DNA of 64,000 nt from contig NZ_JACIDT010000016.1 in the NCBI RefSeq assembly GCF_014196495.1, positions 1-64,000 on the forward strand, read 5' to 3'. Positions 1-64,000 of the stretch are shown here, piece after piece (position 1 is the first letter of the stretch; every line of letters begins with the position of its first letter). The position numbers were made by a program, and so were the translations under genes. The notes under the pieces are model-generated. The model did no database searches. It saw only the letters and a list, made by a program, of their open reading frames with translations, and was not told the DNA's origin. The DNA comes from Sphingobium jiangsuense (lineage in GTDB: Bacteria > Pseudomonadota > Alphaproteobacteria > Sphingomonadales > Sphingomonadaceae).

Positions 1-39
1 GGGCTTCATCTTCGTTCCTTCGTCACTACGACGAAGCCC
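1..39. repeat. imperfect inverted repeat at window start
   Basis: GGGCTTC (1-7) pairs with GAAGCCC (33-39), and a few further bases pair inside the arms. No T-run follows on the + strand, so it is not an obvious terminator for + transcription. It lies just before the point where the trb operon becomes recognisable and could be the edge of an inserted segment or a terminator for a minus-strand transcript. Confidence 0.35.
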
Positions 40-124
40 AAATCCTCCTTAATTCACAACCTCAAATCTGTGCCATTGGCGCTGACGCCGGACAAGCAAG
101 CTCCTGGCCCGGATCGGCGCGATC

Positions 125-391
125 GTGTTCGTCGCCATCGCGATCACTATGACCGCGATCGAGATGAGCCGGCCGCCCGAACCCGCGCGCGAGGCGCCGG
201 CGACCGTCGCCGAAACCCCGGCGACGGACCCGCTGCTGATCGAGCTGCGCCGGTGTCAATCGCTTGGACCGGCCGGCGCGAGCGATCCCGATTGCCTCCG
301 CGCCTGGGCCGAGAACCGCCGCCGCTTCCTCGCGCCCGGCGCGCGTCCCGCCGCCCGCATCGCCGATGCGGCCACCCCGCAGGAGAATTGA
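125..391 (+). CDS. trbK: TrbK-alt-like entry-exclusion protein, 5' end apparently lost
   Basis: This small protein lies directly before trbL, the usual place of the TrbK-alt family in sphingomonad/rhizobial ICEs. The GTG at 125 gives 88 residues, but codons before it (LLARIGAI) also read as TrbK transmembrane sequence. In frame, a TGA at 83-85 blocks extension and no standard start lies between. The first membrane helix is therefore probably cut, and no TrbJ-like C-terminus can be recognised in bases 1-90. After the helix come a Pro/Ala-rich linker and a short conserved part with two Cys (RRCQSLG and DCLRAW). The stop is 1 nt from the trbL start. Family assignment is fairly sure; whether the gene is functional is doubtful. 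Confidence 0.6.
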   Translation: MFVAIAITMTAIEMSRPPEPAREAPATVAETPATDPLLIELRRCQSLGPAGASDPDCLRAWAENRRRFLAPGARPAARIADAATPQEN

Positions 392-392
392 C

Positions 393-1700
393 ATGGGCGG
401 CACCGGCGTCGTCGATCGTTTCTTGGATGTCTTCACCCGCTACATCGACAGCGGGTTCGGCCTGCTCGGCGGGGAGGTGGCGTTCATCGCCACCACTCTG
501 ATCGTCATCGACGTGACGCTTGCGGCGCTGTTCTGGAGCTGGGGCGCCGATGACGACATTCTTGCCCGCCTCATCAAAAAGACACTGTTCGTCGGCGTCT
601 TCGCCTACATCATCGGCAACTGGAACAGCCTCGCCCGCATCGTCTTCGAGAGCTTCTCCGGCCTCGGCCTGAAAGCCTCGGGCACCGGCTTCACCGCCGC
701 CGAGCTGCTCCAGCCGGGCCGCGTAGCGCAGGTCGGGTTGGAAGCTGGCCAGCCGATCCTCGAATCCATTTCCGATCTGATGGGCTGGGTGTCGTTCTTC
801 GAGAACTTCATCCAGATCGCTGTGCTGCTGTTCGCCTGGGCGCTGGTCATCCTCGCCTTCTTCATACTGGCGATCCAGCTTTTCATCACGCTGATCGAGT
901 TCAAGCTGGCGACGCTCGCCGGGTTCGTGCTCATCCCGTTCGGCCTGTTCGGCAAGACCGCCTTCATGGCCGAGCGCGTGCTGGGGCTGGTGATCTCGTC
1001 CGGCGTCAAGGTGCTGGTGCTCGCCGTGATCGTCGGCATCGGCTCGACCCTGTTCGACGAGTTCCGCGCCGGCTTCGGTGGCGCGCAGCCGACGATCGAA
1101 GACGCGATGGCTGTCGCGCTCGCCTCGCTCTGCCTGCTCGGGCTTGGCATCTTCGGCCCGTCGATCGCCAACGGCATCGTCTCGGGCGGCCCTGCGCTCG
1201 GCGCGGGTGCCGCGGCCGGCACGGCGCTCGCCGCGGGCGGCGCGCTGGCCGGCGGTGCGGCCGCCGCCCGTCTTGGCGCCGGTGCGGTCGCTGGTGCGAT
1301 CGGCGGCGCGGCGCGCGGCGCGGCCTTCACATCCGGGGCCGCCAGCAGCGCCTATGCGCTCGGCTCGGCCGGGAAGACCGGCGCGGCCGCCGTCGCGGGT
1401 GGGGCCGGCGGCGTCGGCAAGGCTGCCGTAGGCGCAGCCATGTCGCCGCTCCGCCGGGCGGCCGCCTCGCTCAAGGACAGCTATCGCTCGGGCGGCCGCG
1501 CCGCCGTGACCGCCACCGGCGGGACGATCTCCGGCGACCCGTCAACACCAACGCCGTCGCCGGACGGTCCGCCCGCCTGGGCGGCCGCGATGAAGCGCCG
1601 CCAGACCATGACTCACGGCGCGACCGTCGCCGCCCACACGCTGCGCTCCGGTGACGGTGGCGGCAGCGGCGCATCCGTCGATCTCAGCCAGAAGGATTAG
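393..1700 (+). CDS. trbL: conjugal transfer protein TrbL (P-type T4SS, VirB6-like)
   Basis: A polytopic inner-membrane component of the mating-pair-formation type IV secretion system. The ATG at 393 is preceded by AGGAG and gives 435 residues. Five to six hydrophobic segments occupy roughly residues 30-265. The C-terminal third is a low-complexity Gly/Ala-rich tail typical of TrbL, ending in a polar region. An in-frame extension upstream to 264 lies over trbK and is rejected. It is followed 6 nt later by trbF in the order trbK-L-F-G-I, which is that of known ICE/Ti-type trb operons. Confidence 0.93.
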   Translation: MGGTGVVDRFLDVFTRYIDSGFGLLGGEVAFIATTLIVIDVTLAALFWSWGADDDILARLIKKTLFVGVFAYIIGNWNSLARIVFESFSGLGLKASGTGFTAAELLQPGRVAQVGLEAGQPILESISDLMGWVSFFENFIQIAVLLFAWALVILAFFILAIQLFITLIEFKLATLAGFVLIPFGLFGKTAFMAERVLGLVISSGVKVLVLAVIVGIGSTLFDEFRAGFGGAQPTIEDAMAVALASLCLLGLGIFGPSIANGIVSGGPALGAGAAAGTALAAGGALAGGAAAARLGAGAVAGAIGGAARGAAFTSGAASSAYALGSAGKTGAAAVAGGAGGVGKAAVGAAMSPLRRAAASLKDSYRSGGRAAVTATGGTISGDPSTPTPSPDGPPAWAAAMKRRQTMTHGATVAAHTLRSGDGGGSGASVDLSQKD

Positions 1701-1706
1701 CCGCCA

Positions 1707-2390
1707 ATGTTCCGACGCCCCACCATCCGCTACGGGCAGACGCCCGAACCCACGACGCCCTACCAGCGCGCCGCCCAAGCCTGGGACGACCGCATCGGCT
1801 CTGCCCGCGTGCAGGCGAAGAACTGGCGGCTCGCCTTCTTTGGCTCGCTCGCTCTTTCGGGCGGCCTGGCCGGCGGGCTGATCTGGCAGTCCGCGCGCGG
1901 CCATATCGTACCGTGGGTCGTGCAGGTCGATCGGCTCGGCGAAGCGCAGGCGGTCGCGCCGGCCGAGGCCGGCTACCGTCCGACCGATCCGCAGGTGGCG
2001 TTCCACCTAGCGCGGTTCATCGAGCAGGTGCGCAGCATCCCGGCCGATCCGGTCATCGTCCGCCAGAACTGGCTCCGCGCCTACGATTTCACGACCGACC
2101 GCGGCGCGCTGGCGCTCAACGATTACGCCCGCGCCAACGACCCGTTCGCCAATGTCGGCCGCGTGCAGGTCGCGGTGGACGTGTCCAGCGTGATCCGCGC
2201 GTCGCCCGACAGCTTCCGCGTCGCCTGGACCGAGCGCCGCTATCAGGACGGCAGCCTTGCCGCCACCGAACGCTGGTCGGCGATCCTCACCGTCGTCGTG
2301 CAGCCGCCGCGAACGCCCGACGCCCTGCGCAAGAACCCGCTCGGCATCTTCGTCAATGCCCTCAACTGGTCAAAGGAGCTGTCGCAATGA
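1707..2390 (+). CDS. trbF: conjugal transfer protein TrbF (VirB8-like)
   Basis: An inner-membrane assembly factor of the P-type conjugation apparatus, homologous to VirB8. Its 227 residues comprise a short cytoplasmic N-terminus (with TPYQRAAQAWDDRIG), one transmembrane helix at about residues 45-65, then a periplasmic NTF2-like domain (the VQVDRLGEA and NPLGIFVNALNWSKEL segments are typical). Length fits the family. Its stop overlaps the start of trbG in an ATGA, so the two are translationally coupled. Confidence 0.95.
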   Translation: MFRRPTIRYGQTPEPTTPYQRAAQAWDDRIGSARVQAKNWRLAFFGSLALSGGLAGGLIWQSARGHIVPWVVQVDRLGEAQAVAPAEAGYRPTDPQVAFHLARFIEQVRSIPADPVIVRQNWLRAYDFTTDRGALALNDYARANDPFANVGRVQVAVDVSSVIRASPDSFRVAWTERRYQDGSLAATERWSAILTVVVQPPRTPDALRKNPLGIFVNALNWSKELSQ

Positions 2391-3403
2391 CGCGCCCACC
2401 GTTTCCCCGCGTCGCATCGGCGGCGCTGATCGCCTCCGCAGCCGCGCTCGCCGGCTGCGCCACCACGTCCGCCCGGCCGCCCGCAATCGCCTACGACGAT
2501 CCGCCACGCGAGATCGCAGCGACGCCCGCGCCCGAAGCGCCACGCGCGGTCGAGGTGGTAACGATCCCCGAGCCGCTGCCGCTGCCCGGCCAGTTGAAGC
2601 CGGTCGGCGAATCCGCATCGCCGCCCGAGCCTGCCGATCCGCGCCGCCGCGTCGGCGCCGCCAACGCCGCCGCCCGTGTGCAGCCGGTGCGCGACGGGTT
2701 CCTCAACGCCATCCAGCAATATCCGTGGACCGATGGTGCGCTCTATCAGGTCTATACCGCGCCCGGGCAGGTGACGGACATTGCCTTGCAGGAAGGCGAG
2801 CAGCTCGTCGGGCCGGGGCCGGTCGCGGCCGGGGATACTGTGCGCTGGATTATCGGCGACACGATCAGCGGCAGCGGCCCGACCGCGCGCGTTCATATCC
2901 TCGCGAAGCCCACGCGGCCCGACATCGCAACCAACCTCGTCATCAACACCGACCGCCGCACCTATCACCTCGAACTGCGCGCGACGCCTTCGACCTACAT
3001 GGCGTCGGTGTCCTGGACCTACCCGCAGGATCAGCTCATCGCGCTGCGGAGCGCCAATGCGGCGGCAGCCACCGCTGCGCCGGTGGCGAGCGGCGTGGAC
3101 GTGTCCGCGCTCAATTTCCGCTATCGGATCGACGGCGAGCGAGCGCCGTGGCGTCCGGTCCGCGCGTTCGACGATGGCCGACAGGTCTTCATCGAGTTTC
3201 CGGCCGGGATCTCGCAGGGCGAGATGCCGCCGCTGTTTGTAGCCGGTGCGGCCGGCGACGCCGAGCTGGTCAATTACCGCGTGCAGGGCCGCTACATGGT
3301 GGTCGATCGCCTGTTCGCCGCCGCAGAGCTGCGGCTGGGCGATCGGCGCAGTGAGCAGCGCGTCCGCATCGCGCGCAATGATGGACGGGAGCGGCGGCCG
3401 TGA
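2387..3403 (+). CDS. trbG: conjugal transfer protein TrbG (VirB9-like lipoprotein)
   Basis: Outer-membrane-associated core component of the conjugation channel, VirB9 family. The ATG at 2387 overlaps the trbF stop by 4 nt and gives 338 residues. A lipoprotein signal (lipobox LAGC, about residues 21-24) is followed by a Pro-rich linker. The VirB9 domain then runs from about residue 95 (FLNAIQQYPWTDGALYQVYTAPGQ) to the end (RIDGERAPWRPVRAFDDGRQ; YRVQGRYMVVDRLF). It overlaps trbI by 4 nt (GTGA). Confidence 0.95.
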   Translation: MTRPPFPRVASAALIASAAALAGCATTSARPPAIAYDDPPREIAATPAPEAPRAVEVVTIPEPLPLPGQLKPVGESASPPEPADPRRRVGAANAAARVQPVRDGFLNAIQQYPWTDGALYQVYTAPGQVTDIALQEGEQLVGPGPVAAGDTVRWIIGDTISGSGPTARVHILAKPTRPDIATNLVINTDRRTYHLELRATPSTYMASVSWTYPQDQLIALRSANAAAATAAPVASGVDVSALNFRYRIDGERAPWRPVRAFDDGRQVFIEFPAGISQGEMPPLFVAGAAGDAELVNYRVQGRYMVVDRLFAAAELRLGDRRSEQRVRIARNDGRERRP

Positions 3404-4626
3404 ACGATCGCACCGACATGCCTGCCGCTGATCCGGCTCCGTCGCCGGCTCCTGCCGATCCGAGGCCATTCCAGCTCAGGGGCGACCCGCCGCGCGTGAT
3501 GCGGCTGTCGCGCAAGGCGCTGACCGTCATGGGCGTCGTCGCCGGGCTCGGCATCGGCGGCTCGCTGATCTACGCCCTCAAACCGGCCAGCGAGCGGCAG
3601 GCGGAAGAACTCTACAATACCGAGAGCCGCGCCACGGCCGAGACCATCACGTCGGGTCCGCGGGACTATGCGCAGGCGCCGCGTCTCGGCCCGCCGCTTC
3701 CGGGCGATCTCGGCCGGCCGATCGTGTCCGCCCAGCAGCGCGGCGAGAATGTGCCGGTGCTGCCGGTCGGCGCGCAGCCGGGTCAGCCTGACCCGCGCGC
3801 GCAAGCAGAGGAAGCTGCCCGGCAGCGCGCGCAGCAGGAGCGCGACTCCGCTCGCATGAGCAGCGTGTTCCTCGGCGGCAATGCGGGCAACAGCGGGACG
3901 GCGGGTCTCCCGTCGGTGGCCCTGCCGGGGCAGGCTGCGCCGCAGCCGGCGCAGCAGCAGGCGGCCGCCGCCGAGGGCGATCAGGCCGGGAAGCGGGCGT
4001 TCATGGCGCAGGCGTCGAACCAGCGCACGGTGAGCGTCGAGCGGCTAAGCGCGCCAGCATCGCCCAATATCGTGCAGGCCGGAAGCATTGTGCCCGCAGC
4101 CCTCATTACCGGCATCCGCTCCGATCTTCCCGGCCAGATCACCGCGCAGGTCACGCAGAACGTTTATGACAGCCCGACCGGCCGCATCCTGCTCATCCCG
4201 CAGGGCGCGCGGCTGATCGGCGAATATGACAGCGAGATCGCAGCCGGGCAGACGCGGGTGCTGTTAGCCTGGGACCGGCTCATCATGCCGGACGGCCGCT
4301 CGATCGTTCTCGAGCGCCAGCCCGGCGCCGATGGCGCGGGGTTCGCGGGCCTCCAGGATCAGGTCAATCAGCATTGGGGCAACCTGCTGAAGGCCGCTGC
4401 TATCTCGACGCTTCTCGGTGTGGGGTCCGAACTCACAACCAGCGGCGACGACTCTCTGAGCCGAGCGCTGCGCTGGGGCACGCAGGGGACCATCAATCAG
4501 ACGGGCCAGCAGGTCGTGCGTCGGCAGCTTAACGTGCAGCCGACGCTCACCATCCGGCCTGGCCATCCGCTGCGCGTGATCGTCACCCGCGACCTCGTCC
4601 TCGAACCAATAGGTGAAACGCGATGA
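3400..4626 (+). CDS. trbI: conjugal transfer protein TrbI (VirB10-like)
   Basis: The VirB10 homologue that spans the envelope and links inner and outer parts of the T4SS. It has 408 residues from a GTG start coupled to trbG. One transmembrane helix lies at about residues 45-63 (ALTVMGVVAGLGIGGSLIYAL), then a Gln/Ala/Pro-rich periplasmic linker, then the TrbI/VirB10 domain from about residue 215 (GSIVPAALITGIRSDLPGQ; GRILLIPQGARLIGEYDSE; NQTGQQVVRRQ; GHPLRVIVTRDLVL). It overlaps the DUF2274 gene by 4 nt. Confidence 0.95.
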   Translation: MNDRTDMPAADPAPSPAPADPRPFQLRGDPPRVMRLSRKALTVMGVVAGLGIGGSLIYALKPASERQAEELYNTESRATAETITSGPRDYAQAPRLGPPLPGDLGRPIVSAQQRGENVPVLPVGAQPGQPDPRAQAEEAARQRAQQERDSARMSSVFLGGNAGNSGTAGLPSVALPGQAAPQPAQQQAAAAEGDQAGKRAFMAQASNQRTVSVERLSAPASPNIVQAGSIVPAALITGIRSDLPGQITAQVTQNVYDSPTGRILLIPQGARLIGEYDSEIAAGQTRVLLAWDRLIMPDGRSIVLERQPGADGAGFAGLQDQVNQHWGNLLKAAAISTLLGVGSELTTSGDDSLSRALRWGTQGTINQTGQQVVRRQLNVQPTLTIRPGHPLRVIVTRDLVLEPIGETR

Positions 4627-4847
4627 CCAAGTTGAAGCTCGGAGCGATCGCTGATGACCGACCTGTCAAAGTGACTGTCGAGCTACCCGCCGTCGTTCAC
4701 CGCGATCTTACTGCCTACGCCGCCGCACTCGCGGCAGAGACCGGCGCTCAGGCCGTGCCGCCCGAGAAGCTCATTGCGCCGATGCTCGCGCGGTTCATGG
4801 CGAGCGACCGGGGTTTTGCACGCGGACGGCACAACGCGAAAAACTGA
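4623..4847 (+). CDS. DUF2274 family protein at the end of the trb operon
   Basis: A 74-residue protein that begins MTKLKLGAIADDRPVKVTVE and carries a short helical C-terminal part (KLIAPMLARFMASDRGFAR). This matches the DUF2274 family, whose genes regularly follow trbI in alpha- and betaproteobacterial ICEs. The KVTVELP strand followed by helices looks like a ribbon-helix-helix fold, but a regulatory role is inference. Its start overlaps the trbI stop by 4 nt. It is the last + strand gene of the transfer operon and converges on the next gene with a 15-nt gap. Confidence 0.85.
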   Translation: MTKLKLGAIADDRPVKVTVELPAVVHRDLTAYAAALAAETGAQAVPPEKLIAPMLARFMASDRGFARGRHNAKN

Positions 4848-4862
4848 CCACCTTGTGCGCGC

Positions 4863-5171
4863 TCAGTTGCCGAGAAAGCGCCTCCGACGCTCCTCCGCAT
4901 CCACCTTGATGATCGCCTCCTCGGCATTGGCGCATTCTCCGCCTCGCACAGTGCCGTCGCGGCAGCCGGCCACGACTTGGCGCGCCTCGTCTATATGCGA
5001 CATGAAATACTGAGTACCGCGCGCCTGGCTGGACGCTGGAGCTACCGGCGACGTGAACGTGTCGACGTCCGCCTGTTGCATCGGCGCGATCACGGGCCGC
5101 AAGATAAAACCTCCCGCAAATCCGATGAGCAATGTAACCAGAACGATGACGATTGTCCCAACCGAAAACAT
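4863..5171 (-). CDS. EexN-like entry-exclusion candidate, single-pass membrane protein
   Basis: The ATG at 5171 is chosen because GGAG lies 8 nt upstream; it gives 102 residues. An N-terminal hydrophobic helix covers about residues 1-25 (SVGTIVIVLVTLLIGFAGGF). The C-terminal part reads YFMSHIDEARQVVAGCR...GGECANAEEAI, the spacing of conserved residues seen in EexN/TrbK-type entry-exclusion lipoproteins (YFLxxPEEAxxxLxxC...ECxNAxxA). Unlike classical EexN it has no lipobox. It follows lysR on the same strand and faces the trb operon. Role (blocking redundant conjugation) is inferred from the motif and setting. A longer start at 5201 is possible. Confidence 0.55.
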   Translation of the reverse strand: MFSVGTIVIVLVTLLIGFAGGFILRPVIAPMQQADVDTFTSPVAPASSQARGTQYFMSHIDEARQVVAGCRDGTVRGGECANAEEAIIKVDAEERRRRFLGN

Positions 5172-5202
5172 GGTGGTCACTCCATAAACCTGCCTAGCCA
5201 TT

Positions 5203-6126
5203 TTACTGAGATTCCTTGGTAAAATCAAAAGACAGAGCATACCGTGTCTTGATGAATTCAAGGAAACGCCGAAGCGCAGGATTGCAGTTGTCATCCCGCC
5301 AGTAGCCCGAATATCCGATCAATGCCGGGCCTTGTTCCCCATGGATCGGACGATACACAACATCGGGATAAACCGCGCCGGTGGCGCCCTCGCACACAAT
5401 GGTGACGCCGCGGCCACCGCCCAAAACGCTCAGGATCGTTTCCCGGCTCGATTGGTGCATTCGAATGTCCGGCTTCGACGCTGACGCGGGCAACCTTCCG
5501 AGCAGTAGATCGCGAATTTCAGAGCCCGGATCGGCTGCGGGCAACAGGAAGCGTTCGTTGCGCAGGTCCGTCCAATGCACGATTTCGCATTCCGCCAGTG
5601 GATTTGCCGTCGGGAGCGCGACCAGGACTCGTTCGCTCCAAAACGGCTCGGATCGAAAACCCTCGTGGGCCAGTGCGCCCATCAGGATGGCTATATCGAT
5701 CTCGCCGGTATCCAGTCCTGCGAGCAAAACGCTGCGGTCAGCCTCGACGCACTCGACTTCCACAGCGGGATGCGCCTGGCTCCAACTCATCATGGTCGCG
5801 CGCAGATGGCCTGCCGAAACCGAACTGTTATGCCCCAATCGAAGGCCTCCAGCACGGCCCTGACCGGCAGCGCGCATCATCGCGACGAGCTTGTCCGCAT
5901 TGGTGACGATCGATCTCGATCCGCGCAGGAAGGCACTGCCCGCCAGCGTCGGGGTAACACCAGCGCGGGAGCGCTCGAATATCGGCATGCCGACGGCACG
6001 CTCCAGCTTCAGAATATTGCGACTGAGAGTGGACTGCTCAATGTCGAGGGCACGAGCAGCGCGGTAGAAGCTGCCGTGGTCTGCCGCCGCAATGGCGTAA
6101 CGCAGTTGACGGATGTCGAAGGCCAT
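5203..6126 (-). CDS. LysR-family transcriptional regulator
   Basis: The N-terminal winged helix-turn-helix (FDIRQLRYAIAAADHGSFYRAARAL, then QSTLSRNILKLERAVGMPIFERS) and C-terminal periplasmic-binding-like effector domain are typical of LysR regulators. The ATG at 6126 is preferred (307 residues); a GTG at 6141 adds five residues. It sits 20 nt after the stop of the metal ATPase on the same strand, so it may be co-transcribed with the efflux cluster. Similar regulators flank trb genes in related ICEs, so it could instead control transfer. The effector cannot be told from sequence. Confidence 0.88.
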   Translation of the reverse strand: MAFDIRQLRYAIAAADHGSFYRAARALDIEQSTLSRNILKLERAVGMPIFERSRAGVTPTLAGSAFLRGSRSIVTNADKLVAMMRAAGQGRAGGLRLGHNSSVSAGHLRATMMSWSQAHPAVEVECVEADRSVLLAGLDTGEIDIAILMGALAHEGFRSEPFWSERVLVALPTANPLAECEIVHWTDLRNERFLLPAADPGSEIRDLLLGRLPASASKPDIRMHQSSRETILSVLGGGRGVTIVCEGATGAVYPDVVYRPIHGEQGPALIGYSGYWRDDNCNPALRRFLEFIKTRYALSFDFTKESQ

Positions 6127-6146
6127 CGGCTCGCGTCTCACATCCG

Positions 6147-8678
6147 CTAGCGCGCAGCGCTGCTCGGGGACGCGGGCGACCGAGCACGCCTCTGTTGGGG
6201 GTCGGCATAGGCCAACAGTCGCAGCGCGTTGAACACGACCAGCAGTGTCGAGCCTTCGTGGACTGCAACAGCAGGTCCGATGCCGAGCCCGAGGATCGTC
6301 GCCGGCACGAGAAGCGCGACCACGCCAAGGCTGACGAATACATTCTGCCGGATCACGGATCGCGTCCGGCGGCTCAGGCCGACCGCGAAAGGGAGATGGT
6401 CGAGATTATCGGCCATAAGGGCAACGTCGGCGGTTTCGAGCGCCACGTCCGATCCCGCCGCACCCATCGCAATGCCCACGGTCGCCGTCGCCATGGCGGG
6501 CGCGTCGTTCACACCGTCGCCTACCATCGCGACCTTAGCTTCGGCGCGGAGCTTCTTGATCGCGTCCACCTTGTTTTCGGGCAGGAGATCGCCCCAAGCC
6601 TCGTCAAGTCCCACGTCCCGAGCGATGGCTTCGGCAGCAAGCTGGTGATCCCCGGAGATCATGATCATCCGCCGGATGCCGATCGCGCGCAGCCGTTCGA
6701 GCGCCTCGCGTGCTTCCTCACGGGGCGTGTCGAGCAATCCGATCACGCCTAGATCCCGCTCGCCGCGACGGACGATCATGATTGTCTGGCCGGTCTCGCG
6801 CAGCAGCGGGAGCATGTCGTGCATCCCCTGCGAGAGCGGAGCGATGCCGTCGGCGCCAAACATCTCGGCCTTGCCGATGAGAACCTCGTCCTCACCGATG
6901 ACGGCCGAGACGCCGCGGCCCGTAAGGCTCTTCAGACTCTCCGCCTGCGGAACCTGACGCTCGCCGATATGATCGCGCCCGTCGCGCGCGATGGCTTGCG
7001 CAAGCGGGTGATCGCTCAGCGATTCAACCGCCACGGCCACCGCCATCATATCCTCCCTGGATACGCCGGGCGCGGTGACGACCTGATGGATGCGCGGCTC
7101 GCCCTTGGTGAGCGTGCCGGTCTTGTCGAAGGCGATCGCGTCGAGCGAACCGAGCAGTTCGAGCGGCGCGCCGCCTTTGATCAGCACGCCGCCCCGAGCC
7201 GCTCGCGCGACTCCGGAGAGAACGGCGCTGGGCGTGGCGATGGCGAGCGCGCAGGGGCTTGCCGCAACCAGCACCGCCATTGCGCGATAGAAGCTGTCGC
7301 GGAACGGCTCATCGACCACGACCCAGGCGAACAGCAGGATGAAGGCCAGCGCCAGCACCGCAGGCACAAAGAAGCGCTCGAACCTGTCGGTGAACCGCTG
7401 CGTCGGAGACTTCTGCGTTTCGGCCTCGCTGACCAGCTTGACCACCTTGGCGAGCGTGCTTTCGGTGGACAGGCGCGTGACCTCGATCTCGACGAGACCG
7501 CTGCCATTGATGGTGCCGGCGAACACCCTGCTTGCCGCGTCGATCCGGTCGGGATCGGCGCGGGCGGCCGCATCATCCAGCACGGGACGCTTGTCCACCG
7601 GCATACTCTCGCCCGTCACCGGCGCCTGGTTGATGGCGGTGATGCCTTTCACGACAAATCCATCCGCGGCCACACGCTCGTCGGGCTTCACGACGACGAT
7701 TTCGCCGACCTTCAAATCCTCGACCGGAACATCGCTCGTGCCGCCGTCGGAGCGGCGCACGGTAGCGGTGCGCGGCGCCAGTTCGGCCAGCGCCTCGATC
7801 GCGCGCTTGGCGCGGCCCATGGCATAATGTTCGAGCGCATGGCCGAGGCTGAACAGGAACAGCAGCAGCGCGCCCTCGGCCCAGGCGCCGAGCGCCGCCG
7901 CGCCGGCGGCCGCCACCAGCATCAGCGTGTCGATCTCGAAGCGTTTCAGCCGGAGATTGTCGATCGCCTCGCGCAGCGTGTAGAAGCCGCCGAACAGATA
8001 GGTGGCCACGTAGAGCGTAAACGGCAGCCAGGCCGGCGCGCCCGCCACCAGCTTCTCGATTGCGAATCCGATCCCCAGGGTCGCGCCGCAGGCGAGCGCA
8101 AAGATCAGTTCGGTATTGGCCCCGAGCAGACCGCCATGCGCGTAATCGTGACCGTCGTCGGGGCCATGCTCCCGCTTCGGTTGCGCAGGGCCATCGACAT
8201 GGCGGGCATGAGCATCTGCCGCCGCCGGCACAGGTCTGGGCGTTGCGCCGAGCTTCGTCAGTTCAGCGCTGATGTCGTCTCGGGAGAGCTGATCGCGATC
8301 ATATTCGATGCGCACCATGCCGGCGGCCGAGGCGTCCGCTTCGATCACACCGGACAGGGCGCGAAGGCTTTCGGTGACCGTGCGCGCGCGGCGTGCGTGA
8401 CCGATGCCATCGACCTCCCAAAGGATATGCCCGTAGCGGTCCGCGATTTCCGCTCCCGAGGCATGGGCGAGTTCGCGGATGCGTGCGAGCGTCACCACTT
8501 GCGGGTCGAAATGGACGCACAGCGTCGCAGGGCTGGCGGCGTCGGCCGCGACCACATGCGCCTGCTCGACACCGGGCCGGTCCTTAAGCGCCGCGACGAG
8601 CCTGCCGACGCAGGCATCGGCCGCATCGGTGACGTCGGGGAGAAGTATGGGGATTTCGAGGCGGAGCTTTTCGATCAT
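6147..8678 (-). CDS. heavy-metal P-type ATPase, P1B-4-like (SPC/HEGST signatures)
   Basis: An inner-membrane metal-exporting ATPase of 843 residues. Visible motifs in order: TGES actuator loop, ASPCALAIATPSA in the membrane, DKTGT phosphorylation site, GDGVNDAPA hinge, and HEGST near the C-terminus. The SPC plus HEG(G/S)T pair marks the P1B-4 group (Co/Ni/Zn/Cd), not CPC-type Zn/Cd or Cu pumps. The N-terminal ~150 residues look like two HMA folds without any CxxC, followed by a His-rich linker (about residues 155-180). It lies in a minus-strand cluster with czcCBA and a CDF transporter. Metal specificity is inferred. Confidence 0.9.
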   Translation of the reverse strand: MIEKLRLEIPILLPDVTDAADACVGRLVAALKDRPGVEQAHVVAADAASPATLCVHFDPQVVTLARIRELAHASGAEIADRYGHILWEVDGIGHARRARTVTESLRALSGVIEADASAAGMVRIEYDRDQLSRDDISAELTKLGATPRPVPAAADAHARHVDGPAQPKREHGPDDGHDYAHGGLLGANTELIFALACGATLGIGFAIEKLVAGAPAWLPFTLYVATYLFGGFYTLREAIDNLRLKRFEIDTLMLVAAAGAAALGAWAEGALLLFLFSLGHALEHYAMGRAKRAIEALAELAPRTATVRRSDGGTSDVPVEDLKVGEIVVVKPDERVAADGFVVKGITAINQAPVTGESMPVDKRPVLDDAAARADPDRIDAASRVFAGTINGSGLVEIEVTRLSTESTLAKVVKLVSEAETQKSPTQRFTDRFERFFVPAVLALAFILLFAWVVVDEPFRDSFYRAMAVLVAASPCALAIATPSAVLSGVARAARGGVLIKGGAPLELLGSLDAIAFDKTGTLTKGEPRIHQVVTAPGVSREDMMAVAVAVESLSDHPLAQAIARDGRDHIGERQVPQAESLKSLTGRGVSAVIGEDEVLIGKAEMFGADGIAPLSQGMHDMLPLLRETGQTIMIVRRGERDLGVIGLLDTPREEAREALERLRAIGIRRMIMISGDHQLAAEAIARDVGLDEAWGDLLPENKVDAIKKLRAEAKVAMVGDGVNDAPAMATATVGIAMGAAGSDVALETADVALMADNLDHLPFAVGLSRRTRSVIRQNVFVSLGVVALLVPATILGLGIGPAVAVHEGSTLLVVFNALRLLAYADPQQRRARSPASPSSAAR

Positions 8679-8732
8679 GACGTGGTTCCTTCGCGAGGCG
8701 CGCTTCTGTGGTGAGGACCGTGCGGCTCGCTG

Positions 8733-9182
8733 TCAGGGCGGTGCGGTATTGGACCTGAGCCGCGTGCAGGTCAGGGGCGGCGCATCGGGGCGCAACAGCG
8801 TCATCCGATCACCGCCGGAGAGCGACACGTTGAGCTTGTCGCCCACGAAGGTGAGGCCGGTGGCCGGCGCGACCAGCCGCACCGAACGACCATCCGGCAG
8901 AATCGTGAGATCGAGGGTCAGGCCGTCGGCGAGGAAATCGGCGTCCACGCGCGATCCATCGGCGCAGGCATAGATATGTTCGCCAACGAGATTGGAGACG
9001 GAGCGACGGTCATGCCGCTCGCCCGCATCCTTGTCGTTGGAAGCGGGCGAGCAGCCGGACAGGCCGGGCGCAAGCGCGAGCCCAGCTAGCGCGAGGAGCA
9101 CAGGACGACCGCGCGTCGGCGTCCTTGCTCTCCATCCTCGCCGGAATCGTTCGCCATGGGCGCTCAAGGGGGCGGCGCCCAT
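8733..9182 (-). CDS. MliC-like lipoprotein
   Basis: A small exported protein with lipobox LSGC preceded by a hydrophobic stretch (LLALAGLALAPG). The mature part (YACADGSRVDADF...GDKLNVSLSGGDRMTLL...LTCTR) has the paired Cys and strand pattern of the MliC family (membrane-bound lysozyme inhibitor, C-type). The ATG at 9182 leaves a long basic leader before the hydrophobic core, so the true start may be internal. It lies between the zinc-finger gene and the ATPase gene. Why an MliC protein belongs in a metal cluster is unclear; inhibition of lysozyme is family knowledge, not shown here. Confidence 0.65.
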   Translation of the reverse strand: MGAAPLSAHGERFRRGWRARTPTRGRPVLLALAGLALAPGLSGCSPASNDKDAGERHDRRSVSNLVGEHIYACADGSRVDADFLADGLTLDLTILPDGRSVRLVAPATGLTFVGDKLNVSLSGGDRMTLLRPDAPPLTCTRLRSNTAPP

Positions 9183-9246
9183 GGCGCGGGCCGTTCTCAC
9201 ACCTTCACCCGAAGGGCCCGTGGTGCGGCGGCCAATCCACAGCATC

Positions 9247-9549
9247 TCAGTCGAACAGTTCGCTCAGGAAGCTCTTGCGGCGATGATGGCCGCGCTCGTA
9301 GCCGTGCTTCCTGTCATGATCGCCGCGCCCGCGATGCTCGTCGAACATGCCGAGCCGGCCGCCGCTCGACCGGCGGGCCGCTTCGTCGCCGGCGCTCCGC
9401 TCGATGATCTTGTCGAGTTCGCCGCGATCGAGCCAGACGCCGCGGCATTGCGGGCAGTAGTCGATCTCGATGCCCTGGCGCTCGCTCATGACGAGATCGA
9501 CGCGACAGGCTGGACACAACAGACTCGTTGAAGTGCGGCCTTCTACCAT
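9247..9549 (-). CDS. TFIIB-type zinc-ribbon protein
   Basis: A 100-residue protein from the ATG at 9549, chosen for AAAGGA 7 nt upstream. The N-terminal zinc ribbon has two CxxC knuckles (LLCPACRVDL and DYCPQCRGVWLDRGELDKI), the signature of the zf-TFIIB family. The C-terminal half is rich in His and Arg (GRGDHDRKHGYERGHHRRKS) and ends in FLSELFD. It is cytoplasmic with no signal peptide. The His-rich tail may bind metal, which suits its place beside CDF and RND efflux genes. Its function is not established. Confidence 0.8.
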   Translation of the reverse strand: MVEGRTSTSLLCPACRVDLVMSERQGIEIDYCPQCRGVWLDRGELDKIIERSAGDEAARRSSGGRLGMFDEHRGRGDHDRKHGYERGHHRRKSFLSELFD

Positions 9550-9598
9550 GATGGCATCCTTTCTTCTTCGGCTTGGGGGGAGTGAATGGTGGGAGGCC

Positions 9599-10207
9599 TC
9601 ATTCCTTTGCCTCCCTGTCCCGGCGCGCTTCCTCTCGCGCATCGCGCAGGATCTCGACGCCACCCTTGACGGCGATGGCCGCGGCAAGCAGCCCGACCAG
9701 CAGATCGGGCCAGTTGGAGCCGAGCCACCAGACCAGCAGGCCGGCGATCAGGATTCCGCCGTTCGAGATGAAATCGTTGAAGCTGAAGGTCGTCGCGGCG
9801 CGCAGGTTGACGTCGGGCTCGCGCAGCCGTTGCAAGAGCTTGAGGCAGATGAAGTTGACCACAGCCGCGACCGCAGACATCGCCATCATGGTGATGCCGA
9901 TCGGCTCGCTGCCTTGCAGGTAACGTCGTCCGACATCGAGCATGATGCCGCCGGCGAAGATCAGGAGCATGACCCCCGACACGGCGGCCGCGCGGGTCTT
10001 CCATTTCGCGCCTCGGCTGAGCGCGATCAGGCTCAGTGCGTAGACCGCCGCGTCCGAGAGATTGTCGAGACCGTTGGCGAGCAGCGCGCTGGAATCGCCA
10101 CTGATCCCAGCGATCAGGAAGGCCAAGGCGATCCCGACGTTGAGCATCAGCACGATCCAGAGCGTGCGGCGCTCGGCGGGCGCGCCCGCGGATGCAGGGT
10201 CAGTCAT
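9599..10207 (-). CDS. cation diffusion facilitator (CDF) family transporter, no C-terminal domain
   Basis: About six transmembrane segments in 202 residues from the ATG at 10207. TM2 carries the metal-site pattern DxxxD (LDNLSDAAVYALSLIAL). The equivalent region of TM5 (TFSFNDFISNGGILIAG) has the Asp but not the usual His four residues earlier. The cytoplasmic C-terminal domain of ordinary CDFs is missing: the protein ends with a short charged tail right after TM6. It overlaps the SRPBCC gene by 8 nt. Substrate is probably Zn, Cd, Co or Ni from context. Confidence 0.8.
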   Translation of the reverse strand: MTDPASAGAPAERRTLWIVLMLNVGIALAFLIAGISGDSSALLANGLDNLSDAAVYALSLIALSRGAKWKTRAAAVSGVMLLIFAGGIMLDVGRRYLQGSEPIGITMMAMSAVAAVVNFICLKLLQRLREPDVNLRAATTFSFNDFISNGGILIAGLLVWWLGSNWPDLLVGLLAAAIAVKGGVEILRDAREEARRDREAKE

Positions 10208-10700
10208 TGGCGGCCTTTCGGGTGAGCTGGGCCTTGCGGGCACGCCGGCGCTGGCGGTTGATGGTGAGGCTGCTGCCGCGCGCTTCCCTGGTGAGGTAGC
10301 GGAGCAGCGCCGCATCCTGCGCGCGCATCGATCTGCGCAGGCCTCGCCGCACGAGATAACCAAGCGGGCTCAGCGCGCCTTCCATCCTGACCGTATGGCG
10401 AACCTGCGTCTGCGGGCCGGCCTCTTCGAGCGCATATTCCTCGCTCAGCGTGAACAACCCGCCGAGGCCGATCCGCCAGGCGAACCGTTGTGCCCGTTCG
10501 TAGGCGACGATCGTGGCTTCGGTTCTTAGCGGCAGTTCTCCCTTGAGCATGCCGAAGGTCAAACCGACTTCGGCGTGTGGGGTAGCGACGCGGCGAAAGC
10601 GATAGGTCGGATGCCACAGTGCGAACGCGGCCAGATCGGCGATATAAGTCCAAGCCCGGATCGGCGTGATGGTCAGGGCGAAAGCGGTGATCTCCTTCAT
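10200..10700 (-). CDS. SRPBCC (START/Bet v 1-like) family protein
   Basis: A cytoplasmic 166-residue protein with the SRPBCC helix-grip pattern: an N-terminal strand (ITAFALTITPIRAWTYIADLAAFALWHPTYRF), a central sheet (ERAQRFAWRIGLGGLFTLSEEYALEE) and a long C-terminal helix (YLVRRGLRRSMRAQDAALLRYLTREA). The last 25 residues are very basic. Such proteins bind hydrophobic ligands, but none can be named. It lies between czcA and the CDF gene on the same strand and overlaps the latter. Confidence 0.75.
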   Translation of the reverse strand: MKEITAFALTITPIRAWTYIADLAAFALWHPTYRFRRVATPHAEVGLTFGMLKGELPLRTEATIVAYERAQRFAWRIGLGGLFTLSEEYALEEAGPQTQVRHTVRMEGALSPLGYLVRRGLRRSMRAQDAALLRYLTREARGSSLTINRQRRRARKAQLTRKAAND

Positions 10701-10800
10701 GGTCCGCGCCCCTCTTCGCTGGTGGGCCTTGCGGCGGACGGCATAGCCGCCCGCCGTTCAGCCCGGACGGCGAAGACAAGGGTGCGATGATTGTCGAGAC

Positions 10801-13800
10801 TCACAGCGGAGCCTCGACCGGATCAGCAGGTGGCGCGTCGTCCCGCTCCTCCCGTGCCGGGATATCCGTTTCCCTGCGCCCATAGCGGGCGTAGAGCGTC
10901 GGCAGCACGAACAGCGTGAGCAGGGTCGCCGAGATCAGGCCGCCGATCACCACGGTGGCGAGCGGCTTCTGCACCTCCGCGCCCGATCCGGTGGCGATCG
11001 CCATCGGCACGAACCCGAGGCTCGCCACCAGCGCGGTCATGACGACCGGCCGCAGCCGCATCATCGCGCCCTCGCGCGCGGCCCGTGCCCGGTCCATGCC
11101 TCGCGCCATCAGGTCCTGGATCGAGGAGACCATGACCAGGCCGTTCAGCACCGCGATGCCGGACAGGGCGATGAACCCGACCGCCGCCGAGATCGAGAAC
11201 GGCATCCCTCGCAGGAACAGCGCAAGCACGCCCCCGACCAGCGCCAGCGGCACGCCGGTGAACACGATCGCCGCGTCGCGCACGCTGCCCAATGCCCCGT
11301 ACAGCAGCAGGATGATGAGCGCGAAGCAGGCCGGGACCACCAGCATCAGCCTTTGACTGGCCGACTGGAGGTTCTCGAACTGGCCGCCCCAATCGAGATA
11401 TTGCCCTGCCGGCAACCGGACTTGGGCGTCGATCGCGGCCTGGGCGTCGGCGACGACGCCCGCCACGTCGCGCCCGCGCACGTTCGCCTGGACGACCACG
11501 CGGCGCTTGCCGTTCTCGCGGCTGATCTGGTTGGGACCGTCGGTGACGCCGATCTCGGCGACGCTTTGCAGCGGGACGAACCCACCGTTCGGCAAGGGCA
11601 CCGGCACCTGGCCGAGCGTTTGCAGATCGGCGCGCGCCGCATCCGACAGGCGGATGGTCACGGCGAACCGCCGGTCCCCTTCGAAGATCATCCCGGCGTC
11701 GCGGCCGCCGATCGCCGCCGATATCGTGTCCTGCACGGTCTGTGCGGTGATGCCGAGCCTCGACATGATGTCGCGGCGCGGGCGGATGTCGAGCATCGGC
11801 AGGCCCTCGGTCTGCTCGACCCGGACATCGGTCGCGCCCCGCGTCTGGCGCAGGATCGCCGCGATGCGGTTGGCGGTCGCGGTCATCGCGTCGGTGTCGT
11901 CGCCGAACACCTTGATCGCGATGTCGCCCCGCACGCCCGCGATGAGCTCGTTGAACCGCATCTGGATCGGCTGGCTGATCTCGAACGCGCCGCCGGGCAG
12001 CCCTTCCAGCACCCGCTCGACCTTCGCCACCAACTCGGCCTTGGAGAGGTTCGGGTTGGGCCATTCATCGCGCGGCCTCATGATGATGAAGGTGTCGGAG
12101 ATGTTGGGCGGCATCGGATCGGACGCGAGTTCCGCGGTGCCGGTCTTGGAGAAGACGAACCGCACCTCCGGCAGCCGCCCGATCTGCCGTTCGATGCGTG
12201 ACTGCATCGCCTGGCTCTGATCGACCGAGGTGCCGGGGATACGCAGCACCTGGGCGGTGAGGTCGCCTTCGTCGAGCTGAGGCAGGAACTCCTGGCCGAG
12301 AAACGAGAAGGTGAGGATCGCGGCGAGGAATGCGCCGACCCCGACCCCCATGGTGAGGGTCGGCCGCTTCATCGCCCGATCAAGACCCGGCTCGTACCGG
12401 CGCTTGAGCCAGGACATGATGCGGCCTTCCTTCTCCTCGACCGGCTTTGAGAGCCAGATCGCGAGCATCGCCGGCACGAAGGTGAGCGAGAGCACGAAGG
12501 CGCAGACGAGCGCGATGATGACGGTGAGCGCCATCGGCGTGAACGTCTTGCCCTCGACGCCGGTGAGCGTCAGCAGCGGGACATAGACGAGGATGATGAT
12601 CGCCTGCCCGAACACCGACGGGCGGATCATCTCGCGCGCGGCCGTCGCGACGACCGACAGCCGCTCGTCGAGGCTGAGCGTGCGGCCATAGTGATGCTGC
12701 CGCTCTGCGATGCGCCTGAGCGCATTTTCAACAATGATGACGGCGCCATCGACGATCAGGCCGAAGTCCAGAGCGCCAAGGCTCATCAGGTTGGCCGAGA
12801 CGCCGCCGCGCAGCATGCCAAAGCTGCTCATCAGCATGGTGATCGGGATCACCAGCGCCGCTATCAGCGCGGCCCGGAAGTTGCCGAGCAGCACGAACAA
12901 CACGACGATGACGAGCAGCGCGCCTTCGGTGAGATTCTTGGCGACCGTCTTGATGGTCGAATTGACCAGCGCGGTGCGGTCGAGCACCGGCTGCACCACG
13001 ACATCGGTCGGAAGCGAGGCGTTGATCTCTTTCAGCCGCTCGGCGACTGCCGATGCGACGGTGCGGCTGTTCTCGCCGATCCGCATGATCGCCGTGCCGA
13101 CAACCACCTCCTCCCCATTCTCAGACGCCGAGCCGTAGCGGATCGCCTGTCCCAGGCGGACCTGTGCGACCTGATCGAGCCGGATCGGCACGCCTTCGCG
13201 CGTCGCGATCACGGTGCTCGCCAGCTCTCCGACATTGCGGATGCGTGCGTCCGAGCGGACTGCCAGACCTTCGCCGCCGCGGTTCACGACGCCGGCGCCC
13301 ACGCCGACATTGTTCTCTTCGAGCGCGCGGGCGAGGTCGGACAGGTTCATGCCGATGGCGGCGAGGCGCTGCACGTCCGGCACGACCTGGAACTGCTTCA
13401 CATAGCCGCCGATCGAGTCCACGCCGGCGAGGCCGGGCGTGTTCCTGAGCAGCGGAGCGACGATCCAGTCCTGCGCGGTGCGCAGATAGGTCGCCTTGTC
13501 GGCTTCGGTGACGAGCCGCTCGCCTTCGGGCGTGATGTAGCTGCCGTCGGGCTGGATGCCCGGCTCGCCGGGCCGGTGCCGGTCCTCCCGGCGATGTTCG
13601 AGATGGACCGTCCACATATAGACTTCGCCGAGGCCGGTCGCGATCGGCCCCATGGTCGGGACCGCACCCTCGGGCAGGCTTTCCTCGGCGACCCGCAGCC
13701 GCTCGGCAACCTGCTGGCGGGCGAAGTAGATGTCGGTCGAATCCGAGAAGACCGCCGTGACCTGCGCAAAGCCGTTGCGGCTCAGCGACCGCGTGTATTC

Positions 13801-14037
13801 AAGGCCGGGAACGCCCGCGAGCGCGTTCTCGATCGGGAAGGCGACCTGCTTCTCGACCAGCTCGGGCGAGAGCGCCGGCGCGGTGATGTTCACCTGCACC
13901 TGATTGTTGGTGATGTCGGGAACGGCGTCGATCGGCAGGCGACTGATGGCCCAGCCGCCGATCACCGCGGCGATGAGCGTCAGCAGCAGGATGAACCAGC
14001 GGCGCTCGACGGAGAATGTGACGATGCGGTCGATCAT
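10801..14037 (-). CDS. czcA: heavy-metal efflux RND pump CzcA-like
   Basis: A proton-driven inner-membrane pump of the HME-RND family with 1,078 residues. The ATG at 14037 (MIDRIVTFSVERRWF) is chosen, 5 nt after czcB; an open frame extending upstream overlaps czcB and is rejected. TM4 holds DFGLIVDGAVIIVEN (around residue 415), the HME signature for divalent Zn/Co/Cd/Ni pumps rather than the Cu(I) type. Two large periplasmic loops and the second TM bundle (GVPLALVGGVLALFLRG, LSGIAVLNGLVMVS) are intact. It forms a czcCBA tripartite system with the next two genes. Confidence 0.93.
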   Translation of the reverse strand: MIDRIVTFSVERRWFILLLTLIAAVIGGWAISRLPIDAVPDITNNQVQVNITAPALSPELVEKQVAFPIENALAGVPGLEYTRSLSRNGFAQVTAVFSDSTDIYFARQQVAERLRVAEESLPEGAVPTMGPIATGLGEVYMWTVHLEHRREDRHRPGEPGIQPDGSYITPEGERLVTEADKATYLRTAQDWIVAPLLRNTPGLAGVDSIGGYVKQFQVVPDVQRLAAIGMNLSDLARALEENNVGVGAGVVNRGGEGLAVRSDARIRNVGELASTVIATREGVPIRLDQVAQVRLGQAIRYGSASENGEEVVVGTAIMRIGENSRTVASAVAERLKEINASLPTDVVVQPVLDRTALVNSTIKTVAKNLTEGALLVIVVLFVLLGNFRAALIAALVIPITMLMSSFGMLRGGVSANLMSLGALDFGLIVDGAVIIVENALRRIAERQHHYGRTLSLDERLSVVATAAREMIRPSVFGQAIIILVYVPLLTLTGVEGKTFTPMALTVIIALVCAFVLSLTFVPAMLAIWLSKPVEEKEGRIMSWLKRRYEPGLDRAMKRPTLTMGVGVGAFLAAILTFSFLGQEFLPQLDEGDLTAQVLRIPGTSVDQSQAMQSRIERQIGRLPEVRFVFSKTGTAELASDPMPPNISDTFIIMRPRDEWPNPNLSKAELVAKVERVLEGLPGGAFEISQPIQMRFNELIAGVRGDIAIKVFGDDTDAMTATANRIAAILRQTRGATDVRVEQTEGLPMLDIRPRRDIMSRLGITAQTVQDTISAAIGGRDAGMIFEGDRRFAVTIRLSDAARADLQTLGQVPVPLPNGGFVPLQSVAEIGVTDGPNQISRENGKRRVVVQANVRGRDVAGVVADAQAAIDAQVRLPAGQYLDWGGQFENLQSASQRLMLVVPACFALIILLLYGALGSVRDAAIVFTGVPLALVGGVLALFLRGMPFSISAAVGFIALSGIAVLNGLVMVSSIQDLMARGMDRARAAREGAMMRLRPVVMTALVASLGFVPMAIATGSGAEVQKPLATVVIGGLISATLLTLFVLPTLYARYGRRETDIPAREERDDAPPADPVEAPL

Positions 14038-14042
14038 GGCGG

Positions 14043-15215
14043 TCAATGGCCTCCATGCTCGGCTTCGCCCTTGCCGAGTTCGGCCTTGAGGGTGAAGCTG
14101 TTGGCGCCGGCGAGCTGTTCGTCGCCGCGAAGGCCCGAGGTCACGGCCACATTGTCGCCGCTGGGCGCGCCGAGCGTGACCGGGGTTGCCCGGAAGCCGT
14201 GCTCGGTGCGCACGAACACCATCTGTCGGCCTTCGACGGTCTGCACCGCGCTTTGCGGGACCAGCACCGAACCGGCGCCGGCATCGCCGCCGGCCAGCCG
14301 GATCGACGCGGTCACCGGCTCGCCGACCCGCCATTGGCCCAAGCGGTTGTCGATCACCGCGATCACCGTCGCGAGCCGCGTCGCCTCGTCGAGGATCGGC
14401 GAGACAAAATCGACCCTCGCCACCGACCTGCGTTCCCCCGCGACGACCTCGATGTCCGATCCCGGCCGCACCCTGCCGGCATCAGCCGGCGAGAGGGCGA
14501 GCGTGACCGCCACGCGCGAAAGATCGGCGACCCGGAACAACTCCGCGTCGGCCGCGACCGTCTGGCCGAGCGTCACGCTGCGCGCGACCACCTGGCCGGA
14601 CAGCGGCGATGCAATGCTGACGCGGTTGAGCGCGCCGCCTTGGCCACCGGCCGCGGCGACCTGCTGCTGCGCGAGGCGCAACGCGATCCGCGCCTCGGTC
14701 GCCGCCGTTCGTGCGGCGATCAGATCCTGCTCGGGCGAGACGCGCTCGTTGAACAGGCGCTGTTCGCGGCGAAGATTGGATTCAGCAAGTCCGAGCCTGG
14801 CGCGTGCTGCCTCGATCTCGGCGTTAAGCGACGCCGCCTCACGGCTTTCGATCACCGCGAGCGTTTGCCCCCGGCCGACCGATTGACCGAGATTGCGGGT
14901 GAGCGACACCACGCGCCCGCCGATCGCGGCCGACACCACCTGCATGCCTTGCGGATCGCCTTCGATCGTCGCCGGCAGCGTGAGCGCGCCACCACCGCTG
15001 CGCACCGCACGGACCAGCTCGATGCCGGCGGCGCGTATCTGCTGCGGCGTCAACTCGATCTCGCCTTCTTCTTCCGCGTGACCGCCTTCCTTGCCGGCTT
15101 GCGCGGTGTTCCCGGCATCGGCGTTCTCCGGCGCGGGGTCGCCGCCGGAGCATCCCGCGACAGCGAGGGCGGCGGCGAGGGTGAGCGGCAGGACCGCTGC
15201 AAAACGGGTCTTCAT
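14043..15215 (-). CDS. czcB: RND efflux periplasmic adaptor CzcB-like
   Basis: A membrane-fusion protein of 390 residues that bridges CzcA and CzcC. It is a lipoprotein (lipobox AVAGC near residue 22) with an acidic and His-containing N-terminal stretch (KEGGHAEEEGEIELT). The hairpin region (EIEAARARLGLAESNLRREQ), lipoyl-like halves (GRVVSLTRNLGQSVGRGQTL; SPLSGQVVARSVTLGQTV) and beta-barrel domain follow in order. The C-terminus ends in a His-containing tail (EAEHGGH). It overlaps czcC by 4 nt. Confidence 0.93.
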   Translation of the reverse strand: MKTRFAAVLPLTLAAALAVAGCSGGDPAPENADAGNTAQAGKEGGHAEEEGEIELTPQQIRAAGIELVRAVRSGGGALTLPATIEGDPQGMQVVSAAIGGRVVSLTRNLGQSVGRGQTLAVIESREAASLNAEIEAARARLGLAESNLRREQRLFNERVSPEQDLIAARTAATEARIALRLAQQQVAAAGGQGGALNRVSIASPLSGQVVARSVTLGQTVAADAELFRVADLSRVAVTLALSPADAGRVRPGSDIEVVAGERRSVARVDFVSPILDEATRLATVIAVIDNRLGQWRVGEPVTASIRLAGGDAGAGSVLVPQSAVQTVEGRQMVFVRTEHGFRATPVTLGAPSGDNVAVTSGLRGDEQLAGANSFTLKAELGKGEAEHGGH

Positions 15216-16480
15216 GGGTTTTCCCCCTGGGTAGTCGGCGCGCGTGCGGTCAGCCGCTCGAGCTGCGCCTGGGCGATGTGGTAGGAGAGCAGCGCGTCGA
15301 TTGCGGCTGCGCGCGTCTCGGCAAGCGTGCGTTCGGCGTCGAGCAGGTCGAGCTGGCCGAACTTGCCTTCCCGGTAGCCGATGCGGGCGATGCGGGCGGC
15401 TTCCTCGGCCGCCGCCAGCGCAGGACCGCTCGCGGTCGCGGCGCTGGTCGCGGCATTGGCAGCGTCCGCTTGTGCGCGGGCGATGGCCTGATCGACGTCG
15501 AGCGCGGTGACCCGGCGTTGCGCCTCTGCCCGCTGCCGTTCGGCCGAAGCCTGTGACAGCGCCGCGCGCCCATTGTTGAACAGCGGGAGCGGGATCGACA
15601 GGCTGAAGATCGCCGCCGTGTCGTTGGTCTGCTCGAACCGACGGGCGCCGGCGCCAACAGTTAGATCGGGCACACGCTGCGAACGGGCGAGCCGAACCCC
15701 TGCGTCGGCTATGGCGAGGTCGGCGTCGGCCGCAGCGAGCGCCAATGTGCCGGCGCTCTCGATCGGACGGAGCGGCCCATAGCCTGCCGGCACCTGGCCG
15801 AACCAGCCCGCATCGAGCGGCCCTGTGATCGGTTGCCCGACAATCCGTGAGAGGCTGTAGCGCGCAACCTCGACGGCGCGTTCTTCGCGGGCAAGGGCCG
15901 TCTCGGCATTGACGCGAGCCACGTCGGCGCGCTGGACCTCGATCGGCGAGGCTCGGCCCGCCTGGACGCGAACCTGCGCGGCGCGCAGCGCCTCCGTCGC
16001 GATACGCACTTGATCGCGCGCCGTTACAAGCCGCCTCTCTGCGGCGGCGGCTTCGGCATAGGCGCGGACGACCGACAGCCGGAGATCAGCCTGCGCGATC
16101 GCCGCCTGGATAGCCGCTCGATCACTGCGCGCATTGGCGACGGCGATCCGCGCCGATCGCTTGCCGCCAAGCTCGATCGGCAACGTGAGGGAAGTCGTCG
16201 CCTCCACGCTGTCGATGCCCCGATAGGGGCCGGAGCCGGCCACATTTTCGGCTTCGACGGTGACGCTTGGATTGGGGCGCAGACCAGCCACGCGGCGACC
16301 GGCTTCTGCCGCCCGCACGTCGGCCGATGCGGCCTCCAGCGACGGCGAGACCGCGCCCGCCAATTCCAGCGCTTGGTCTAGTGTGAAGGATTGGCCAGCT
16401 TCCGCTGGCGGCGGCTCTTGGGCCTGCGCGACGCTCGCGCAAGCCATCGCGGCCAACACGGCCGCGAGCAATCGGTGCAT
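15212..16480 (-). CDS. czcC: TolC-family outer-membrane channel CzcC-like
   Basis: The outer-membrane component of the czcCBA system, 422 residues with a Sec signal peptide cleaved near AQAQEPP. The sequence is dominated by long Ala-rich helices and two OEP repeats (FTLDQALELAGAVSPSLEAA and GTLALAAADADLAIADAGV starts), with beta segments LPIELGGKRSARI and LSIPLPLFNNGRAAL. It is first in the minus-strand czcCBA order. Confidence 0.92.
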   Translation of the reverse strand: MHRLLAAVLAAMACASVAQAQEPPPAEAGQSFTLDQALELAGAVSPSLEAASADVRAAEAGRRVAGLRPNPSVTVEAENVAGSGPYRGIDSVEATTSLTLPIELGGKRSARIAVANARSDRAAIQAAIAQADLRLSVVRAYAEAAAAERRLVTARDQVRIATEALRAAQVRVQAGRASPIEVQRADVARVNAETALAREERAVEVARYSLSRIVGQPITGPLDAGWFGQVPAGYGPLRPIESAGTLALAAADADLAIADAGVRLARSQRVPDLTVGAGARRFEQTNDTAAIFSLSIPLPLFNNGRAALSQASAERQRAEAQRRVTALDVDQAIARAQADAANAATSAATASGPALAAAEEAARIARIGYREGKFGQLDLLDAERTLAETRAAAIDALLSYHIAQAQLERLTARAPTTQGENP

Positions 16481-16537
16481 GATCGAAGACTCCTGACGAT
16501 TCCGGAAAGCCCCGCAGACGGGGCTAGGTTGGAGTCG

Positions 16538-16879
16538 TCAGGCTCTTGGAGGGCGGAGTGCTGGGTCTGTGCCAGCCGACACGAGGTCTCTGGCGTTGCC
16601 GATGGAGGGCGGCGACGCCGACAGCGACAAACTGGCGCCGACCCCGTCGTCAACCGGCGGGGCGACCTGATGATGCCCGTGACATCCGCCATGCTGGTGC
16701 GGCGTGGCTTTGTTATCGCTGGAAGGCGCTTGCTCGCTTCCGCCGGCATCGTGGCCAGAGCCTGAAACCACGTCCGATTCGAGGCAGACAACAACTGGCT
16801 CCACGGCATGCGAGACCGCGCCCGCTGTCACCGACAGCGCAACGAAGCACATCATGATCGTTGCCAAAATGCGAGCCAT
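16538..16879 (-). CDS. small exported His-rich protein upstream of czcCBA (CzcI-like position)
   Basis: A 113-residue protein with an N-terminal signal sequence (ILATIMMCFVALSVTAGAVSHA). A central His/Gly-rich metal-binding-like stretch (HQHGGCHGHHQ) and a Pro/Ser-rich tail follow. It is the first gene of the minus-strand efflux cluster, 57 nt before czcC. Small periplasmic proteins such as CzcI hold this position in other czc operons and modulate expression. I see no close sequence match to CzcI, so the link rests on position, export and the His cluster. Confidence 0.55.
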   Translation of the reverse strand: MARILATIMMCFVALSVTAGAVSHAVEPVVVCLESDVVSGSGHDAGGSEQAPSSDNKATPHQHGGCHGHHQVAPPVDDGVGASLSLSASPPSIGNARDLVSAGTDPALRPPRA

Positions 16880-17226
16880 TCGCAGTTCTTAGCACGGAAC
16901 CGCCGCTTTGAGAACCATCCCTTTGTCTCCGGCAAACTCACGGAACCAGCGTGACCCTACTTCCCAGGACCGGGTAGGGCTTGCGGTCACTCTCGCCGGT
17001 TCAGGGCGGTGGGAGTCGTCACGAAGCGGCACTAGGGTAGTGCAAACGGCGAGATATATTCGTTATGTTTATCCGGTGCGGAGCACCAAATTCCGCCGTC
17101 GGCCGCCGTTTATGCGCGTAAGCCGCACAGGCTACGATCTGCGAAAACTCAGGATTTGCATGATCGTAGGCACGACGGTCGCTGGCGGCAAAAAGTTCGA
17201 ATCCTACCCGGTGAAACCCGTTCTCC
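16880..17226. other. intergenic region with Xer-like site 1
   Basis: 347 bp between the efflux cluster and the Argonaute gene. It must hold the promoter of the czc cluster at its left end and contains the dif-like site at 17046-17073. After the site come a 5-bp hairpin (GGTGC at 17075-17079 with GCACC at 17083-17087) and about 130 bp that resemble the stretch after site 3. I see no convincing gene. Confidence 0.6.
17046..17073 (+). repeat. dif-like (XerC/XerD-type) site 1
   Basis: Left arm ACGGCGAGATA, 6-bp spacer TATTCG, right arm TTATGTTTATC. The right arm agrees with the E. coli XerD arm TTATGTTAAAT at eight of eleven positions, and the 11-6-11 layout is that of dif. The match to the other copies extends about 15 bp left (TAGGGTAGTGCAAACGG type) and further right. 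It marks the left boundary of the Argonaute module. Use by Xer recombinases is inferred. Confidence 0.65.
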
Positions 17227-18642
17227 CTACATGAAGAATCGGAACTGGTAGGGCGTGCTGCCCAGATTCGTCATGCGCTTAAGGACACGCGCAAGAACCT
17301 TCGCATAGCTCATCGTTACGGGTAGCGGATCATACAGCCCGTCGTTGTTCCAGTTCATCTTCGACAAGGCGAGTGCCGCGCGGGCGCTGTCGTCCCACGT
17401 GCCGTGCCCGGCATGGCGGACAAGTCGGATCGGACGCGGCGTGCCGCGTTGACCCTGAAAATAGGTTTTCGGCCCAAGAGTCTCGACGGCACCGTGCATC
17501 CACAGCAGCGCCTCGCGCTCGCCAAGCCCGATCAATGAGCCGCGCTTGACTGGAAATGCCGCCGCCTGACCTCCCGGATTGGCCTGATCGCGTTCCCAAC
17601 GCGCGCCGCGCCAGCCCACATCCTCGACAACCTGAATCAAGTCGACCGCCTCGCACAGCGGCAACGCCTCGAAGCAGCCGAGCACTTCGGCGTCTTTGAA
17701 CTCGGTCGACTTGTGGACCATCACCCGGCGTGGTGAGCGTCCACCATGTCGGTGACGATATAGCGTCATCGACCGCGTGATGACCCGGAACATCTCGGCC
17801 TGTGATAAAAAGGGATTGTCGCGCTGCACCTGCACGTCGGCGGTGTCGTAGGCGATAAATTCGAGGCCAGCGCCCTCCGCGTCGAACACCTGGCTGCAAC
17901 AGGTCACAAACCGCGGTTTGTCGGCACCGTTCGACCGCACCGCATAGGAAATGCCGATATAGGCGGTCTCTGGATCGACATCGGCTAGCTTCCAGGGAAC
18001 GCCGCCGGCCTTGGCATATAGCGCCAGGCCCACTCGCCACATCACGCTCGCACGGCAGCGATAAGCGAGTGCCTTGTCTTCACGCACGATCTGGATCGGC
18101 ATCCCGCGCGCGGCCGTGTAAGCCTTGAGATGGTCGTGGAGATCGAAATCGTCCCCCACGCCGTAGAAGCCACGCTCCCATCGCTGCGGCAGGTAGATGA
18201 ACAAGACATCGAACTCGCTACGGAACGCTTCAAGCGGCTGGATTGCACGGACGAGCTGTTCAGCGAGCAACACGTGCGGCATCGCCGATTGTGCCATCTC
18301 GCTCTCAAACGATCCGTCCAGCTCGACACGGCATTTCTTGGCTGCCGCCGTCACGCGCATGTCAAACACCGTATTGAAGCCCGGCCAGTCCGGCAGATAG
18401 TCGGTTCGCTCGACCGGGCGCACGCTTTGGCTCAGCTCGCGCATGAACGCGAACAGGCGTTCTGACTCGCCGGCCGGCGCCAATGTCGCCACTCGGATCG
18501 GTGATTGCACCAATCCGCGCGAATGGGGGCCGAAACGCTTGAGCCCGCGCAGCGGATGGATGTCGCGTTCGCTCGTCCGCTCGGGATGAAACACCAGCTC
18601 GGGCTCGGGATACCATATGGTGGGCGCGATCTCGCTCGTCAT
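17227..18642 (-). CDS. short prokaryotic Argonaute (MID-PIWI, catalytically inactive)
   Basis: At 471 residues it has the size of short pAgos, with MID and PIWI lobes only and no PAZ domain. The MID region around residues 180-220 includes MPIQIVREDK...YRCRASVMWRVGLALYAKAGG, holding the basic and aromatic residues that grip a guide 5' end. The first PIWI strand reads YIGIS (228-232), with Ser where slicing Argonautes have the first catalytic Asp. VMVHKSTEF (308-315) is the conserved PIWI HKT-like segment. It is therefore predicted to bind guide and target without cutting. The ATG overlaps the stop of the SIR2-APAZ gene by 4 nt, so both are translated as a pair, as in SPARSA defence systems. 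Confidence 0.9.
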   Translation of the reverse strand: MTSEIAPTIWYPEPELVFHPERTSERDIHPLRGLKRFGPHSRGLVQSPIRVATLAPAGESERLFAFMRELSQSVRPVERTDYLPDWPGFNTVFDMRVTAAAKKCRVELDGSFESEMAQSAMPHVLLAEQLVRAIQPLEAFRSEFDVLFIYLPQRWERGFYGVGDDFDLHDHLKAYTAARGMPIQIVREDKALAYRCRASVMWRVGLALYAKAGGVPWKLADVDPETAYIGISYAVRSNGADKPRFVTCCSQVFDAEGAGLEFIAYDTADVQVQRDNPFLSQAEMFRVITRSMTLYRHRHGGRSPRRVMVHKSTEFKDAEVLGCFEALPLCEAVDLIQVVEDVGWRGARWERDQANPGGQAAAFPVKRGSLIGLGEREALLWMHGAVETLGPKTYFQGQRGTPRPIRLVRHAGHGTWDDSARAALALSKMNWNNDGLYDPLPVTMSYAKVLARVLKRMTNLGSTPYQFRFFM

Positions 18643-20372
18643 GGCTGCACCAGCTTAGAGAAGGCCGTGTTCTTCCCAACCGCGAAGCGCGCATCAATCC
18701 CGTCGCCAATCGAAAGCGCCGGAAGCGCTTCGCCGGCGAGGTGCTTTGCCCAAAAGTCGATGAGCCGATCCAGGTCACGATTATAACGCTTCACCGTCCG
18801 CTCGCGCGCGAAGTCGGCGGTGATCGCCTTAGTCTCGTCTGTTACGCCCTCGAACACGATCTTTGGATCAAGCAGCAGCCACAGACCGTCGTCCGCCCAG
18901 TCAAGCCGGACCCCGACCCCCTCGTGCCATTTCAGGTTCGGGTGTTTGGGCACAGCGCCAGTCGTCTGACGAGTTATCCCGCGAAGCCCATCCCATGCGC
19001 TGTCGGCGGGATCTACTGGCACGAGCAAATCAGCGCTACGGCGGCGGATCGCACGAACATTCTTGGCGGCACACAGCGCCTCTACCAAGGCGTCGCGTAG
19101 CAGGCCGCGTTCGCCAGACTCATAGCGCAGGCGCCGCTTTTCGAAGGTGGCCAGATCAAAAGCAGTGATTCCGAACGGGTCGAACACTCGATGGAACTCA
19201 GCATCGCTTCCGAAGCCGAGCACCCCCGCTTGGGTGCGGGTTACGATCAGGCGCGCGTTGGCCTCGGCGACCGCCGCGCGCGCCGCCGCGACACCCTCGA
19301 TCGTGCATACCAGCTTGCGGCAATTGGCCGGGATGGTGACGGCAAGCCCATTGAGCCGAATGAGGGGCCAGCCTCGCTGGCCCGAGGGCTCGGGAGCGCC
19401 TGACACGCGCGACCGTCCCGTTGCCAGCGCGTTGAGAGCAGATGTGTCGAGCGCGGGCAGCAGCCGCACCAGATCACGTAATATCTCGTCGAAGCTCTCA
19501 ATCCGCACCAGCCCGCATTCAACACCCGCGTCGTTGGCGCACTTGAGAAGTCGGATGACCCGTTCAAGCGGTGGATCGCTACCGCGATGCAGCCAGAACA
19601 GTCCACCAGGATAACCGCCCGGCTGATCGAGTGCCGCTTCAAGTGCGTCCATCACTGAATCGTCGCGTCCGCTGTAGCCGGCGACTACGAGGCCGGATCG
19701 GCGGCAGGCATCCACGAGCTGCTGACGAAGCGCGGCATCCTGCTGGCGCAGCTCATCGGTTGTGTTTTTAAGCCGACGCGAGCGGAAATCGCCGTGCAAC
19801 TTTACTGCGATCGGCCATTTCTGCGCGCCGATCAATTGCCCTGCCAATTCCGGAGCGTCGAGTGCAACGATGCTCAACGTGCCCGTTGTGCCATACGTTC
19901 TCGCGCAGGCATCTTCTATCAAGTGGTCGAAATTGGTAGTCCAGACGAGTTGAGTGTGGCCCGCTTTTAGAAGTGACGCGAGAGCAAGATGGCCATAGGC
20001 CAGCTTCGCGCCGCTAATCATGCCTTGAATGAAAGTCGTGCGGTCGCGCTCCACCGGGTAGGTTGCTTCGAACAGCGCCGCGTATTCGTCCGGCGAACCC
20101 GGCGGGGGTAGTCGCTCGGAACTCGCAATATGCGAGTCCAACAACGCGCGGATAGCCGGATTGCCGAGATCGGCGACACTCTGCGGCGACGCCTTGCGCT
20201 GGGCGATGAATAAGGTCTGCTTGAACTGCCAGATCATATCCCAAGCGCTTGGAATACCAGCGGACACTGACGCGCCCGCGCCGAGCAACCACATCAACTG
20301 GCCTGGTCGCAGCGCAAAGCGCCGCGCAAAATCATCGCTCGATAGCTCGCTCAGGCTCGTTATGCTCTCCAT
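18639..20372 (-). CDS. SIR2-APAZ effector of a short-Argonaute (SPARSA) defence system
   Basis: A 577-residue two-part protein. The N-terminal SIR2-like NAD-binding domain has GAGAS (31-35), TTNFD (145-149, candidate catalytic Asn147), KLHGD (191-195, candidate His193) and GYSGRDDSVMDAL (232-244). From about residue 315 to the end lies the APAZ region that substitutes for the missing Argonaute N and PAZ lobes. In characterised SIR2-APAZ/Ago pairs the complex is guided by RNA to invading DNA and then depletes NAD+, killing or arresting the cell. All SIR2 catalytic motifs look intact here. It is coupled by a 4-nt overlap to the Argonaute gene and is preceded by a 145-nt gap that may hold its own promoter. 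Confidence 0.9.
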   Translation of the reverse strand: MESITSLSELSSDDFARRFALRPGQLMWLLGAGASVSAGIPSAWDMIWQFKQTLFIAQRKASPQSVADLGNPAIRALLDSHIASSERLPPPGSPDEYAALFEATYPVERDRTTFIQGMISGAKLAYGHLALASLLKAGHTQLVWTTNFDHLIEDACARTYGTTGTLSIVALDAPELAGQLIGAQKWPIAVKLHGDFRSRRLKNTTDELRQQDAALRQQLVDACRRSGLVVAGYSGRDDSVMDALEAALDQPGGYPGGLFWLHRGSDPPLERVIRLLKCANDAGVECGLVRIESFDEILRDLVRLLPALDTSALNALATGRSRVSGAPEPSGQRGWPLIRLNGLAVTIPANCRKLVCTIEGVAAARAAVAEANARLIVTRTQAGVLGFGSDAEFHRVFDPFGITAFDLATFEKRRLRYESGERGLLRDALVEALCAAKNVRAIRRRSADLLVPVDPADSAWDGLRGITRQTTGAVPKHPNLKWHEGVGVRLDWADDGLWLLLDPKIVFEGVTDETKAITADFARERTVKRYNRDLDRLIDFWAKHLAGEALPALSIGDGIDARFAVGKNTAFSKLVQP

Positions 20373-20517
20373 CGGACTATGCCTAACCGATCCACGAGCC
20401 TTCGCCAGCAGATTTTGTTCTCTAATGGTTCTCTCGGCTCAACCTTGTGATCGGTAGCTGCGGGAAGCGATGCTACCTCCTGTAAGCACGTGGGCTTCCG
20501 CGCAGCCGCGGCGCAGG

Positions 20518-21132
20518 TCATTCGGGCGGTGCTGGCAGCCGATGGGGAGCCTCATAGGCTTCTAGCTGCCACGGCCCCTGATAGTTCTCGATGATGCCCT
20601 CGGTCGGCACGGGCATGCGGGCAATGAGCGCGATTTGCCCGAGGCACCGGCTCAGGTGTCCGCGCAAGATTTCGAGACCGTCGAAATAGGCTTGGCGCAC
20701 GTCGGGCGGTCGATGAAACTCGCCGAACCGTGGATGCAGGGGCGCATCCTTGTCTCGCCGCAACAGCTCCTCGAAAGTCATAAACTGTCGAATCCCAGCC
20801 GCCATCGCTTCAAGCAGAAGGAACAGCGGTCCGTCCTGCAATTCGGCGAGTTCCACCTCTTTGTCGACGATAAATTGGCGGATTTCGTTGAGCGAGGTGA
20901 GGGCTTTCTCGATGCAATCGTCACAACATTCCCACGCGGATAGGACACGCCGATCGCGCAAACGGAGGACGATCTCGCGCGCCACCCGGCGCTCGCGATC
21001 TTGAGGGCTGACCGCAATGCTGATGAAAGGCAAGTTCAAGGTGACGTCCCCCAGCCGGCCAGTGACTTGGCGGCGAGCGCGGGCGAGGAGATCGGTCAGA
21101 TCGAACTTGAAGGGGATATCGCCACTTCGCAT
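20518..21132 (-). CDS. hypothetical protein, second gene of the defence-module operon
   Basis: I do not recognise this 204-residue cytoplasmic protein. It begins with a strand-rich part (VTLNLPFISIAVSP), then a mostly helical middle with a Cys cluster (WECCDDCIEKAL, Cys69, Cys70 and Cys73). A hydrophobic helix (GPLFLLLEAMAAGIRQFM) and a C-terminal helical part (AYFDGLEILRGHLSRCLGQIALIARM) follow. It starts 3 nt after the stop of the upstream nuclease-like gene, so the two are almost certainly one transcript, and the SIR2-APAZ/Argonaute pair follows on the same strand. A defence-accessory role is inferred from position only. Confidence 0.7.
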   Translation of the reverse strand: MRSGDIPFKFDLTDLLARARRQVTGRLGDVTLNLPFISIAVSPQDRERRVAREIVLRLRDRRVLSAWECCDDCIEKALTSLNEIRQFIVDKEVELAELQDGPLFLLLEAMAAGIRQFMTFEELLRRDKDAPLHPRFGEFHRPPDVRQAYFDGLEILRGHLSRCLGQIALIARMPVPTEGIIENYQGPWQLEAYEAPHRLPAPPE

Positions 21133-21135
21133 GGT

Positions 21136-22083
21136 TCAGACCTCGTCCGGCAGGGTAATTGATGCGGCGAGAGCCGCTCCAATGGGGCCCGATCGGCGTT
21201 CGAGGAAATAGCGGACGCGATCGTCGTTGCTGTCATCGAATTGCTGTCCAACCTGACAGGTCAGCAGCAGATCGGCAGCCCAAGTTTCGAGCGGCCAATC
21301 CCGCCCAACGCAGGCGGACTTCAACAGGCTGAAGGTAGGAGATTGGCCGTCATTGAGTTCTGCAAGGGCACGGTGGACGTTGTCGGCATCGACCACCCGA
21401 TTTCCAACCGGAATGTCGTCAACGCGGATTCGTTGTCGCAGGGGATAGGTAATTGCGTAGGGAAGCTCAGGCGGTGCGTAGAGCAGGTAGAAGACGGCCT
21501 TGCCGAAATCCCGATTGAGCGTGTCGATCAGCTCGACCTGTCGGTGTCCAGCCTGGATTGCGGCGAAGGTGCAGCTTTCGTCGAAGCTGTAGGTTCGGTG
21601 GAGCGCGGCGGCTGCTTGCTGCCCGTCGCGGCGGATGAATGCATTCATGCCATGAAGGAAGCCAATTTCATCCTCGTCCTCGACATCATGGTTGGTCGGA
21701 AAGAGGCGCTTGGACTGGAGCAGGCCAATCTTCTTCGCCACCAGCTTGTCGCGTCGATAGACGAAGACGAGGATCGCAATATCCGCCGTTTCCCAACGCC
21801 GGCGTTGCGGAAAGTCCCAATCCCAATGGGGAGCGCCTAAGCGCCGCAAACCACCGATGTTGTGAGTATCCATGCGGATGATCGCACCCGAAGGAAGGAG
21901 CGTCGGCGCGCTGTCGGGGATCAGCGCTTCAATCAAACCGTCATCGAGCGATGTCTCGCGGATGTTGGGGAGATTGACCAGACGTTCGCACACGCGGCGG
22001 TTTGCGTCCGCGAAGACACCGCGGAACCAAGCGACAACATCGGCGGGTATCACTGGCCAAGGATTCAATCTGGTTCCCCTCAT
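21136..22083 (-). CDS. putative PD-(D/E)XK-like nuclease, first gene of the defence module
   Basis: No family name can be given with certainty. The ATG at 22083 gives 315 residues; the open frame continues to a TTG at 22116. The pattern RETSLDDGLIEALI (helix with Glu43), then WETADIAILVFVYRR (Asp101), then KIGLLQSKRL (Gln123-x-Lys125) is the E...D...QxK arrangement of PD-(D/E)XK restriction-type nucleases in which Gln replaces the second acid. The C-terminal half (from about residue 165, LHRTYSFDESCTFAAIQAG) is unknown. It is the first of four minus-strand genes ending in the Argonaute. Nuclease activity is an inference from motif spacing. Confidence 0.6.
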   Translation of the reverse strand: MRGTRLNPWPVIPADVVAWFRGVFADANRRVCERLVNLPNIRETSLDDGLIEALIPDSAPTLLPSGAIIRMDTHNIGGLRRLGAPHWDWDFPQRRRWETADIAILVFVYRRDKLVAKKIGLLQSKRLFPTNHDVEDEDEIGFLHGMNAFIRRDGQQAAAALHRTYSFDESCTFAAIQAGHRQVELIDTLNRDFGKAVFYLLYAPPELPYAITYPLRQRIRVDDIPVGNRVVDADNVHRALAELNDGQSPTFSLLKSACVGRDWPLETWAADLLLTCQVGQQFDDSNDDRVRYFLERRSGPIGAALAASITLPDEV

Positions 22084-22498
22084 CCGCCGAGGTAATTGCA
22101 CTACGCAAACCGACAAAGCGCTATCTACATCGGCGGCAGAGGCAGCTTGCCATCGGGAGGCTCGAAAGTGTGGGCCGTTGATCCCACCATCGAAGCTACT
22201 CGAATAATCAGCGGCGGCGCACTACGCCATAGGGCAGCTACCGGTGCCCGGCGGCGGTTCTATAGTAGTGCAAACGGCGACTCGTATTCGTTATGCTTAT
22301 CCAGGGCGGGGCGCCAGCTACCGCCGTAAGCCGCCGTGTCCAGCCCGTCTGCCGCCCCGACTACGTCAGGGTAGCAGGTCCGGCGCCCCTTGTCGGTGAC
22401 GGAGTTCGAATCACGCCTCGCGGCCCAGTGCGAACGAGCGAGGCCACCGGGCCAGCGATGCCTTGAGCGAGCCGGCGCATATAATCGATGGCAGCGCG
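22084..22498. other. intergenic region with Xer-like site 2
   Basis: 415 bp between the defence module and the enzyme cassette. The left part should hold the promoter of the four-gene defence operon. The dif-like site lies at 22274-22301. The remainder shares short blocks with the region after sites 1 and 3, including GTTCGAATC near 22404. No credible reading frame is seen. Confidence 0.55.
22274..22301 (+). repeat. dif-like (XerC/XerD-type) site 2
   Basis: Left arm ACGGCGACTCG, spacer TATTCG, right arm TTATGCTTATC. The spacer is identical to the other three copies; both arms are the most divergent of the set. The left flank TAGTGCAAACGG matches site 1 exactly. It separates the Argonaute module from the enzyme cassette. 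Confidence 0.6.
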
Positions 22499-23608
22499 TT
22501 ACCGACGAAAGGAAAAGAGCGCGGTTGGCAGCGAAGCGGGGGCGCCCGGCTTATACCAGTTCGTATCCTGGATGTGCGAGGCAGTGACGTAGATCGTCCC
22601 GTCCGGCCCTTCCGACAGCGTATCGGGCCAGCGCAATCTCTTGTCGGTCACCACCGGCTCCAGCGCATCGCCCGTCCAATATTTTACCGAATTGTCGGTT
22701 GGCGAGGTGACATAGAGTGTGTCGTCGCTGCCCATCCAGAGTCCGTCCGCGACATTGGTCGTGCCGACGGTCTTCACTGCCGCTTCGACGTCGGAGGTCG
22801 GAGTGCCCTTGCTGAGTTTCGACGTTTCGATCGAATAGAGCGTTCGGCCGGTAAGTGCCTGCCAGTAAAGCGTGCCGCCATCGTTGGAAATCGCGAGGCT
22901 GTCCGACGAGAAGGTCGGCTGGCGGCCGTCGGGCCGACGCAGCGGCTTGCCGTCAATCTCGACGATCACGTCCTTCTCGACCTGCGTCGACTTATGGCCG
23001 TCGAGCGCGCGGAAGGCGTCACCGGTGTCAAGGTCAACGACGATGATCGCGCCGCGCGTGCCGGAATCGGTGATGTAGCCGGTCTTGCCGTCAGCGCTGA
23101 AGCGAATGTCATTGAGATACGTGCCCTGCAGGGCCACCGTTTCGTCGAACAGGATCGTCTTGGTGACTTGATCGGTGGCGAGATCGACCCGGACCAGCTT
23201 GGGGCCGCCGGGAAGAATTTTTTCATTGCCGGGCGCGGCGGGGTCGAGCACCCACAAGGCGCCCCGACCATCTGCCACGATCGACTGCACGCAGACGAAA
23301 TATTCGCCGACCGGCATCTCGTTCGCCTTGGCGTTGCGCCACGAATTCCATTTTTCGTCCGGATAGGCCTTGAGCTTTCCGCTCGGCAGCAGCTCGGCGA
23401 CCGAGATCGGGGCGTCGTCGGTCCAGCGCGGGAAACAGACGAAGATCCGCCCGTCCTCGGTGACGCTTACGCCGGTCACCTGATGGCCGAAATCCGCGAC
23501 CTTGGTGAGCTTCGAATCCGTGCCCGCGAACTTAAACGCGAACGCGGCTCCGGCTGCTGCGGTGCCGGCAACGGTGGCTCCGACGAGCGCCTTCTGCTTC
23601 GTGTCCAT
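22499..23608 (-). CDS. major royal jelly/SMP-30-like beta-propeller protein
   Basis: A 369-residue protein with an N-terminal hydrophobic segment (ALVGATVAGTAAAGAAFAF) that probably anchors or exports it. A six-bladed propeller follows with repeated strands such as TEDGRIFVCFPRW, YLNDIRFSADGKTGYITDSG, DSLAISNDGGTLYWQALTG and LSEGPDGTIYVTASHI. These are typical of the royal-jelly/yellow family, related to SMP-30 lactonases. Substrate is unknown. It overlaps the upstream tandem-ABM gene by one base, so the two are coupled. Confidence 0.8.
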   Translation of the reverse strand: MDTKQKALVGATVAGTAAAGAAFAFKFAGTDSKLTKVADFGHQVTGVSVTEDGRIFVCFPRWTDDAPISVAELLPSGKLKAYPDEKWNSWRNAKANEMPVGEYFVCVQSIVADGRGALWVLDPAAPGNEKILPGGPKLVRVDLATDQVTKTILFDETVALQGTYLNDIRFSADGKTGYITDSGTRGAIIVVDLDTGDAFRALDGHKSTQVEKDVIVEIDGKPLRRPDGRQPTFSSDSLAISNDGGTLYWQALTGRTLYSIETSKLSKGTPTSDVEAAVKTVGTTNVADGLWMGSDDTLYVTSPTDNSVKYWTGDALEPVVTDKRLRWPDTLSEGPDGTIYVTASHIQDTNWYKPGAPASLPTALFSFRR

Positions 23609-24282
23609 CAGACTGTCCCTCTCTCAAGCGGCCGCGTGACCGACGTGTTGCTGCTCGTCCTCTCCTCATCACCAGCGGACGCAATCTTGAACGCCAGGAT
23701 CTCTGCGCGGTGGATCTGGGGAGGCTCGGCGAACAGCGAAGCGGAGCTTCCGGATAGCGCCGTGCCGACTTCGCCCGACAGATGCGCCTCGCGCCCTGCC
23801 TCGTCGGCGAAGGTATCGACGATGGCGAACCGAGTCTTTCCGAGACGCAGAGCGTACCACGACAGGGTGCCCGGCTCCCGCTCCACGGCCGATCGGGCTC
23901 CTTGCAGGAAGCGGGCAACCTCTTCCTCCGCACCGTCCCGTGCTTCAAGCGGAACATGCAGGGCCAGGCGCGGCAGGGCGTCCGCCGCCGGCACCTTGAG
24001 GGCGAGGATGTCGGCCGGCTCGATCTCCGGCAAGCCGTTGAGGATGGTGAAGGTCTTCACCACCAGCGCCCGGCCGACCGTGCCGAACAGATGCTTCAGC
24101 CGGCCGGCATTGCCGGGGAAGGTATCGAAGATGGCGAAGTCGGCGGGGCCAAAGCGCAGCGCGTACCAGTGCCGCGTGTCCTGCTCATGCTCGACCGGCT
24201 CCAGCGCACCCCGGAGGAATTCAGCGGCATCTTCCTGGTGGGTCGGCCCGGCTTCAATGCCTACAAACAGTGCCTTGTGCAT
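23608..24282 (-). CDS. tandem ABM-domain protein (antibiotic-biosynthesis-monooxygenase fold)
   Basis: 224 residues contain two copies of a ferredoxin-like ABM domain. Copy 1 covers about residues 3-95 (EFLRGALEPVEHEQDTRHWYALRFGPADFAIFDTF) and copy 2 about 104-200 (RFLQGARSAVEREPGTLSWYALRLGKTRFAIVDTF). Such domains act in quinol or polyketide monooxygenases and heme-degrading enzymes without bound cofactor. A single-domain relative lies at 25500-25808 in the same cassette. The reaction cannot be named. Confidence 0.8.
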   Translation of the reverse strand: MHKALFVGIEAGPTHQEDAAEFLRGALEPVEHEQDTRHWYALRFGPADFAIFDTFPGNAGRLKHLFGTVGRALVVKTFTILNGLPEIEPADILALKVPAADALPRLALHVPLEARDGAEEEVARFLQGARSAVEREPGTLSWYALRLGKTRFAIVDTFADEAGREAHLSGEVGTALSGSSASLFAEPPQIHRAEILAFKIASAGDEERTSSNTSVTRPLERGTV

Positions 24283-24339
24283 CTTTTCTCTCCTTGTTCC
24301 GAAGGTAGCGCCTCGAGCTCCACGGAAGGCGTCCTGGGC

Positions 24340-25179
24340 CTAAATCATGGGAAGTTCGCGCGGCCGGGCGCCAAGCGGGAACGCCGCGTCGATCATGGCG
24401 AGTTCGGCGTCCGTCAGCCGCAGCGCGCCGGCGCCCGCATTGTCGGCAGCGTGCTCCGCGCTGGACGCCTTGGGGATAGCGAACAGCGATGGCCGACGCA
24501 CAAGGAAGCGCAGCGCCACCTGGCGTGCTGTCGCGCCATGGCTCGCTGCAATCTCCTCCAGCACGCGGCCGCCCGGCGTGTCCGGGCCAGGGAAGTTGCC
24601 ATGGCCGAACGGGCTGTAGGCAACCACGGCGACGCCGTGCTCCTCACACCAAGGCAGCACGGCATGCTCGATCGCGCGCTCACCAAGATTGTAGAGAACT
24701 TGGTTGCAGGCGATCCGGCCCTCGCCGCCGGCTTTCCAAGCGGCATCGAGGTCGGGAACGTCGAAGTTGCTTACGCCCCAAGATAGGATCTTTCCCTGTT
24801 CGCAGAGCCGCTCAAAGGCGGCGAAGGTTTCCTCGAGGGGGTACGACCCGCGCCAATGCAAGAGGTAGCAGTCCAACCTGTCAGTCCGGAGGCGCGCGAG
24901 CGAGCGCTCGCAGGCGGCGACCGTCCCGCTACGGGAAGCGTTGCTGGGGAGCACCTTCGAGACGAGGAAAACCTCGTCTCGCCGCCCCGCTATGGCCTCT
25001 CCGACCACAACCTCGGCTTCGCCGTACATCTCAGCGGTGTCGATGTGGGTCATGCCGAGGTCGATGCCGTGACGCAGCGCGGCGACCGCGGTGGGCCGGT
25101 GCGCGTCGTCGATATACCAGGTCCCCTGGCCGATCACCGGGACGTCGCCGGGTGCGGCACCGAAGGGACGCCGCTCCAT
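24340..25179 (-). CDS. aldo/keto reductase family oxidoreductase
   Basis: NAD(P)H-dependent reductase with a TIM-barrel fold, 279 residues from the ATG at 25179, which has AGGAG close upstream. The AKR catalytic residues are visible: Asp and Tyr in HIDTAEMYGEAE, Lys in FLVSKVLP, His in CYLLHWRG. Cofactor-site segments WGVSNFDV, NQVLYNL and FAIPKASSAEHAADNAGA also fit the family. A GTG at 25230 would add 17 residues and overlaps the stop of the pfpI remnant in a GTGA. Substrate is unknown. Confidence 0.88.
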   Translation of the reverse strand: MERRPFGAAPGDVPVIGQGTWYIDDAHRPTAVAALRHGIDLGMTHIDTAEMYGEAEVVVGEAIAGRRDEVFLVSKVLPSNASRSGTVAACERSLARLRTDRLDCYLLHWRGSYPLEETFAAFERLCEQGKILSWGVSNFDVPDLDAAWKAGGEGRIACNQVLYNLGERAIEHAVLPWCEEHGVAVVAYSPFGHGNFPGPDTPGGRVLEEIAASHGATARQVALRFLVRRPSLFAIPKASSAEHAADNAGAGALRLTDAELAMIDAAFPLGARPRELPMI

Positions 25180-25226
25180 GGTCTCCTGTCCCGGCGAAGA
25201 CGGCCCCTGCTGCGCGGCGGCGTGTG

Positions 25227-25316
25227 TCACGCGGCCACCGCCCGCGGCGACACCTGTTCGAATCCGTCCGTCAGTAGGATCGCAACCTTCAGGCCGACGA
25301 GAATCTCATTCGCCAT
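25227..25316 (-). pseudogene. remnant of a DJ-1/PfpI family gene (N-terminal 29 residues)
   Basis: A good ribosome-binding site (GGAGATGGAGAG) precedes an ATG at 25316. The product reads MANEILVGLKVAILLTDGFE followed by QVSPRAVAA and a stop. KVAILLTDGFEQV is the first strand and loop of the DJ-1/PfpI/ThiJ fold, but the rest of that ~180-residue domain is absent. The stop overlaps a possible GTG start of the aldo/keto reductase. It looks like a deletion remnant now acting as a leader ORF. Confidence 0.6.
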
Positions 25317-25499
25317 CTCTCCATCTCCTACAAGTTGTCACTTCGAAATTGGCTTCGTCTACCCCTAACTCTTCAACCAACTAACCGTCTGCCCCGCGGC
25401 TCGCCCCCTCCGAACGCCACGCGGACCAGCGCCCCAATCAAACTCCCGCTTCATGCAGCGTCTGGGTTGATCCGCACCGCCCCGCGGGCGCCACCTGTT

Positions 25500-25808
25500 C
25501 TAGGCAGGCTGCTTCTCCGCCACGACATCGAGCTGCTCGATCGTGGGCTTCTCGAAGAGAACGCCCGTGTTCTCACCGAGCGCTTTCCCGACGTCGCCCG
25601 ACAGGTGCGCCTGGCGCCCGTCTTCGTCGGGAAAGGCGTCGAATATCCCGAACGACGAGGGTCCGAACTGGATTGCGAACCACCTTACGGTCTTGGGCTC
25701 CCCTTCGACGATCGACAGCCCCTGGTTCAAGAAGGCGCGGAGATCGTCCTCTTTGCCGGGTAGTGCTTCGAGGCGTACCAGAACCGCTTTGCTGACTTGC
25801 GTTGCCAT
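25500..25808 (-). CDS. single ABM-domain protein
   Basis: A 102-residue stand-alone ABM-fold protein. The sequence KAVLVRLEALPGKEDDLRAF, then VRWFAIQFGPSSFGIFDAFPDEDGRQAHLSGDVGKAL, follows the same pattern as both halves of the tandem protein at 23608-24282, including AHLSG(D/E)VG. Such proteins usually dimerise to form one active unit. It is separate from the aldo/keto reductase by about 180 bp without a gene. Function unknown. Confidence 0.82.
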   Translation of the reverse strand: MATQVSKAVLVRLEALPGKEDDLRAFLNQGLSIVEGEPKTVRWFAIQFGPSSFGIFDAFPDEDGRQAHLSGDVGKALGENTGVLFEKPTIEQLDVVAEKQPA

Positions 25809-25848
25809 CTTGAATCTCTCCTTTGCCTTGCTCGGGTTGTCGCGATGA

Positions 25849-26261
25849 TCAAAACGCGGCTGCGGCCGCCTCGGCGACCGTCTGATCCTGCGCGCCGCTG
25901 CCCCCGCTCACTCCTACCGCCCCGACTACCTGGCCGTCTTGGCGAAGTGGATGCCCCCCGGCGAAGATCATCACCCGGCCATGGTTGGAGTTCTGGATGC
26001 GTAGAACTGCTTTCCGGGCTGAGCGTTCTCCCCCAGGTCCGTGGTGGCGATGTCGAACGCGCGCGCCGTGAAGGCCTTGTTGATCGAGATGTCGATGCTG
26101 CCCACCCACGCATTGTCCATGCGGATGTGGGAGACGAGGTTGCCGCCCGCGTCGACCACGGTCACATTGCTCGGCGACCCGATCTCGCCCGCCTTGGCCT
26201 GACCGGCAGCGATCACGCGCTGTGCGTCTTCGAGCGATACGGATACTTGGCTGATGGTCAT
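25849..26261 (-). pseudogene. GlcG/HbpS family protein, frameshifted
   Basis: Two overlapping frames together make one GlcG/HbpS (DUF336) protein of about 137 residues. The first frame (start 26261) reads VSVSLEDAQRVIAAGQAKA...VTVVDAGGNLVSHIRMDNAWVGSIDI...PGKQFY and then runs out. The second continues with IQNSNHGRVMIFAGGHPL...GAVGVSGGSGAQDQTVAEAAAAAF. Restoring one G in the + strand complement near 25998-26002 (TACGCATCC to TACGGCATCC on the coding strand) rejoins them. Either a real one-base deletion has inactivated it or the base call is wrong. Confidence 0.75.
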
Positions 26262-27044
26262 GACGTTTTCCTTGGGTTGATCGCTTGGATCATTTTCGAC
26301 CGGCGTTTCGCGGCTGCCGCGTCACCGTCCCATCGATGTGCACAGTGGCGTCGCGAGGCGAGGGCCGTTCTCAGGCTTCAACTAGCGCTGCTCCTTGTTC
26401 GTTCCTGGCGGCGTGAACAAATGCGGCAAGATCGACGTCCCTCAAGGACCGTGGGGTGCGGGGCCGCGGTCGGAGTCATCGCAATGCGTCAAGGAACCGA
26501 TCGGAACCAGATCGTCCCCGCGGCACCCCACCGGCCGTTCGAAGGCTTTGCCGACGCCGTCTTCCCGATCGCGCTGAGCCTGCTGTCAAGCCGCCCGGCA
26601 GCCCGATGAATCCGGCCGGTTGGCCAATCTCGCCGGCAAGGTCGGCCGCGCGTTGATTGCCAAGGCGCCAACATTCATGAAGCATCGCCCACAATCGAGC
26701 ACGCCAAGGTGTCGAAGTGCGAGCGGCAAGGTTAAGCGGCGGAGGCCGCTAATCGGCGGTGCTCGGCGGGTCTAGGGTAGTATGAATGGCGAAATGTATT
26801 CGTTATGTTTATCCGGTGCGGGGCGCCAAATACCGCCGACTGCCGCCGTCTTCTACGCAGGAACCGCGATGGCTATGATCGGCGAAATCGCTGGGAGTTC
26901 AACGTAGTAGGCGCAGCGGTGCGCTTCGGCGATGCCGTTCGAATCGCTCCGGGTGAAACGAACCTAACGGGCGTCATTCACCTCGAGGCGATGCTGTACT
27001 TCCGTCACGAGGCGTGAGGGTTGTGCTGCCCGCAAACCCGATCA
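26262..27044. other. intergenic region with Xer-like site 3
   Basis: 783 bp with no supported gene between the enzyme cassette and the copper module. The left ~500 bp holds only short open frames with no recognisable content. The dif-like site is at 26786-26813. About 150 bp after it resembles the stretch after site 1 (GCGCCAAATACCGCCG, then CTATGATC, GTTCGAATC near 26938 and GGGTGAAAC). Confidence 0.55.
26786..26813 (+). repeat. dif-like (XerC/XerD-type) site 3
   Basis: Left arm ATGGCGAAATG, spacer TATTCG, right arm TTATGTTTATC (right arm identical to sites 1 and 4). Left flank TCTAGGGTAGT matches the other copies. It separates the enzyme cassette from the copper module. Confidence 0.65.
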
Positions 27045-27434
27045 CTAACGGCGTTCGAGGGTGTCGATGATCGGACAATCTGGCCGGTCGTCGCCGTGAC
27101 AGCGGGTCGCGAGGTCGAGCAGGGCGAGGCGCATTCTCTCCAGCGCCTGTGCCTTGCGGTGCAATTCATCGGCGCGCGTCGTCGCCAGCCGCTTCACGTC
27201 GGACGAAGAACGGGCGCGATCGCTCCACAGTTCGAGCAGCGTCCGGATTTCCTCGATCGGAAAGCCAAGGTCGCGGGCGTTGGCGATGAAGCGGAGCCGC
27301 TGGACATCGGCGGCGGAATAATCGCGATAGCCGCTGTCGCGGCGCGGCGGCTGCGGCACCAGGCCGATCTTCTCATAGTGGCGGATCATCCGCTGCGAGA
27401 CGCCGCTCGCGTCCGAGGCGGCGCCGATCTTCAC
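27045..27434 (-). CDS. cueR: MerR-family copper-type regulator (CueR/HmrR)
   Basis: A 129-residue activator with an N-terminal MerR helix-turn-helix ([20 protein letters not shown]), a GYRDYS wing and a long dimer helix. The metal loop near the C-terminus has CHGDDRPDC, a Cys-x7-Cys spacing as in CueR, which senses Cu(I), Ag(I) or Au(I). Its ATG overlaps the stop of the copA ATPase gene, so it is transcribed with it and could autoregulate. Likely targets are the two 19-bp-spacer promoters at 29807-29837 and 32544-32574. Confidence 0.87.
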
Positions 27435-29782
27435 AGCTTTACCCGATTGAGGCGCAGCGCATTGGCGACGACGGTGAACGAGGACAGCGCCATCGCCGCG
27501 CCTGCGAACATCGGCGACATCAGGATGCCGAACGGCGGATAGAGCACGCCCGCCGCCACCGGCACGCCGATGCCGTTGAACAGGAACGAGAAGAACAGGT
27601 TCTGGCGGATGTTGCGCATGGTCGCGTCAGCCAGCCGGCGGGCGCGCACGATCGCGGAGAGGTCGCCGCGGGTCAGCGTCATCCCGGCGCTCTCGATCGC
27701 CACGTCGGTGCCTGTGCCCATGGCGAGGCCGACATCGGCGGCGGCGAGCGCGGGCGCGTCGTTGATACCGTCGCCGGCCATCGCCAGCCTGGCGCCCGAC
27801 GCCTTGAGCTCGCCGACGATCCGCGCCTTGTCGTCGGGCCTCAAATCGGCATGGACCGCATCGAGCCCGCCCACCTGCCGCGCCACGGCTTCGGCGGTCG
27901 CCGCATTGTCGCCGGTGAGCATCATCACCTTGAGCCCGTCGGCGCGCAGCGCCGCGATCGCCTCGCGGGCATTGGCGCGGACCGGATCGGCGACCGCGAG
28001 CAGGCCGGCGGGCCGGTCGTCGATCGCCACCAGCATGACGCCGGCGCCGTCTGCGCGGTGCGACTGCGCCAGTTCTTCGAGTGGTCCAGGGTCGGCACCG
28101 ATCCGACGCAGCTGCGCGGCGTTGCCGATCACCACCGACCGTCCGCCCACGTTTGCGCTGACCCCAAGTCCGGTCTGCGATTCGAAATCCTGAACCGCTG
28201 CCAGCTTCAATCCGCGCTCCTGCGCCGCCGTGACGATCGCATGCGCGAGCGGGTGCTCCGATTGCGCCTCGACCGCGGCGGCGAGCGCGAGAAGATCGTC
28301 CTCGTCCTCGCCGGCAAGTGTCTTGGCCGCAATAAGCCTCGGCTTGCCCTCGGTGATCGTGCCGGTCTTGTCGATGACCAGCGTGTCGACCGTCTCCAGC
28401 GCCTGCAGCGCTTCGGCATTCTTGACGAGCACGCCGGCATGCGCCCCGCGGCCGGTGCCGACCATGATCGACATCGGCGTGGCGAGGCCGAGCGCACAGG
28501 GACAGGCGATGATGAGCACGGCGATGGCGTTCAGCAGCGCATGGCCGAAGCGCGGCTCGGGGCCGACGAAGTTCCACACTACGAAGGCAGCGAGCGCGAT
28601 GGCGACGACCAAGGGCACGAACCAGCCCGAGATGCGGTCGGCAACCGCTTGGATCGGGGCGCGGCTCCGCTGCGCCTCGGCGACCATGCGAACGATCCGC
28701 GCGAGCATCGTGTCGGCGCCGACCGCGCGGGCTTCCATGACGAGGCTGCCGGTCCCGTTGACGGTGCCGCCGGTGAGCTGCGCCTCGGATATCTTTTCGA
28801 CCGGCACCGGCTCGCCGGTCAGCATCGACTCGTCGACCGAGGACCGGCCCTCGATTACGACGCCGTCGACCGGTATTGCGTCGCCGGGCCGGATGCGCAG
28901 GCGGTCGCCGGCCATAACGTCGCCGACCGATACCTCTTCCTCCGAGCCGTCATCACGAATGCGGCGCGCGGTCTTGGGCGCAAGGTCGAGCAGCGCGCGG
29001 ATCGCCTTGCCGGTGGCGGCGCGGGCGCGCAACTCGAGCACCTGTCCGAGCAGCACCAGCGTCACCACCACGCCCGCGGCTTCATAATAGACCGGGACCA
29101 TCCCGCCGTGCATGCGGAAGGTCGGCGGAAACAGCCCGGGCGCGAAGGTCGCGACGAGGCTGTAGAGGAAGGCCGCGCCGACGCCGATCGCGATCAGCGT
29201 GAACATGTTGAGATGGCGCGTCCTGATCGACGCCCAGCCGCGCTCGAAGAACGGCTTGCCCGCCCAAAGCACGATCGGCGCGGTCAGGGTGAGCTGCACC
29301 CAAGGCGAGGCTTGCGGACTGACGATTTGCAAGCCGAGCATTTCGGCCACCATCGACACGACCAGGAGCGGTACCGCCAGCACCGCCGACACCCAGAAGC
29401 GCCGCGTGAAGTCGACCAGTTCGGGGTTGGGCGCATCGTCGAGGCTCGGTTCTTCGGGTTCGAGCGCCATGCCGCAGATCGGGCAAGTGCCCGGGCCCTC
29501 CCGCCGAATCTCGGGGTGCATCGGGCAGGTCCAGATCGCGCCCGGCGTCGCTTCGGGCTCGGGGCGCGGCCCATCGCCGAGATAGCGCTCGGGATCGCCG
29601 AGGAACTTCGTGCGACAGCCAGCGCTGCAGAAATGATAGTCCTCGCCGTCATGTCGGGCGTGGTGCGGGGTCGTCGCGGGATCGACGGTCATCCCGCATA
29701 CGGGATCGATCGCGCCGCCGGTCGCCGGCTTGGTCGCGCAGCAACTCGCGCCTTGATGATGGTGGTGATCGGCATGGTTCAT
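27431..29782 (-). CDS. copA: copper-exporting P1B-1 ATPase with YHS and metal-binding N-terminus
   Basis: An inner-membrane Cu(I) exporter of 783 residues. The N-terminus carries a His cluster ([10 protein letters not shown]), a YHS/TRASH zinc-type domain ([23 protein letters not shown]) and a heavy-metal-binding segment ([22 protein letters not shown]) in place of an HMA domain. Eight membrane helices, [23 protein letters not shown] and [16 protein letters not shown] follow. The CPC motif marks the copper group. The ATG at 29782 is chosen because an earlier ATG (29809) lies inside the -10 element of the promoter and could not be in the transcript. Confidence 0.93.
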
Positions 29783-29806
29783 AGCGGGAATCCTTCCATG
29801 CCCACT

Positions 29807-29837
29807 CATATGGAGTCTGACATCATGTCAGAGTCAA
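29807..29837 (-). promoter_or_regulatory. MerR/CueR-type promoter of the copA ATPase
   Basis: On the minus strand: -35 TTGACT, a 19-bp spacer holding the palindrome CTGACA-TGA-TGTCAG, then -10 CATATG. Spacers of 19-20 bp are the hallmark of MerR-activated promoters. The same element with three changes stands before the multicopper oxidase gene. Confidence 0.75.
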
Positions 29838-29843
29838 GACATG

Positions 29844-30746
29844 CTAGATCGTCGGCTGCGGCGACAGCGTCCCGAGCCACGCGACCAGCGCGAGGATCAG
29901 CATGGCCGCGCTCGTTTCGAGCGCGATGCTGCCCCGCAGCGCACGCACACCGCCGGAAGCGCCACCGGCGTCCCCCGATGCCAATCGCGGCGTGAGCCGC
30001 CACCGGTTGGCGGCGGCAAGCCCGAGCATCGCCGCGAACAGCACCAGCTTTGCGATCAGGAGCTGTCCGTAGAGTGTCGTCGGCAGCCGCAGGGCGCCCT
30101 CCACGCCGACGATCATCCAGACGTTGATGAGCCCTGTAGCCACGATCAGCGCGACGATGATCGAGCCGGCCACGGCAAACCCCGCCAGCGCCGAGCGTGC
30201 CGCGGCGACCGACTTATCGTCCTCGATGCGCGCGAAGAGCAGCGTGACGAGGACCGCGAGCGCGCCGAGCCAGGCACCTGCCGCCAGCAGATGCAGCCCG
30301 TCCGCCAGGCGATGGATGGTGCCCGCAGCGCCTTCGGTCACTGCGGCATGGCCCGTCCAGGCGAGCGTGCCGAGTGCGACGCCGGCGCCGAGGGTCACCA
30401 CCGGCGATCGGATCTTCGCGGATTGCAAGAGCGCCGCGACGAACGCTGTCGCGAGCGCCGCGGTGCGCCACAGAAATGCGGCACCCGGCGGCGTTTCGAA
30501 CAGGACGAAATCGAACGTCTCGCGACCGATGCCGGTGATCGTAGCGCTCGACATCGACGCGACCATCTGCAAGAAGGACAGGTTCGAGAGCAGCAGGCCG
30601 AGCCCGGCGAGGCCGGCGATCATCGCGCGACCGCCCAACGGTCGAGATGGGCTGGCCGCATACAGCGGATAGGCGGCCAGCCCGAACAGCAGCAGCAGAT
30701 CGGCATAGACCCCGAAGCGCAGCGCCACGCCGATCCAGTCGGCCAT
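29844..30746 (-). CDS. copD: copper resistance membrane protein CopD
   Basis: A 300-residue inner-membrane protein with about eight hydrophobic segments, the PcoD/CopD fold. Characteristic membrane His residues appear in TLAWTGHAAVTEGAAGTIHRLADGLHLLAAGAWLG. CopD works with periplasmic CopC to move copper across the inner membrane. It starts 3 nt after copC on the same strand and its stop lies 7 nt from the copA promoter. Confidence 0.9.
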   Translation of the reverse strand: MADWIGVALRFGVYADLLLLFGLAAYPLYAASPSRPLGGRAMIAGLAGLGLLLSNLSFLQMVASMSSATITGIGRETFDFVLFETPPGAAFLWRTAALATAFVAALLQSAKIRSPVVTLGAGVALGTLAWTGHAAVTEGAAGTIHRLADGLHLLAAGAWLGALAVLVTLLFARIEDDKSVAAARSALAGFAVAGSIIVALIVATGLINVWMIVGVEGALRLPTTLYGQLLIAKLVLFAAMLGLAAANRWRLTPRLASGDAGGASGGVRALRGSIALETSAAMLILALVAWLGTLSPQPTI

Positions 30747-30749
30747 CTC

Positions 30750-31133
30750 CTAGCGGACCGAGAAGGCGTGCGTGCCCGTGATGCGGTGCGTGTCGGCGCC
30801 GACGATCACCCAATCGACCCGGTAGCTCCCGGCGGAAAGCGGCCTGGCGCTGGTGAGGGTAATCGACTTCCCGTCCTCCGATACCGCGCTCGTCACGCCC
30901 GTCATCTTCATGACGTGGTTCGCCATGCCCGGCATGGAGGTCATCGTCAGCGTTGCGCTCGACAATCGGGGCATGACGCGCTCGCTGAAGGTGAGCTGCA
31001 CCGTCGTGGTCGGTGCGACGGTGGCGTTCGCGGCGGGCGTCGCCGCGACGATCTTCGGGTGCGCGTGCGCGGCGGCGGGCACGCTCAGTGCGGCCATCAC
31101 CGCGAACGGGGCGATCAGCGATCGGAACTTCAT
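30750..31133 (-). CDS. copC: periplasmic copper-binding protein CopC
   Basis: 127 residues from the ATG at 31133, with a signal peptide cleaved after AHA so the mature protein starts HPK, whose first His is the Cu(II) ligand in CopC. The beta-sandwich core includes VQLTFSERVMPRLSSATLTM, a Met/His stretch (MTSMPGMANHVMKM), YRVDWVIVGADTHRITGTHAFSV with the second-site Asp and His, and no other domain. It hands copper to CopD or the outer systems. It is divergent from the sigma-factor cassette, with 124 bp between. Confidence 0.92.
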   Translation of the reverse strand: MKFRSLIAPFAVMAALSVPAAAHAHPKIVAATPAANATVAPTTTVQLTFSERVMPRLSSATLTMTSMPGMANHVMKMTGVTSAVSEDGKSITLTSARPLSAGSYRVDWVIVGADTHRITGTHAFSVR

Positions 31134-31185
31134 ATCAAACTCCTTTTGCAATCCATGTTAGGCGATACGCAGTTGCCGCGCGCAT

Positions 31186-31235
31186 CCCTCACGCCAGCTT
31201 GGATGAGGGCACAATCCGCGCCATGCGTATGAGGG
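31186..31235. promoter_or_regulatory. inverted/direct repeat in the copC-cnrY divergent promoter region
   Basis: CCCTCA (31186-31191) is inverted by TGAGGG (31204-31209), and ATGAGGG recurs directly at 31229-31235. The repeats sit between two divergent start codons in a 124-bp region, so an operator is plausible. No regulator can be assigned. Confidence 0.35.
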
Positions 31236-31257
31236 AGGCAGAAGGAAAGGTCAGGCG

Positions 31258-31539
31258 ATGAACAACGATATCGACAGCGCGCTGGCTCGCTTCGCCGGGG
31301 CGGAACCGCATGCCGGCCTCGCCGGGCTCGAAGACCGCGTAATGTGCGCGATCGCGAGCCGATCGTCGTCTTCGGGTCTGGCGATGGGCGCATCGCTGAG
31401 TGCGGCCGCATTCGCGCTGGTGCTCGGCATCGTCAGCAATGCCGTGCCGCTGGCCGAAGCGCGCGCGGTGTCGACGCTCGCGCCGTTCGGCGCGCCGAGC
31501 CCGCTGGCGCCCTCCTCCTTGCTGCTCGAACCGCGATGA
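31258..31539 (+). CDS. CnrY-like membrane anti-sigma factor
   Basis: A 93-residue protein with a short cytoplasmic N-terminus, one transmembrane helix at about residues 42-62 (GASLSAAAFALVLGIVSNAV) and a small periplasmic tail. It overlaps the CnrX-like gene by 4 nt, and an ECF sigma gene follows. That gives the order Y-X-H of cnrYXH in Cupriavidus, where CnrY holds sigma factor CnrH at the membrane. Sequence alone would not identify it; size, topology and order do. Confidence 0.6.
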   Translation: MNNDIDSALARFAGAEPHAGLAGLEDRVMCAIASRSSSSGLAMGASLSAAAFALVLGIVSNAVPLAEARAVSTLAPFGAPSPLAPSSLLLEPR

Positions 31540-31973
31540 GAGCGCGTCAGCTTATCCTCATCGGGTTGATCGCGTTCGCTGCTGCGGTCATCGGGGTGCT
31601 GGTCGGGCGGTATTTCGTTCCCGCTCCGCCGCAGCCGGCGGCCGAGCTCCACGCGGTGCTGCACGAGCAGCTTTCGCTCGATCCGGAGCAGGAGCGACGG
31701 CTTGAAGCGCTGGAAGCGAGCTTCGCGGTTCGGCGCCGTGCGCTTGAGCTCGAGATGCGCGCCGAGAATGCCCGTCTTGCCGATGCCATCGCCGCCGAGC
31801 ACGGCAATGGCCCTCGCGTCGCCGCCGCGGTCGACGCCTCGCACCGGACGATGGGCCAGCTCCAGAAGGAGACGCTGGCGCACATCTTCGCGATGCGCGC
31901 GCTGTTGAAACCGGAGCAGGCGGCAAAGTTCGATGCCGCCGTGACCAGGGCGCTGACCGAAGAACCCCGGTGA
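31536..31973 (+). CDS. CnrX-like periplasmic Ni/Co sensor
   Basis: 145 residues from the ATG at 31536: one N-terminal membrane helix (LILIGLIAFAAAVIGVLVG) and a helical periplasmic domain. It aligns with Cupriavidus CnrX as I recall it, at a constant offset of three residues and without gaps over the metal site: His39 and His43 (LHAVLHE), Glu60, then His116 and Met120 (AHIFAM) correspond to the CnrX ligands His42, His46, Glu63, His119 and Met123. The body RRRALELEMRAENARLADAI also matches. In CnrX, metal binding releases the sigma factor from CnrY. It overlaps both neighbouring genes by 4 nt. Confidence 0.85.
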   Translation: MRARQLILIGLIAFAAAVIGVLVGRYFVPAPPQPAAELHAVLHEQLSLDPEQERRLEALEASFAVRRRALELEMRAENARLADAIAAEHGNGPRVAAAVDASHRTMGQLQKETLAHIFAMRALLKPEQAAKFDAAVTRALTEEPR

Positions 31974-32539
31974 ACGACGGTCTGGCCGACCGCACGGACG
32001 GCGAGCTCGTCGCGCTGGCGCTGGGCGGCCGGGAGGCGGCCTTCGCCGAGATCGTCAGCCGGCACAAGCAGCCGCTCCACCGCCTGATCGCCCGGATCAT
32101 CGGCGATGACGACGAAGCGCTCGACGTCCTCCAGGACGTGTTCGTCGCGGCGCACGGATCGCTGCGCCGGTTCGACATGGGGCGGCCGATGCGTGCCTGG
32201 CTCGCGCGCATCGCGATCAACAAGGCGCGCGACTGGCGGCGACGCCGAGCGGTGCGGCGATTGATTTGGGCGGTGCTGCCCATCGAGCACGCATCGGACA
32301 TCGCCGACGACCAGCCCGCGGTCGACACGCTCGCGGCCGACCGCGAAGAACTGCGGCAGGTGGGCGCGGCGATCGCCACGCTTCCGGCCAATCTGCGCGA
32401 GACGCTGGTGCTGCGCGCGATCGAGGGCATGAGCCAGGCGGAAACCGCCGAGGCGCTGGGAATCAGCGAGAAGGCGGTCGAGACGCGCCTCTATCGCGCC
32501 CGGCTGCGACTCGCGGCCGAGATCGACCGGCAACGATAG
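31970..32539 (+). CDS. ECF sigma factor (CnrH-like)
   Basis: An extracytoplasmic-function sigma factor of 189 residues from a GTG coupled to the CnrX-like gene. Region 2 (EIVSRHKQPLHRLIARIIGDDDEALDVLQDVFVAAHGSLRRF) and region 4 (LPANLRETLVLRAIEGMSQAETAEALGISEKAVETRLYRARLRL) are complete. Its release by the CnrX/CnrY pair would be the output of metal sensing. Targets are not evident: no cnrCBA follows, and the next gene has a MerR-type promoter instead. Confidence 0.9.
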   Translation: MNDGLADRTDGELVALALGGREAAFAEIVSRHKQPLHRLIARIIGDDDEALDVLQDVFVAAHGSLRRFDMGRPMRAWLARIAINKARDWRRRRAVRRLIWAVLPIEHASDIADDQPAVDTLAADREELRQVGAAIATLPANLRETLVLRAIEGMSQAETAEALGISEKAVETRLYRARLRLAAEIDRQR

Positions 32540-32543
32540 ACGC

Positions 32544-32574
32544 TTGACCCTGACATGGTGTCAGACCCCATCTT
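32544..32574 (+). promoter_or_regulatory. MerR/CueR-type promoter of the multicopper oxidase operon
   Basis: -35 TTGACC, 19-bp spacer with palindrome CTGACA-TGG-TGTCAG, -10 CATCTT. It begins 5 nt after the sigma-factor stop and lies 90 bp before the oxidase gene. It is nearly identical to the promoter at 29807-29837, so the plus-strand copper genes and the copA ATPase are probably one CueR regulon. Confidence 0.75.
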
Positions 32575-32663
32575 GCCTTCAGCTTTTTTCGACTCCGCCA
32601 TGAGGGGCATGATCGCCGCGCGCGTATGGTTCGGTAAGCCTCGCCAAGATTTCAGGACGATGA

Positions 32664-34637
32664 ATGACCGCTTCGATTGATCGCCGGACACTGCTTCGCG
32701 GAACCGCCGCGCTGGGCGGCACGGCCGCGCTTGCCGCATGGTTTCCCGCCTGGGCGCAGCCCGTCTCGCAAGGCCTCGTAAGGCCGCTCCCGACCGTTTC
32801 AGGCGAGGACATCACGCTCACCATCGCGCGCCAGACGATGATGATCGACGGGCGATCCTCGCCCGCGATCGGTATCAACGGCACCGTGCCGGCACCGCTC
32901 ATTCGGCTGCGCGAAGGCCAGATGGTGCGGCTCAATGTCGTGAACGACCTAGACGAGGACAGCTCGATCCACTGGCACGGCCTCCTCGTTCCGCCGCAGC
33001 ACGACGGCGTGCCGGGCGTCTCGTTTCCCGGTATCAAGCCGCGATCGAATTATCTCTACGAATTCCCGATCAAGCAGAACGGCACCTATTGGTATCACAG
33101 CCATTCGGGGCTGCAGGAACAACTCGGCCATTATGGCCCGATCGTCATCGACCCCGTCGGCGAGGATCCGGCCCAGTATGACCGCGAGCACGTCATCGTG
33201 CTTTCGGACCACAGCCGGATGTCGCCCGAGGCGATCTTCCGGAACATGAAGCTCAATCCCGGCGGGTTCAATTTCCAGAAGCAGACCCTGGCCGGCCTGC
33301 TGGCGGGACGGGACCAGACAGCATCGCAACGCCTGATGTGGGGCGGGATGCGGATGGACCCGACCGACATTTCGGACGCAACCGGCTCGATCTACACCTA
33401 CCTGGTCAACGGCCACGGCCCGATGGACAACTGGACCGCGCTGTTCACGCCGGGCGAGCGCGTGCGCCTGAGGTTCATCAACGCATCGGCGATGACCACC
33501 TTCAACGTCCGCATACCAGGATTGCCGATGAGCATCGTCCAGGCTGACGGGCAGAACGTCATGCCGGTCGAGGTCCAAGAGTTCCAGATCGGCGTCGCCG
33601 AAACCTACGACGCGATCGTCACGCCGAGCGAGGACCGGGCCTTCACGCTAGTCGGCGAGGCGATCGACCGCTCGGGCATGGCGCGCGCCACGCTGGCGCC
33701 GCGCGCCGGCATGAGCGCCGCGGTGCCGCCGCTGCGCGAGCGTCCGCTCGCGACCATGAAGGACATGGGCATGGGCGACATGTCGATGGATCATGGCGGC
33801 ATGGGCGGGATGGACATGACGGGCGGGATGCGCGGCGTCGATCCCACCGCCGAGCAGAACCCATCGGCCGCGCTCGCGACCGGCGCGATGGCCGGCGGCG
33901 CGGCGGCGGTGGGCAATATGGATCACAGCACGATGCCGATGGACCATTCCGGCATGGCCGGCATGGATCACGGCGCCATGGCCGGCCAATCGGGCGGGAT
34001 GGCCGGGATGGATCATTCGCCGATGGGCGGACAGTCCGGCGCGATGGCGGGCATGGACCACGGCTCGATGGACATGGGCTCGATGAGCATGCGCGACTTT
34101 TCCAATGCGCCGCAGGTCAAGAAAGGCCCGGGTGTCCAGACCATCTCGCCGATGCCGATGGACCGCACCGGCGAACCCGGCCAGGGGCTGGAGAATGTCG
34201 GGCACAAGGTGCTCGTCTACCGCGACCTGATGGCGCTCGACCGCAACCCCGACGTCCGCGCGCCATCCCGCAGCATCGACATCCACCTGACCGGCAACAT
34301 GGAGCGCTTCATGTGGTCGTTCGACGGCGAGAAGATGTCGGACGTTCACGAGCCGATCCCGTTCATCGAAGGCGAGCGGGTGCGCGTGAACCTCATCAAC
34401 GACAGCATGATGGGGCACCCGATCCACATCCACGGCCACTTCTTCGAGCTGGTGACGGGGCATGGCGACCATGCGCCGAGAAAGCACACCGTCATCGTCC
34501 AGCCGGGCGGCAAGGTGACCTGGGACTTCACCGCCGATGCGGTCGGCGACTGGGCGTTCCACTGCCACCTGCTCTATCACATGCACGCGGGAATGATGCG
34601 CGTCGTGAGCGTGCGGCCGCGGGGAGACGCGGCATGA
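32664..34637 (+). CDS. periplasmic multicopper oxidase, CopA/PcoA family
   Basis: A 657-residue oxidase of Cu(I). The Tat signal has DRRTLLRG. Copper ligands appear in the usual blocks: IHWHGLLVP and YWYHSHSG (N-terminal cupredoxin), then HPIHIHGHFFELV and WAFHCHLLYHMHAGMM (C-terminal cupredoxin). Between about residues 365 and 475 lies a Met/His repeat region (repeats such as GMAGMDH and SMDMGSMSM) that gathers copper. It is called copA in cop operons; the symbol is withheld to avoid confusion with the ATPase. copB follows with an ATGA overlap. Confidence 0.95.
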   Translation: MTASIDRRTLLRGTAALGGTAALAAWFPAWAQPVSQGLVRPLPTVSGEDITLTIARQTMMIDGRSSPAIGINGTVPAPLIRLREGQMVRLNVVNDLDEDSSIHWHGLLVPPQHDGVPGVSFPGIKPRSNYLYEFPIKQNGTYWYHSHSGLQEQLGHYGPIVIDPVGEDPAQYDREHVIVLSDHSRMSPEAIFRNMKLNPGGFNFQKQTLAGLLAGRDQTASQRLMWGGMRMDPTDISDATGSIYTYLVNGHGPMDNWTALFTPGERVRLRFINASAMTTFNVRIPGLPMSIVQADGQNVMPVEVQEFQIGVAETYDAIVTPSEDRAFTLVGEAIDRSGMARATLAPRAGMSAAVPPLRERPLATMKDMGMGDMSMDHGGMGGMDMTGGMRGVDPTAEQNPSAALATGAMAGGAAAVGNMDHSTMPMDHSGMAGMDHGAMAGQSGGMAGMDHSPMGGQSGAMAGMDHGSMDMGSMSMRDFSNAPQVKKGPGVQTISPMPMDRTGEPGQGLENVGHKVLVYRDLMALDRNPDVRAPSRSIDIHLTGNMERFMWSFDGEKMSDVHEPIPFIEGERVRVNLINDSMMGHPIHIHGHFFELVTGHGDHAPRKHTVIVQPGGKVTWDFTADAVGDWAFHCHLLYHMHAGMMRVVSVRPRGDAA

Positions 34638-35707
34638 AGACGCTGCTGCTGCTCGGCGCCGCTCCCGCCGTCCTTCTGGCCGCGCCCGCCGCGGCGCAAA
34701 CGATGGACCATTCCAACATGCCCGGCATGACGATGCCGGCAAAGCCGGCGCAAGCGGAGCCGGCGCCCGAGCCCGCGCAACGGCCGCCTTCGCCTCCGGC
34801 GGCACAAGATGCCGCCCCCGCCCCAGCCGCTCCCGATTGCCCGCCCGAGCACGCGGTGATGGGGCATTGCACGCCTAAGCCAGCAACCGATCCGCACGCG
34901 GGGCACGCCATGCCCGGCCCGTCCCAGGCGGCGCCCGCGATGGACATGACCGGCACCGCGCTTCCGGCCGGCAATGCCCCGCCGCCGCAGCCGCCGGCGG
35001 ATCATTATGCCGATCGCCAGTTTCCGCCCGAAGAGATGGCGGATGCCCGCCGCCAGATGATGTTCGAGCAGGGCGGCCAGCCTTTCTATCAGGTGATGTT
35101 CAACCTCGCGGAATATCAGGCGCGCGAGGGTGCCGACGGCTTCCGCTGGGACGGCGAGGGTTGGTTCGGCGGCGACGTCAACCGGCTCGTGGTGAAGATC
35201 GAAGGCTCGGGCGCGTTCGGCGAAGGGGTCGAGGATGCCGAAATTCAGGCGCTCTATTCGCGCGCGATCGGCCCCTACTTCAACCTCCAGGCCGGCATCC
35301 GCTACGACTTCAAACCCAATCCCTCACGCACCTACGCCACGATCGGCTTCGAGGGGCTTGCGCCCTATTGGTTCGAGGTAGAGGGCGCGCTGTTCCTCTC
35401 CGACAAAGGCGACGTGCTCGGCCGGCTCGAAGGCTATTACGACCAGCGGATCACCCAGCGGTTGATCCTGCAGCCGCGCGCCGAGTTTAATCTTGCCGCG
35501 CAGGATGTGCCGGAAACCGGCATCGGCTCCGGCCTGTCGGACATCGAGCTTGGCCTGCGCCTGCGCTACGAGATCACACGCCAGTTCGCGCCCTATATCG
35601 GCGTGTCGTGGGACAGGAAGATCGGCGACACCGCCGACTTCGCGCGCACGGCGGGTGAGAACCCGTCATCCACCAGCATCGTGTTTGGGATCAGGACCTG
35701 GTTCTGA
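34634..35707 (+). CDS. copB: outer-membrane copper resistance protein CopB
   Basis: 357 residues from the ATG overlapping the oxidase stop. After the signal peptide (ending near AAAQTM) comes a Met/His/Pro-rich mature N-terminus (DHSNMPGMTMP; PHAGHAMPG). The CopB/PcoB beta-barrel domain follows from about residue 120 (MMFEQGGQPFYQVMFNLAEYQ; GGDVNRLVVKIEGSG; YFNLQAGIRYDF), ending in Phe as usual for outer-membrane barrels (IVFGIRTWF). Works with the oxidase in copper sequestration. Confidence 0.93.
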   Translation: MKTLLLLGAAPAVLLAAPAAAQTMDHSNMPGMTMPAKPAQAEPAPEPAQRPPSPPAAQDAAPAPAAPDCPPEHAVMGHCTPKPATDPHAGHAMPGPSQAAPAMDMTGTALPAGNAPPPQPPADHYADRQFPPEEMADARRQMMFEQGGQPFYQVMFNLAEYQAREGADGFRWDGEGWFGGDVNRLVVKIEGSGAFGEGVEDAEIQALYSRAIGPYFNLQAGIRYDFKPNPSRTYATIGFEGLAPYWFEVEGALFLSDKGDVLGRLEGYYDQRITQRLILQPRAEFNLAAQDVPETGIGSGLSDIELGLRLRYEITRQFAPYIGVSWDRKIGDTADFARTAGENPSSTSIVFGIRTWF

Positions 35708-35763
35708 ACTAGACAGGACGATCGAGCCGCGCGCGAACGGCACGCCAGGTCGAAAGGAGATAA

Positions 35764-36207
35764 ATGATGAAGATGTTCCGTACTCTCGCTCTTGCACTGG
35801 CGCTGGGCACACCGGCGGTCACGATGGCAGCGGGACCCATCGTCGTTCATCGCGATCCGGGCTGCGGCTGCTGCGAGCAGTGGGCACGCCAAGTGAAGGC
35901 CGGGTTCGATCGTCAAGTCAGAATGATTGACGATCCCAACCGCGCGGCGCTTAAGGCCCGGCTCGGTGTCCCAGCCGCGCAGTCGTCCTGCCACACCGCG
36001 ATCGTCGATGGCATGGCGTTCGAAGGGCACGTCCCGATCGCCGATATGAAGCGCGCGCTCGCCGCGCGCCCGGCGGGTGTCAAGGGCCTCGCCGTGGCCG
36101 GCATGCCGATCGGCTCCCCCGGGATGGAAGTCGCCGGCGCCAAGCGACAGCCTTACGTCGTCATCGCCTTCGGAGAGAACGGCCAGCGAGTGTTCGCGCG
36201 TCACTAA
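35764..36207 (+). CDS. DUF411 exported metal-binding protein
   Basis: 147 residues with a signal peptide (cleaved near TMAAG) and the DUF411 signature [16 protein letters not shown], a CxCC thiol site that binds Cu(I) in relatives. The later [22 protein letters not shown] segment is also typical. DUF411 genes commonly accompany copAB in copper islands. It starts 56 nt after copB, with AAGGAG in front. Confidence 0.9.
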
Positions 36208-36226
36208 AGATAGGAAGGTTCAATCG

Positions 36227-36784
36227 ATGGAACAGGATCACGAAATGAAGAGTATGTCGTGGGGTCGCTTTGCGGCGATGATCGCAACCTCCACGTTGAT
36301 CATGTTCTTCCTGATGTACCAGCTCGTCTATTCGTCCGAGCATCTGATGTTCAGCATCAACCGGCTGGTCGCCTCGCTGGTGATGGGCGCGGTGATGACA
36401 ATGGTGATGCTCGGCTTCATGTGGTCGATGTACAAGGGCATGGCGATCAAGCTCGGGATCTTGGCGTTTGCGCTGGTCCTCGGCGTGGCCTCGCTTCTGG
36501 TCAATCGCAGTCAGGCGCTTATCTCCGACGTCACCTTCATGAAGTCGATGATCCCGCACCATTCGATCGCGATCAACAACGCGCGCAAGGCCAGCATCAG
36601 CGATCCCCGGGTTCGCGTGCTGGCCGACCAGATCATCGCCAGCCAGGTCCGCGAGATCGCCGAGATGAAGCTCCTCATCGAAGACATCGATCGGAACGGC
36701 GAACGCGGCACCCAGCCACTGCCGGCGCGGTCGGCCGAGGTTACGCAGGATATGCTGCCCGAGATTCGGGCTGCTGTTCGTTGA
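36227..36784 (+). CDS. DUF305 membrane protein
   Basis: 185 residues from the ATG at 36227, preceded by AGGAAGG. Three hydrophobic helices (about residues 15-37, 45-68, 72-92) precede a DUF305 ferritin-like helical domain with [19 protein letters not shown] and a second helix ([20 protein letters not shown]). The MIPHH motif is the conserved metal-site candidate. Found with copper and silver resistance genes elsewhere. It is the last gene of the copper module; the dif-like site follows 207 bp later. Confidence 0.85.
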
Positions 36785-36991
36785 AGCGCAAGCCTTACGG
36801 ATTACGCCCGCACAGGTTCCCGCGGATAACCTCACGATAAGCGGAGGTGCCAGCCCAATGCCACGAGCCTTCGATAGCGACAGCTTCTCACTGTGGCGAG
36901 AAGCGAAAATCGCCCGAGCGTAGCATTTGCGGCCGCGGAGAACGGCAGGCGGCAGGACCAGGCGATTGCGGACGCCTCTAGAGTAGTACGA

Positions 36992-37019
36992 ACGGCGAAA
37001 TATATTCGTTATGTTTATC
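36992..37019 (+). repeat. dif-like (XerC/XerD-type) site 4, right end of the accessory region
   Basis: Left arm ACGGCGAAATA, spacer TATTCG, right arm TTATGTTTATC. Left flank TCTAGAGTAGT matches the other copies. To the right the similarity lasts only through GCGCGGGGCGCCA (to about 37034) and then stops, unlike sites 1 to 3. This is what an element-chromosome junction would look like. Confidence 0.65.
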
Positions 37020-37063
37020 CTGCGCGGGGCGCCATTTTCTTCAAAGGAAAACAAGGGTATAGC

Positions 37064-37085
37064 AGGCGGCGGAAGCCGCCTTTTT
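37064..37085 (+). terminator. rho-independent terminator
   Basis: GGCGGC (37065-37070), loop GGAA, GCCGCC (37075-37080), then TTTTT (37081-37085). The stem is perfect and ends in a U-run for + strand transcription. It would stop transcripts leaving the accessory region before the GGDEF-EAL gene. Confidence 0.8.
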
Positions 37086-37341
37086 GCATTCGCGCGGACC
37101 GGCCCGCCATCCCGGCTCGGCTTGCGGCGGCATGCGCCCGTCTCCGTCCGTTCAGCGGCGGCAGTTCCCATGGCGCAACCGCTCCGGCTCGCCGCCGGAA
37201 GCCGCCAGGCGCGCTGCGCCGCAACGAAAGCGGCCTTGCTTAACCCTATCTCAACCCATGGACGGCAGAATACGCTCCCTGACCCCGATGCTCTTCGTGG
37301 TCGGCGGCCGACATGATCGAGAAGAGGAATGGGGGATCCAT

Positions 37342-39273
37342 ATGCTGGCCAGAATGGCCCGTCTCAGGCAGTTCTTCTCCGTATCGGTCAATGATCCCGA
37401 ACTGTTGAAGGCGCAATATCGCGCCTTCGCCTATCAGCTTCCGATGCTGTACTGCATCCTGCTCATCAGCAGCTGGATCATGGTGCTGCCCTATATCGGC
37501 AGGGCTCCGGCCGTGCTGGCCGTGGTCATACCGGTGGTCCTCACCGCCTTCTGCGTGACGCGCGCGATCCAGTGGTGGTCGCGGCTGCATGCGGACCCCT
37601 GCGCCGAAGAGGCGCTGGCCGCGCTGCGCCGCACGAACATGCTTGCGCCGCTGCTGTCGGTGCTGTTCACCGGCTGGGCGATCCTGCTGTTTCCCTATGG
37701 GGACACCGTGGCGCAGGACCATATCGCCTTCTTCATGGGGATCACCGCCATCGGGTGCATTTTCTGCCTGATGCACCTGCGGTCGGCCGCCTTTCTGGTC
37801 GCCCTTATCGACAATGCGTTCATGATCGGCTTCCTGAGCACGCAGGACAATTCGGCCTATGCCGCCATCGCGGCCAATGTCGTCCTCGTCACCGGCGCGT
37901 TGCTGGTGATCCTGCTGTTCCACTATCGCGATTTCGCCCGGATGGTGACGCTCAATGCCGAGAACCGGCAGCTCGCCAATTGCGACAGCCTGACCGGCCT
38001 GCCCAATCGCCGCCATTTCTTCGAAAAGCTGGACGCCGCCGTCGCGAGCTGCCGCTATACCGAAGGCACGCTTGCCGTCGGCATCATCGATCTCGACGGT
38101 TTCAAGCCGATCAACGACCTCTACGGCCATGTCATCGGCGACCGCCTGCTCTGCGCGGTGACGGAGCGGCTGTCGCTGCTGTGCGCGGGGCAGGTCGATC
38201 TGGCGCGACTGGGCGGCGACGAATTCGCGCTGCTCGTCACGCAGGGCACGGCGGACGAGGATCTGCGGAGGTTCGGCACCCAATTATGCGACGGCCTGCG
38301 CGCGCCGTTCAGGATCGGCGACGTGACCGTGCAGATCGGCGGGTCGCTGGGCTTCGCGTCCTTCCCCGATCATGCGCGGACCGCCGAGCAGCTGTACGAG
38401 CTGGCCGACTATGCGCTCTATCACGGCAAGCGTCACCGGCGCGGCACGGTCAACATCTTCACAGTCGACCACGATACGCAGATCCAGCGCGACGCCGCGG
38501 TCGAGATCGCGCTGCGCAAGGCCGATCTGGAGCGGGAGCTGGTCGTCGTGTTCCAGCCCATCGTCGATATCGCGAGCGACCGCACCGTCGCCTTCGAGGC
38601 GCTGGCGCGCTGGAAAAGCGTCGCGCTGGGCGACGTGCCGCCGACCCAGTTCATTCCGATTGCCGAGCGCAGCGGGCTGATCGGGCGGCTGACGGTCATC
38701 CTGCTGGGCAAGGCGCTGGCGGCGGCGCGCCATTGGCCCGACACGATCCGCCTGTCGTTCAACCTTTCCGCGCACGACCTCTGCTCGCCGCAGATCGTGT
38801 TGCAGATCATCCAGATGCTGAACGACGCGCCGATCGAAACCAGCCGCATCGACCTGGAGATCACCGAAACCGCGCTGTTGCACGATATGGAGCAGGTGCA
38901 GGAAGCGATCCGCATGCTCAAGCTGCTGGGGTGCAGCGTGTCGCTCGACGATTTCGGGACGGGCTATTCCAGCCTCAGCCATCTGCACGCGCTGCCCTTC
39001 ACCAAGATCAAGATCGACCGCAGCTTCGTGCAGGGGATGGACAGCAAGCCGGCCAGCTACAAGATCGTCAAGTCGCTGCTGGCGCTGACGCGCGACATGG
39101 GCATCGACTGCGTGGTCGAGGGCGTGGAAACCGTGGAGGAAATGAGCCTGCTGCGCGAGCTGGGCGGCAAGATGGTGCAGGGCTATTATTTCTCCCGCCC
39201 GATGGAGGAAAAGGACATAGCGGGCTTTCTGGCCGATCGCGCGCGGCCCGAACCGATGCTCCGCAGCGGCTGA
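37342..39273 (+). CDS. membrane GGDEF-EAL cyclic-di-GMP enzyme
   Basis: The ATG at 37342 (MLARMARLRQFF) gives 643 residues. About five transmembrane helices occupy residues 35-200 as an integral sensor. The GGDEF domain has an intact LGGDEFALL near residue 290 with NDLYGHVIGDRLL before it. The EAL domain starts near 405 with FEALARW at about 417, DDFGTGYSSLSHLHALPFTKIKIDRSF and QGYYFSRPM. Both diguanylate cyclase and phosphodiesterase sites look complete, so net activity cannot be predicted. Confidence 0.93.
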   Translation: MLARMARLRQFFSVSVNDPELLKAQYRAFAYQLPMLYCILLISSWIMVLPYIGRAPAVLAVVIPVVLTAFCVTRAIQWWSRLHADPCAEEALAALRRTNMLAPLLSVLFTGWAILLFPYGDTVAQDHIAFFMGITAIGCIFCLMHLRSAAFLVALIDNAFMIGFLSTQDNSAYAAIAANVVLVTGALLVILLFHYRDFARMVTLNAENRQLANCDSLTGLPNRRHFFEKLDAAVASCRYTEGTLAVGIIDLDGFKPINDLYGHVIGDRLLCAVTERLSLLCAGQVDLARLGGDEFALLVTQGTADEDLRRFGTQLCDGLRAPFRIGDVTVQIGGSLGFASFPDHARTAEQLYELADYALYHGKRHRRGTVNIFTVDHDTQIQRDAAVEIALRKADLERELVVVFQPIVDIASDRTVAFEALARWKSVALGDVPPTQFIPIAERSGLIGRLTVILLGKALAAARHWPDTIRLSFNLSAHDLCSPQIVLQIIQMLNDAPIETSRIDLEITETALLHDMEQVQEAIRMLKLLGCSVSLDDFGTGYSSLSHLHALPFTKIKIDRSFVQGMDSKPASYKIVKSLLALTRDMGIDCVVEGVETVEEMSLLRELGGKMVQGYYFSRPMEEKDIAGFLADRARPEPMLRSG

Positions 39274-39288
39274 CCGCGCCGCAAACCG

Positions 39289-39774
39289 TCAGCCTGTCGT
39301 CGCGCCGCTCAGCGGCAGGGCGGTTTTGTAGACCACCGGACGCAACGCGAAGCTGGTGGTCAGCTGGCCGACGCCCTCGATCCGGGTGAGCTTGTAGCGC
39401 AGGAAATCCTCGAAGGTCTTGAGGTCCTTGACCAGCACGCGCAGCTGATAATCCGCGTCGCCCGTCATCAGATAGCATTCCATTACCTCCGGAAAGGTGG
39501 CGATCGCCTGCTCGAATATGTCGAGATGGCGGTCGTCCTGCTGGTCCAGCCGCACCCGCACGAAGGCGGTGACGCCCAGCCCCACGCTGTCGGGATCGAC
39601 CAGCGCGACATAGCGGGTGATGACGTTCGCCGCCTCCAGCTGCTTCAGCCGGCGCAGGCAGGGGCTGGGGGACAGGCCCACATGCTCCGACAATTCCTGA
39701 TTGGTCATGCGGCCATTGTCCTGAAGCCGGGCGAGGATTTTGCGGTCTAGATCGTCTATCGCTATCATTGCCAT
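39289..39774 (-). CDS. Lrp/AsnC-family transcriptional regulator
   Basis: 161 residues from the ATG at 39774, with AAGG upstream. N-terminal HTH (LDRKILARLQDNGRMTNQELSEHVGLSPSPCLRRLKQLE) and C-terminal RAM ligand-binding domain (MECYLMTGDADYQLRVLVKDLKTFEDFL). It is divergent from the E1/E2 dehydrogenase genes with 129 bp between, so it very likely controls them in response to an amino acid or 2-oxoacid. Confidence 0.93.
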   Translation of the reverse strand: MAMIAIDDLDRKILARLQDNGRMTNQELSEHVGLSPSPCLRRLKQLEAANVITRYVALVDPDSVGLGVTAFVRVRLDQQDDRHLDIFEQAIATFPEVMECYLMTGDADYQLRVLVKDLKTFEDFLRYKLTRIEGVGQLTTSFALRPVVYKTALPLSGATTG

Positions 39775-39795
39775 TATATGCCTTATGTGCGGGGT

Positions 39796-39810
39796 ATAAT
39801 GAAATATTAT
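39796..39810. promoter_or_regulatory. Lrp-like palindrome in the lrp-E1 divergent region
   Basis: ATAAT-GAAAT-ATTAT is a 15-bp palindrome in an AT-rich patch of otherwise GC-rich DNA. Its form resembles Lrp/AsnC boxes, and it overlaps a TATAAT (39795-39800) that could be a -10 hexamer. Confidence 0.45.
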
Positions 39811-39903
39811 GCCAATATAACAGCACAGGGCGCATGATTTCGCAAGGACCTGTCCGGGGTTGTCGGCTATGTTTTCCGCCATTCTTCGGTACGGGATCGC
39901 GAC

Positions 39904-42258
39904 ATGAACACGTCATTTTCCAACAGTCAGGCCAATGGTCAGGGGGAGCTGGTCAGTTCCCTGGAATTGCTCGACACGCGCTTGCGCTGGCTCTCCTCAT
40001 GGATGGTCCACAACGCCAACCATATCCGCCCCAAGCGGGACGGGCTGAAGGTCGGCGGGCATCAGGCGAGCTGCGCCTCGATGACGGCGATCATGGCCGC
40101 GCTCTATTTCCATGCGCTGCGCCCGCAGGACAAGGTCGCGGTGAAGCCGCATGCCGGGCCGGTGCTGCACGCGATCCATTATCTGCTCGGCAACCAGACG
40201 CTGGACAAGATGCAGCGCTTTCGCGGCCTGGGCGGCGTGCAGAGCTACCCCTCGCGCACCAAGGACGCGATCCCCGTCGATTTCTCGACCGGCTCGGTCG
40301 GGCTGGGTGTCGCCGTCACCGCCTTCACCAGCCTGGTGCAGGATTATCTGATCGCCCATGGCGCGGTGAAGGAGGAGGATGCGGGCCGTATGATCGCGCT
40401 GATGGGCGATGCGGAGCTCGACGAGGGCAATATCTACGAATGCCTGATCGAAGGCTATAAGCACGACCTGCGCAATTGCTGGTGGATCGTCGATTATAAC
40501 CGCCAGTCGCTCGACAGCACCACGGCGGACCGGATGTTCCGCCGCTTCGACGATATTTTCGAAACCTGCGGCTGGCGCGTCATCACCCTCAAATATGGCA
40601 AGCGCCAGCGCGAGGCCTTCGCCCGCCCCGGCGGCAAGACGCTGGAGGAATGGATCGACAATTGCCCCAACGCCGAATTCGCGGCGCTCACCTATCAGGG
40701 TGGGGCGGCCTGGCGCGAGCGGCTGATGGCCGACATCGGCAAGAAGCCGCATGTGAAGAAGCTGCTCGACAGCTTCGACGACGAGGCGTTGTCGGCGTTG
40801 ATGACCAATCTGGGCGGCCATTGCATGGAATCGCTGATCGAGGCGTTTGACAGCGCGCAGGACGACCGGCCGACCCTGTTCATCGCCTATACCGTCAAGG
40901 GCTTCGGCCTGCCGCTGGCGGGGCACAAGGACAATCATTCCGGCATGATGAACCCGGCGCAAATGGAGCAGTTCCGCGCCAGCCTGGGGATTGCCGAGGG
41001 CACGGAATGGGAGCGCTGGTGCGGCCTCGGCGACAATGCGGCGGCGCAGCTGCAGGCCTTTGTCGACGCCAGCCCGCTGGCGAGCAAGGCGCCGGAGCCG
41101 GTCGCGCCCGCCGTGCCCGTTCCCGCCCGCCTGCCGACCCCGGAGGGGGCGGACCAATCGACGCAGGCGGCGTTCGGCCGCATCCTGCTGGATCTCGCCA
41201 AGTCCGGCGAGGCGCTGGCCGACCGCATCGTCACCACCGCGCCGGACGTCACCCAGACGACCAACCTCGGCGCGTTCGTCAACCAGCGCGGCCTGTTCCG
41301 GCGGCAGGAACTGGCCGATGTGTTCCACAAGGCGAAGATTCCATCCGCGCAGAAATGGGCGCAGCATGCGGCGGGCCAGCATATCGAGCTGGGCATAGCG
41401 GAGAACAACTTCTTCATCATGCTGGCGTCGCTGGGTCTGGCCGCGCCGCATTTCGGCACGCGCCTGCTGCCCATCGGCACGGTCTACGACCCGTTCATCT
41501 CGCGCGGGCTCGATGCGCTGAACTATGGCTGTTATCAGGACTCGCGCTTCCTGCTGGTGGGCACGCCTTCGGGCCTGACGCTGGCGGCGGAAGGCGGCGC
41601 GCACCAGTCGATCAACACGCCGCTGATCGGCATGGGCCAGCCCAACCTCGCCTATTTCGAGCCAGCCTATGCGGACGAGCTGGCGCTGATCATGCGCTGG
41701 GCGTTCGACTATATGCAGCAGGACGACGGCAGCTCCGTCTATCTGCGCCTGTCCACCCGCTCCATCCCGCAGATCGCGCGGGAGGATAGCGGCTGGGAGG
41801 GCGACGCGCTGAAGGGCGGCTACTGGCTCCGCCGTCCGGCGCCCGGCGCGGAGGCCGCGATCGTCTTTACCGGCGTGGTCGCGCCCGAAGCGCTGGACGC
41901 GTGGGAGCAACTGGCCGAGGACATGCCGGGGCTGGGGCTGCTCAACGTCACCTCGCCCGATCTGCTGCATCGCGGCTGGTCGGCGAGCCGCGCGGGCCGC
42001 TGGACCGGCGAGGCGAGCGGGCCGAGCCATGCCGAACAGCTGCTCTCCGCGCTGGCGCCCGGCGCCGGGCTGGTGACGGTGCTGGACGGATCGCCGGGGG
42101 CGCTGTCGTGGCTCGGCGGCGTGCGGGGCATGCGGGTCAGCCCGCTGGGCACCGACCGCTTCGGCCAGACCGGCGACCTGTACGATCTTTATCATGAGTA
42201 CAGGCTGGACGCCGACGCCATCATCGATGCGGCCGCCGAACTTTTTCTGAGGAACTGA
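39904..42258 (+). CDS. homodimeric-type 2-oxoacid (pyruvate-like) dehydrogenase E1
   Basis: A thiamine-diphosphate-dependent E1 component, 784 residues, related to AceE/MdeB and transketolase. The ThDP motif begins GDAELDEGN near residue 168 and continues to the [12 protein letters not shown] segment; the pyrimidine-binding and C-terminal domains follow ([53 protein letters not shown]). It is shorter than AceE (about 890). E2 follows 1 nt after its stop; no E3 is nearby. With an Lrp regulator in front, a 2-oxobutyrate or branched 2-oxoacid from amino-acid breakdown is as likely as pyruvate. Confidence 0.85.
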
Positions 42259-42259
42259 A

Positions 42260-43549
42260 ATGCCGATAGAATTGAAGATGCCGGCGCTGTCCCCGACCAT
42301 GGAGAAGGGCGCCCTGGCCAAATGGCTGGTGGGCGTGGGCGATACGGTCAAGGCGGGCGATCTGATCGCCGAGATCGAAACCGACAAGGCGACGATGGAG
42401 TTCGAGGCCGCCGATGAGGGGCGCGTCGCGCAATTGCTGATCGTCGAGGGCACGGATGAGGTCGCCGTCGGCACGGTTATCGCGCTGCTAGCCGGGGAAG
42501 GGGAGGCGGCTCCCGAAGCGGAGGAAGCAGCCGCGCCGCCGCCGGTGCGGGAGGAGGCTCCTTCGCCAATGCCGGAAACAGTGACGGAGACAGCGCCCGT
42601 TGCCGCCCCGGTGGCGAAGGCGGTCGCGGTCGCCGCGCCGCTTGCGCTGGACGAAAGCGTTGCTGCAACGCCGCTCGCGCGCCGTATCGCGGCGATGGAG
42701 GGGCTGGCGCTCGACCGGATCAGGGGCAGCGGACCGGGCGGCAAGATCGTGAAGGCCGATCTCGGCCTGCCCGCCATCGTCGCCCCGGCGGCTGCGGCGA
42801 CGGCGCCCCGCGCGGCGCCGGAAGCCGCCCCGGCGCAGATCGCTCCGCCCCCGGCGGGCGTGCCGGTGGAAACGGTCAGGCTGTCCACCATGCGCCGCAC
42901 CATCGCCCGCCGCCTGACCGCCAGCAAGCAGACGGTGCCGCATTTCTACCTCACCCGCCGTTGCAACCTCGACCCGCTGCTGCGCCTGCGCGGGGAACTG
43001 AATGCCGGGCTGGCGGCGCGGGGCGTCAAGCTCAGCGTCAACGACATGCTGGTGAAGGCGATGGCGCTGGCGCTGATGCAGGTGCCCGATGCCAATGTGC
43101 AGTTCGGCGGGGATGAACTCCACCGCTTCGGCCGCGTCGACATCTCTATGGCGGTGGCGATCGAGGGCGGCCTGATCACGCCCGTGATCAAGGACGCGGG
43201 GTCCCTGTCCCTCTCCGCCATCGCGCAGGTCAGCAAGACGCTGGCGGAAAAGGCACGCAGCGGGAAGTTGATGCCGGAGGACTATGAGGGCGGCACGGCC
43301 TCGCTTTCCAATCTGGGCATGTTCGGCGTCGACGAGATGTTTCCGGTCATCAACCCGCCGCAGGCGCTGATCCTGGGCACGGCGGCGGGCATCGAGCAGC
43401 CCTGGAAGGTCGACGGCGGCATCGCGCTGGCGACGATCATGGCGGCGACGGCAAGCTTCGACCACCGCGCGATCGACGGCGCGATCGCCGCGCAATTCAT
43501 GGCGGCCTTCCACGAATATGTGGAAAGCCCGATGCTGCTGCTGGGGTGA
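42260..43549 (+). CDS. 2-oxoacid dehydrogenase E2 (dihydrolipoamide acyltransferase)
   Basis: 429 residues in three parts. One lipoyl domain has the lipoylation Lys43 in [12 protein letters not shown]. After an Ala/Pro/Glu linker, a peripheral-subunit-binding domain lies near 133-168 ([27 protein letters not shown]). The catalytic acyltransferase domain from about 205 holds the active-site FDHRAIDGA near the C-terminus. It pairs with the E1 gene directly upstream. Confidence 0.93.
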
Positions 43550-43558
43550 AGGGAGGAA

Positions 43559-43594
43559 AGGCGGACAGGCCGGGGGGTCTGTCCGCCTGCCTTT
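43559..43594 (+). terminator. terminator after the E1-E2 operon
   Basis: AGGCGGACAG (43559-43568) pairs perfectly with CTGTCCGCCT (43579-43588), followed by GCCTTT. The hairpin is strong but the T-run is short. It begins 10 nt after the E2 stop. Confidence 0.65.
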
Positions 43595-43713
43595 GTCGAG
43601 GGAGGCGCAATCTTCGGTGGGCGGGCGCCTGCCCTTCAATGAGTGCTTTCAAGGGTATGTGCTGTGGCGGTCCTTTCCTCGATCGAGGCTCAGACCAAAG
43701 TCACGTGATCAGC

Positions 43714-44019
43714 CTATTCCGGTACGTAGACGAGATCGCCGTTGGGCAGGCGATAGGTGGTTCCTGCCTTCACGCCGCCGCCTTCGCCGACCTGATCGGT
43801 CGAACTGTACCGCTCCAGCTTTTCTCCGTCCTTGATCGTGATGGTCATATTCTCCTTGCCCGGATTCTCGACCACGACGACATTCTTCGACTGAAACGGG
43901 TTGAGCGGGTTCTGCGCGATCAGCACCATCAGCACCGCGCAGATCACCAGGAACAGGTCGACCAGATTGACTACCGAGAGGATCGGATCGTCCGCCTCAT
44001 CGTCTTCGAGGAAGCGCAT
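43714..44019 (-). CDS. DUF2149 membrane protein (HmuV-like/ExbD-like)
   Basis: 101 residues: a short acidic N-terminus (RFLEDDEADDPILSVVNLVDLFLVICAVLMVLIAQNPL) with one transmembrane helix, then a small periplasmic beta domain. The NLVD segment entering the helix recalls ExbD. DUF2149 genes occur with CobN-like and MotA/TolQ/ExbB genes in TonB-linked operons, as here. Its ATG shares one base with the stop of the ExbB-like gene. Confidence 0.85.
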   Translation of the reverse strand: MRFLEDDEADDPILSVVNLVDLFLVICAVLMVLIAQNPLNPFQSKNVVVVENPGKENMTITIKDGEKLERYSSTDQVGEGGGVKAGTTYRLPNGDLVYVPE

Positions 44020-44495
44020 CAGAATGGCTCCCTTGCCTGCTCGATGCCGCGCAACTCCTCCAGCAGCCAGCGCCGCCGGATCGTATAGACGAAGAAGGAA
44101 ATCGACGCCGCCACCAGAGCGAGGATCACCGAGGAGAAGGCGACGACGAGATTCCTGCCGACCGCCGCGCCGTCATTGCTGCCGAGCGCGAGCAGTGCCG
44201 GCCCCATCGGGATCATGGTCGCGACGAGGCCCAGCATCGGAGCGCTGCGCGAGACGATCCGCTGCCACTCCAGCCGGCGCATGATGAGCAGTTCGAGATC
44301 GTCGCTGGAGCAGCCGGTGCGGCTCTGATGCGCGGTGAGTGGCCGGCCGGGCCGACCGGCGCCGCGTGCGGCGGCCTCCAGCGCGAAGCGGCCGAGGCTC
44401 AGGAGCGAATAGCCGAGCGATGCCAGGATCAGCAGGATCACCGGCACGAGGAACAGACGCGAGGCATCGTAGAGGGTCGCTTCAAGCGTAAGCAT
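44019..44495 (-). CDS. MotA/TolQ/ExbB-family proton channel protein
   Basis: 158 residues from the ATG at 44495, which has AAAGG upstream and overlaps the CobN-like gene by 14 nt. Three hydrophobic segments (about 12-32, 84-105, 115-140), with RSAPMLGLVATMIPMGPALLALGS as the ExbB/TolQ core. It should pair with the DUF2149 protein as a dedicated motor energising the TonB receptor or the chelatase of this operon. Confidence 0.88.
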   Translation of the reverse strand: MLTLEATLYDASRLFLVPVILLILASLGYSLLSLGRFALEAAARGAGRPGRPLTAHQSRTGCSSDDLELLIMRRLEWQRIVSRSAPMLGLVATMIPMGPALLALGSNDGAAVGRNLVVAFSSVILALVAASISFFVYTIRRRWLLEELRGIEQAREPF

Positions 44496-47400
44496 GGAGG
44501 CCTTTCTCTTGGGCATTGGAACGGCGGCCGCGCATTTCGAGCAGCATGCCGGCGAGGAACAGAAGGAGGATCGCCGCAAGCGCGGGAAGCTGCGCACCGA
44601 TCGGCTTGACGGCGGCCTGCGATGGAGGATGCTGGCGCGCGAGAATCCGTCCCATCGGCGGCGGCTGGGGCGTCGGCGGGGCCGGGGCGCGCGCCGCTGC
44701 GACGGCGGATGCCGTGCGGCCCTTCGCTTGTCCGGCTTCGACTGGCGCAAGGCCGAAGCCGTTGGCGCTCAGCGTGCGCTCGCCATCGGCAACCGCCGGC
44801 TGGAGCGCGTCGCGACGCTGCTCCAGCGAGCGGCGGGTCGCATCGTCCGCCTTCCAGTAATCCCGGCGGATCGCCTCCAGCATCCGGTTCACGATCTGGA
44901 GCTGGGCGGACGGATGCGCCTTCTCGAAGAAGCGGCTGAGGCCCAGATTGCGGATATCCCGTATATAGGTGTCGTGCATCGCCTGCCACTGGTCGGCGCG
45001 CACGCTGGCCGGATCGGCGACCTGCCAGCCCCAAAGGTTGTTGACGACATCGGCCATTGCATTGGCGCCCGCATAGCCCTCCTTCTGCATTTCCCCGATC
45101 CATTGCGGATTGAGATAGCGCGCCCGCAATTCGTCCGAGAGGAAGGAGGCCGCGGTGGTCATTCGCGCCTCGCCGCCGCGCATGTCGGTGACGAAGAGGT
45201 CGGGTGTCTTGCCGGTCACGCGGCGGATAGCGAGCGAGAGGCCGCCCAGATGCTCGAAGGGATGGTCGGTGGAGAGAAGGCCATGCAGATTGGACGAGCG
45301 GCCGAGCACCGCCGCGTCCACCCCCTTCAACTGTTCCGCGAAAAGGTTCGCGCCTTCCGGCGTTACCCCCCAGTCGCGCGCGCCATAGGCGTGGCCCATG
45401 CGCGCCAGATAGGGATCGGCAAGGTCCGCCTCGTCCTTCCAGTCGTCCTTGTCGCCGGTGCCGTCCTTGATGATCCGGCCGGAAAGGCCGGTGCCATAAT
45501 CGCCCGGCGCATTGGTGAAGATACGCAGGCGAGAGAGGGCGCGGGCGCGCTCCGCATCCAATCCGCGCGCGGTCAGCGCCTTTTCCAGCGCGCGGGCATT
45601 GGCGGCGGGGCCGTCCGTCTCGTCGAGCGCAGCGATGCGGTCTATACCGTTCGCGAGCAGGCGCATGAAGGCGTCGAACTGGTCGCGATAAACGCTGGTC
45701 GGCCGCATCACCACGTCGATGCGCGGGCGGCCCAGTTCGGCGCGCGGCACGATCTCCAGCCGTTCCACCCGTCCGCCGCGTCCCCAGACCGGACGCAGAC
45801 CGAGTGCGTGCAATATCTGCCCCTCGCCGATGCCGAGCGTGCGGACCGTTTCTCCGGAGAACATCGAGAAAGCGAGCTTGCGCGGGCCCGTGCCCCCATG
45901 CTTCGCCTTATAGGCCTCGATCAGCCGGTTGAGCGCCTTGCCGCCTTCCTCATAGGCGGCCCGCGAAGGCACTTTCTCCGCCTCGAACGCATAGAGATTG
46001 CGCCCGCTCGGTACATCGGGATTGCGTACCGGGTCGCCGCCGGGGCCGGGCCGCACGAAGCGTCCGGCAAGTCCTGCCAGTAGCGTCTCCGTCTCGCCCG
46101 GCGTGGCGAGATTGCGATCATAGGCGGCGGCGCGCTCGATCTGGGCGCGCAGGGCAGGATCGGCGATGGTCGCGCTGTCCTCCCCGTCGCGCAGGTAACG
46201 ATGTAAGGTGCGATAGGGCCGCCCTTCGCGAATGGCCGTGAAGTCTTCCGCGAAGGATTCCTTCGGGTCTTCACCCAGCGCCGCCCGATAGGCCGGTCCC
46301 AGCTGCTGCATCACCGTGGTCAGGCGATGATCGTCCGAAGGCGGCTCGCCAAAGACATGCAGCCCCAGCGGGATGGATGCACGGGCGAGCTGGTGCAGAT
46401 GATCGTGCAGCGCCGTGTAATAGCCCGCAAAGTCGCGGTCGATCGCCGCCTCGTCCCAGCCCATGTCCGCATCGACATGCGCGGCCTTGGCCTGCGCGCG
46501 GATTTGCGCGGCGACGCGGTCGCGCACCGGACCTTCCTCAAGCTGTGCATATTGGTGGATCAGCGCATGGATGTCGCGCAGCTCGTCATAGAGGCCGGAG
46601 GGCGCAAAGCTCGGCGTCTGGTGGCTGATGGTGATGGCGCGCCCGCGCCGCCGCGCCTGGATCGCCTCGGCGACATTGTCCTGAATATAGGGATAGAGGA
46701 CCGGCACGTCGCCGACCAGCAGGAAGGGGTAGTCATGGGCCCAAAGCCCCCGGTCCTTGCCCGGTGTCCATTCCTGCGAGCCATGAGTGCCGAAATGGAC
46801 GATCGCATCCGCCTGCCCGCGTGTGCGCGCCCAGAGATAGGTGGCGAGATAGCGATGGTCGGGCGGCACCGCCTGATCGTGATAGCCCTTGGCGCTGCCC
46901 CCGTCGCGCGGCGGCTGGGGGAGGATGACGAGCTTGCCCAATGCAAGGCGTGGGATGAGGATATTGCCGCCGCGCAGCGTGGAAATCCCTTCCGGCGCGC
47001 CCCAGCGATCGGTGATCTGTTGCCGGATGGCGGCGGGCAGGATGGCGAGCCATGCCTTATATTCCGACAGCGGCAGGCTCGCGGTCATGCCGCGCGCGCT
47101 GAGGTCGTCCAGCGTTTCGGGGCGATAGAGGCCGGCGAGCATAGTCTGTCCCGCCGCGATCAGTGTTGCTTCGTCGGCCTCGCGCACGTCATAACCCGCC
47201 GCCGCCATGTCGCGGGTCAGCTTCGCGAGGCTCTGCGGCAGGTTGAGGTTGGAAGCGGCGAGGTTCTTCTCGCCCACCGGATGGTTCCAGAAGAACAGCG
47301 CGACATGCTTGTCCCGCGCGGGCTTCGTCCGCAATGCCACGAGCCGGGCGAGCTTGGCGGCGAGCAGTTCCACCTGCTCCGGGATCGGCACCGTTTCGCC

Positions 47401-48357
47401 CCTGTCGGCGGCGGCGATCACGATCGGGTCCGATATGCCCCAGCTTTCCGGCACGCTCAGCATCACGGCGGCAGCTGCGCCGCCTATGCCGCTGGTTGCG
47501 GCGTGCCACTCGTCCGGCGTGCCCGCGCGGTTGGCCAGGGCCTGTACCGCCGGAATGTCGAGAGCCACGAGTTCCTCAGCGCGCGCCTCGCCATTCTGCA
47601 TATGCGTGAAATTGACCAGCGCCTGCGCGCCCAGCGGCCGGAGCATCTTGGTGAGCGCCTTGGGATCCCTCTCGTCATACCAGAAGAAGGCCGGGGTCAG
47701 CCCGTGCATTTCGATGCTCTTCGCCAGCGCATCGATCACCCCGGTCTGCATGTCGCGGATCTGCCCGTCGGAAATGGCGATGGCGACGATGGGCCGCGCG
47801 CCGCGCGCCGCTGCCCAGTTGCGGAACGCCTCCGGCGTGGCGAACAGCGTCGGCGCGTCGGGATGATAAAGCCCGGCGTCCGGCAAGGTTCGCGGCGGCG
47901 GAAGGTCGTCGAGGCTTCCGCCCGCCAGCGCCAGCGGTACCGCCTTCACAAAGGCGCGCAGATTGTCCTCCCCGCCGCCCGCATAATAGGCGATGAGCCG
48001 CCGGGCGACGCCGGGCGGCAGATGTCCGAAGGCGGGAGGCCCGCCGCCGATCTGAAGCCACGGCACAGCGATGCCGTCGAGCGGCCCCACCGCCTTCTCG
48101 ACAGCCGCCCGATCGCCCGGACGTGGCCCGTCGAGCAGGAGCAGCGCCGCTCCCCGCGTCACATCCGCGCTGCCCGGCGCATCGGCATAGCGCCATTCGA
48201 TGCGATAGCCCTCCATCTCGGCCCATTGCGCGAGCCGCGCGAACTTGGCCGGCAGCACGAAATCCGTGCTGACTATCCGGACGACGGGCCCCTCGGCGGC
48301 GCGAGCCGGGACTTGCAGCGCCAGCAGGCAGAGGAGCAGGGACAGCCAATAACGCAT
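44482..48357 (-). CDS. exported, membrane-anchored CobN-like chelatase (HmuS-like)
   Basis: 1,291 residues from the ATG at 48357. The body is a CobN/ChlH-type large chelatase subunit, seen in HFGTHGSQEWTPGKDRGLW, YPYIQDNVAEAIQARRRGRA and ISYIRD-like segments. Unlike cytoplasmic CobN it starts with a clear signal peptide (RYWLSLLLCLLALQVPARAAEG) and ends with a transmembrane helix (LPALAAILLLFLAGMLLEMRGR), so it should face the periplasm. That topology and its TonB/ExbB/DUF2149 neighbours match HmuS, a CobN relative linked to metal removal from heme. Metal insertion into corrinoids is unlikely, as no cob genes or CobS/CobT are nearby. Confidence 0.85.
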   Translation of the reverse strand: MRYWLSLLLCLLALQVPARAAEGPVVRIVSTDFVLPAKFARLAQWAEMEGYRIEWRYADAPGSADVTRGAALLLLDGPRPGDRAAVEKAVGPLDGIAVPWLQIGGGPPAFGHLPPGVARRLIAYYAGGGEDNLRAFVKAVPLALAGGSLDDLPPPRTLPDAGLYHPDAPTLFATPEAFRNWAAARGARPIVAIAISDGQIRDMQTGVIDALAKSIEMHGLTPAFFWYDERDPKALTKMLRPLGAQALVNFTHMQNGEARAEELVALDIPAVQALANRAGTPDEWHAATSGIGGAAAAVMLSVPESWGISDPIVIAAADRGETVPIPEQVELLAAKLARLVALRTKPARDKHVALFFWNHPVGEKNLAASNLNLPQSLAKLTRDMAAAGYDVREADEATLIAAGQTMLAGLYRPETLDDLSARGMTASLPLSEYKAWLAILPAAIRQQITDRWGAPEGISTLRGGNILIPRLALGKLVILPQPPRDGGSAKGYHDQAVPPDHRYLATYLWARTRGQADAIVHFGTHGSQEWTPGKDRGLWAHDYPFLLVGDVPVLYPYIQDNVAEAIQARRRGRAITISHQTPSFAPSGLYDELRDIHALIHQYAQLEEGPVRDRVAAQIRAQAKAAHVDADMGWDEAAIDRDFAGYYTALHDHLHQLARASIPLGLHVFGEPPSDDHRLTTVMQQLGPAYRAALGEDPKESFAEDFTAIREGRPYRTLHRYLRDGEDSATIADPALRAQIERAAAYDRNLATPGETETLLAGLAGRFVRPGPGGDPVRNPDVPSGRNLYAFEAEKVPSRAAYEEGGKALNRLIEAYKAKHGGTGPRKLAFSMFSGETVRTLGIGEGQILHALGLRPVWGRGGRVERLEIVPRAELGRPRIDVVMRPTSVYRDQFDAFMRLLANGIDRIAALDETDGPAANARALEKALTARGLDAERARALSRLRIFTNAPGDYGTGLSGRIIKDGTGDKDDWKDEADLADPYLARMGHAYGARDWGVTPEGANLFAEQLKGVDAAVLGRSSNLHGLLSTDHPFEHLGGLSLAIRRVTGKTPDLFVTDMRGGEARMTTAASFLSDELRARYLNPQWIGEMQKEGYAGANAMADVVNNLWGWQVADPASVRADQWQAMHDTYIRDIRNLGLSRFFEKAHPSAQLQIVNRMLEAIRRDYWKADDATRRSLEQRRDALQPAVADGERTLSANGFGLAPVEAGQAKGRTASAVAAARAPAPPTPQPPPMGRILARQHPPSQAAVKPIGAQLPALAAILLLFLAGMLLEMRGRRSNAQEKGLHAYA

Positions 48358-48361
48358 CGGC

Positions 48362-50326
48362 TCAGAAAGCGGCGCCCAGACCGACGAAGAAAATTCGCCC
48401 CGGCTCGGCATAGCTGTAAAGCGCCGACTCCTCGGCCAGACGCTTCCTGAAGAGATTGTCGACCCCGGCCTTGAGCGTCAGCCGGTCCCCAAGCTCATGG
48501 CTGAAATCGAACGACCAGAGATCATAGCCGCGAAGCCGGATCGGCACATTGTTCTGATAGAGGGTCTGCTTGCCGACATAGCGGCCACGCAGGTTCACGG
48601 CGCTGCCTGTGACCGGTTCCCAGCGGGCCGCCCATTTGATGCTGTGATTGGGACGTTCGGACAGTTCCCGGCCGTTCGACAGATCCTGCGGATCGACATA
48701 GGCATAGCTGGCCGACAGCATGATGCTCTCGACCGGCATCCATTCGGCGTTCAGCTCCACACCGCGGATGCGCGCCTTGTTGACATTGACATAGGCGCGC
48801 CGCTCGCGCCCGCGAATGCCGCAAAGCTCGACGCAGATGGTCTGGACCAGATCCCGGAGATCGCTTTGGAACAGCGTCGCGCCGACGTGCCAGTTCCGGC
48901 CGTAATAGGTCGCGCCCGCCTCATAGGCCGTGCTGGTCTCCGGCTTGAGGTCGGGATTGCCGGTGATGATGAACCGCCCGCCGCCGCCCACGGTGATATA
49001 GCCGAGCGAAAGTTGCTTGAGGCTCGGTGCCTTGAACGCCTTGCCGACGCCCCCGCGCAGCACGAGGCCTTCCACGGGCTTGAGCGTCAGATAGGCGCGG
49101 GGACTCGTCTGCCAGCCATAGGCGGGGTGATGATCGAACCGGCTGCCGACCGTCAGCGACCCGAGATCGCCGAACGACCATTCGTCCTGCACGAAGACGG
49201 CGTCGTGATCGACGCTTGCCCTGCCTTCCTGATTGACCCTGCTGTCGCGCAAGGCTTCATGCCGGTGCTCGACGCCGGCCGTCAGGCGGTTGCCGGTGAA
49301 GATATTGAGCGTGAGGCGTCCATCGGCGACGAAATCCGTGGCCTTGGTCGGCTCGGTCGGCGCCTGCCCCTGATCCCGCTCATTCACCCGCTTCAGCACC
49401 GAGCGATAGGCGCGCGCCTGAACCTCTCCCCAGTCCCATGTGCCGGTATAGCTGCCATGGGTCTGTGCGCGGGTGACATGATCCTGATATTCGTAATAGA
49501 CCGGCCGGGCATCGGTGGTGACGGCATCGCGGGCGCGGTCGTCGTCGACCGCAGCCTGACCGATCTCGATCCGCTGGTTCGGGGCGGGCATCCACCACGC
49601 GATCACGCTGCCGCTTAGCGCATCGCGCGCTTCCAGTTCGCTCTGGCGGGGATCGTCCTTCATCTGTGTGCGCGCCCGCTTGCGCCATTCGCCCCAGGCG
49701 ACGATGCCGAGCTTGTCCTCAATGATCGGCCCGCCGATCAAGACGGAAAGCTGCGTCGTATCGCCGCCCACGCCATCGCGAAAGCCCTGCATGGCGAGCG
49801 CGCTGGCCTCCAGCTTGTCGGGCCTGCGTGTCAGGACGTTGACGACGCCCGCCAGTGCCTCTGAGCCGTAGAGCGCGGAGAGGGGGCCGCGCACCACCTC
49901 GATCCGGTCGATCGCGATGCTCGGCACCCAGCCCAGATCGAAATCGACATGCGCCATGTTCGCCGCGGAATCGCTGATCCGACGTCCGTCCACCAGGGTC
50001 AGCAGATGCTCGTTCGACATGCCGCGAATGGAAATGCCGCGCCGCGTCATGCCGATGCCGTTGATGGTGAGGCCGGGTTCGTTCTCCAGCGCCTCGGCGA
50101 GATCCTGCACCGGCCGGCGGCGCAGCTCGGCGCCGGTCACGATCGACATGGTGGCGGGCGCATCCTTGATGGCCTGTTCGGTGCGGGTCGCAGTGACGAC
50201 GATATCGCTGCCTTCGATCGCGGATTTCTGCCGGGCACGAATCTGGGCGCGATTATCCTGATCTTCGGCGAGCGCAGGTGACGTCCAGGCAAGTACAGAC
50301 GCCGCGATAACGGTGATTTTCTTCAT
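48362..50326 (-). CDS. TonB-dependent outer-membrane receptor (metal-tetrapyrrole or metallophore type)
   Basis: 654 residues from the ATG at 50326 with signal peptide (KKITVIAASVLAWTSPALAE). Plug domain: IVVTATRTEQAIKDAP, GISIRGMSNEHLLTLVDGRR, RIEVVRGPLSALYGSEALAGVVNV. Barrel with GKAFKAPSLKQLS...GNPDLKPETSTAYEAGATY, similar in layout to the FRAP/NPDL region of heme and siderophore receptors; it ends in Phe. First gene of a four-gene operon with the CobN-like protein 4 nt downstream. Ligand not certain: heme, another metalloporphyrin, or a zinc/cobalt complex. Confidence 0.88.
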   Translation of the reverse strand: MKKITVIAASVLAWTSPALAEDQDNRAQIRARQKSAIEGSDIVVTATRTEQAIKDAPATMSIVTGAELRRRPVQDLAEALENEPGLTINGIGMTRRGISIRGMSNEHLLTLVDGRRISDSAANMAHVDFDLGWVPSIAIDRIEVVRGPLSALYGSEALAGVVNVLTRRPDKLEASALAMQGFRDGVGGDTTQLSVLIGGPIIEDKLGIVAWGEWRKRARTQMKDDPRQSELEARDALSGSVIAWWMPAPNQRIEIGQAAVDDDRARDAVTTDARPVYYEYQDHVTRAQTHGSYTGTWDWGEVQARAYRSVLKRVNERDQGQAPTEPTKATDFVADGRLTLNIFTGNRLTAGVEHRHEALRDSRVNQEGRASVDHDAVFVQDEWSFGDLGSLTVGSRFDHHPAYGWQTSPRAYLTLKPVEGLVLRGGVGKAFKAPSLKQLSLGYITVGGGGRFIITGNPDLKPETSTAYEAGATYYGRNWHVGATLFQSDLRDLVQTICVELCGIRGRERRAYVNVNKARIRGVELNAEWMPVESIMLSASYAYVDPQDLSNGRELSERPNHSIKWAARWEPVTGSAVNLRGRYVGKQTLYQNNVPIRLRGYDLWSFDFSHELGDRLTLKAGVDNLFRKRLAEESALYSYAEPGRIFFVGLGAAF

Positions 50327-50429
50327 GATCCCCCAAAAGCTAAGTGAAATGCCGGTCACTCGACCATCGACAAGGACCGGCCGGGCCATGGCTGACCGCC
50401 CTCCAGGACAGGAGTTGCCGATTCGTGAT

Positions 50430-50441
50430 ATGTTATAACAT
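50430..50441. promoter_or_regulatory. Zur-box-like palindrome upstream of the TonB/CobN-like operon
   Basis: ATGTTATAACAT, a perfect 12-bp palindrome, with GAT and CTC outside it. It matches the core TGTTATAACA of known proteobacterial Zur boxes and lies 103 bp before the receptor start codon. Binding by Zur is inferred. Confidence 0.55.
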
Positions 50442-51004
50442 CTCTATTTCTGAGCCGCAATCTGCAATCCCGACAGGCAATGACCTTGCTCATCGACGAG
50501 GGTTGCGAGAGGATTTCAACTCGCTCGATATTAGCGTGCTGCGCCTATATCATCTTACAGGCCGATGAGACGAGGCCGGAGAATGGCGCCCTGTTTCGTG
50601 CGCAAACGTCTCGCTACTGCGCGCGCCATAGGCCCATAGATCGACCAACCGGATGCACGATCCGTAGTTTCAGCCAGAACCGGTAACACACCGCCTTCAG
50701 CGGTGGAGAATGACAAGAGGGCCGACCCCCGAAGAACATAAGCAATGGGCACAGGAATATCGCCGGGGCGGGCGTTTTTGATCGTGACGGCCGTCAGAGG
50801 TGTGAGGCTACGCGCTGAAAACGGGCGCTCTATATCCGGGAAGAGCTGAAGCAGGCATCAATCACCTCGACACGCAGCAGGAAGCTGCTTGACCAGCGCC
50901 ATGGGCTGGAACCGGCTGTCTGATCTGTCATGCGTCACAGAGACGGTGCGCTTTCCGGATAAGTCATATCAGTTCCTTATTGACCTCTCACCAAATCGAT
51001 AATA

Positions 51005-51032
51005 CTGGTCAGTCCAATATTGATAAATTGGA
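51005..51032. promoter_or_regulatory. operator-like repeats before the carbohydrate TonB receptor
   Basis: CTGGT-CAG-TCCAA (51005-51017) resembles the GntR-type operator TTGGT-AAA-ACCAA found before gntR at 63832. It overlaps a second inverted repeat, TCCAAT (51013-51018) with ATTGGA (51027-51032). Both lie just upstream of GGGAGG, the ribosome-binding site of the receptor. Confidence 0.45.
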
Positions 51033-51047
51033 TTGGGAGGTTTCCAG

Positions 51048-53339
51048 ATGCGATATCATGCTCTTTTTGTGACGACCGCCGCCTGCGCTCTGATGGCCGG
51101 GCCGGCGCTGGCCCAGGGTACGGCGGCCGCCGCCGCCGGGCAGAGCGGCGGGCTTGAGGAAATCGTCGTCACCGCACAAAAAAGAGAGCAGAATCTTCAG
51201 GATGTGCCGGTTGCCGTCACGGCTTTGACCGCCGATACCCTTTCGAACCGCGGCATCAACGATGTGGTGGACATCACCCGCGCGGTTCCCAGCCTTACCA
51301 TTACCCAGACGCAGAGCCCCAATAACAGCAACATTATCCTGCGCGGCATCGGCACCAACGCATTCAGCACCGGTGTCGAATCCAGCGTGGCGGTGGTTGT
51401 CGACGACGTGTCGCTGCTCCAGCAGTCGCAGGCCTTTTCTGGTCTGACCGATATAGCCCGCGTCGAGGTGTTGCGCGGTCCTCAAGGCACGCTGTTCGGT
51501 AAATCCGCTTCCGCAGGCGTCATCAGCATCACCTCCCAAGCGCCGACGAGGGACATGTCGGCGGGCCTCAACGCCGTCGCAACCTCCGACGAGGAATATC
51601 GCGTCGACGGCTATGTTTCCGGCTCGGTCAACGAGCGGATCGGCGTGCGTTTCAATGCCTTCTATTCCACGCGGGAAGGCTATATCCGCAATCTGGCGAC
51701 GGGCAACAAGCTGGGCGGGGACGAATCCTACGGCTTCCGCTTTCGCGGCGATCTGGAGCCGACGGACAGGCTCACCATCAACCTGATCGCCAGCTATTCC
51801 AACAGCTCCTCCACGCCGACGCGGACCTGGCGCTATGCGGATCCATCGGCGCGCATTTTCGGTGGCGGCGGCAATCCCGGCGTCCTTGTCGCGCCCGCAT
51901 TGGTTGGGCAGAATGTCGGGCCGGAAAATTTCACCGTGCGCCAGAATGTCGAAGGCTCCGTGGACAGCAAACAGTCCATGCTGGTGGGCAAGGTGACGCT
52001 GGACCTCGGCGCGGCAAGCCTGATGTCGATCACCAGCCATCAGGACTGGAAGCAGGCGGCGGGTCTGGATGACGGTGACTATACCGATCTGGCGGTTGTC
52101 GGCCGCGCGGAGGGCATGACGTCCACCTCGCCTTTCCATGCGCGCCAGTTCGCGCAGGAATTGCGGCTGGTATCGACCGACAAGGGGCCTTTCAGTTATT
52201 TGCTCGGCCTCTATTACGCCAATGGCCGCACGGACCGTTATTTCGATCGTCTGGCGGTCGGCCCGCTGCGCGCAAGCTGGGATTCGGAGGCGGGCACCAA
52301 GACCTATGCCGCCTTCACGCAGCTCAGCTATGATCTGACGTCCACCACCCATGTGGATGCGGGGCTGCGCTGGAACCGGGAAAAGATCCACGTCCGCTTC
52401 GCCAATCTGCTGCCGCCGGCAACCAATGCCTGCTATGCGACCTGCATCGGCAATGCCGCCGACAACCGCGCCACCTACAAGATCGCGCTGCGTCAGGATA
52501 TCGGCCGGGACGCGATGCTCTATGCGTCCTATGCCACCGGGTACAAGGGGCAGGGTTATGACGTTTCAACCGGCTTTACGGCGGCGCGCGCTGCCAATCC
52601 TGTGAAGCCCGAATATTCCAGGGCCTATGAGATCGGCCTCAAGAGCGAGTTCTTCGACCGCCACCTGCAATTGAACGTCACCGGGTTCTGGACGGACTAC
52701 AAGAATTTCCAGGCGCAGAGCGCGGTGTTGGTCGACGGCACGCCCCAGTTCCAGCTGAGCAATGTCGGCAAGCTGCGTAGCAAGGGCGTGGAGGTCGAGC
52801 TTTCCGCCAAGCCCGCCGAAGGGCTGCGCATCGATGCATCCGCCGCCTATACCGATGCGAAGATCAGGGATTTCCCCAATGCCAATTGCTATGTGGGCCA
52901 GACCGTCGCGCAGGGCTGCGTGGACATCAATCCCGGCCCCGCGGTGACGATGGCGCAGGAAAATCTCGCCGGGCAGCGCCTCGCCAATGCGCCCAAGTTC
53001 AAATATACGGTTTCGGCCAATTACACGGCGCCGCTGTCCGGCGGGCTGGATGCTTTCGTCCAGGCCGACTGGACCCATCAGAGCAGGGTCAATTTCGACC
53101 TGCTCGGCAATCCCGCGACCGTGCAGCAAGGCCATGGCATATTGAACGGCAGCATCGGCATCGAGGAATCCGACAGCAAGGCCTTCCGGGTGAGCCTGTT
53201 CGTCAACAACCTGCTCGACAAGGCCTATGCCAGCCTCATCATTCAGGCGCAGGGCGAGCAGCAGGGTCTGGCGACGCAGCAGTTCCTGCCCCGCAATGCG
53301 CGGCGCTACGGTGGCATCCGCGCCCGCTTCCGCTATTGA
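51048..53339 (+). CDS. TonB-dependent receptor of the carbohydrate locus
   Basis: 763 residues from the ATG at 51048, with GGGAGG 7 nt upstream. Signal peptide, TonB box region (LEEIVVTAQKREQNLQDVPVA), plug (ILRGIGTNAFSTGVESSVAV; VEVLRGPQGTLFGKSASAGVI) and 22-stranded barrel ending in RARFRY. The VVTAQKRxQNLQDVPVA type is the large sphingomonad receptor group for sugars and aromatics. The following GH2, sulfatase and uronate genes suggest it imports oligosaccharides. Confidence 0.9.
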   Translation: MRYHALFVTTAACALMAGPALAQGTAAAAAGQSGGLEEIVVTAQKREQNLQDVPVAVTALTADTLSNRGINDVVDITRAVPSLTITQTQSPNNSNIILRGIGTNAFSTGVESSVAVVVDDVSLLQQSQAFSGLTDIARVEVLRGPQGTLFGKSASAGVISITSQAPTRDMSAGLNAVATSDEEYRVDGYVSGSVNERIGVRFNAFYSTREGYIRNLATGNKLGGDESYGFRFRGDLEPTDRLTINLIASYSNSSSTPTRTWRYADPSARIFGGGGNPGVLVAPALVGQNVGPENFTVRQNVEGSVDSKQSMLVGKVTLDLGAASLMSITSHQDWKQAAGLDDGDYTDLAVVGRAEGMTSTSPFHARQFAQELRLVSTDKGPFSYLLGLYYANGRTDRYFDRLAVGPLRASWDSEAGTKTYAAFTQLSYDLTSTTHVDAGLRWNREKIHVRFANLLPPATNACYATCIGNAADNRATYKIALRQDIGRDAMLYASYATGYKGQGYDVSTGFTAARAANPVKPEYSRAYEIGLKSEFFDRHLQLNVTGFWTDYKNFQAQSAVLVDGTPQFQLSNVGKLRSKGVEVELSAKPAEGLRIDASAAYTDAKIRDFPNANCYVGQTVAQGCVDINPGPAVTMAQENLAGQRLANAPKFKYTVSANYTAPLSGGLDAFVQADWTHQSRVNFDLLGNPATVQQGHGILNGSIGIEESDSKAFRVSLFVNNLLDKAYASLIIQAQGEQQGLATQQFLPRNARRYGGIRARFRY

Positions 53340-53346
53340 TGATCGG

Positions 53347-53380
53347 GGAGAGGGGCGGGCGAGCACCGCTCCTCTCCTTC
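53347..53380 (+). terminator. hairpin after the TonB receptor gene
   Basis: GGAGAGG (53347-53353) pairs with CCTCTCC (53371-53377), followed by TTC. There is no long T-run, so it may act as a partial terminator or processing hairpin between receptor and GH2 genes. Confidence 0.45.
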
Positions 53381-53456
53381 TATTCGGCAAGGGCAGTCCG
53401 GCAAGGTCCGCCGGGAAAAGAACGAGACCATATAAGGTTGTGCAGGGAGAGATGGC

Positions 53457-56150
53457 GTGAGGCGGCATTGGCTATTGGCGGGTTCGATCATCGGGGCGAT
53501 AGCTGAGGCGGCCCTCGCGCAGCCTCTTCCCGCGCACCATGCCGCACCCGTCGCGCAGAGCGCGCGCCTCTCGCAATCCCTCGCGGAGGGATGGCGTTTC
53601 CGGCAGGCCGATGCGCAGGGCGCGCAGGCACCCGATTTCGATGATGGCGACTGGGAACAGGTCGTCGTTCCCCATAGCTGGAACCGCGTCGGCTATTATG
53701 ATCCGGGCGCCGGAACCGGATCGCAGACCAGGGACAGCGTCAACAAGGCTCAGGGCATCGGCTGGTATCGGCTGGGCTTCGCCACGCCCGCCATGGCCAA
53801 GGGGCAAAGGCTGTGGCTTCAGTTCGACGCGGCCAGCCGGGTCGCCGACGTCTGGCTCAACGGCAAGCTGCTGGGGCGGCACGAAGGCGGCTTTTCCCGC
53901 TTCCGCTTCGATGCGACCGAAGCACTGCGCGCCGATGGCCGCAATATACTGGCGGTGCGGGTCGACAATAGCCATCCGGCCCCCGGCACGGCGACGGCAA
54001 ACGCCTTTCCGCTGACCGGCGATTTCTTCGTCTATGGCGGGCTGTATCGCCCCGTCAGCCTGATCGTCACCGATGCGGTGCATTTCGACATGCTCGATTT
54101 CGGCGGACCGGGCGTCTATGCGCGGACCGACGCCATTACTGCCGAAGGCGCGAAGGTCGGCGTGCGGGCAAAGCTTCGCAATGATGGCGCGCGCGCTTTC
54201 ACGGGCAGGCTGGTCACGAGACTGGTCGATGCGGATGGCGCGGTCGCGGCGGAAAATATCGCCGAGATCCGCATCGCGAAGGGGCAGGGCAGGGAAAGCG
54301 CGTTCGATCTCGTCGTGCCTCGGCCGCGCCTTTGGCAGGGGGTGGACGACCCCCATCTCTACCAGCTCGTCGTCGAGTTGCGCGGCGCGAAAGGCGAGGT
54401 GCTGGACAGCCTCGCGCAGGATTTCGGCATCCGGCAGATCCAGCTCGACCCCGACAAGGGGATGATCCTCAACGGCAAGGCGGTGCGCCTGAAGGGCGTC
54501 GGCCTGCATCAGGATCGCGAGGGCAAGGGCTGGGCGCTTGGCGAGGAGGATATCGCCGACACCTTCGCCACCATCCGCGACATGGGCGCCAATTCGATCC
54601 GGCTGACCCATTATCAGCATGGCGAGCCGATCCATCGCCTCGCCGATCGCCACGGTTTCATCCTGTGGGACGAGATCGCCCTCGTCACCGCCTGGACTTT
54701 GACCCCGGATCAGCAGGAAAGCCCGGCGGGCCTCGTCGCCAATGCGCGGCAACAGCTTCAGGAGATGATCCGGCAGAATTACAACCATGCCTCGGTCGCG
54801 CTCTGGGGCATCGCCAATGAGGTGGATTTCGGCCCCAACCGTCCGGACTTCCTCGGCAAGGCGCCCGATATCGTCCCCGACCCCGCTCCCTTGCTGAGGG
54901 AACTGAACGCCTTATCGAAGTCCGAGGACCCGTCGCGGCCGACGACGATGGCGACCTGCTGCGAGGATCATGGCATGCAGGGCATACCGGTCGTCGCCGA
55001 TCTGGCGGATACGTCGGGCGTGAACCGCTATTATGGCTGGTATTACGGCAAGCCCGCAGAGCTGGGCGCGCATCTCGATCATCTCCATGCCAAGCGCCCG
55101 ATGCAGCCGCTTGCCGTCGCCGAATATGGCGCGGGCGGAGCGTTCTCGATCCACAGCGACGATCCGCTGGGCGGGCCGATCGACATGGCCGGGCGGCGGC
55201 AGCCGGAGGAATATCAGAGCTGGGTGCATGAGCAGAGCTGGCCGGTGATCGCGGTCCGGCCCTATCTGTTCGCCAGCTGGCTGTGGAACAGCTTCGATTT
55301 CAGCTCGACGGCGCGGCGCGAAGGGGATTCGCAGGATATCAACACCAAGGGGTTGGTCAGCTATGACGGCAAGACCCGCAAGGACGCCTTTTATTATTAC
55401 CGCGCGAACTGGTCGGCTGAGCCGACGGTGCACATCACCGGGCGGCGCTATGCCGATCGCGCCTATGGCGTGACCGACATACGCGTCTACAGCAATGCAT
55501 CCGCGACGGAACTGCGCCTGAACGGCCGCTCGCTGGGTGTCCGGCGCGATTGCGTCAACAGGATTTGCATATGGCCGCAGGTGCGGCTCGATCCGGGCGC
55601 CAATCGCCTGACCGCCACGGGGCAATTCGCGGGCGGCGCCGTGGAGGACGGGATCGAATGGAAGCTCGATCCGGCCCGCCGCAACCTCTTCCGCATCGAC
55701 AGCGGGGCGGTGGTCGCGGCAGAGGTGCGGGAAGGGCGCTTCGGCTCGGATGCTTTCTTCAGCGGCGGCACGGCAGGCACCATGGATCGTTTCGCGCGCG
55801 GAAAACCGCCGCAACTCGCCGCCATCGCCGGCAACCCGGACCGGGATCTGCTCACCACCTATCGCGAAGGCGATTTCGGCTATTCGGTGCCGCTAGACAA
55901 TGGCCGCTACATGCTGTCGCTTACCTTCGTCGAGCCTTCGGCCAAGCCCGGCGAGAGGCAGTTCACCGTCCTTGCCGATGGGCAGGTCCTGCTACGTGAT
56001 TTCGACATCGCCACAACGGCGGAAGCCCTCTTGCACGCCATCACCCGCAGCTTTCCCGTCATAGTGAGTAATGGGCGGCTCGACCTCCGCTTCGTGCCCG
56101 TGCGGGGCAAGGCGATCGTCTCGGCGGTCGAGATCACCCCCCGGCGCTGA
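53457..56150 (+). CDS. GH2 family glycoside hydrolase (beta-galactosidase/glucuronidase-like), exported
   Basis: 897 residues from a GTG with AGGGAG upstream; signal peptide ends near ALAQP. Sugar-binding domain (VPHSWNRVG; GWYRLGFA; ASRVADVWLNGKLLGRHEGGFSRFRFDAT), immunoglobulin-like domain and TIM barrel are present. The acid/base Glu lies in ALWGIANEVD and the nucleophile Glu in PLAVAEYGAGG. A C-terminal malectin-like domain covers about 780-895 (YREGDFGYSVPLDNGRYMLSLTFVEP). Removes terminal beta-linked sugars from a glycan in the periplasm; linkage unknown. Confidence 0.9.
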   Translation: MRRHWLLAGSIIGAIAEAALAQPLPAHHAAPVAQSARLSQSLAEGWRFRQADAQGAQAPDFDDGDWEQVVVPHSWNRVGYYDPGAGTGSQTRDSVNKAQGIGWYRLGFATPAMAKGQRLWLQFDAASRVADVWLNGKLLGRHEGGFSRFRFDATEALRADGRNILAVRVDNSHPAPGTATANAFPLTGDFFVYGGLYRPVSLIVTDAVHFDMLDFGGPGVYARTDAITAEGAKVGVRAKLRNDGARAFTGRLVTRLVDADGAVAAENIAEIRIAKGQGRESAFDLVVPRPRLWQGVDDPHLYQLVVELRGAKGEVLDSLAQDFGIRQIQLDPDKGMILNGKAVRLKGVGLHQDREGKGWALGEEDIADTFATIRDMGANSIRLTHYQHGEPIHRLADRHGFILWDEIALVTAWTLTPDQQESPAGLVANARQQLQEMIRQNYNHASVALWGIANEVDFGPNRPDFLGKAPDIVPDPAPLLRELNALSKSEDPSRPTTMATCCEDHGMQGIPVVADLADTSGVNRYYGWYYGKPAELGAHLDHLHAKRPMQPLAVAEYGAGGAFSIHSDDPLGGPIDMAGRRQPEEYQSWVHEQSWPVIAVRPYLFASWLWNSFDFSSTARREGDSQDINTKGLVSYDGKTRKDAFYYYRANWSAEPTVHITGRRYADRAYGVTDIRVYSNASATELRLNGRSLGVRRDCVNRICIWPQVRLDPGANRLTATGQFAGGAVEDGIEWKLDPARRNLFRIDSGAVVAAEVREGRFGSDAFFSGGTAGTMDRFARGKPPQLAAIAGNPDRDLLTTYREGDFGYSVPLDNGRYMLSLTFVEPSAKPGERQFTVLADGQVLLRDFDIATTAEALLHAITRSFPVIVSNGRLDLRFVPVRGKAIVSAVEITPRR

Positions 56151-56178
56151 CCGCCCGGCAGGAAAAGGACGAGCCCTC

Positions 56179-57456
56179 TTGTTGATCCGTTCCGTTCGAT
56201 TGCGCTGGTGGATGATCGGCCTCGTCACGCTGGGCACGATCCTCAACTATCTGGCGCGGTCCTCGCTGTCGGTGGTGGCGCCCACGCTGACGCAGCAGTT
56301 TGACATGACGACCGAGCAATATAGCTATGTCGTGCTGGCCTTTCAGGGCGCCTATACGATCATGCAGCCGATTGCGGGCATGGTGCTCGATGCCTTGGGC
56401 GGGCGGCTGGGACTGGCGCTGTTCGCGTGCGGATGGGCGCTGTCCAACATGGGGCATGCGTTCGCGACCGGCTGGCAGGGACTGGCCTTTTTTCGGGGTC
56501 TGCTGGGTGGCGCGGAGGCGGCGGCGATGCCCGCCGGACTCAAGGTCGTGGCAGAATGGTTTCCGGCGAAGGAGCGCACCGTCGCCACCGGCTGGTTCAA
56601 CATGGGCACCTCGGTCGGCAACATGATCGCGCCGCCGCTCGTCACCTTCTGCATCATCGCCTGGGGGTGGCAGTCGGCCTTTCTCGTCACCGGCGGGATC
56701 AGCCTGTTCTGGGCGCTGCTCTGGTACGGCCAATATCGCGCGCCGCGCGACCACCCCAATCTGACGGAAGAGGAGCGCGCCGCAATCCGCGAGGGGCGGG
56801 AAGAGAGCGAGCCGGTCGAAAAGGCTTCATGGCGCAGCATATTTTCCACCCGCCGCTTCTGGAGCATCGCGGTGCCGCGCTTTCTGGCCGAGCCCGCGTG
56901 GCAGACGTTCAATTTCTTCATCCCGCTCTATCTGGTCGCGGTCTGGCATCTCGACCTCAAGCAGATTGCGCTCTGGGCGTGGCTGCCGTTCGTGGCGGCG
57001 GATCTCGGCTCGCTGGCCGGGGGCTATCTGGCGCCGCTGCTGATCCGGCGGCTGGGGGTGTCGGTGCTGACGTCGCGCCAGCTCATCGTCACGCTGGGCG
57101 CGGTGCTGATGATCGGCCCGGCGTCGATCGGTCTGGCGGGCAGCCCCGGCATGGCGATCCTGCTCTTTTGCGTGGGCGGCTTCGCGCACCAGATGCTCTC
57201 CGGCGCGCTGCTGACGCTCAGCGCGGACATATTCCCGGCAAGCGCGGTCGGGCGTGTGACGGGCATGGCGGGATCGGCCGGATGGATCGGGGGAATGCTC
57301 TTCACCTTCGCCATCGGCCAGAGCGCGGACGCTTTCGGCTATGATCCGCTGTTCGCGGCATTGGCTGCGCTCGACCTGCTCGGCGCGGCGATCCTCTGGA
57401 TCCTGCTCGGCACGCGGCGCTCGCAGGGCGTCGGGAACAGGGAGGCGAAGGCATGA
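56179..57456 (+). CDS. MFS transporter, hexuronate (ExuT-like) type
   Basis: A 12-helix major facilitator of about 425 residues. Start is set at TTG 56179, with AAGGA upstream, because the family begins just before RWWMIGLVTLGTILNYLARSSLSV; no ATG is well placed. MPAGLKVVAEWFPAKERTVATGWFNMGTSVGNMIAPPL is typical of the anion:cation symporter group that takes up glucuronate and galacturonate. Downstream KdgK and ManD fit uronate import. Overlaps the next gene by 4 nt. Confidence 0.85.
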   Translation: MLIRSVRLRWWMIGLVTLGTILNYLARSSLSVVAPTLTQQFDMTTEQYSYVVLAFQGAYTIMQPIAGMVLDALGGRLGLALFACGWALSNMGHAFATGWQGLAFFRGLLGGAEAAAMPAGLKVVAEWFPAKERTVATGWFNMGTSVGNMIAPPLVTFCIIAWGWQSAFLVTGGISLFWALLWYGQYRAPRDHPNLTEEERAAIREGREESEPVEKASWRSIFSTRRFWSIAVPRFLAEPAWQTFNFFIPLYLVAVWHLDLKQIALWAWLPFVAADLGSLAGGYLAPLLIRRLGVSVLTSRQLIVTLGAVLMIGPASIGLAGSPGMAILLFCVGGFAHQMLSGALLTLSADIFPASAVGRVTGMAGSAGWIGGMLFTFAIGQSADAFGYDPLFAALAALDLLGAAILWILLGTRRSQGVGNREAKA

Positions 57457-57968
57457 ACGGCTCAGGCTTCGACAGGCCCTCGGCCACGGCGCGCGCTTGC
57501 TCCTACATCCTGAGGGAGACTGCGATCAGCATGGTCATCAACATGGCGATCACCGCCGGCTTCTATTGGCTGGCTTTCGGCGGCCTGCCGGAGGTGTCCG
57601 CGCAGGGCCTCGGCCGGGATTGCATTCCCCAAAGCTTCATGATCGCGCTGATGAGCGCATGGATACCGTCCCTCATCGCCCGTAAAAACATCGGCAAGGG
57701 AACGACGCCCCCGGCGCGTCCGAAAGCCTTTCGCGTGCCGTCCAACCTGTTCCTGCGCGCGCTGACGATCGCGCTGCCTGCCATGGTCTTGTTCACCGGC
57801 CTTGCGGTGGGAATGCTGACGCTGATCGGCCAGCCGGCCTTTGCCTTTGCCACCGGCCTTGCGCTGAAGCTGGCGTTCGGGGCGCTGGTCGCGGCTTGCG
57901 TTACCCCGCTGGCGCTGTGGATCGCCCTGTCCGGGCCACGCGGTAAAAGGACGGAAACCCATGTCTGA
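57453..57968 (+). CDS. four-helix membrane protein of unknown function
   Basis: 171 residues, not recognised. Hydrophobic segments at about 25-45, 60-75, 105-130 and 137-160 (SMVINMAITAGFYWLAFGG; LTIALPAMVLFTGLAVGM; LALKLAFGALVAACVTPLALWI). No catalytic motif seen. Its ATG overlaps the transporter stop by 4 nt, so it is made together with the MFS protein and may support it. Some relatives of MFS-coupled small membrane proteins behave so, but there is no direct evidence. Confidence 0.65.
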   Translation: MNGSGFDRPSATARACSYILRETAISMVINMAITAGFYWLAFGGLPEVSAQGLGRDCIPQSFMIALMSAWIPSLIARKNIGKGTTPPARPKAFRVPSNLFLRALTIALPAMVLFTGLAVGMLTLIGQPAFAFATGLALKLAFGALVAACVTPLALWIALSGPRGKRTETHV

Positions 57969-57989
57969 ATGGCCAAATGAGGATGGAAT

Positions 57990-59897
57990 ATGAAGGATGC
58001 ACTCACCCCTGAATTGAGCCGTCGTTCCCTTCTGGCCGCCAGCGCCGGGGGCGCGATGGCGCTTTCCGCGTCCGCCCTGCCCACGCGGGCGGGCGCGCAG
58101 GAAAGGAAGCTGCCCAATATCCTCTGGCTGACCAGCGAGGACAACAACCCCTATATCGGCGCCTATGGCGACAGGCTGGCGCATACGCCCCATATCGACG
58201 CTCTGGCGAAGAAGGGGATTTTGTACCGCAACGTCTATTCGAACGCACCGGTCTGCGCGCCTTCCCGCTTCGGCATATTGACCGGCGTTCTGCCGGAGGC
58301 CTGCGCGCCCGCCAACCATATGCGGGCGGTGGCGAAGCTGCCCGATTTCCTGCGCACCTACCCCGAATATCTCCGTTCGGCGGGCTATTATTGCACGAAC
58401 AACGTCAAGACCGATTATAATTGCGATGTCGATCCGGCGCGCATCTGGGACGATAACGGCCCGAAAGCCCATTATGCGAACCGCCCGGAAGGCAAGCCCT
58501 TCATGGCGGTGTTCAATACGCTGGCCTCGCACGAATCCCGGCTTTTCACGGTGACCGAAGGGCGGGTGAAGCCGGAGGATATAATCCTTCCGGCCTATCT
58601 GCCTGATACACCGGCCATCCGGCAGGATTATGCCAGTTATTACAACCTCATCGAAAAGATGGATGGCGATATCGGTCAGAGGCTGGCCGAACTGGAAGCC
58701 TCCGGTCTGGCAGAGGACACCATCGTCTTTTATTATTCCGACAATGGCGGCGTGCTGCCGCGCTCGAAGCGCTATTGCCATGACCGGGGCCTGCGCTGCG
58801 CGATGGTCGTCTATGTGCCGCCCAAATGGGCGCACCTCTCGCCGGTGAAGGCCGGGACGACGGTGGACGCGCCGGTGAGCTTCATCGATCTCGCCCCCAC
58901 GCTTTTGTCGCTTGCCGGAATGGTCAAGCCGCAGACGATGCATGGCGCCCCTTTCCTCGGCCATTTCGCGGCGGCGCCCAAGGACCATGCCTTCGGCATG
59001 CGCAACCGCATGAACGAAAGCGTGGATTTCGTGCGCACGGTGACGGACGGGCGCTATCGCTACATCCGCAACTATATGCCGCATCGCCCCTGCGGGCAGC
59101 ATCAGGCCTTTTCCTGGCTGCTGAAAAGCTATCAGGACTGGGACCGGCTCCATCGCGAGGGCAGGCTGACCGAGGTGCAGGCGCGCTTCTTCCAGCCGCG
59201 CGCGTTCGAGGAATTCTACGATCTCGACGCCGATCCCGACGAGGTCGACAACCGCATCGCCGATCCGAAGCACAAGGCGCGGGTGGCGGACATGCGCCGC
59301 GCGCTCGACCGGCATATGATCCGTATAAACGACAATGGTTTCATTCCGGAAGGCGCCGCGCCTGAAGGTTATGTGCCGAGCCGGGCTGCGGGGGCCTATC
59401 CGTTGAAGGCGCTGATGGCATTGGGCGCGGCGGCGGCGCGGCGGGACAAGCGGAAGCTGCCGCTGTTCCGGTCCCGACTGACTGATGCCGATGCCGTGAC
59501 GCGTTATTGGGCGGCGATGGGGCTGCTCATCCTCGGCGAGGACGGGCGGCCCGCCCTTGCCGACCTGCAAGCCGCAATGCGTGTCGATCCCTCGCCCCAT
59601 GTCCGGGTGGCGGCGGCCGAAGCGGTCGCCAATCTGACGAAGGAGGACGAGCCCGTCCTCAAGCTGGCCGAACTGGCCGGTGACGGGCAGCCGCTGTCCG
59701 TCCGGCTGCTCGCGGTCAATGCACTGACCTATATCGGCAATGCCCGACCCGCTCTGGCCGCGCTCAAGGCCATCGAGAAGGGGGCGAAGGGCGATCTGTC
59801 GGTGGGCACCAAATATCTCATCGCTCTGATCGAGGGCAGCTATGACCCCGCCATTCCCCTGATCGATATGTCGAAGGCGCCTGCGCATTATGGGTGA
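57990..59897 (+). CDS. exported type I sulfatase with C-terminal HEAT-like repeats
   Basis: 635 residues. Tat-type signal (SRRSLLAASAGG), then the sulfatase fold: metal-site NILWLTSEDNNPYIGAYGD, and the formylglycine motif CAPSR at Cys89, which needs the formylglycine-generating enzyme. FYYSDNGGVLPRSKR is the second metal-site loop. From about residue 470 there are helical HEAT-like repeats (VTRYWAAMGLLILGEDGRPALADLQ; VRVAAAEAVANLTKEDEPVL). Removes sulfate from a glycan; target unknown. Confidence 0.9.
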   Translation: MKDALTPELSRRSLLAASAGGAMALSASALPTRAGAQERKLPNILWLTSEDNNPYIGAYGDRLAHTPHIDALAKKGILYRNVYSNAPVCAPSRFGILTGVLPEACAPANHMRAVAKLPDFLRTYPEYLRSAGYYCTNNVKTDYNCDVDPARIWDDNGPKAHYANRPEGKPFMAVFNTLASHESRLFTVTEGRVKPEDIILPAYLPDTPAIRQDYASYYNLIEKMDGDIGQRLAELEASGLAEDTIVFYYSDNGGVLPRSKRYCHDRGLRCAMVVYVPPKWAHLSPVKAGTTVDAPVSFIDLAPTLLSLAGMVKPQTMHGAPFLGHFAAAPKDHAFGMRNRMNESVDFVRTVTDGRYRYIRNYMPHRPCGQHQAFSWLLKSYQDWDRLHREGRLTEVQARFFQPRAFEEFYDLDADPDEVDNRIADPKHKARVADMRRALDRHMIRINDNGFIPEGAAPEGYVPSRAAGAYPLKALMALGAAAARRDKRKLPLFRSRLTDADAVTRYWAAMGLLILGEDGRPALADLQAAMRVDPSPHVRVAAAEAVANLTKEDEPVLKLAELAGDGQPLSVRLLAVNALTYIGNARPALAALKAIEKGAKGDLSVGTKYLIALIEGSYDPAIPLIDMSKAPAHYG

Positions 59898-59939
59898 GGT
59901 TTCCGGGAACGGCATGAATGAAGCCAGCAGAGGTGATGC

Positions 59940-61532
59940 ATGAAGTCGATACGCTCACAGCTTCGGGGGGTGGCCCTGACCCTCATGATCGGCGCCGCGC
60001 TGGGGGCGGCCCCCTCGGTGGCGCGGACCGGCGCCGCGACGCCGGGCAAGCCGGTTTCCGCCCCGGCGCGGGCGGAAAGGCCGATGAATGTGCTGTTCAT
60101 CGTGTCCGACGATCTCAACACGCGTCTGGGGAGCTATGGCGCGCCGGTTCTCACGCCCAATATCGACCGGCTGGCACGGGAAGGGACGCGATTTGACCGC
60201 GCCTATGCGCAATTCCCATGGTGCGCGCCGAGCCGTGCCTCGTTCCTGACCGGGCTGCGGCCCGATGCCACGCGGGTTTTCGATCTTTCCACCCATATCC
60301 GCACGACCGTTCCCGATATCGTCACCTTGCCGCAATATTTCAGGAACAGCGGCTATTTCTCCGGCCGCGTCGGCAAGATATTCCATCAGGGCGTGCCCGG
60401 CGGCATCGGCAGGAGCGGCGCGGACGATCCGGCGTCGTGGGACGCCGTGGTCAATCCGAGCGGGCATGACAAGATCCTTGAAACGGAAGGCAAGATCATT
60501 CCGATCACGCCCGGCATCGGCCTAGGCTCAGGGCTTGCCTATGCCGCCGATGAAGGGCTGGACGAAGACCAGACCGACGGCAAGGTCGCGACCGAAACCA
60601 TCAGGATGCTGGAAGCCCACAAGGACAAGCCCTTCTTCATCGCGGCGGGTTTCTATCGGCCGCATGTCCCGTTGATCGCGCCGAAGAAATATTTCGACCT
60701 CTATCCGCTCGACACGATCGAACTGAAGAAGGAGACGCCGGAGACGATCGCCACTATCGTTCCGGCGGCGCGGCGCGTCCTGCCCGCCAATCTCGGCATG
60801 ACCGAGGAGGAGCAGAGGCAGGCGGTGCGGGCCTATTATGCCGCGACCAGCTATATGGATGCGCAGGTCGGCCGGGTTCTCGACGCGCTCAGGCGGCTGG
60901 GGCTGGAGGACAACACCATCGTCGTATTCCTTGGCGATCATGGCTTCGCGCTGGGCGAGCATGGCGAATGGACCAAGGTGATGCTGTGGGAGCAGGTAAC
61001 GCGCGCGCCGCTCATCATGCGGGTGCCGGGGGCGAGGGGGAACGGTACGGCGGTGAAGCAGGCGGTCGAGTTCGTCGATATCTATCCCACGCTGGTCCAG
61101 GCGGCGGGTCTGCCCGCCAATGACCGCAATCAGGGCGTCAGCCTGCTGCCGCTGCTGCAACGGCCGACACGCAAATGGGATCGCCCGGCCCTGTCGCAGG
61201 TGCAGGGCGGGCGGAGCGTTCGCTATGGCCGGTGGCGCTACACCGAATGGGAAGAAGGCAGGCTGGGCCGCGAGCTTTACGATTACAGAAGCGACCCGGA
61301 AGAGCATCGCAATCTGGCCGATGATCCCAAATATGCCGCCGTGACCGCCCGGTTGAAGGCTATGCTGCCCAAGGGGCCGGTCGAAAAGCGTCCGCCGCTC
61401 AGCCGCTATCACCCCGACGAGGATTGTCTGGAACTGCCGCCGGGCGTTCCCACCGCCGTCGGTCGGCCCTGTAGAACGCCGATGGCCCCGCGCGAGGGCG
61501 GACAGGCTCCCGCGGCGGCGGAGCGGAAATAG
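59940..61532 (+). CDS. sulfatase, iduronate-2-sulfatase-like
   Basis: 530 residues with a Sec signal. NVLFIVSDDLNTRLGSYG and the formylglycine motif WCAPSRASFLTG at Cys95 are intact. The stretches VGKIFHQGVP, FFIAAGFYRPHVPLIAPKKYFDLYPL, YYAATSYMDAQVGRVLDAL and GDHGFALGEHGEWTK follow human iduronate-2-sulfatase closely in order, so it probably acts on a 2-sulfated uronic acid or similar ester. It sits 42 nt after the first sulfatase and ends at a bidirectional terminator. Confidence 0.9.
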   Translation: MKSIRSQLRGVALTLMIGAALGAAPSVARTGAATPGKPVSAPARAERPMNVLFIVSDDLNTRLGSYGAPVLTPNIDRLAREGTRFDRAYAQFPWCAPSRASFLTGLRPDATRVFDLSTHIRTTVPDIVTLPQYFRNSGYFSGRVGKIFHQGVPGGIGRSGADDPASWDAVVNPSGHDKILETEGKIIPITPGIGLGSGLAYAADEGLDEDQTDGKVATETIRMLEAHKDKPFFIAAGFYRPHVPLIAPKKYFDLYPLDTIELKKETPETIATIVPAARRVLPANLGMTEEEQRQAVRAYYAATSYMDAQVGRVLDALRRLGLEDNTIVVFLGDHGFALGEHGEWTKVMLWEQVTRAPLIMRVPGARGNGTAVKQAVEFVDIYPTLVQAAGLPANDRNQGVSLLPLLQRPTRKWDRPALSQVQGGRSVRYGRWRYTEWEEGRLGRELYDYRSDPEEHRNLADDPKYAAVTARLKAMLPKGPVEKRPPLSRYHPDEDCLELPPGVPTAVGRPCRTPMAPREGGQAPAAAERK

Positions 61533-61580
61533 GGCGGGGCGCCCCTTCTCCGCAACGGCAAAGCAAAAGGGGCAAAGCAA

Positions 61581-61613
61581 AAGGGGACCGGTCGTGCAGA
61601 CCCGGTCCCCTTT
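61581..61613. terminator. bidirectional terminator between convergent operons
   Basis: GGGGACCGG (61583-61591) pairs perfectly with CCGGTCCCC (61602-61610); AA precedes and TTT follows, so it can serve both strands. A 14-bp unit GCAAAGCAAAAGGG is repeated in tandem just to its left (about 61557-61584). Confidence 0.8.
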
Positions 61614-61638
61614 CTCCCGCCCGCATTGCGGACGAGGA

Positions 61639-62556
61639 TCAGGCAAGCTGACGATAGAAATCCGGATCGCGGGCCGGGATCGCGCCTCTGTGCAGCACGA
61701 CCCATCCGGCCAGTCTGTGGCCGATCCCGGCGGAAGCCTCGGCCGAATATCCCTTCAGGCGTCCGAAAAGATATCCGGCATTGAACGCATCCCCTGCGCC
61801 GCTGGTGTCGACCGGGCTGGCATGCGGGGTGGTGGGGGATAGGGTGCCGTCGGGCAACAGGCATCCATCCGCGCCCAGCTTCACGACGACCTCCCCGCAT
61901 CCGCGCCCCGACCAGAAGCGCGCGACATCCCGCACCGAGCCTTCGCCGGTGAGCAGCGTCTCATCCTCCAGCGTGGGAAGGCCTATGTCGGCAAGGGAGA
62001 TGGCCCGGCCGTGCGCTTCCGCCGCCGCTTCGGGCGAAGGCCAGAGGCGAGGGCGATAATTGCTGTCATAGGCCACGCGCCCGCCCCGCAGTCGGAAGGT
62101 GCGGCAGAAATCGAACAGCCTTTCGCGTCCTTCAGGCGGCAGGATGGCAAGGCTGATGAGCGAGAAGCCGAAAAGCTCCGCCTGTGCCGCCTTTTCCAGA
62201 ACGCCGTCCATGCCGGGCAAGGCGAACATTTCCCGTGCGGCGCTGTTGTCGCGCCAGTAGGAGAAATGCCGCTCGCCCTTGTCGTCGGTCGAAATGGCGT
62301 AAAGCCCCGGCGTTCTTGCCGGATGGGTGAGGACGAAGTCCGTGTCCAGTCCCCCGGATGCCCAATCCTGCCGCAGGCGCTGGCTGAAATCGTCGCTTCC
62401 CAGCGCGGTGATGAACGCCGTGCTGATGCCCAGCCGGCTCATGTGTACCGCGCTGTTGAGCGTATCGCCGCCATGGCGCAGGCGCCAGAGGTCGCCATCA
62501 GCCGGGGACAGCTCCAGCATCGCCTCGCCGAGAAAGATTGCCCTTACCAATTCCAC
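61639..62556 (-). CDS. kdgK: 2-keto-3-deoxygluconate kinase (PfkB family)
   Basis: 305 residues from a GTG that overlaps the manD stop by 13 nt. KDG-kinase pattern: [46 protein letters not shown] then [10 protein letters not shown]. The PfkB ATP/catalytic motif is [18 protein letters not shown]. Phosphorylates KDG to KDPG, which enters the Entner-Doudoroff route. Directly follows manD, whose product is its substrate. Confidence 0.9.
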
Positions 62557-63752
62557 ATGGTCCCGTCTTCAAGCCGCGCCACCGGCAGATAGGCCGGTTT
62601 ATAGGGATAGCGGGCGGCCAGCTGCTCGTCGATATCGACGCCATGGCCCGGCGTCTCCCCGCAATGGAGCAGGCCGTCGCGGAAGATGTAATCATGCGGG
62701 AAGACCGCGTCGGTTTCCTCGGTATGGCGCATATATTCCTGAATCCCGAAATTCGGCACCCAGGTGTCGAAATGCAGCGCGCAGCCCATGGTGACCGGCG
62801 ACAGGTCGGTCGCGCCGTGGCTGCCGGTGCGGATCTGGTAGAGCGCGGCGAGATCGGCGATGCGGCGCATATGGGTAATGCCGCCCGCGCCGACGATGGT
62901 GCAGCGGATATAGTCGATCAGCTGGTTCTGGATGAGATCCTTGCAATCCCAGATGGTGTTGAAAATCTCGCCCACCGCCAGCGGCGTCGTGGTGTGCTGG
63001 CGCACGAGCCGGAAGGCTTCCTGGTTCTCGGCCGGGGTGCAATCCTCCAGCCAGAACAGCTGATAGGGTTCCAGCATCTTGCCCAGATTGGCGGCTTCCA
63101 TCGGCGTGTAGCGATGATGGCCGTCATGCAGCAGATGATGGTCGAAGCCATAGGTCGCCCGCAGCTTGTCGAACAATTTGGGCACATGGTTCAGCGCCTT
63201 GCGGGTATCCCAGCCGGTGAGGCTGGGCAGCGCGGCGTCGGCCGGTTCGTAGAAGAGTTTGCCCCGGCCCACGCCATAGGCGTCCTTGATGCCCGGCACG
63301 CCGGTCTGTGCGCGAATCGCCTTGTACCCCATGTCGATATACTGGCCGACCGCCTCGACGGTTTCCTCGATGTCGGCGCCATTGGCATGACCATAGACCA
63401 TCACGCCGTCGCGACTGCGCCCGCCGAGCAGCTGATAGAGCGGCATGTCCGCCATCTTCGCCTTGATATCCCACAGCGCCATGTCGACGGCGGCGATCGC
63501 GCGCATCGTCACCGGGCCGCGCCGCCAATAGGCGCCGCGATACAGATATTGCCAGATATCCTCGATCCGGCGGGGATCCTTGCCGATCAGGCAGGGGAGC
63601 ACATGGTCTTCCAGATAGGAGACGACCGAAAGCTCCCGCCCGTTCAGCGTGGCGTCGCCGATGCCGTAGACGCCCTGATCGGTCATGATCTTGAGCGTGA
63701 CGAAATTGCGTCCGGGCGAGGTGACGATCACCTTCGCGGCATCGATTTTCAT
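62544..63752 (-). CDS. manD: D-mannonate dehydratase, enolase superfamily (ManD)
   Basis: 402 residues, the exact ManD length. Barrel motifs: [55 protein letters not shown] (metal Asp and catalytic His), [17 protein letters not shown] and [14 protein letters not shown] (metal Glu), and the conserved C-terminus [21 protein letters not shown]. It strongly resembles the Novosphingobium mannonate dehydratase I know. Converts D-mannonate to 2-keto-3-deoxygluconate. First gene of the minus-strand pair, divergent from gntR. Confidence 0.93.
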
Positions 63753-63831
63753 GAGTTGGCCTCGTTACTTGACCCGTTGATGTGGTATCCTGGAGTTGAC
63801 GAAAGCCATCTGGTCTGTCAAGTAATTTGAA

Positions 63832-63844
63832 TTGGTAAAACCAA
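63832..63844. promoter_or_regulatory. GntR-type operator overlapping the gntR ribosome-binding site
   Basis: TTGGT-AAA-ACCAA is a perfect 5-3-5 palindrome of the FadR/UxuR operator type (UxuR/ExuR sites centre on TTGGTATACCAA). It directly abuts AAAGGAG, the gntR ribosome-binding site, which suggests autorepression, and lies 80 bp from manD. Confidence 0.65.
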
Positions 63845-63854
63845 AGGAGTTGAA

Positions 63855-64000
63855 ATGAACATTCCGCGCGGAGGGCAGGAGCGCCTGTATCAGGATCTGG
63901 CGCGCACCCTGTTGGAGGAGCTGGCCGCCGGCAAATATCCGGTCGGCGCGCGCCTGCCCGCGGAGCGCGAGCTGACGGCGATGTACAATGTCAGCCGCCC
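63855..64000 (+). CDS. GntR-family regulator (partial, cut by window end)
   Basis: Only the first 48 codons are present. ERLYQDLARTLLEELAAGKYPVGARLPAERELTAMYNVSRP is the GntR winged helix-turn-helix, with the (A)GARLPAERELA motif typical of FadR/UxuR-type members. The start has AAAGGAG 5 nt upstream. Position between manD and the operator suggests it represses the uronate/mannonate genes until an inducer is present. Confidence 0.9.
   Translation, partial: MNIPRGGQERLYQDLARTLLEELAAGKYPVGARLPAERELTAMYNVSR

Follow-up and report, generated by a model that had tools for sequence, protein, structure and literature searches.

The locus described here raises the question of whether two genes adjoining an Argonaute operon belong to that operon or form a unit of their own. 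The window, by which we mean the whole stretch of 64,000 nucleotides analysed, is the beginning of contig NZ_JACIDT010000016.1 of Sphingobium jiangsuense. An earlier note on this DNA had proposed that a nuclease-like protein (here P0001) and a smaller protein (P0002) either extend the neighbouring Argonaute system to four genes or represent a second, undescribed defence system. According to PMC10781750, SPARSA is an operon of an Argonaute (pAgo) and Sir2-APAZ. The adjoining SPARSA pair reported in the earlier note is indeed present, as both of its genes match PADLOC models (Table 1), and the region 17227-20372 holds a short pAgo and a SIR2-APAZ in one operon, separated from P0002 by 145 bp. 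As set out below, the four-gene Argonaute system turned out to be the poorer fit of the two proposals and the second, undescribed defence unit the better one.

Both open reading frames lie where they had been placed, on the minus strand, the ATG of P0002 following the stop codon of P0001 after 3 nt. The length of P0001 needs correction: the frame stands, but the ATG at 22083, which gives the claimed 315 residues, is less likely to be the true start than TTG 22068, five codons inside that frame, because relatives start near there and AGGGGA is found just 5' of it. The longest frame opens at 22116. A GAGG in the 3' end of P0001, directly before the P0002 ATG, is consistent with co-translation of the two genes. 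They are real genes under purifying selection, with dN/dS values of 0.04-0.09 for P0001 (four of five comparisons finite; dS was saturated in the fifth, against L015) and 0.06-0.23 for P0002 (also four of five finite, the fifth, against L060, being saturated). Between 16900 and 22500, promoter consensus sites numbered 0 against 1.5 expected and terminator-like sites 3 against 4.7 expected.

Table 1 Features of the window discussed in the text
Feature	Position	Strand	Details
Conjugation genes of carrier ICE	1707..4626	+	VirB8-like 1707-2390, TrbI 3400-4626
Att-like direct repeat, pAgo side of four-gene segment	17026..17109	+	84 nt
Short Argonaute (pAgo) of SPARSA	17227..18642	-	PADLOC Argonaute model match
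SIR2-APAZ of SPARSA	18639..20372	-	PADLOC associated SIR2 model match
P0002, helical partner	20518..21132	-	204 aa; C69-C70-D71-x-C73, H159, C163 conserved
P0001, predicted PD-(D/E)XK nuclease	21136..22068	-	310 aa from TTG 22068
Att-like direct repeat, P0001 side of four-gene segment	22254..22337	+	84 nt
Third att-like direct repeat, composite island end	26766..26849	+	84 nt
Last att-like site	37003..37033	+	18-mer, then GGGGCGCCA

The proposal that P0001 is of the PD-(D/E)XK type was borne out by its predicted fold (AlphaFold2, VIA) and by residue conservation. E43, D101, Q123 and K125 sit in the protein at the positions given before, and none of the four varies among 12 non-redundant full-length rows, that is, the window protein and 11 relatives, the partial L010 as well as L001 and L004 being set aside. 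These rows are 30-89% identical to one another and 43 of the 290 gap-free columns are invariant, so that the chance of all four pre-named residues falling in invariant columns is about 4e-4. The invariant columns also include D47, H74, G77, W97, E98, K118 and R126. The AlphaFold2 model (seven rows; mean pLDDT 74, pTM 0.78) has a core of helix 43-54, strands 68-75, 100-110 and 113-126, helix 182-193 and strand 197-202. Thus, E43 belongs to the helix that precedes the sheet, a strand begins with D101, and Q123 and K125 fall in the strand that follows, which is the layout of a PD-(D/E)XK enzyme, with the acidic residue in helix 1, the D in strand 2 and the (D/E/Q)xK in strand 3 that define the motif.

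Foldseek gave no significant match with this model (best E 1.7) and no E under 0.76 against viral models. VIA, a second look at Foldseek's candidates, had PD-(D/E)XK enzymes as 24 of the 29 entries listed (5 RecU, 8 Hjc-type, 2 SPARDA, 8 PvuII and 1 SfiI, an assignment which we take to be established knowledge), and these 24 rows represent about five protein families, many being repeat structures of a few proteins. RecU, Hjc, the SPARDA nuclease, PvuII and SfiI share the PD-(D/E)XK fold. Their Z values were 7.6 for RecU, up to 7.1 for Hjc, 4.3 and 3.5 for SPARDA, 3.8 for PvuII and 2.8 for SfiI, in a range (under 8) where, by the tool's own caution, a match may reflect merely a common arrangement. 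The top three rows were Rep15 (Z 9.4-8.7), by name no nuclease, and two further entries also fall outside the PD-(D/E)XK enzymes. Since several nuclease families agree and the motif is invariant, P0001 is likely, if not proven, to be a PD-(D/E)XK nuclease, as predicted from sequence and model. The glutamine in place of D or E is no obstacle, because the DREN effector of SPARDA, as described in PMC12205087, has a PD-(D/E)XK fold with catalytic D41, Q60 and K62, of which D41 and Q60 coordinate magnesium.

Sequence searches with P0001 found no match in Pfam, PADLOC (2023 set, E up to 1) or NCBIfam, and none among PDB sequences. PHROGs gave no family for P0001 and three relatives and, for L052, only E 0.0024 over 16 residues. 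Seven relatives of P0001 and one of P0002, run against Pfam at E up to 10, produced a single match, at E 0.12. No literature was found for the accessions or locus tags of three plasmid relatives or of the Schlafen-Argonaute discussed below, and a text search on stand-alone PD-(D/E)XK defence nucleases retrieved nothing on the subject. The P0001 family, with its D...QxK signature, is apparently undescribed.

For P0002, the reported CCDDC cluster is present (C69, C70, D71, D72, C73) but not conserved as a whole: C69, C70, D71 and C73 are invariant in six rows, together with H159 and C163, and D72 varies. The three cysteines with H159 and C163 were considered as a candidate zinc site. The model of P0002 consists of helices and has low confidence (pLDDT 58), and its structural matches are helical bundles of all sorts and hence uninformative. 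Searches of Pfam, PADLOC and NCBIfam returned only ARMET_C, which at E 0.17 was taken as chance; PHROGs gave only E 0.055 and 0.28, and nothing useful was found among PDB sequences, phage records or plasmids.

In the P0001 tree, from which the near-identical copies of L004 (L002, L003, L005-L007) and the contig-end fragments L012 and L013 were left out, P0002 is limited to one clade (window, L001, L004, L010, L008 and L011), apart from a fragment on a viral contig (L060); it also occurs in the near-identical copies. The support of this six-row clade is moderate (83/92, below the tool's mark of 95/80). P0001 was not found in the viral record of L060, which may be a fragment and was searched without a positive control. 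In nine of the 15 tree rows P0001 occurs without P0002, namely L009, whose genome was searched alongside genomes that did match, and G1096 (L051/L104), four plasmids and three viral contigs, for which the search yielded no match at all and had no positive control; the whole genome was covered in two rows, and the plasmid and viral rows refer to those records alone. Because P0001 occurs without it, P0002 looks like an addition in one alphaproteobacterial clade, optional for the P0001 family, instead of a requirement. This distribution also bears on the idea that the pair is a toxin-antitoxin module stabilising the integrative and conjugative element (ICE) described below, with P0001 as toxin and P0002 as antidote. 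Two small adjacent genes on an ICE, one with a predicted nuclease-type fold, would suit such a module, but the presumed antidote does not always accompany the toxin (also where the whole genome was searched) and the effector gene comes first, which makes this explanation very improbable.

Co-occurrence of the pair with and without SPARSA, the check that the earlier note had proposed, gave seven loci with and three without. Of the 13 P0001 loci, L001-L007 carry the pair and SPARSA, L008, L010 and L011 the pair only, and L009 P0001 alone; L012 and L013 are the contig-end fragments. Since the window and L001-L007 fall into two near-identical groups, the seven loci represent few independent cases. 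In L008, L010 and L011 the DNA match to the window stops at 20520, 20483 and 20508, respectively, which is level with the stop codon of P0002 or up to 35 bp beyond it, and on the other side of the pair it ends at 22068 (L008) and 22142 (L011). L010, with 96% protein identity, most resembles the copies that have SPARSA beside them, yet downstream it has a type IIG restriction-modification enzyme and other genes. On another contig of the same assembly, L013 comprises the first 62 residues of P0001 adjoining the same att site. We infer that the two contigs are the halves of one island end, and this genome's matching island end appears to carry the type IIG restriction gene in place of SPARSA.

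The reverse situation is found as well. Among the 396 genomes sampled from the order, 16 have a SIR2-APAZ match, which in 10 cases spans about 490 residues or more. P0001 is absent in eight of these 10 genomes, one of the eight matches being 58% identical, and in one genome of the eight (G374) a pAgo-like gene adjoins SIR2-APAZ, as judged by eye. The two genomes that do have P0001 are that of the window and G252, from which L001 comes and which has the same island type. Among plasmids, SIR2-APAZ was covered for at least 80% in three records, none of which is among the four P0001-bearing plasmid records. The pair was thus not found to be a constant component of SPARSA. Since the pair occurs without SPARSA in three loci, and SIR2-APAZ without P0001 in eight of 10 genomes, the two are separable, and the pair is no obligate part of SPARSA.

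These figures count against a further explanation, in which P0001 (with P0002) is an accessory Argonaute effector, a nuclease that would be freed in trans when the pAgo recognizes its target and that would provide a second arm beside NAD depletion. The four co-directional genes fill an att-bounded segment of 5.2 kb, and the pair and SPARSA occur together in seven out of seven loci L001-L007, although this co-occurrence shrinks to the two near-identical groups mentioned above. In addition, P0001 has the D...QxK triad of the SPARDA effector (PMC12205087), and bAgaN is a stand-alone PD-(D/E)XK partner of pAgos (PMC10620215). The wider family, to which we return below, also contributes to the weighing of this explanation.

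On the P0001 side, the end of the element that carries the genes shows TATTCGTTATGTTTATCC and, after it, GGGGCGCCA or a sequence close to it. There are four such att-like sites in the window, in one orientation (17057, 22285, 26797 and 37003), and the genome outside the window contains no further one at up to 2 mismatches. The P0001, P0002, SIR2-APAZ and pAgo genes occupy the segment between the first two, and the chromosome probably starts after the last. In L005 (Prosthecomicrobium), L006 (Pacificimonas) and L007 (Enterovirga), the unit sits at an end of an element of 44.2 kb, whose three copies are 99.96-99.97% identical and stop abruptly, and L004 has a related element of about 50 kb (98.3% over 33 kb). 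The other end of the element lies in tRNA-Arg genes (anticodons ACG, TCT and CCG), adjoining a 561-aa serine recombinase, and the insertion flanks differ between the host genera. Since the element encodes a TraG-type coupling protein, a T2SSE-type ATPase, ParB-like and TrbI-like proteins (the latter in L005 recognized by eye) and chromate resistance, the carrier would be a Trb-type ICE inserting at tRNA-Arg genes. The near-identity of the 44.2-kb copies reflects very recent transfer between distant genera. No tRNA was found in the window, which begins at contig base 1, and the tRNA end of its ICE probably lies beyond the contig start.

The cargo differs between the segments into which the four att-like sites divide the ICE end. 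Same-orientation site pairs also exist elsewhere, in G372 and G386, where they enclose genes that are by eye mercuric-reductase-like and copper-ATPase-like, respectively, and in G194. Such an ICE end might result from serial accretion at one att site or from in-trans mobilisation of segments.

The att sites would also be compatible with a recombination function, in which P0001 would be a nuclease resembling Holliday-junction resolvases, acting in integration, excision or recombination of the element, with P0002 as a DNA-binding or regulatory partner. RecU and Hjc are the top enzyme matches of the model, an att site adjoins the P0001 gene in 10 of the 18 P0001 loci scanned (near-identical copies counted), a tyrosine integrase gene adjoins the relative in L053, and relatives are present on viral contigs. 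On the other hand, the att 18-mer (up to one mismatch) occurs in 13 of 396 genomes, two of these (G078 and G027) being without the flanking repeat and thus probably chance matches, as opposed to two of 396 for P0001; moreover, relatives of P0001 accompany defence genes and are also found on plasmids that lack this att site. A role as resolvase is therefore improbable.

P0001 is rare, being detected in 2 of 396, 1 of 398 and 2 of 385 genomes, with the window's own genome included each time. Its neighbourhoods, which are to be read as contexts and not as an enrichment over random genes, are diverse. The relative on an actinobacterial (Rubrobacter) plasmid, L017, is 36% identical to P0001 and is followed after 190 bp, on the same strand, by a Schlafen-Argonaute gene for 1138 aa, which scores 1973 bits with a PADLOC pAgo model. 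This gene (3640-7056), annotated only as an RNA-binding domain-containing protein, combines Schlafen AlbA_2, HATPase_c_4 and Argonaute in one frame; fusion of Schlafen AlbA_2 domains to some long pAgos is described in PMC6299218. In L018, the MkoA gene of Mokosh adjoins the P0001 relative in divergent orientation, and in L009 a gene for a predicted pPIWI-associating nuclease (10988-11842) adjoins convergently; no pAgo is found near the latter gene, the sole pAgo match of that genome being on another contig. The contig of L054 also carries phage-like genes, and here genes for FRG (PDC-S15) and DUF2971 (PDC-S31) lie about 1 and 2 kb from the P0001 relative. The stretch 8862-12706 of this viral contig, with DUF2971, FRG and the P0001-like gene within 4 kb, is in itself a candidate phage-borne defence cluster.

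Other contexts are less telling. The neighbours of L008 (two proteins), L011 (two) and L052 (one) gave no clear match to PADLOC defence genes, those of L016 (four) and L053 (two) gave weaker ATPase-type matches only, and L015 is surrounded by metabolic genes. The surroundings of L104 are host-like by eye; its GC3 is 0.59, compared with values of 0.83-0.93 for the majority of the larger genes nearby. Searches of phage records with P0001, P0002 or the L054 relative, and of viral contigs with P0001 alone, gave nothing useful. Some side observations may be recorded here. The gene directly upstream of the relative in L016 (9086-9970) matches Tox-REase-9 weakly, at an E of 7e-4 that falls short of the Pfam cut-off; a 292-aa protein encoded near the pair in L011 (12823-13701) is restriction-endonuclease-like by eye (IECKNS), with no Pfam or PADLOC match; and the plasmid matches H44-H48 (Paraburkholderia fungorum, Rhizobium) are partial relatives of the L018 protein, covering 13-35% of its length and perhaps representing decayed copies.

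With respect to Argonautes, a search for pAgo found none in six of the nine genomes or records that carry P0001 relatives; of the three matches, the one in the L011 genome belongs to another island (L006) and the one in the L009 genome is that on the other contig. This argues further against an accessory Argonaute effector, which we consider unlikely. That explanation nevertheless keeps some weight because of L017, where the relative is directly upstream of a Schlafen-pAgo gene, and because bAgaN serves long-B Argonautes; the nuclease gene next to L009 also speaks for it. Given L017, the Argonaute linkage of the family may not be wholly accidental. It can even be envisaged, as a rather remote prospect, that the P0001 family is an interchangeable nuclease arm which was independently acquired by an alphaproteobacterial SPARSA, with P0002 as adaptor, and by a Schlafen-Argonaute of Actinomycetota. 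If so, one guide-triggered Argonaute would drive two kinds of effector, and destruction of nucleic acid would be added to a system that depletes NAD or has no effector.

The reading that we prefer, with a probability of roughly 50%, is that P0001 is a stand-alone mobile defence nuclease with P0002 as an optional partner, co-carried with an independent SPARSA. The genes, their conservation, the predicted fold, the separability and the location at an ICE att end are supported by what was computed here, and defence-type company is found at several P0001 loci (Schlafen-pAgo, MkoA, pAgo-associated nuclease, PDC-S31/PDC-S15 and type IIG). What we infer on top of this concerns the nuclease activity of P0001, its defence role, trigger and target, the function of P0002, and co-translation. 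The P0001 family would consist of free-standing PD-(D/E)XK nucleases on mobile elements that defend against phages or rival elements. P0001 might be produced in a latent form, which some signal of infection or of foreign DNA, perhaps sensed through P0002, would activate or multimerise, after which it could cut the nucleic acid of the invader or that of the cell at large. P0002, as a co-translated later acquisition, would most likely bind P0001 and gate or target it, and SPARSA would act as an independent NAD-depleting system on the same ICE end.

For defence research, this is a family whose members in the window match no 2023 PADLOC, Pfam or NCBIfam model, and its predicted catalytic residues offer targets for mutation. 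A natural comparison is also available, since the same pair adjoins SPARSA in some loci and, at what seems to be the same island end, a type IIG enzyme in another. The att-proximal end of the ICE may well be a place where defence modules are swapped, on an element that has moved nearly unchanged across alphaproteobacterial genera.

It is useful to compare P0001 with the systems that it resembles. Among enzymes, the core of the model matches the Holliday-junction resolvases RecU and Hjc best (Z 7.6 and 7.1), whereas at the sequence level P0001 has no match in Pfam or the PDB. The ExK motif of RecU and Hjc has E where P0001 has Q. The DREN of SPARDA, a short pAgo with DREN-APAZ, has the same D...QxK triad in a PD-(D/E)XK fold (PMC12205087); P0001 differs in being free-standing and in its C-terminal part, and no APAZ was detected in the full-length protein with Pfam or PADLOC. 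bAgaN (BPAN) is a separate PD-(D/E)XK nuclease partner of long-B pAgos (PMC10620215) and in this respect similar to P0001, but P0001 has no match to the Argonaute-associated nuclease profile of PADLOC (Aga_Nuclease, E up to 1) and six of the nine genomes or records searched that carry relatives gave no pAgo match. More generally, PMC6299218 lists SIR2, TIR, RecB2, DUF4365, Cas4, PLD and HNH nucleases in pAgo operons and predicts more PD-(D/E)XK members among pAgo neighbours, and some orthogroup of that study may include P0001. With SPARSA, finally, the pair shares adjacency, strand and an att-bounded segment, but it is neither needed by SPARSA nor confined to it.
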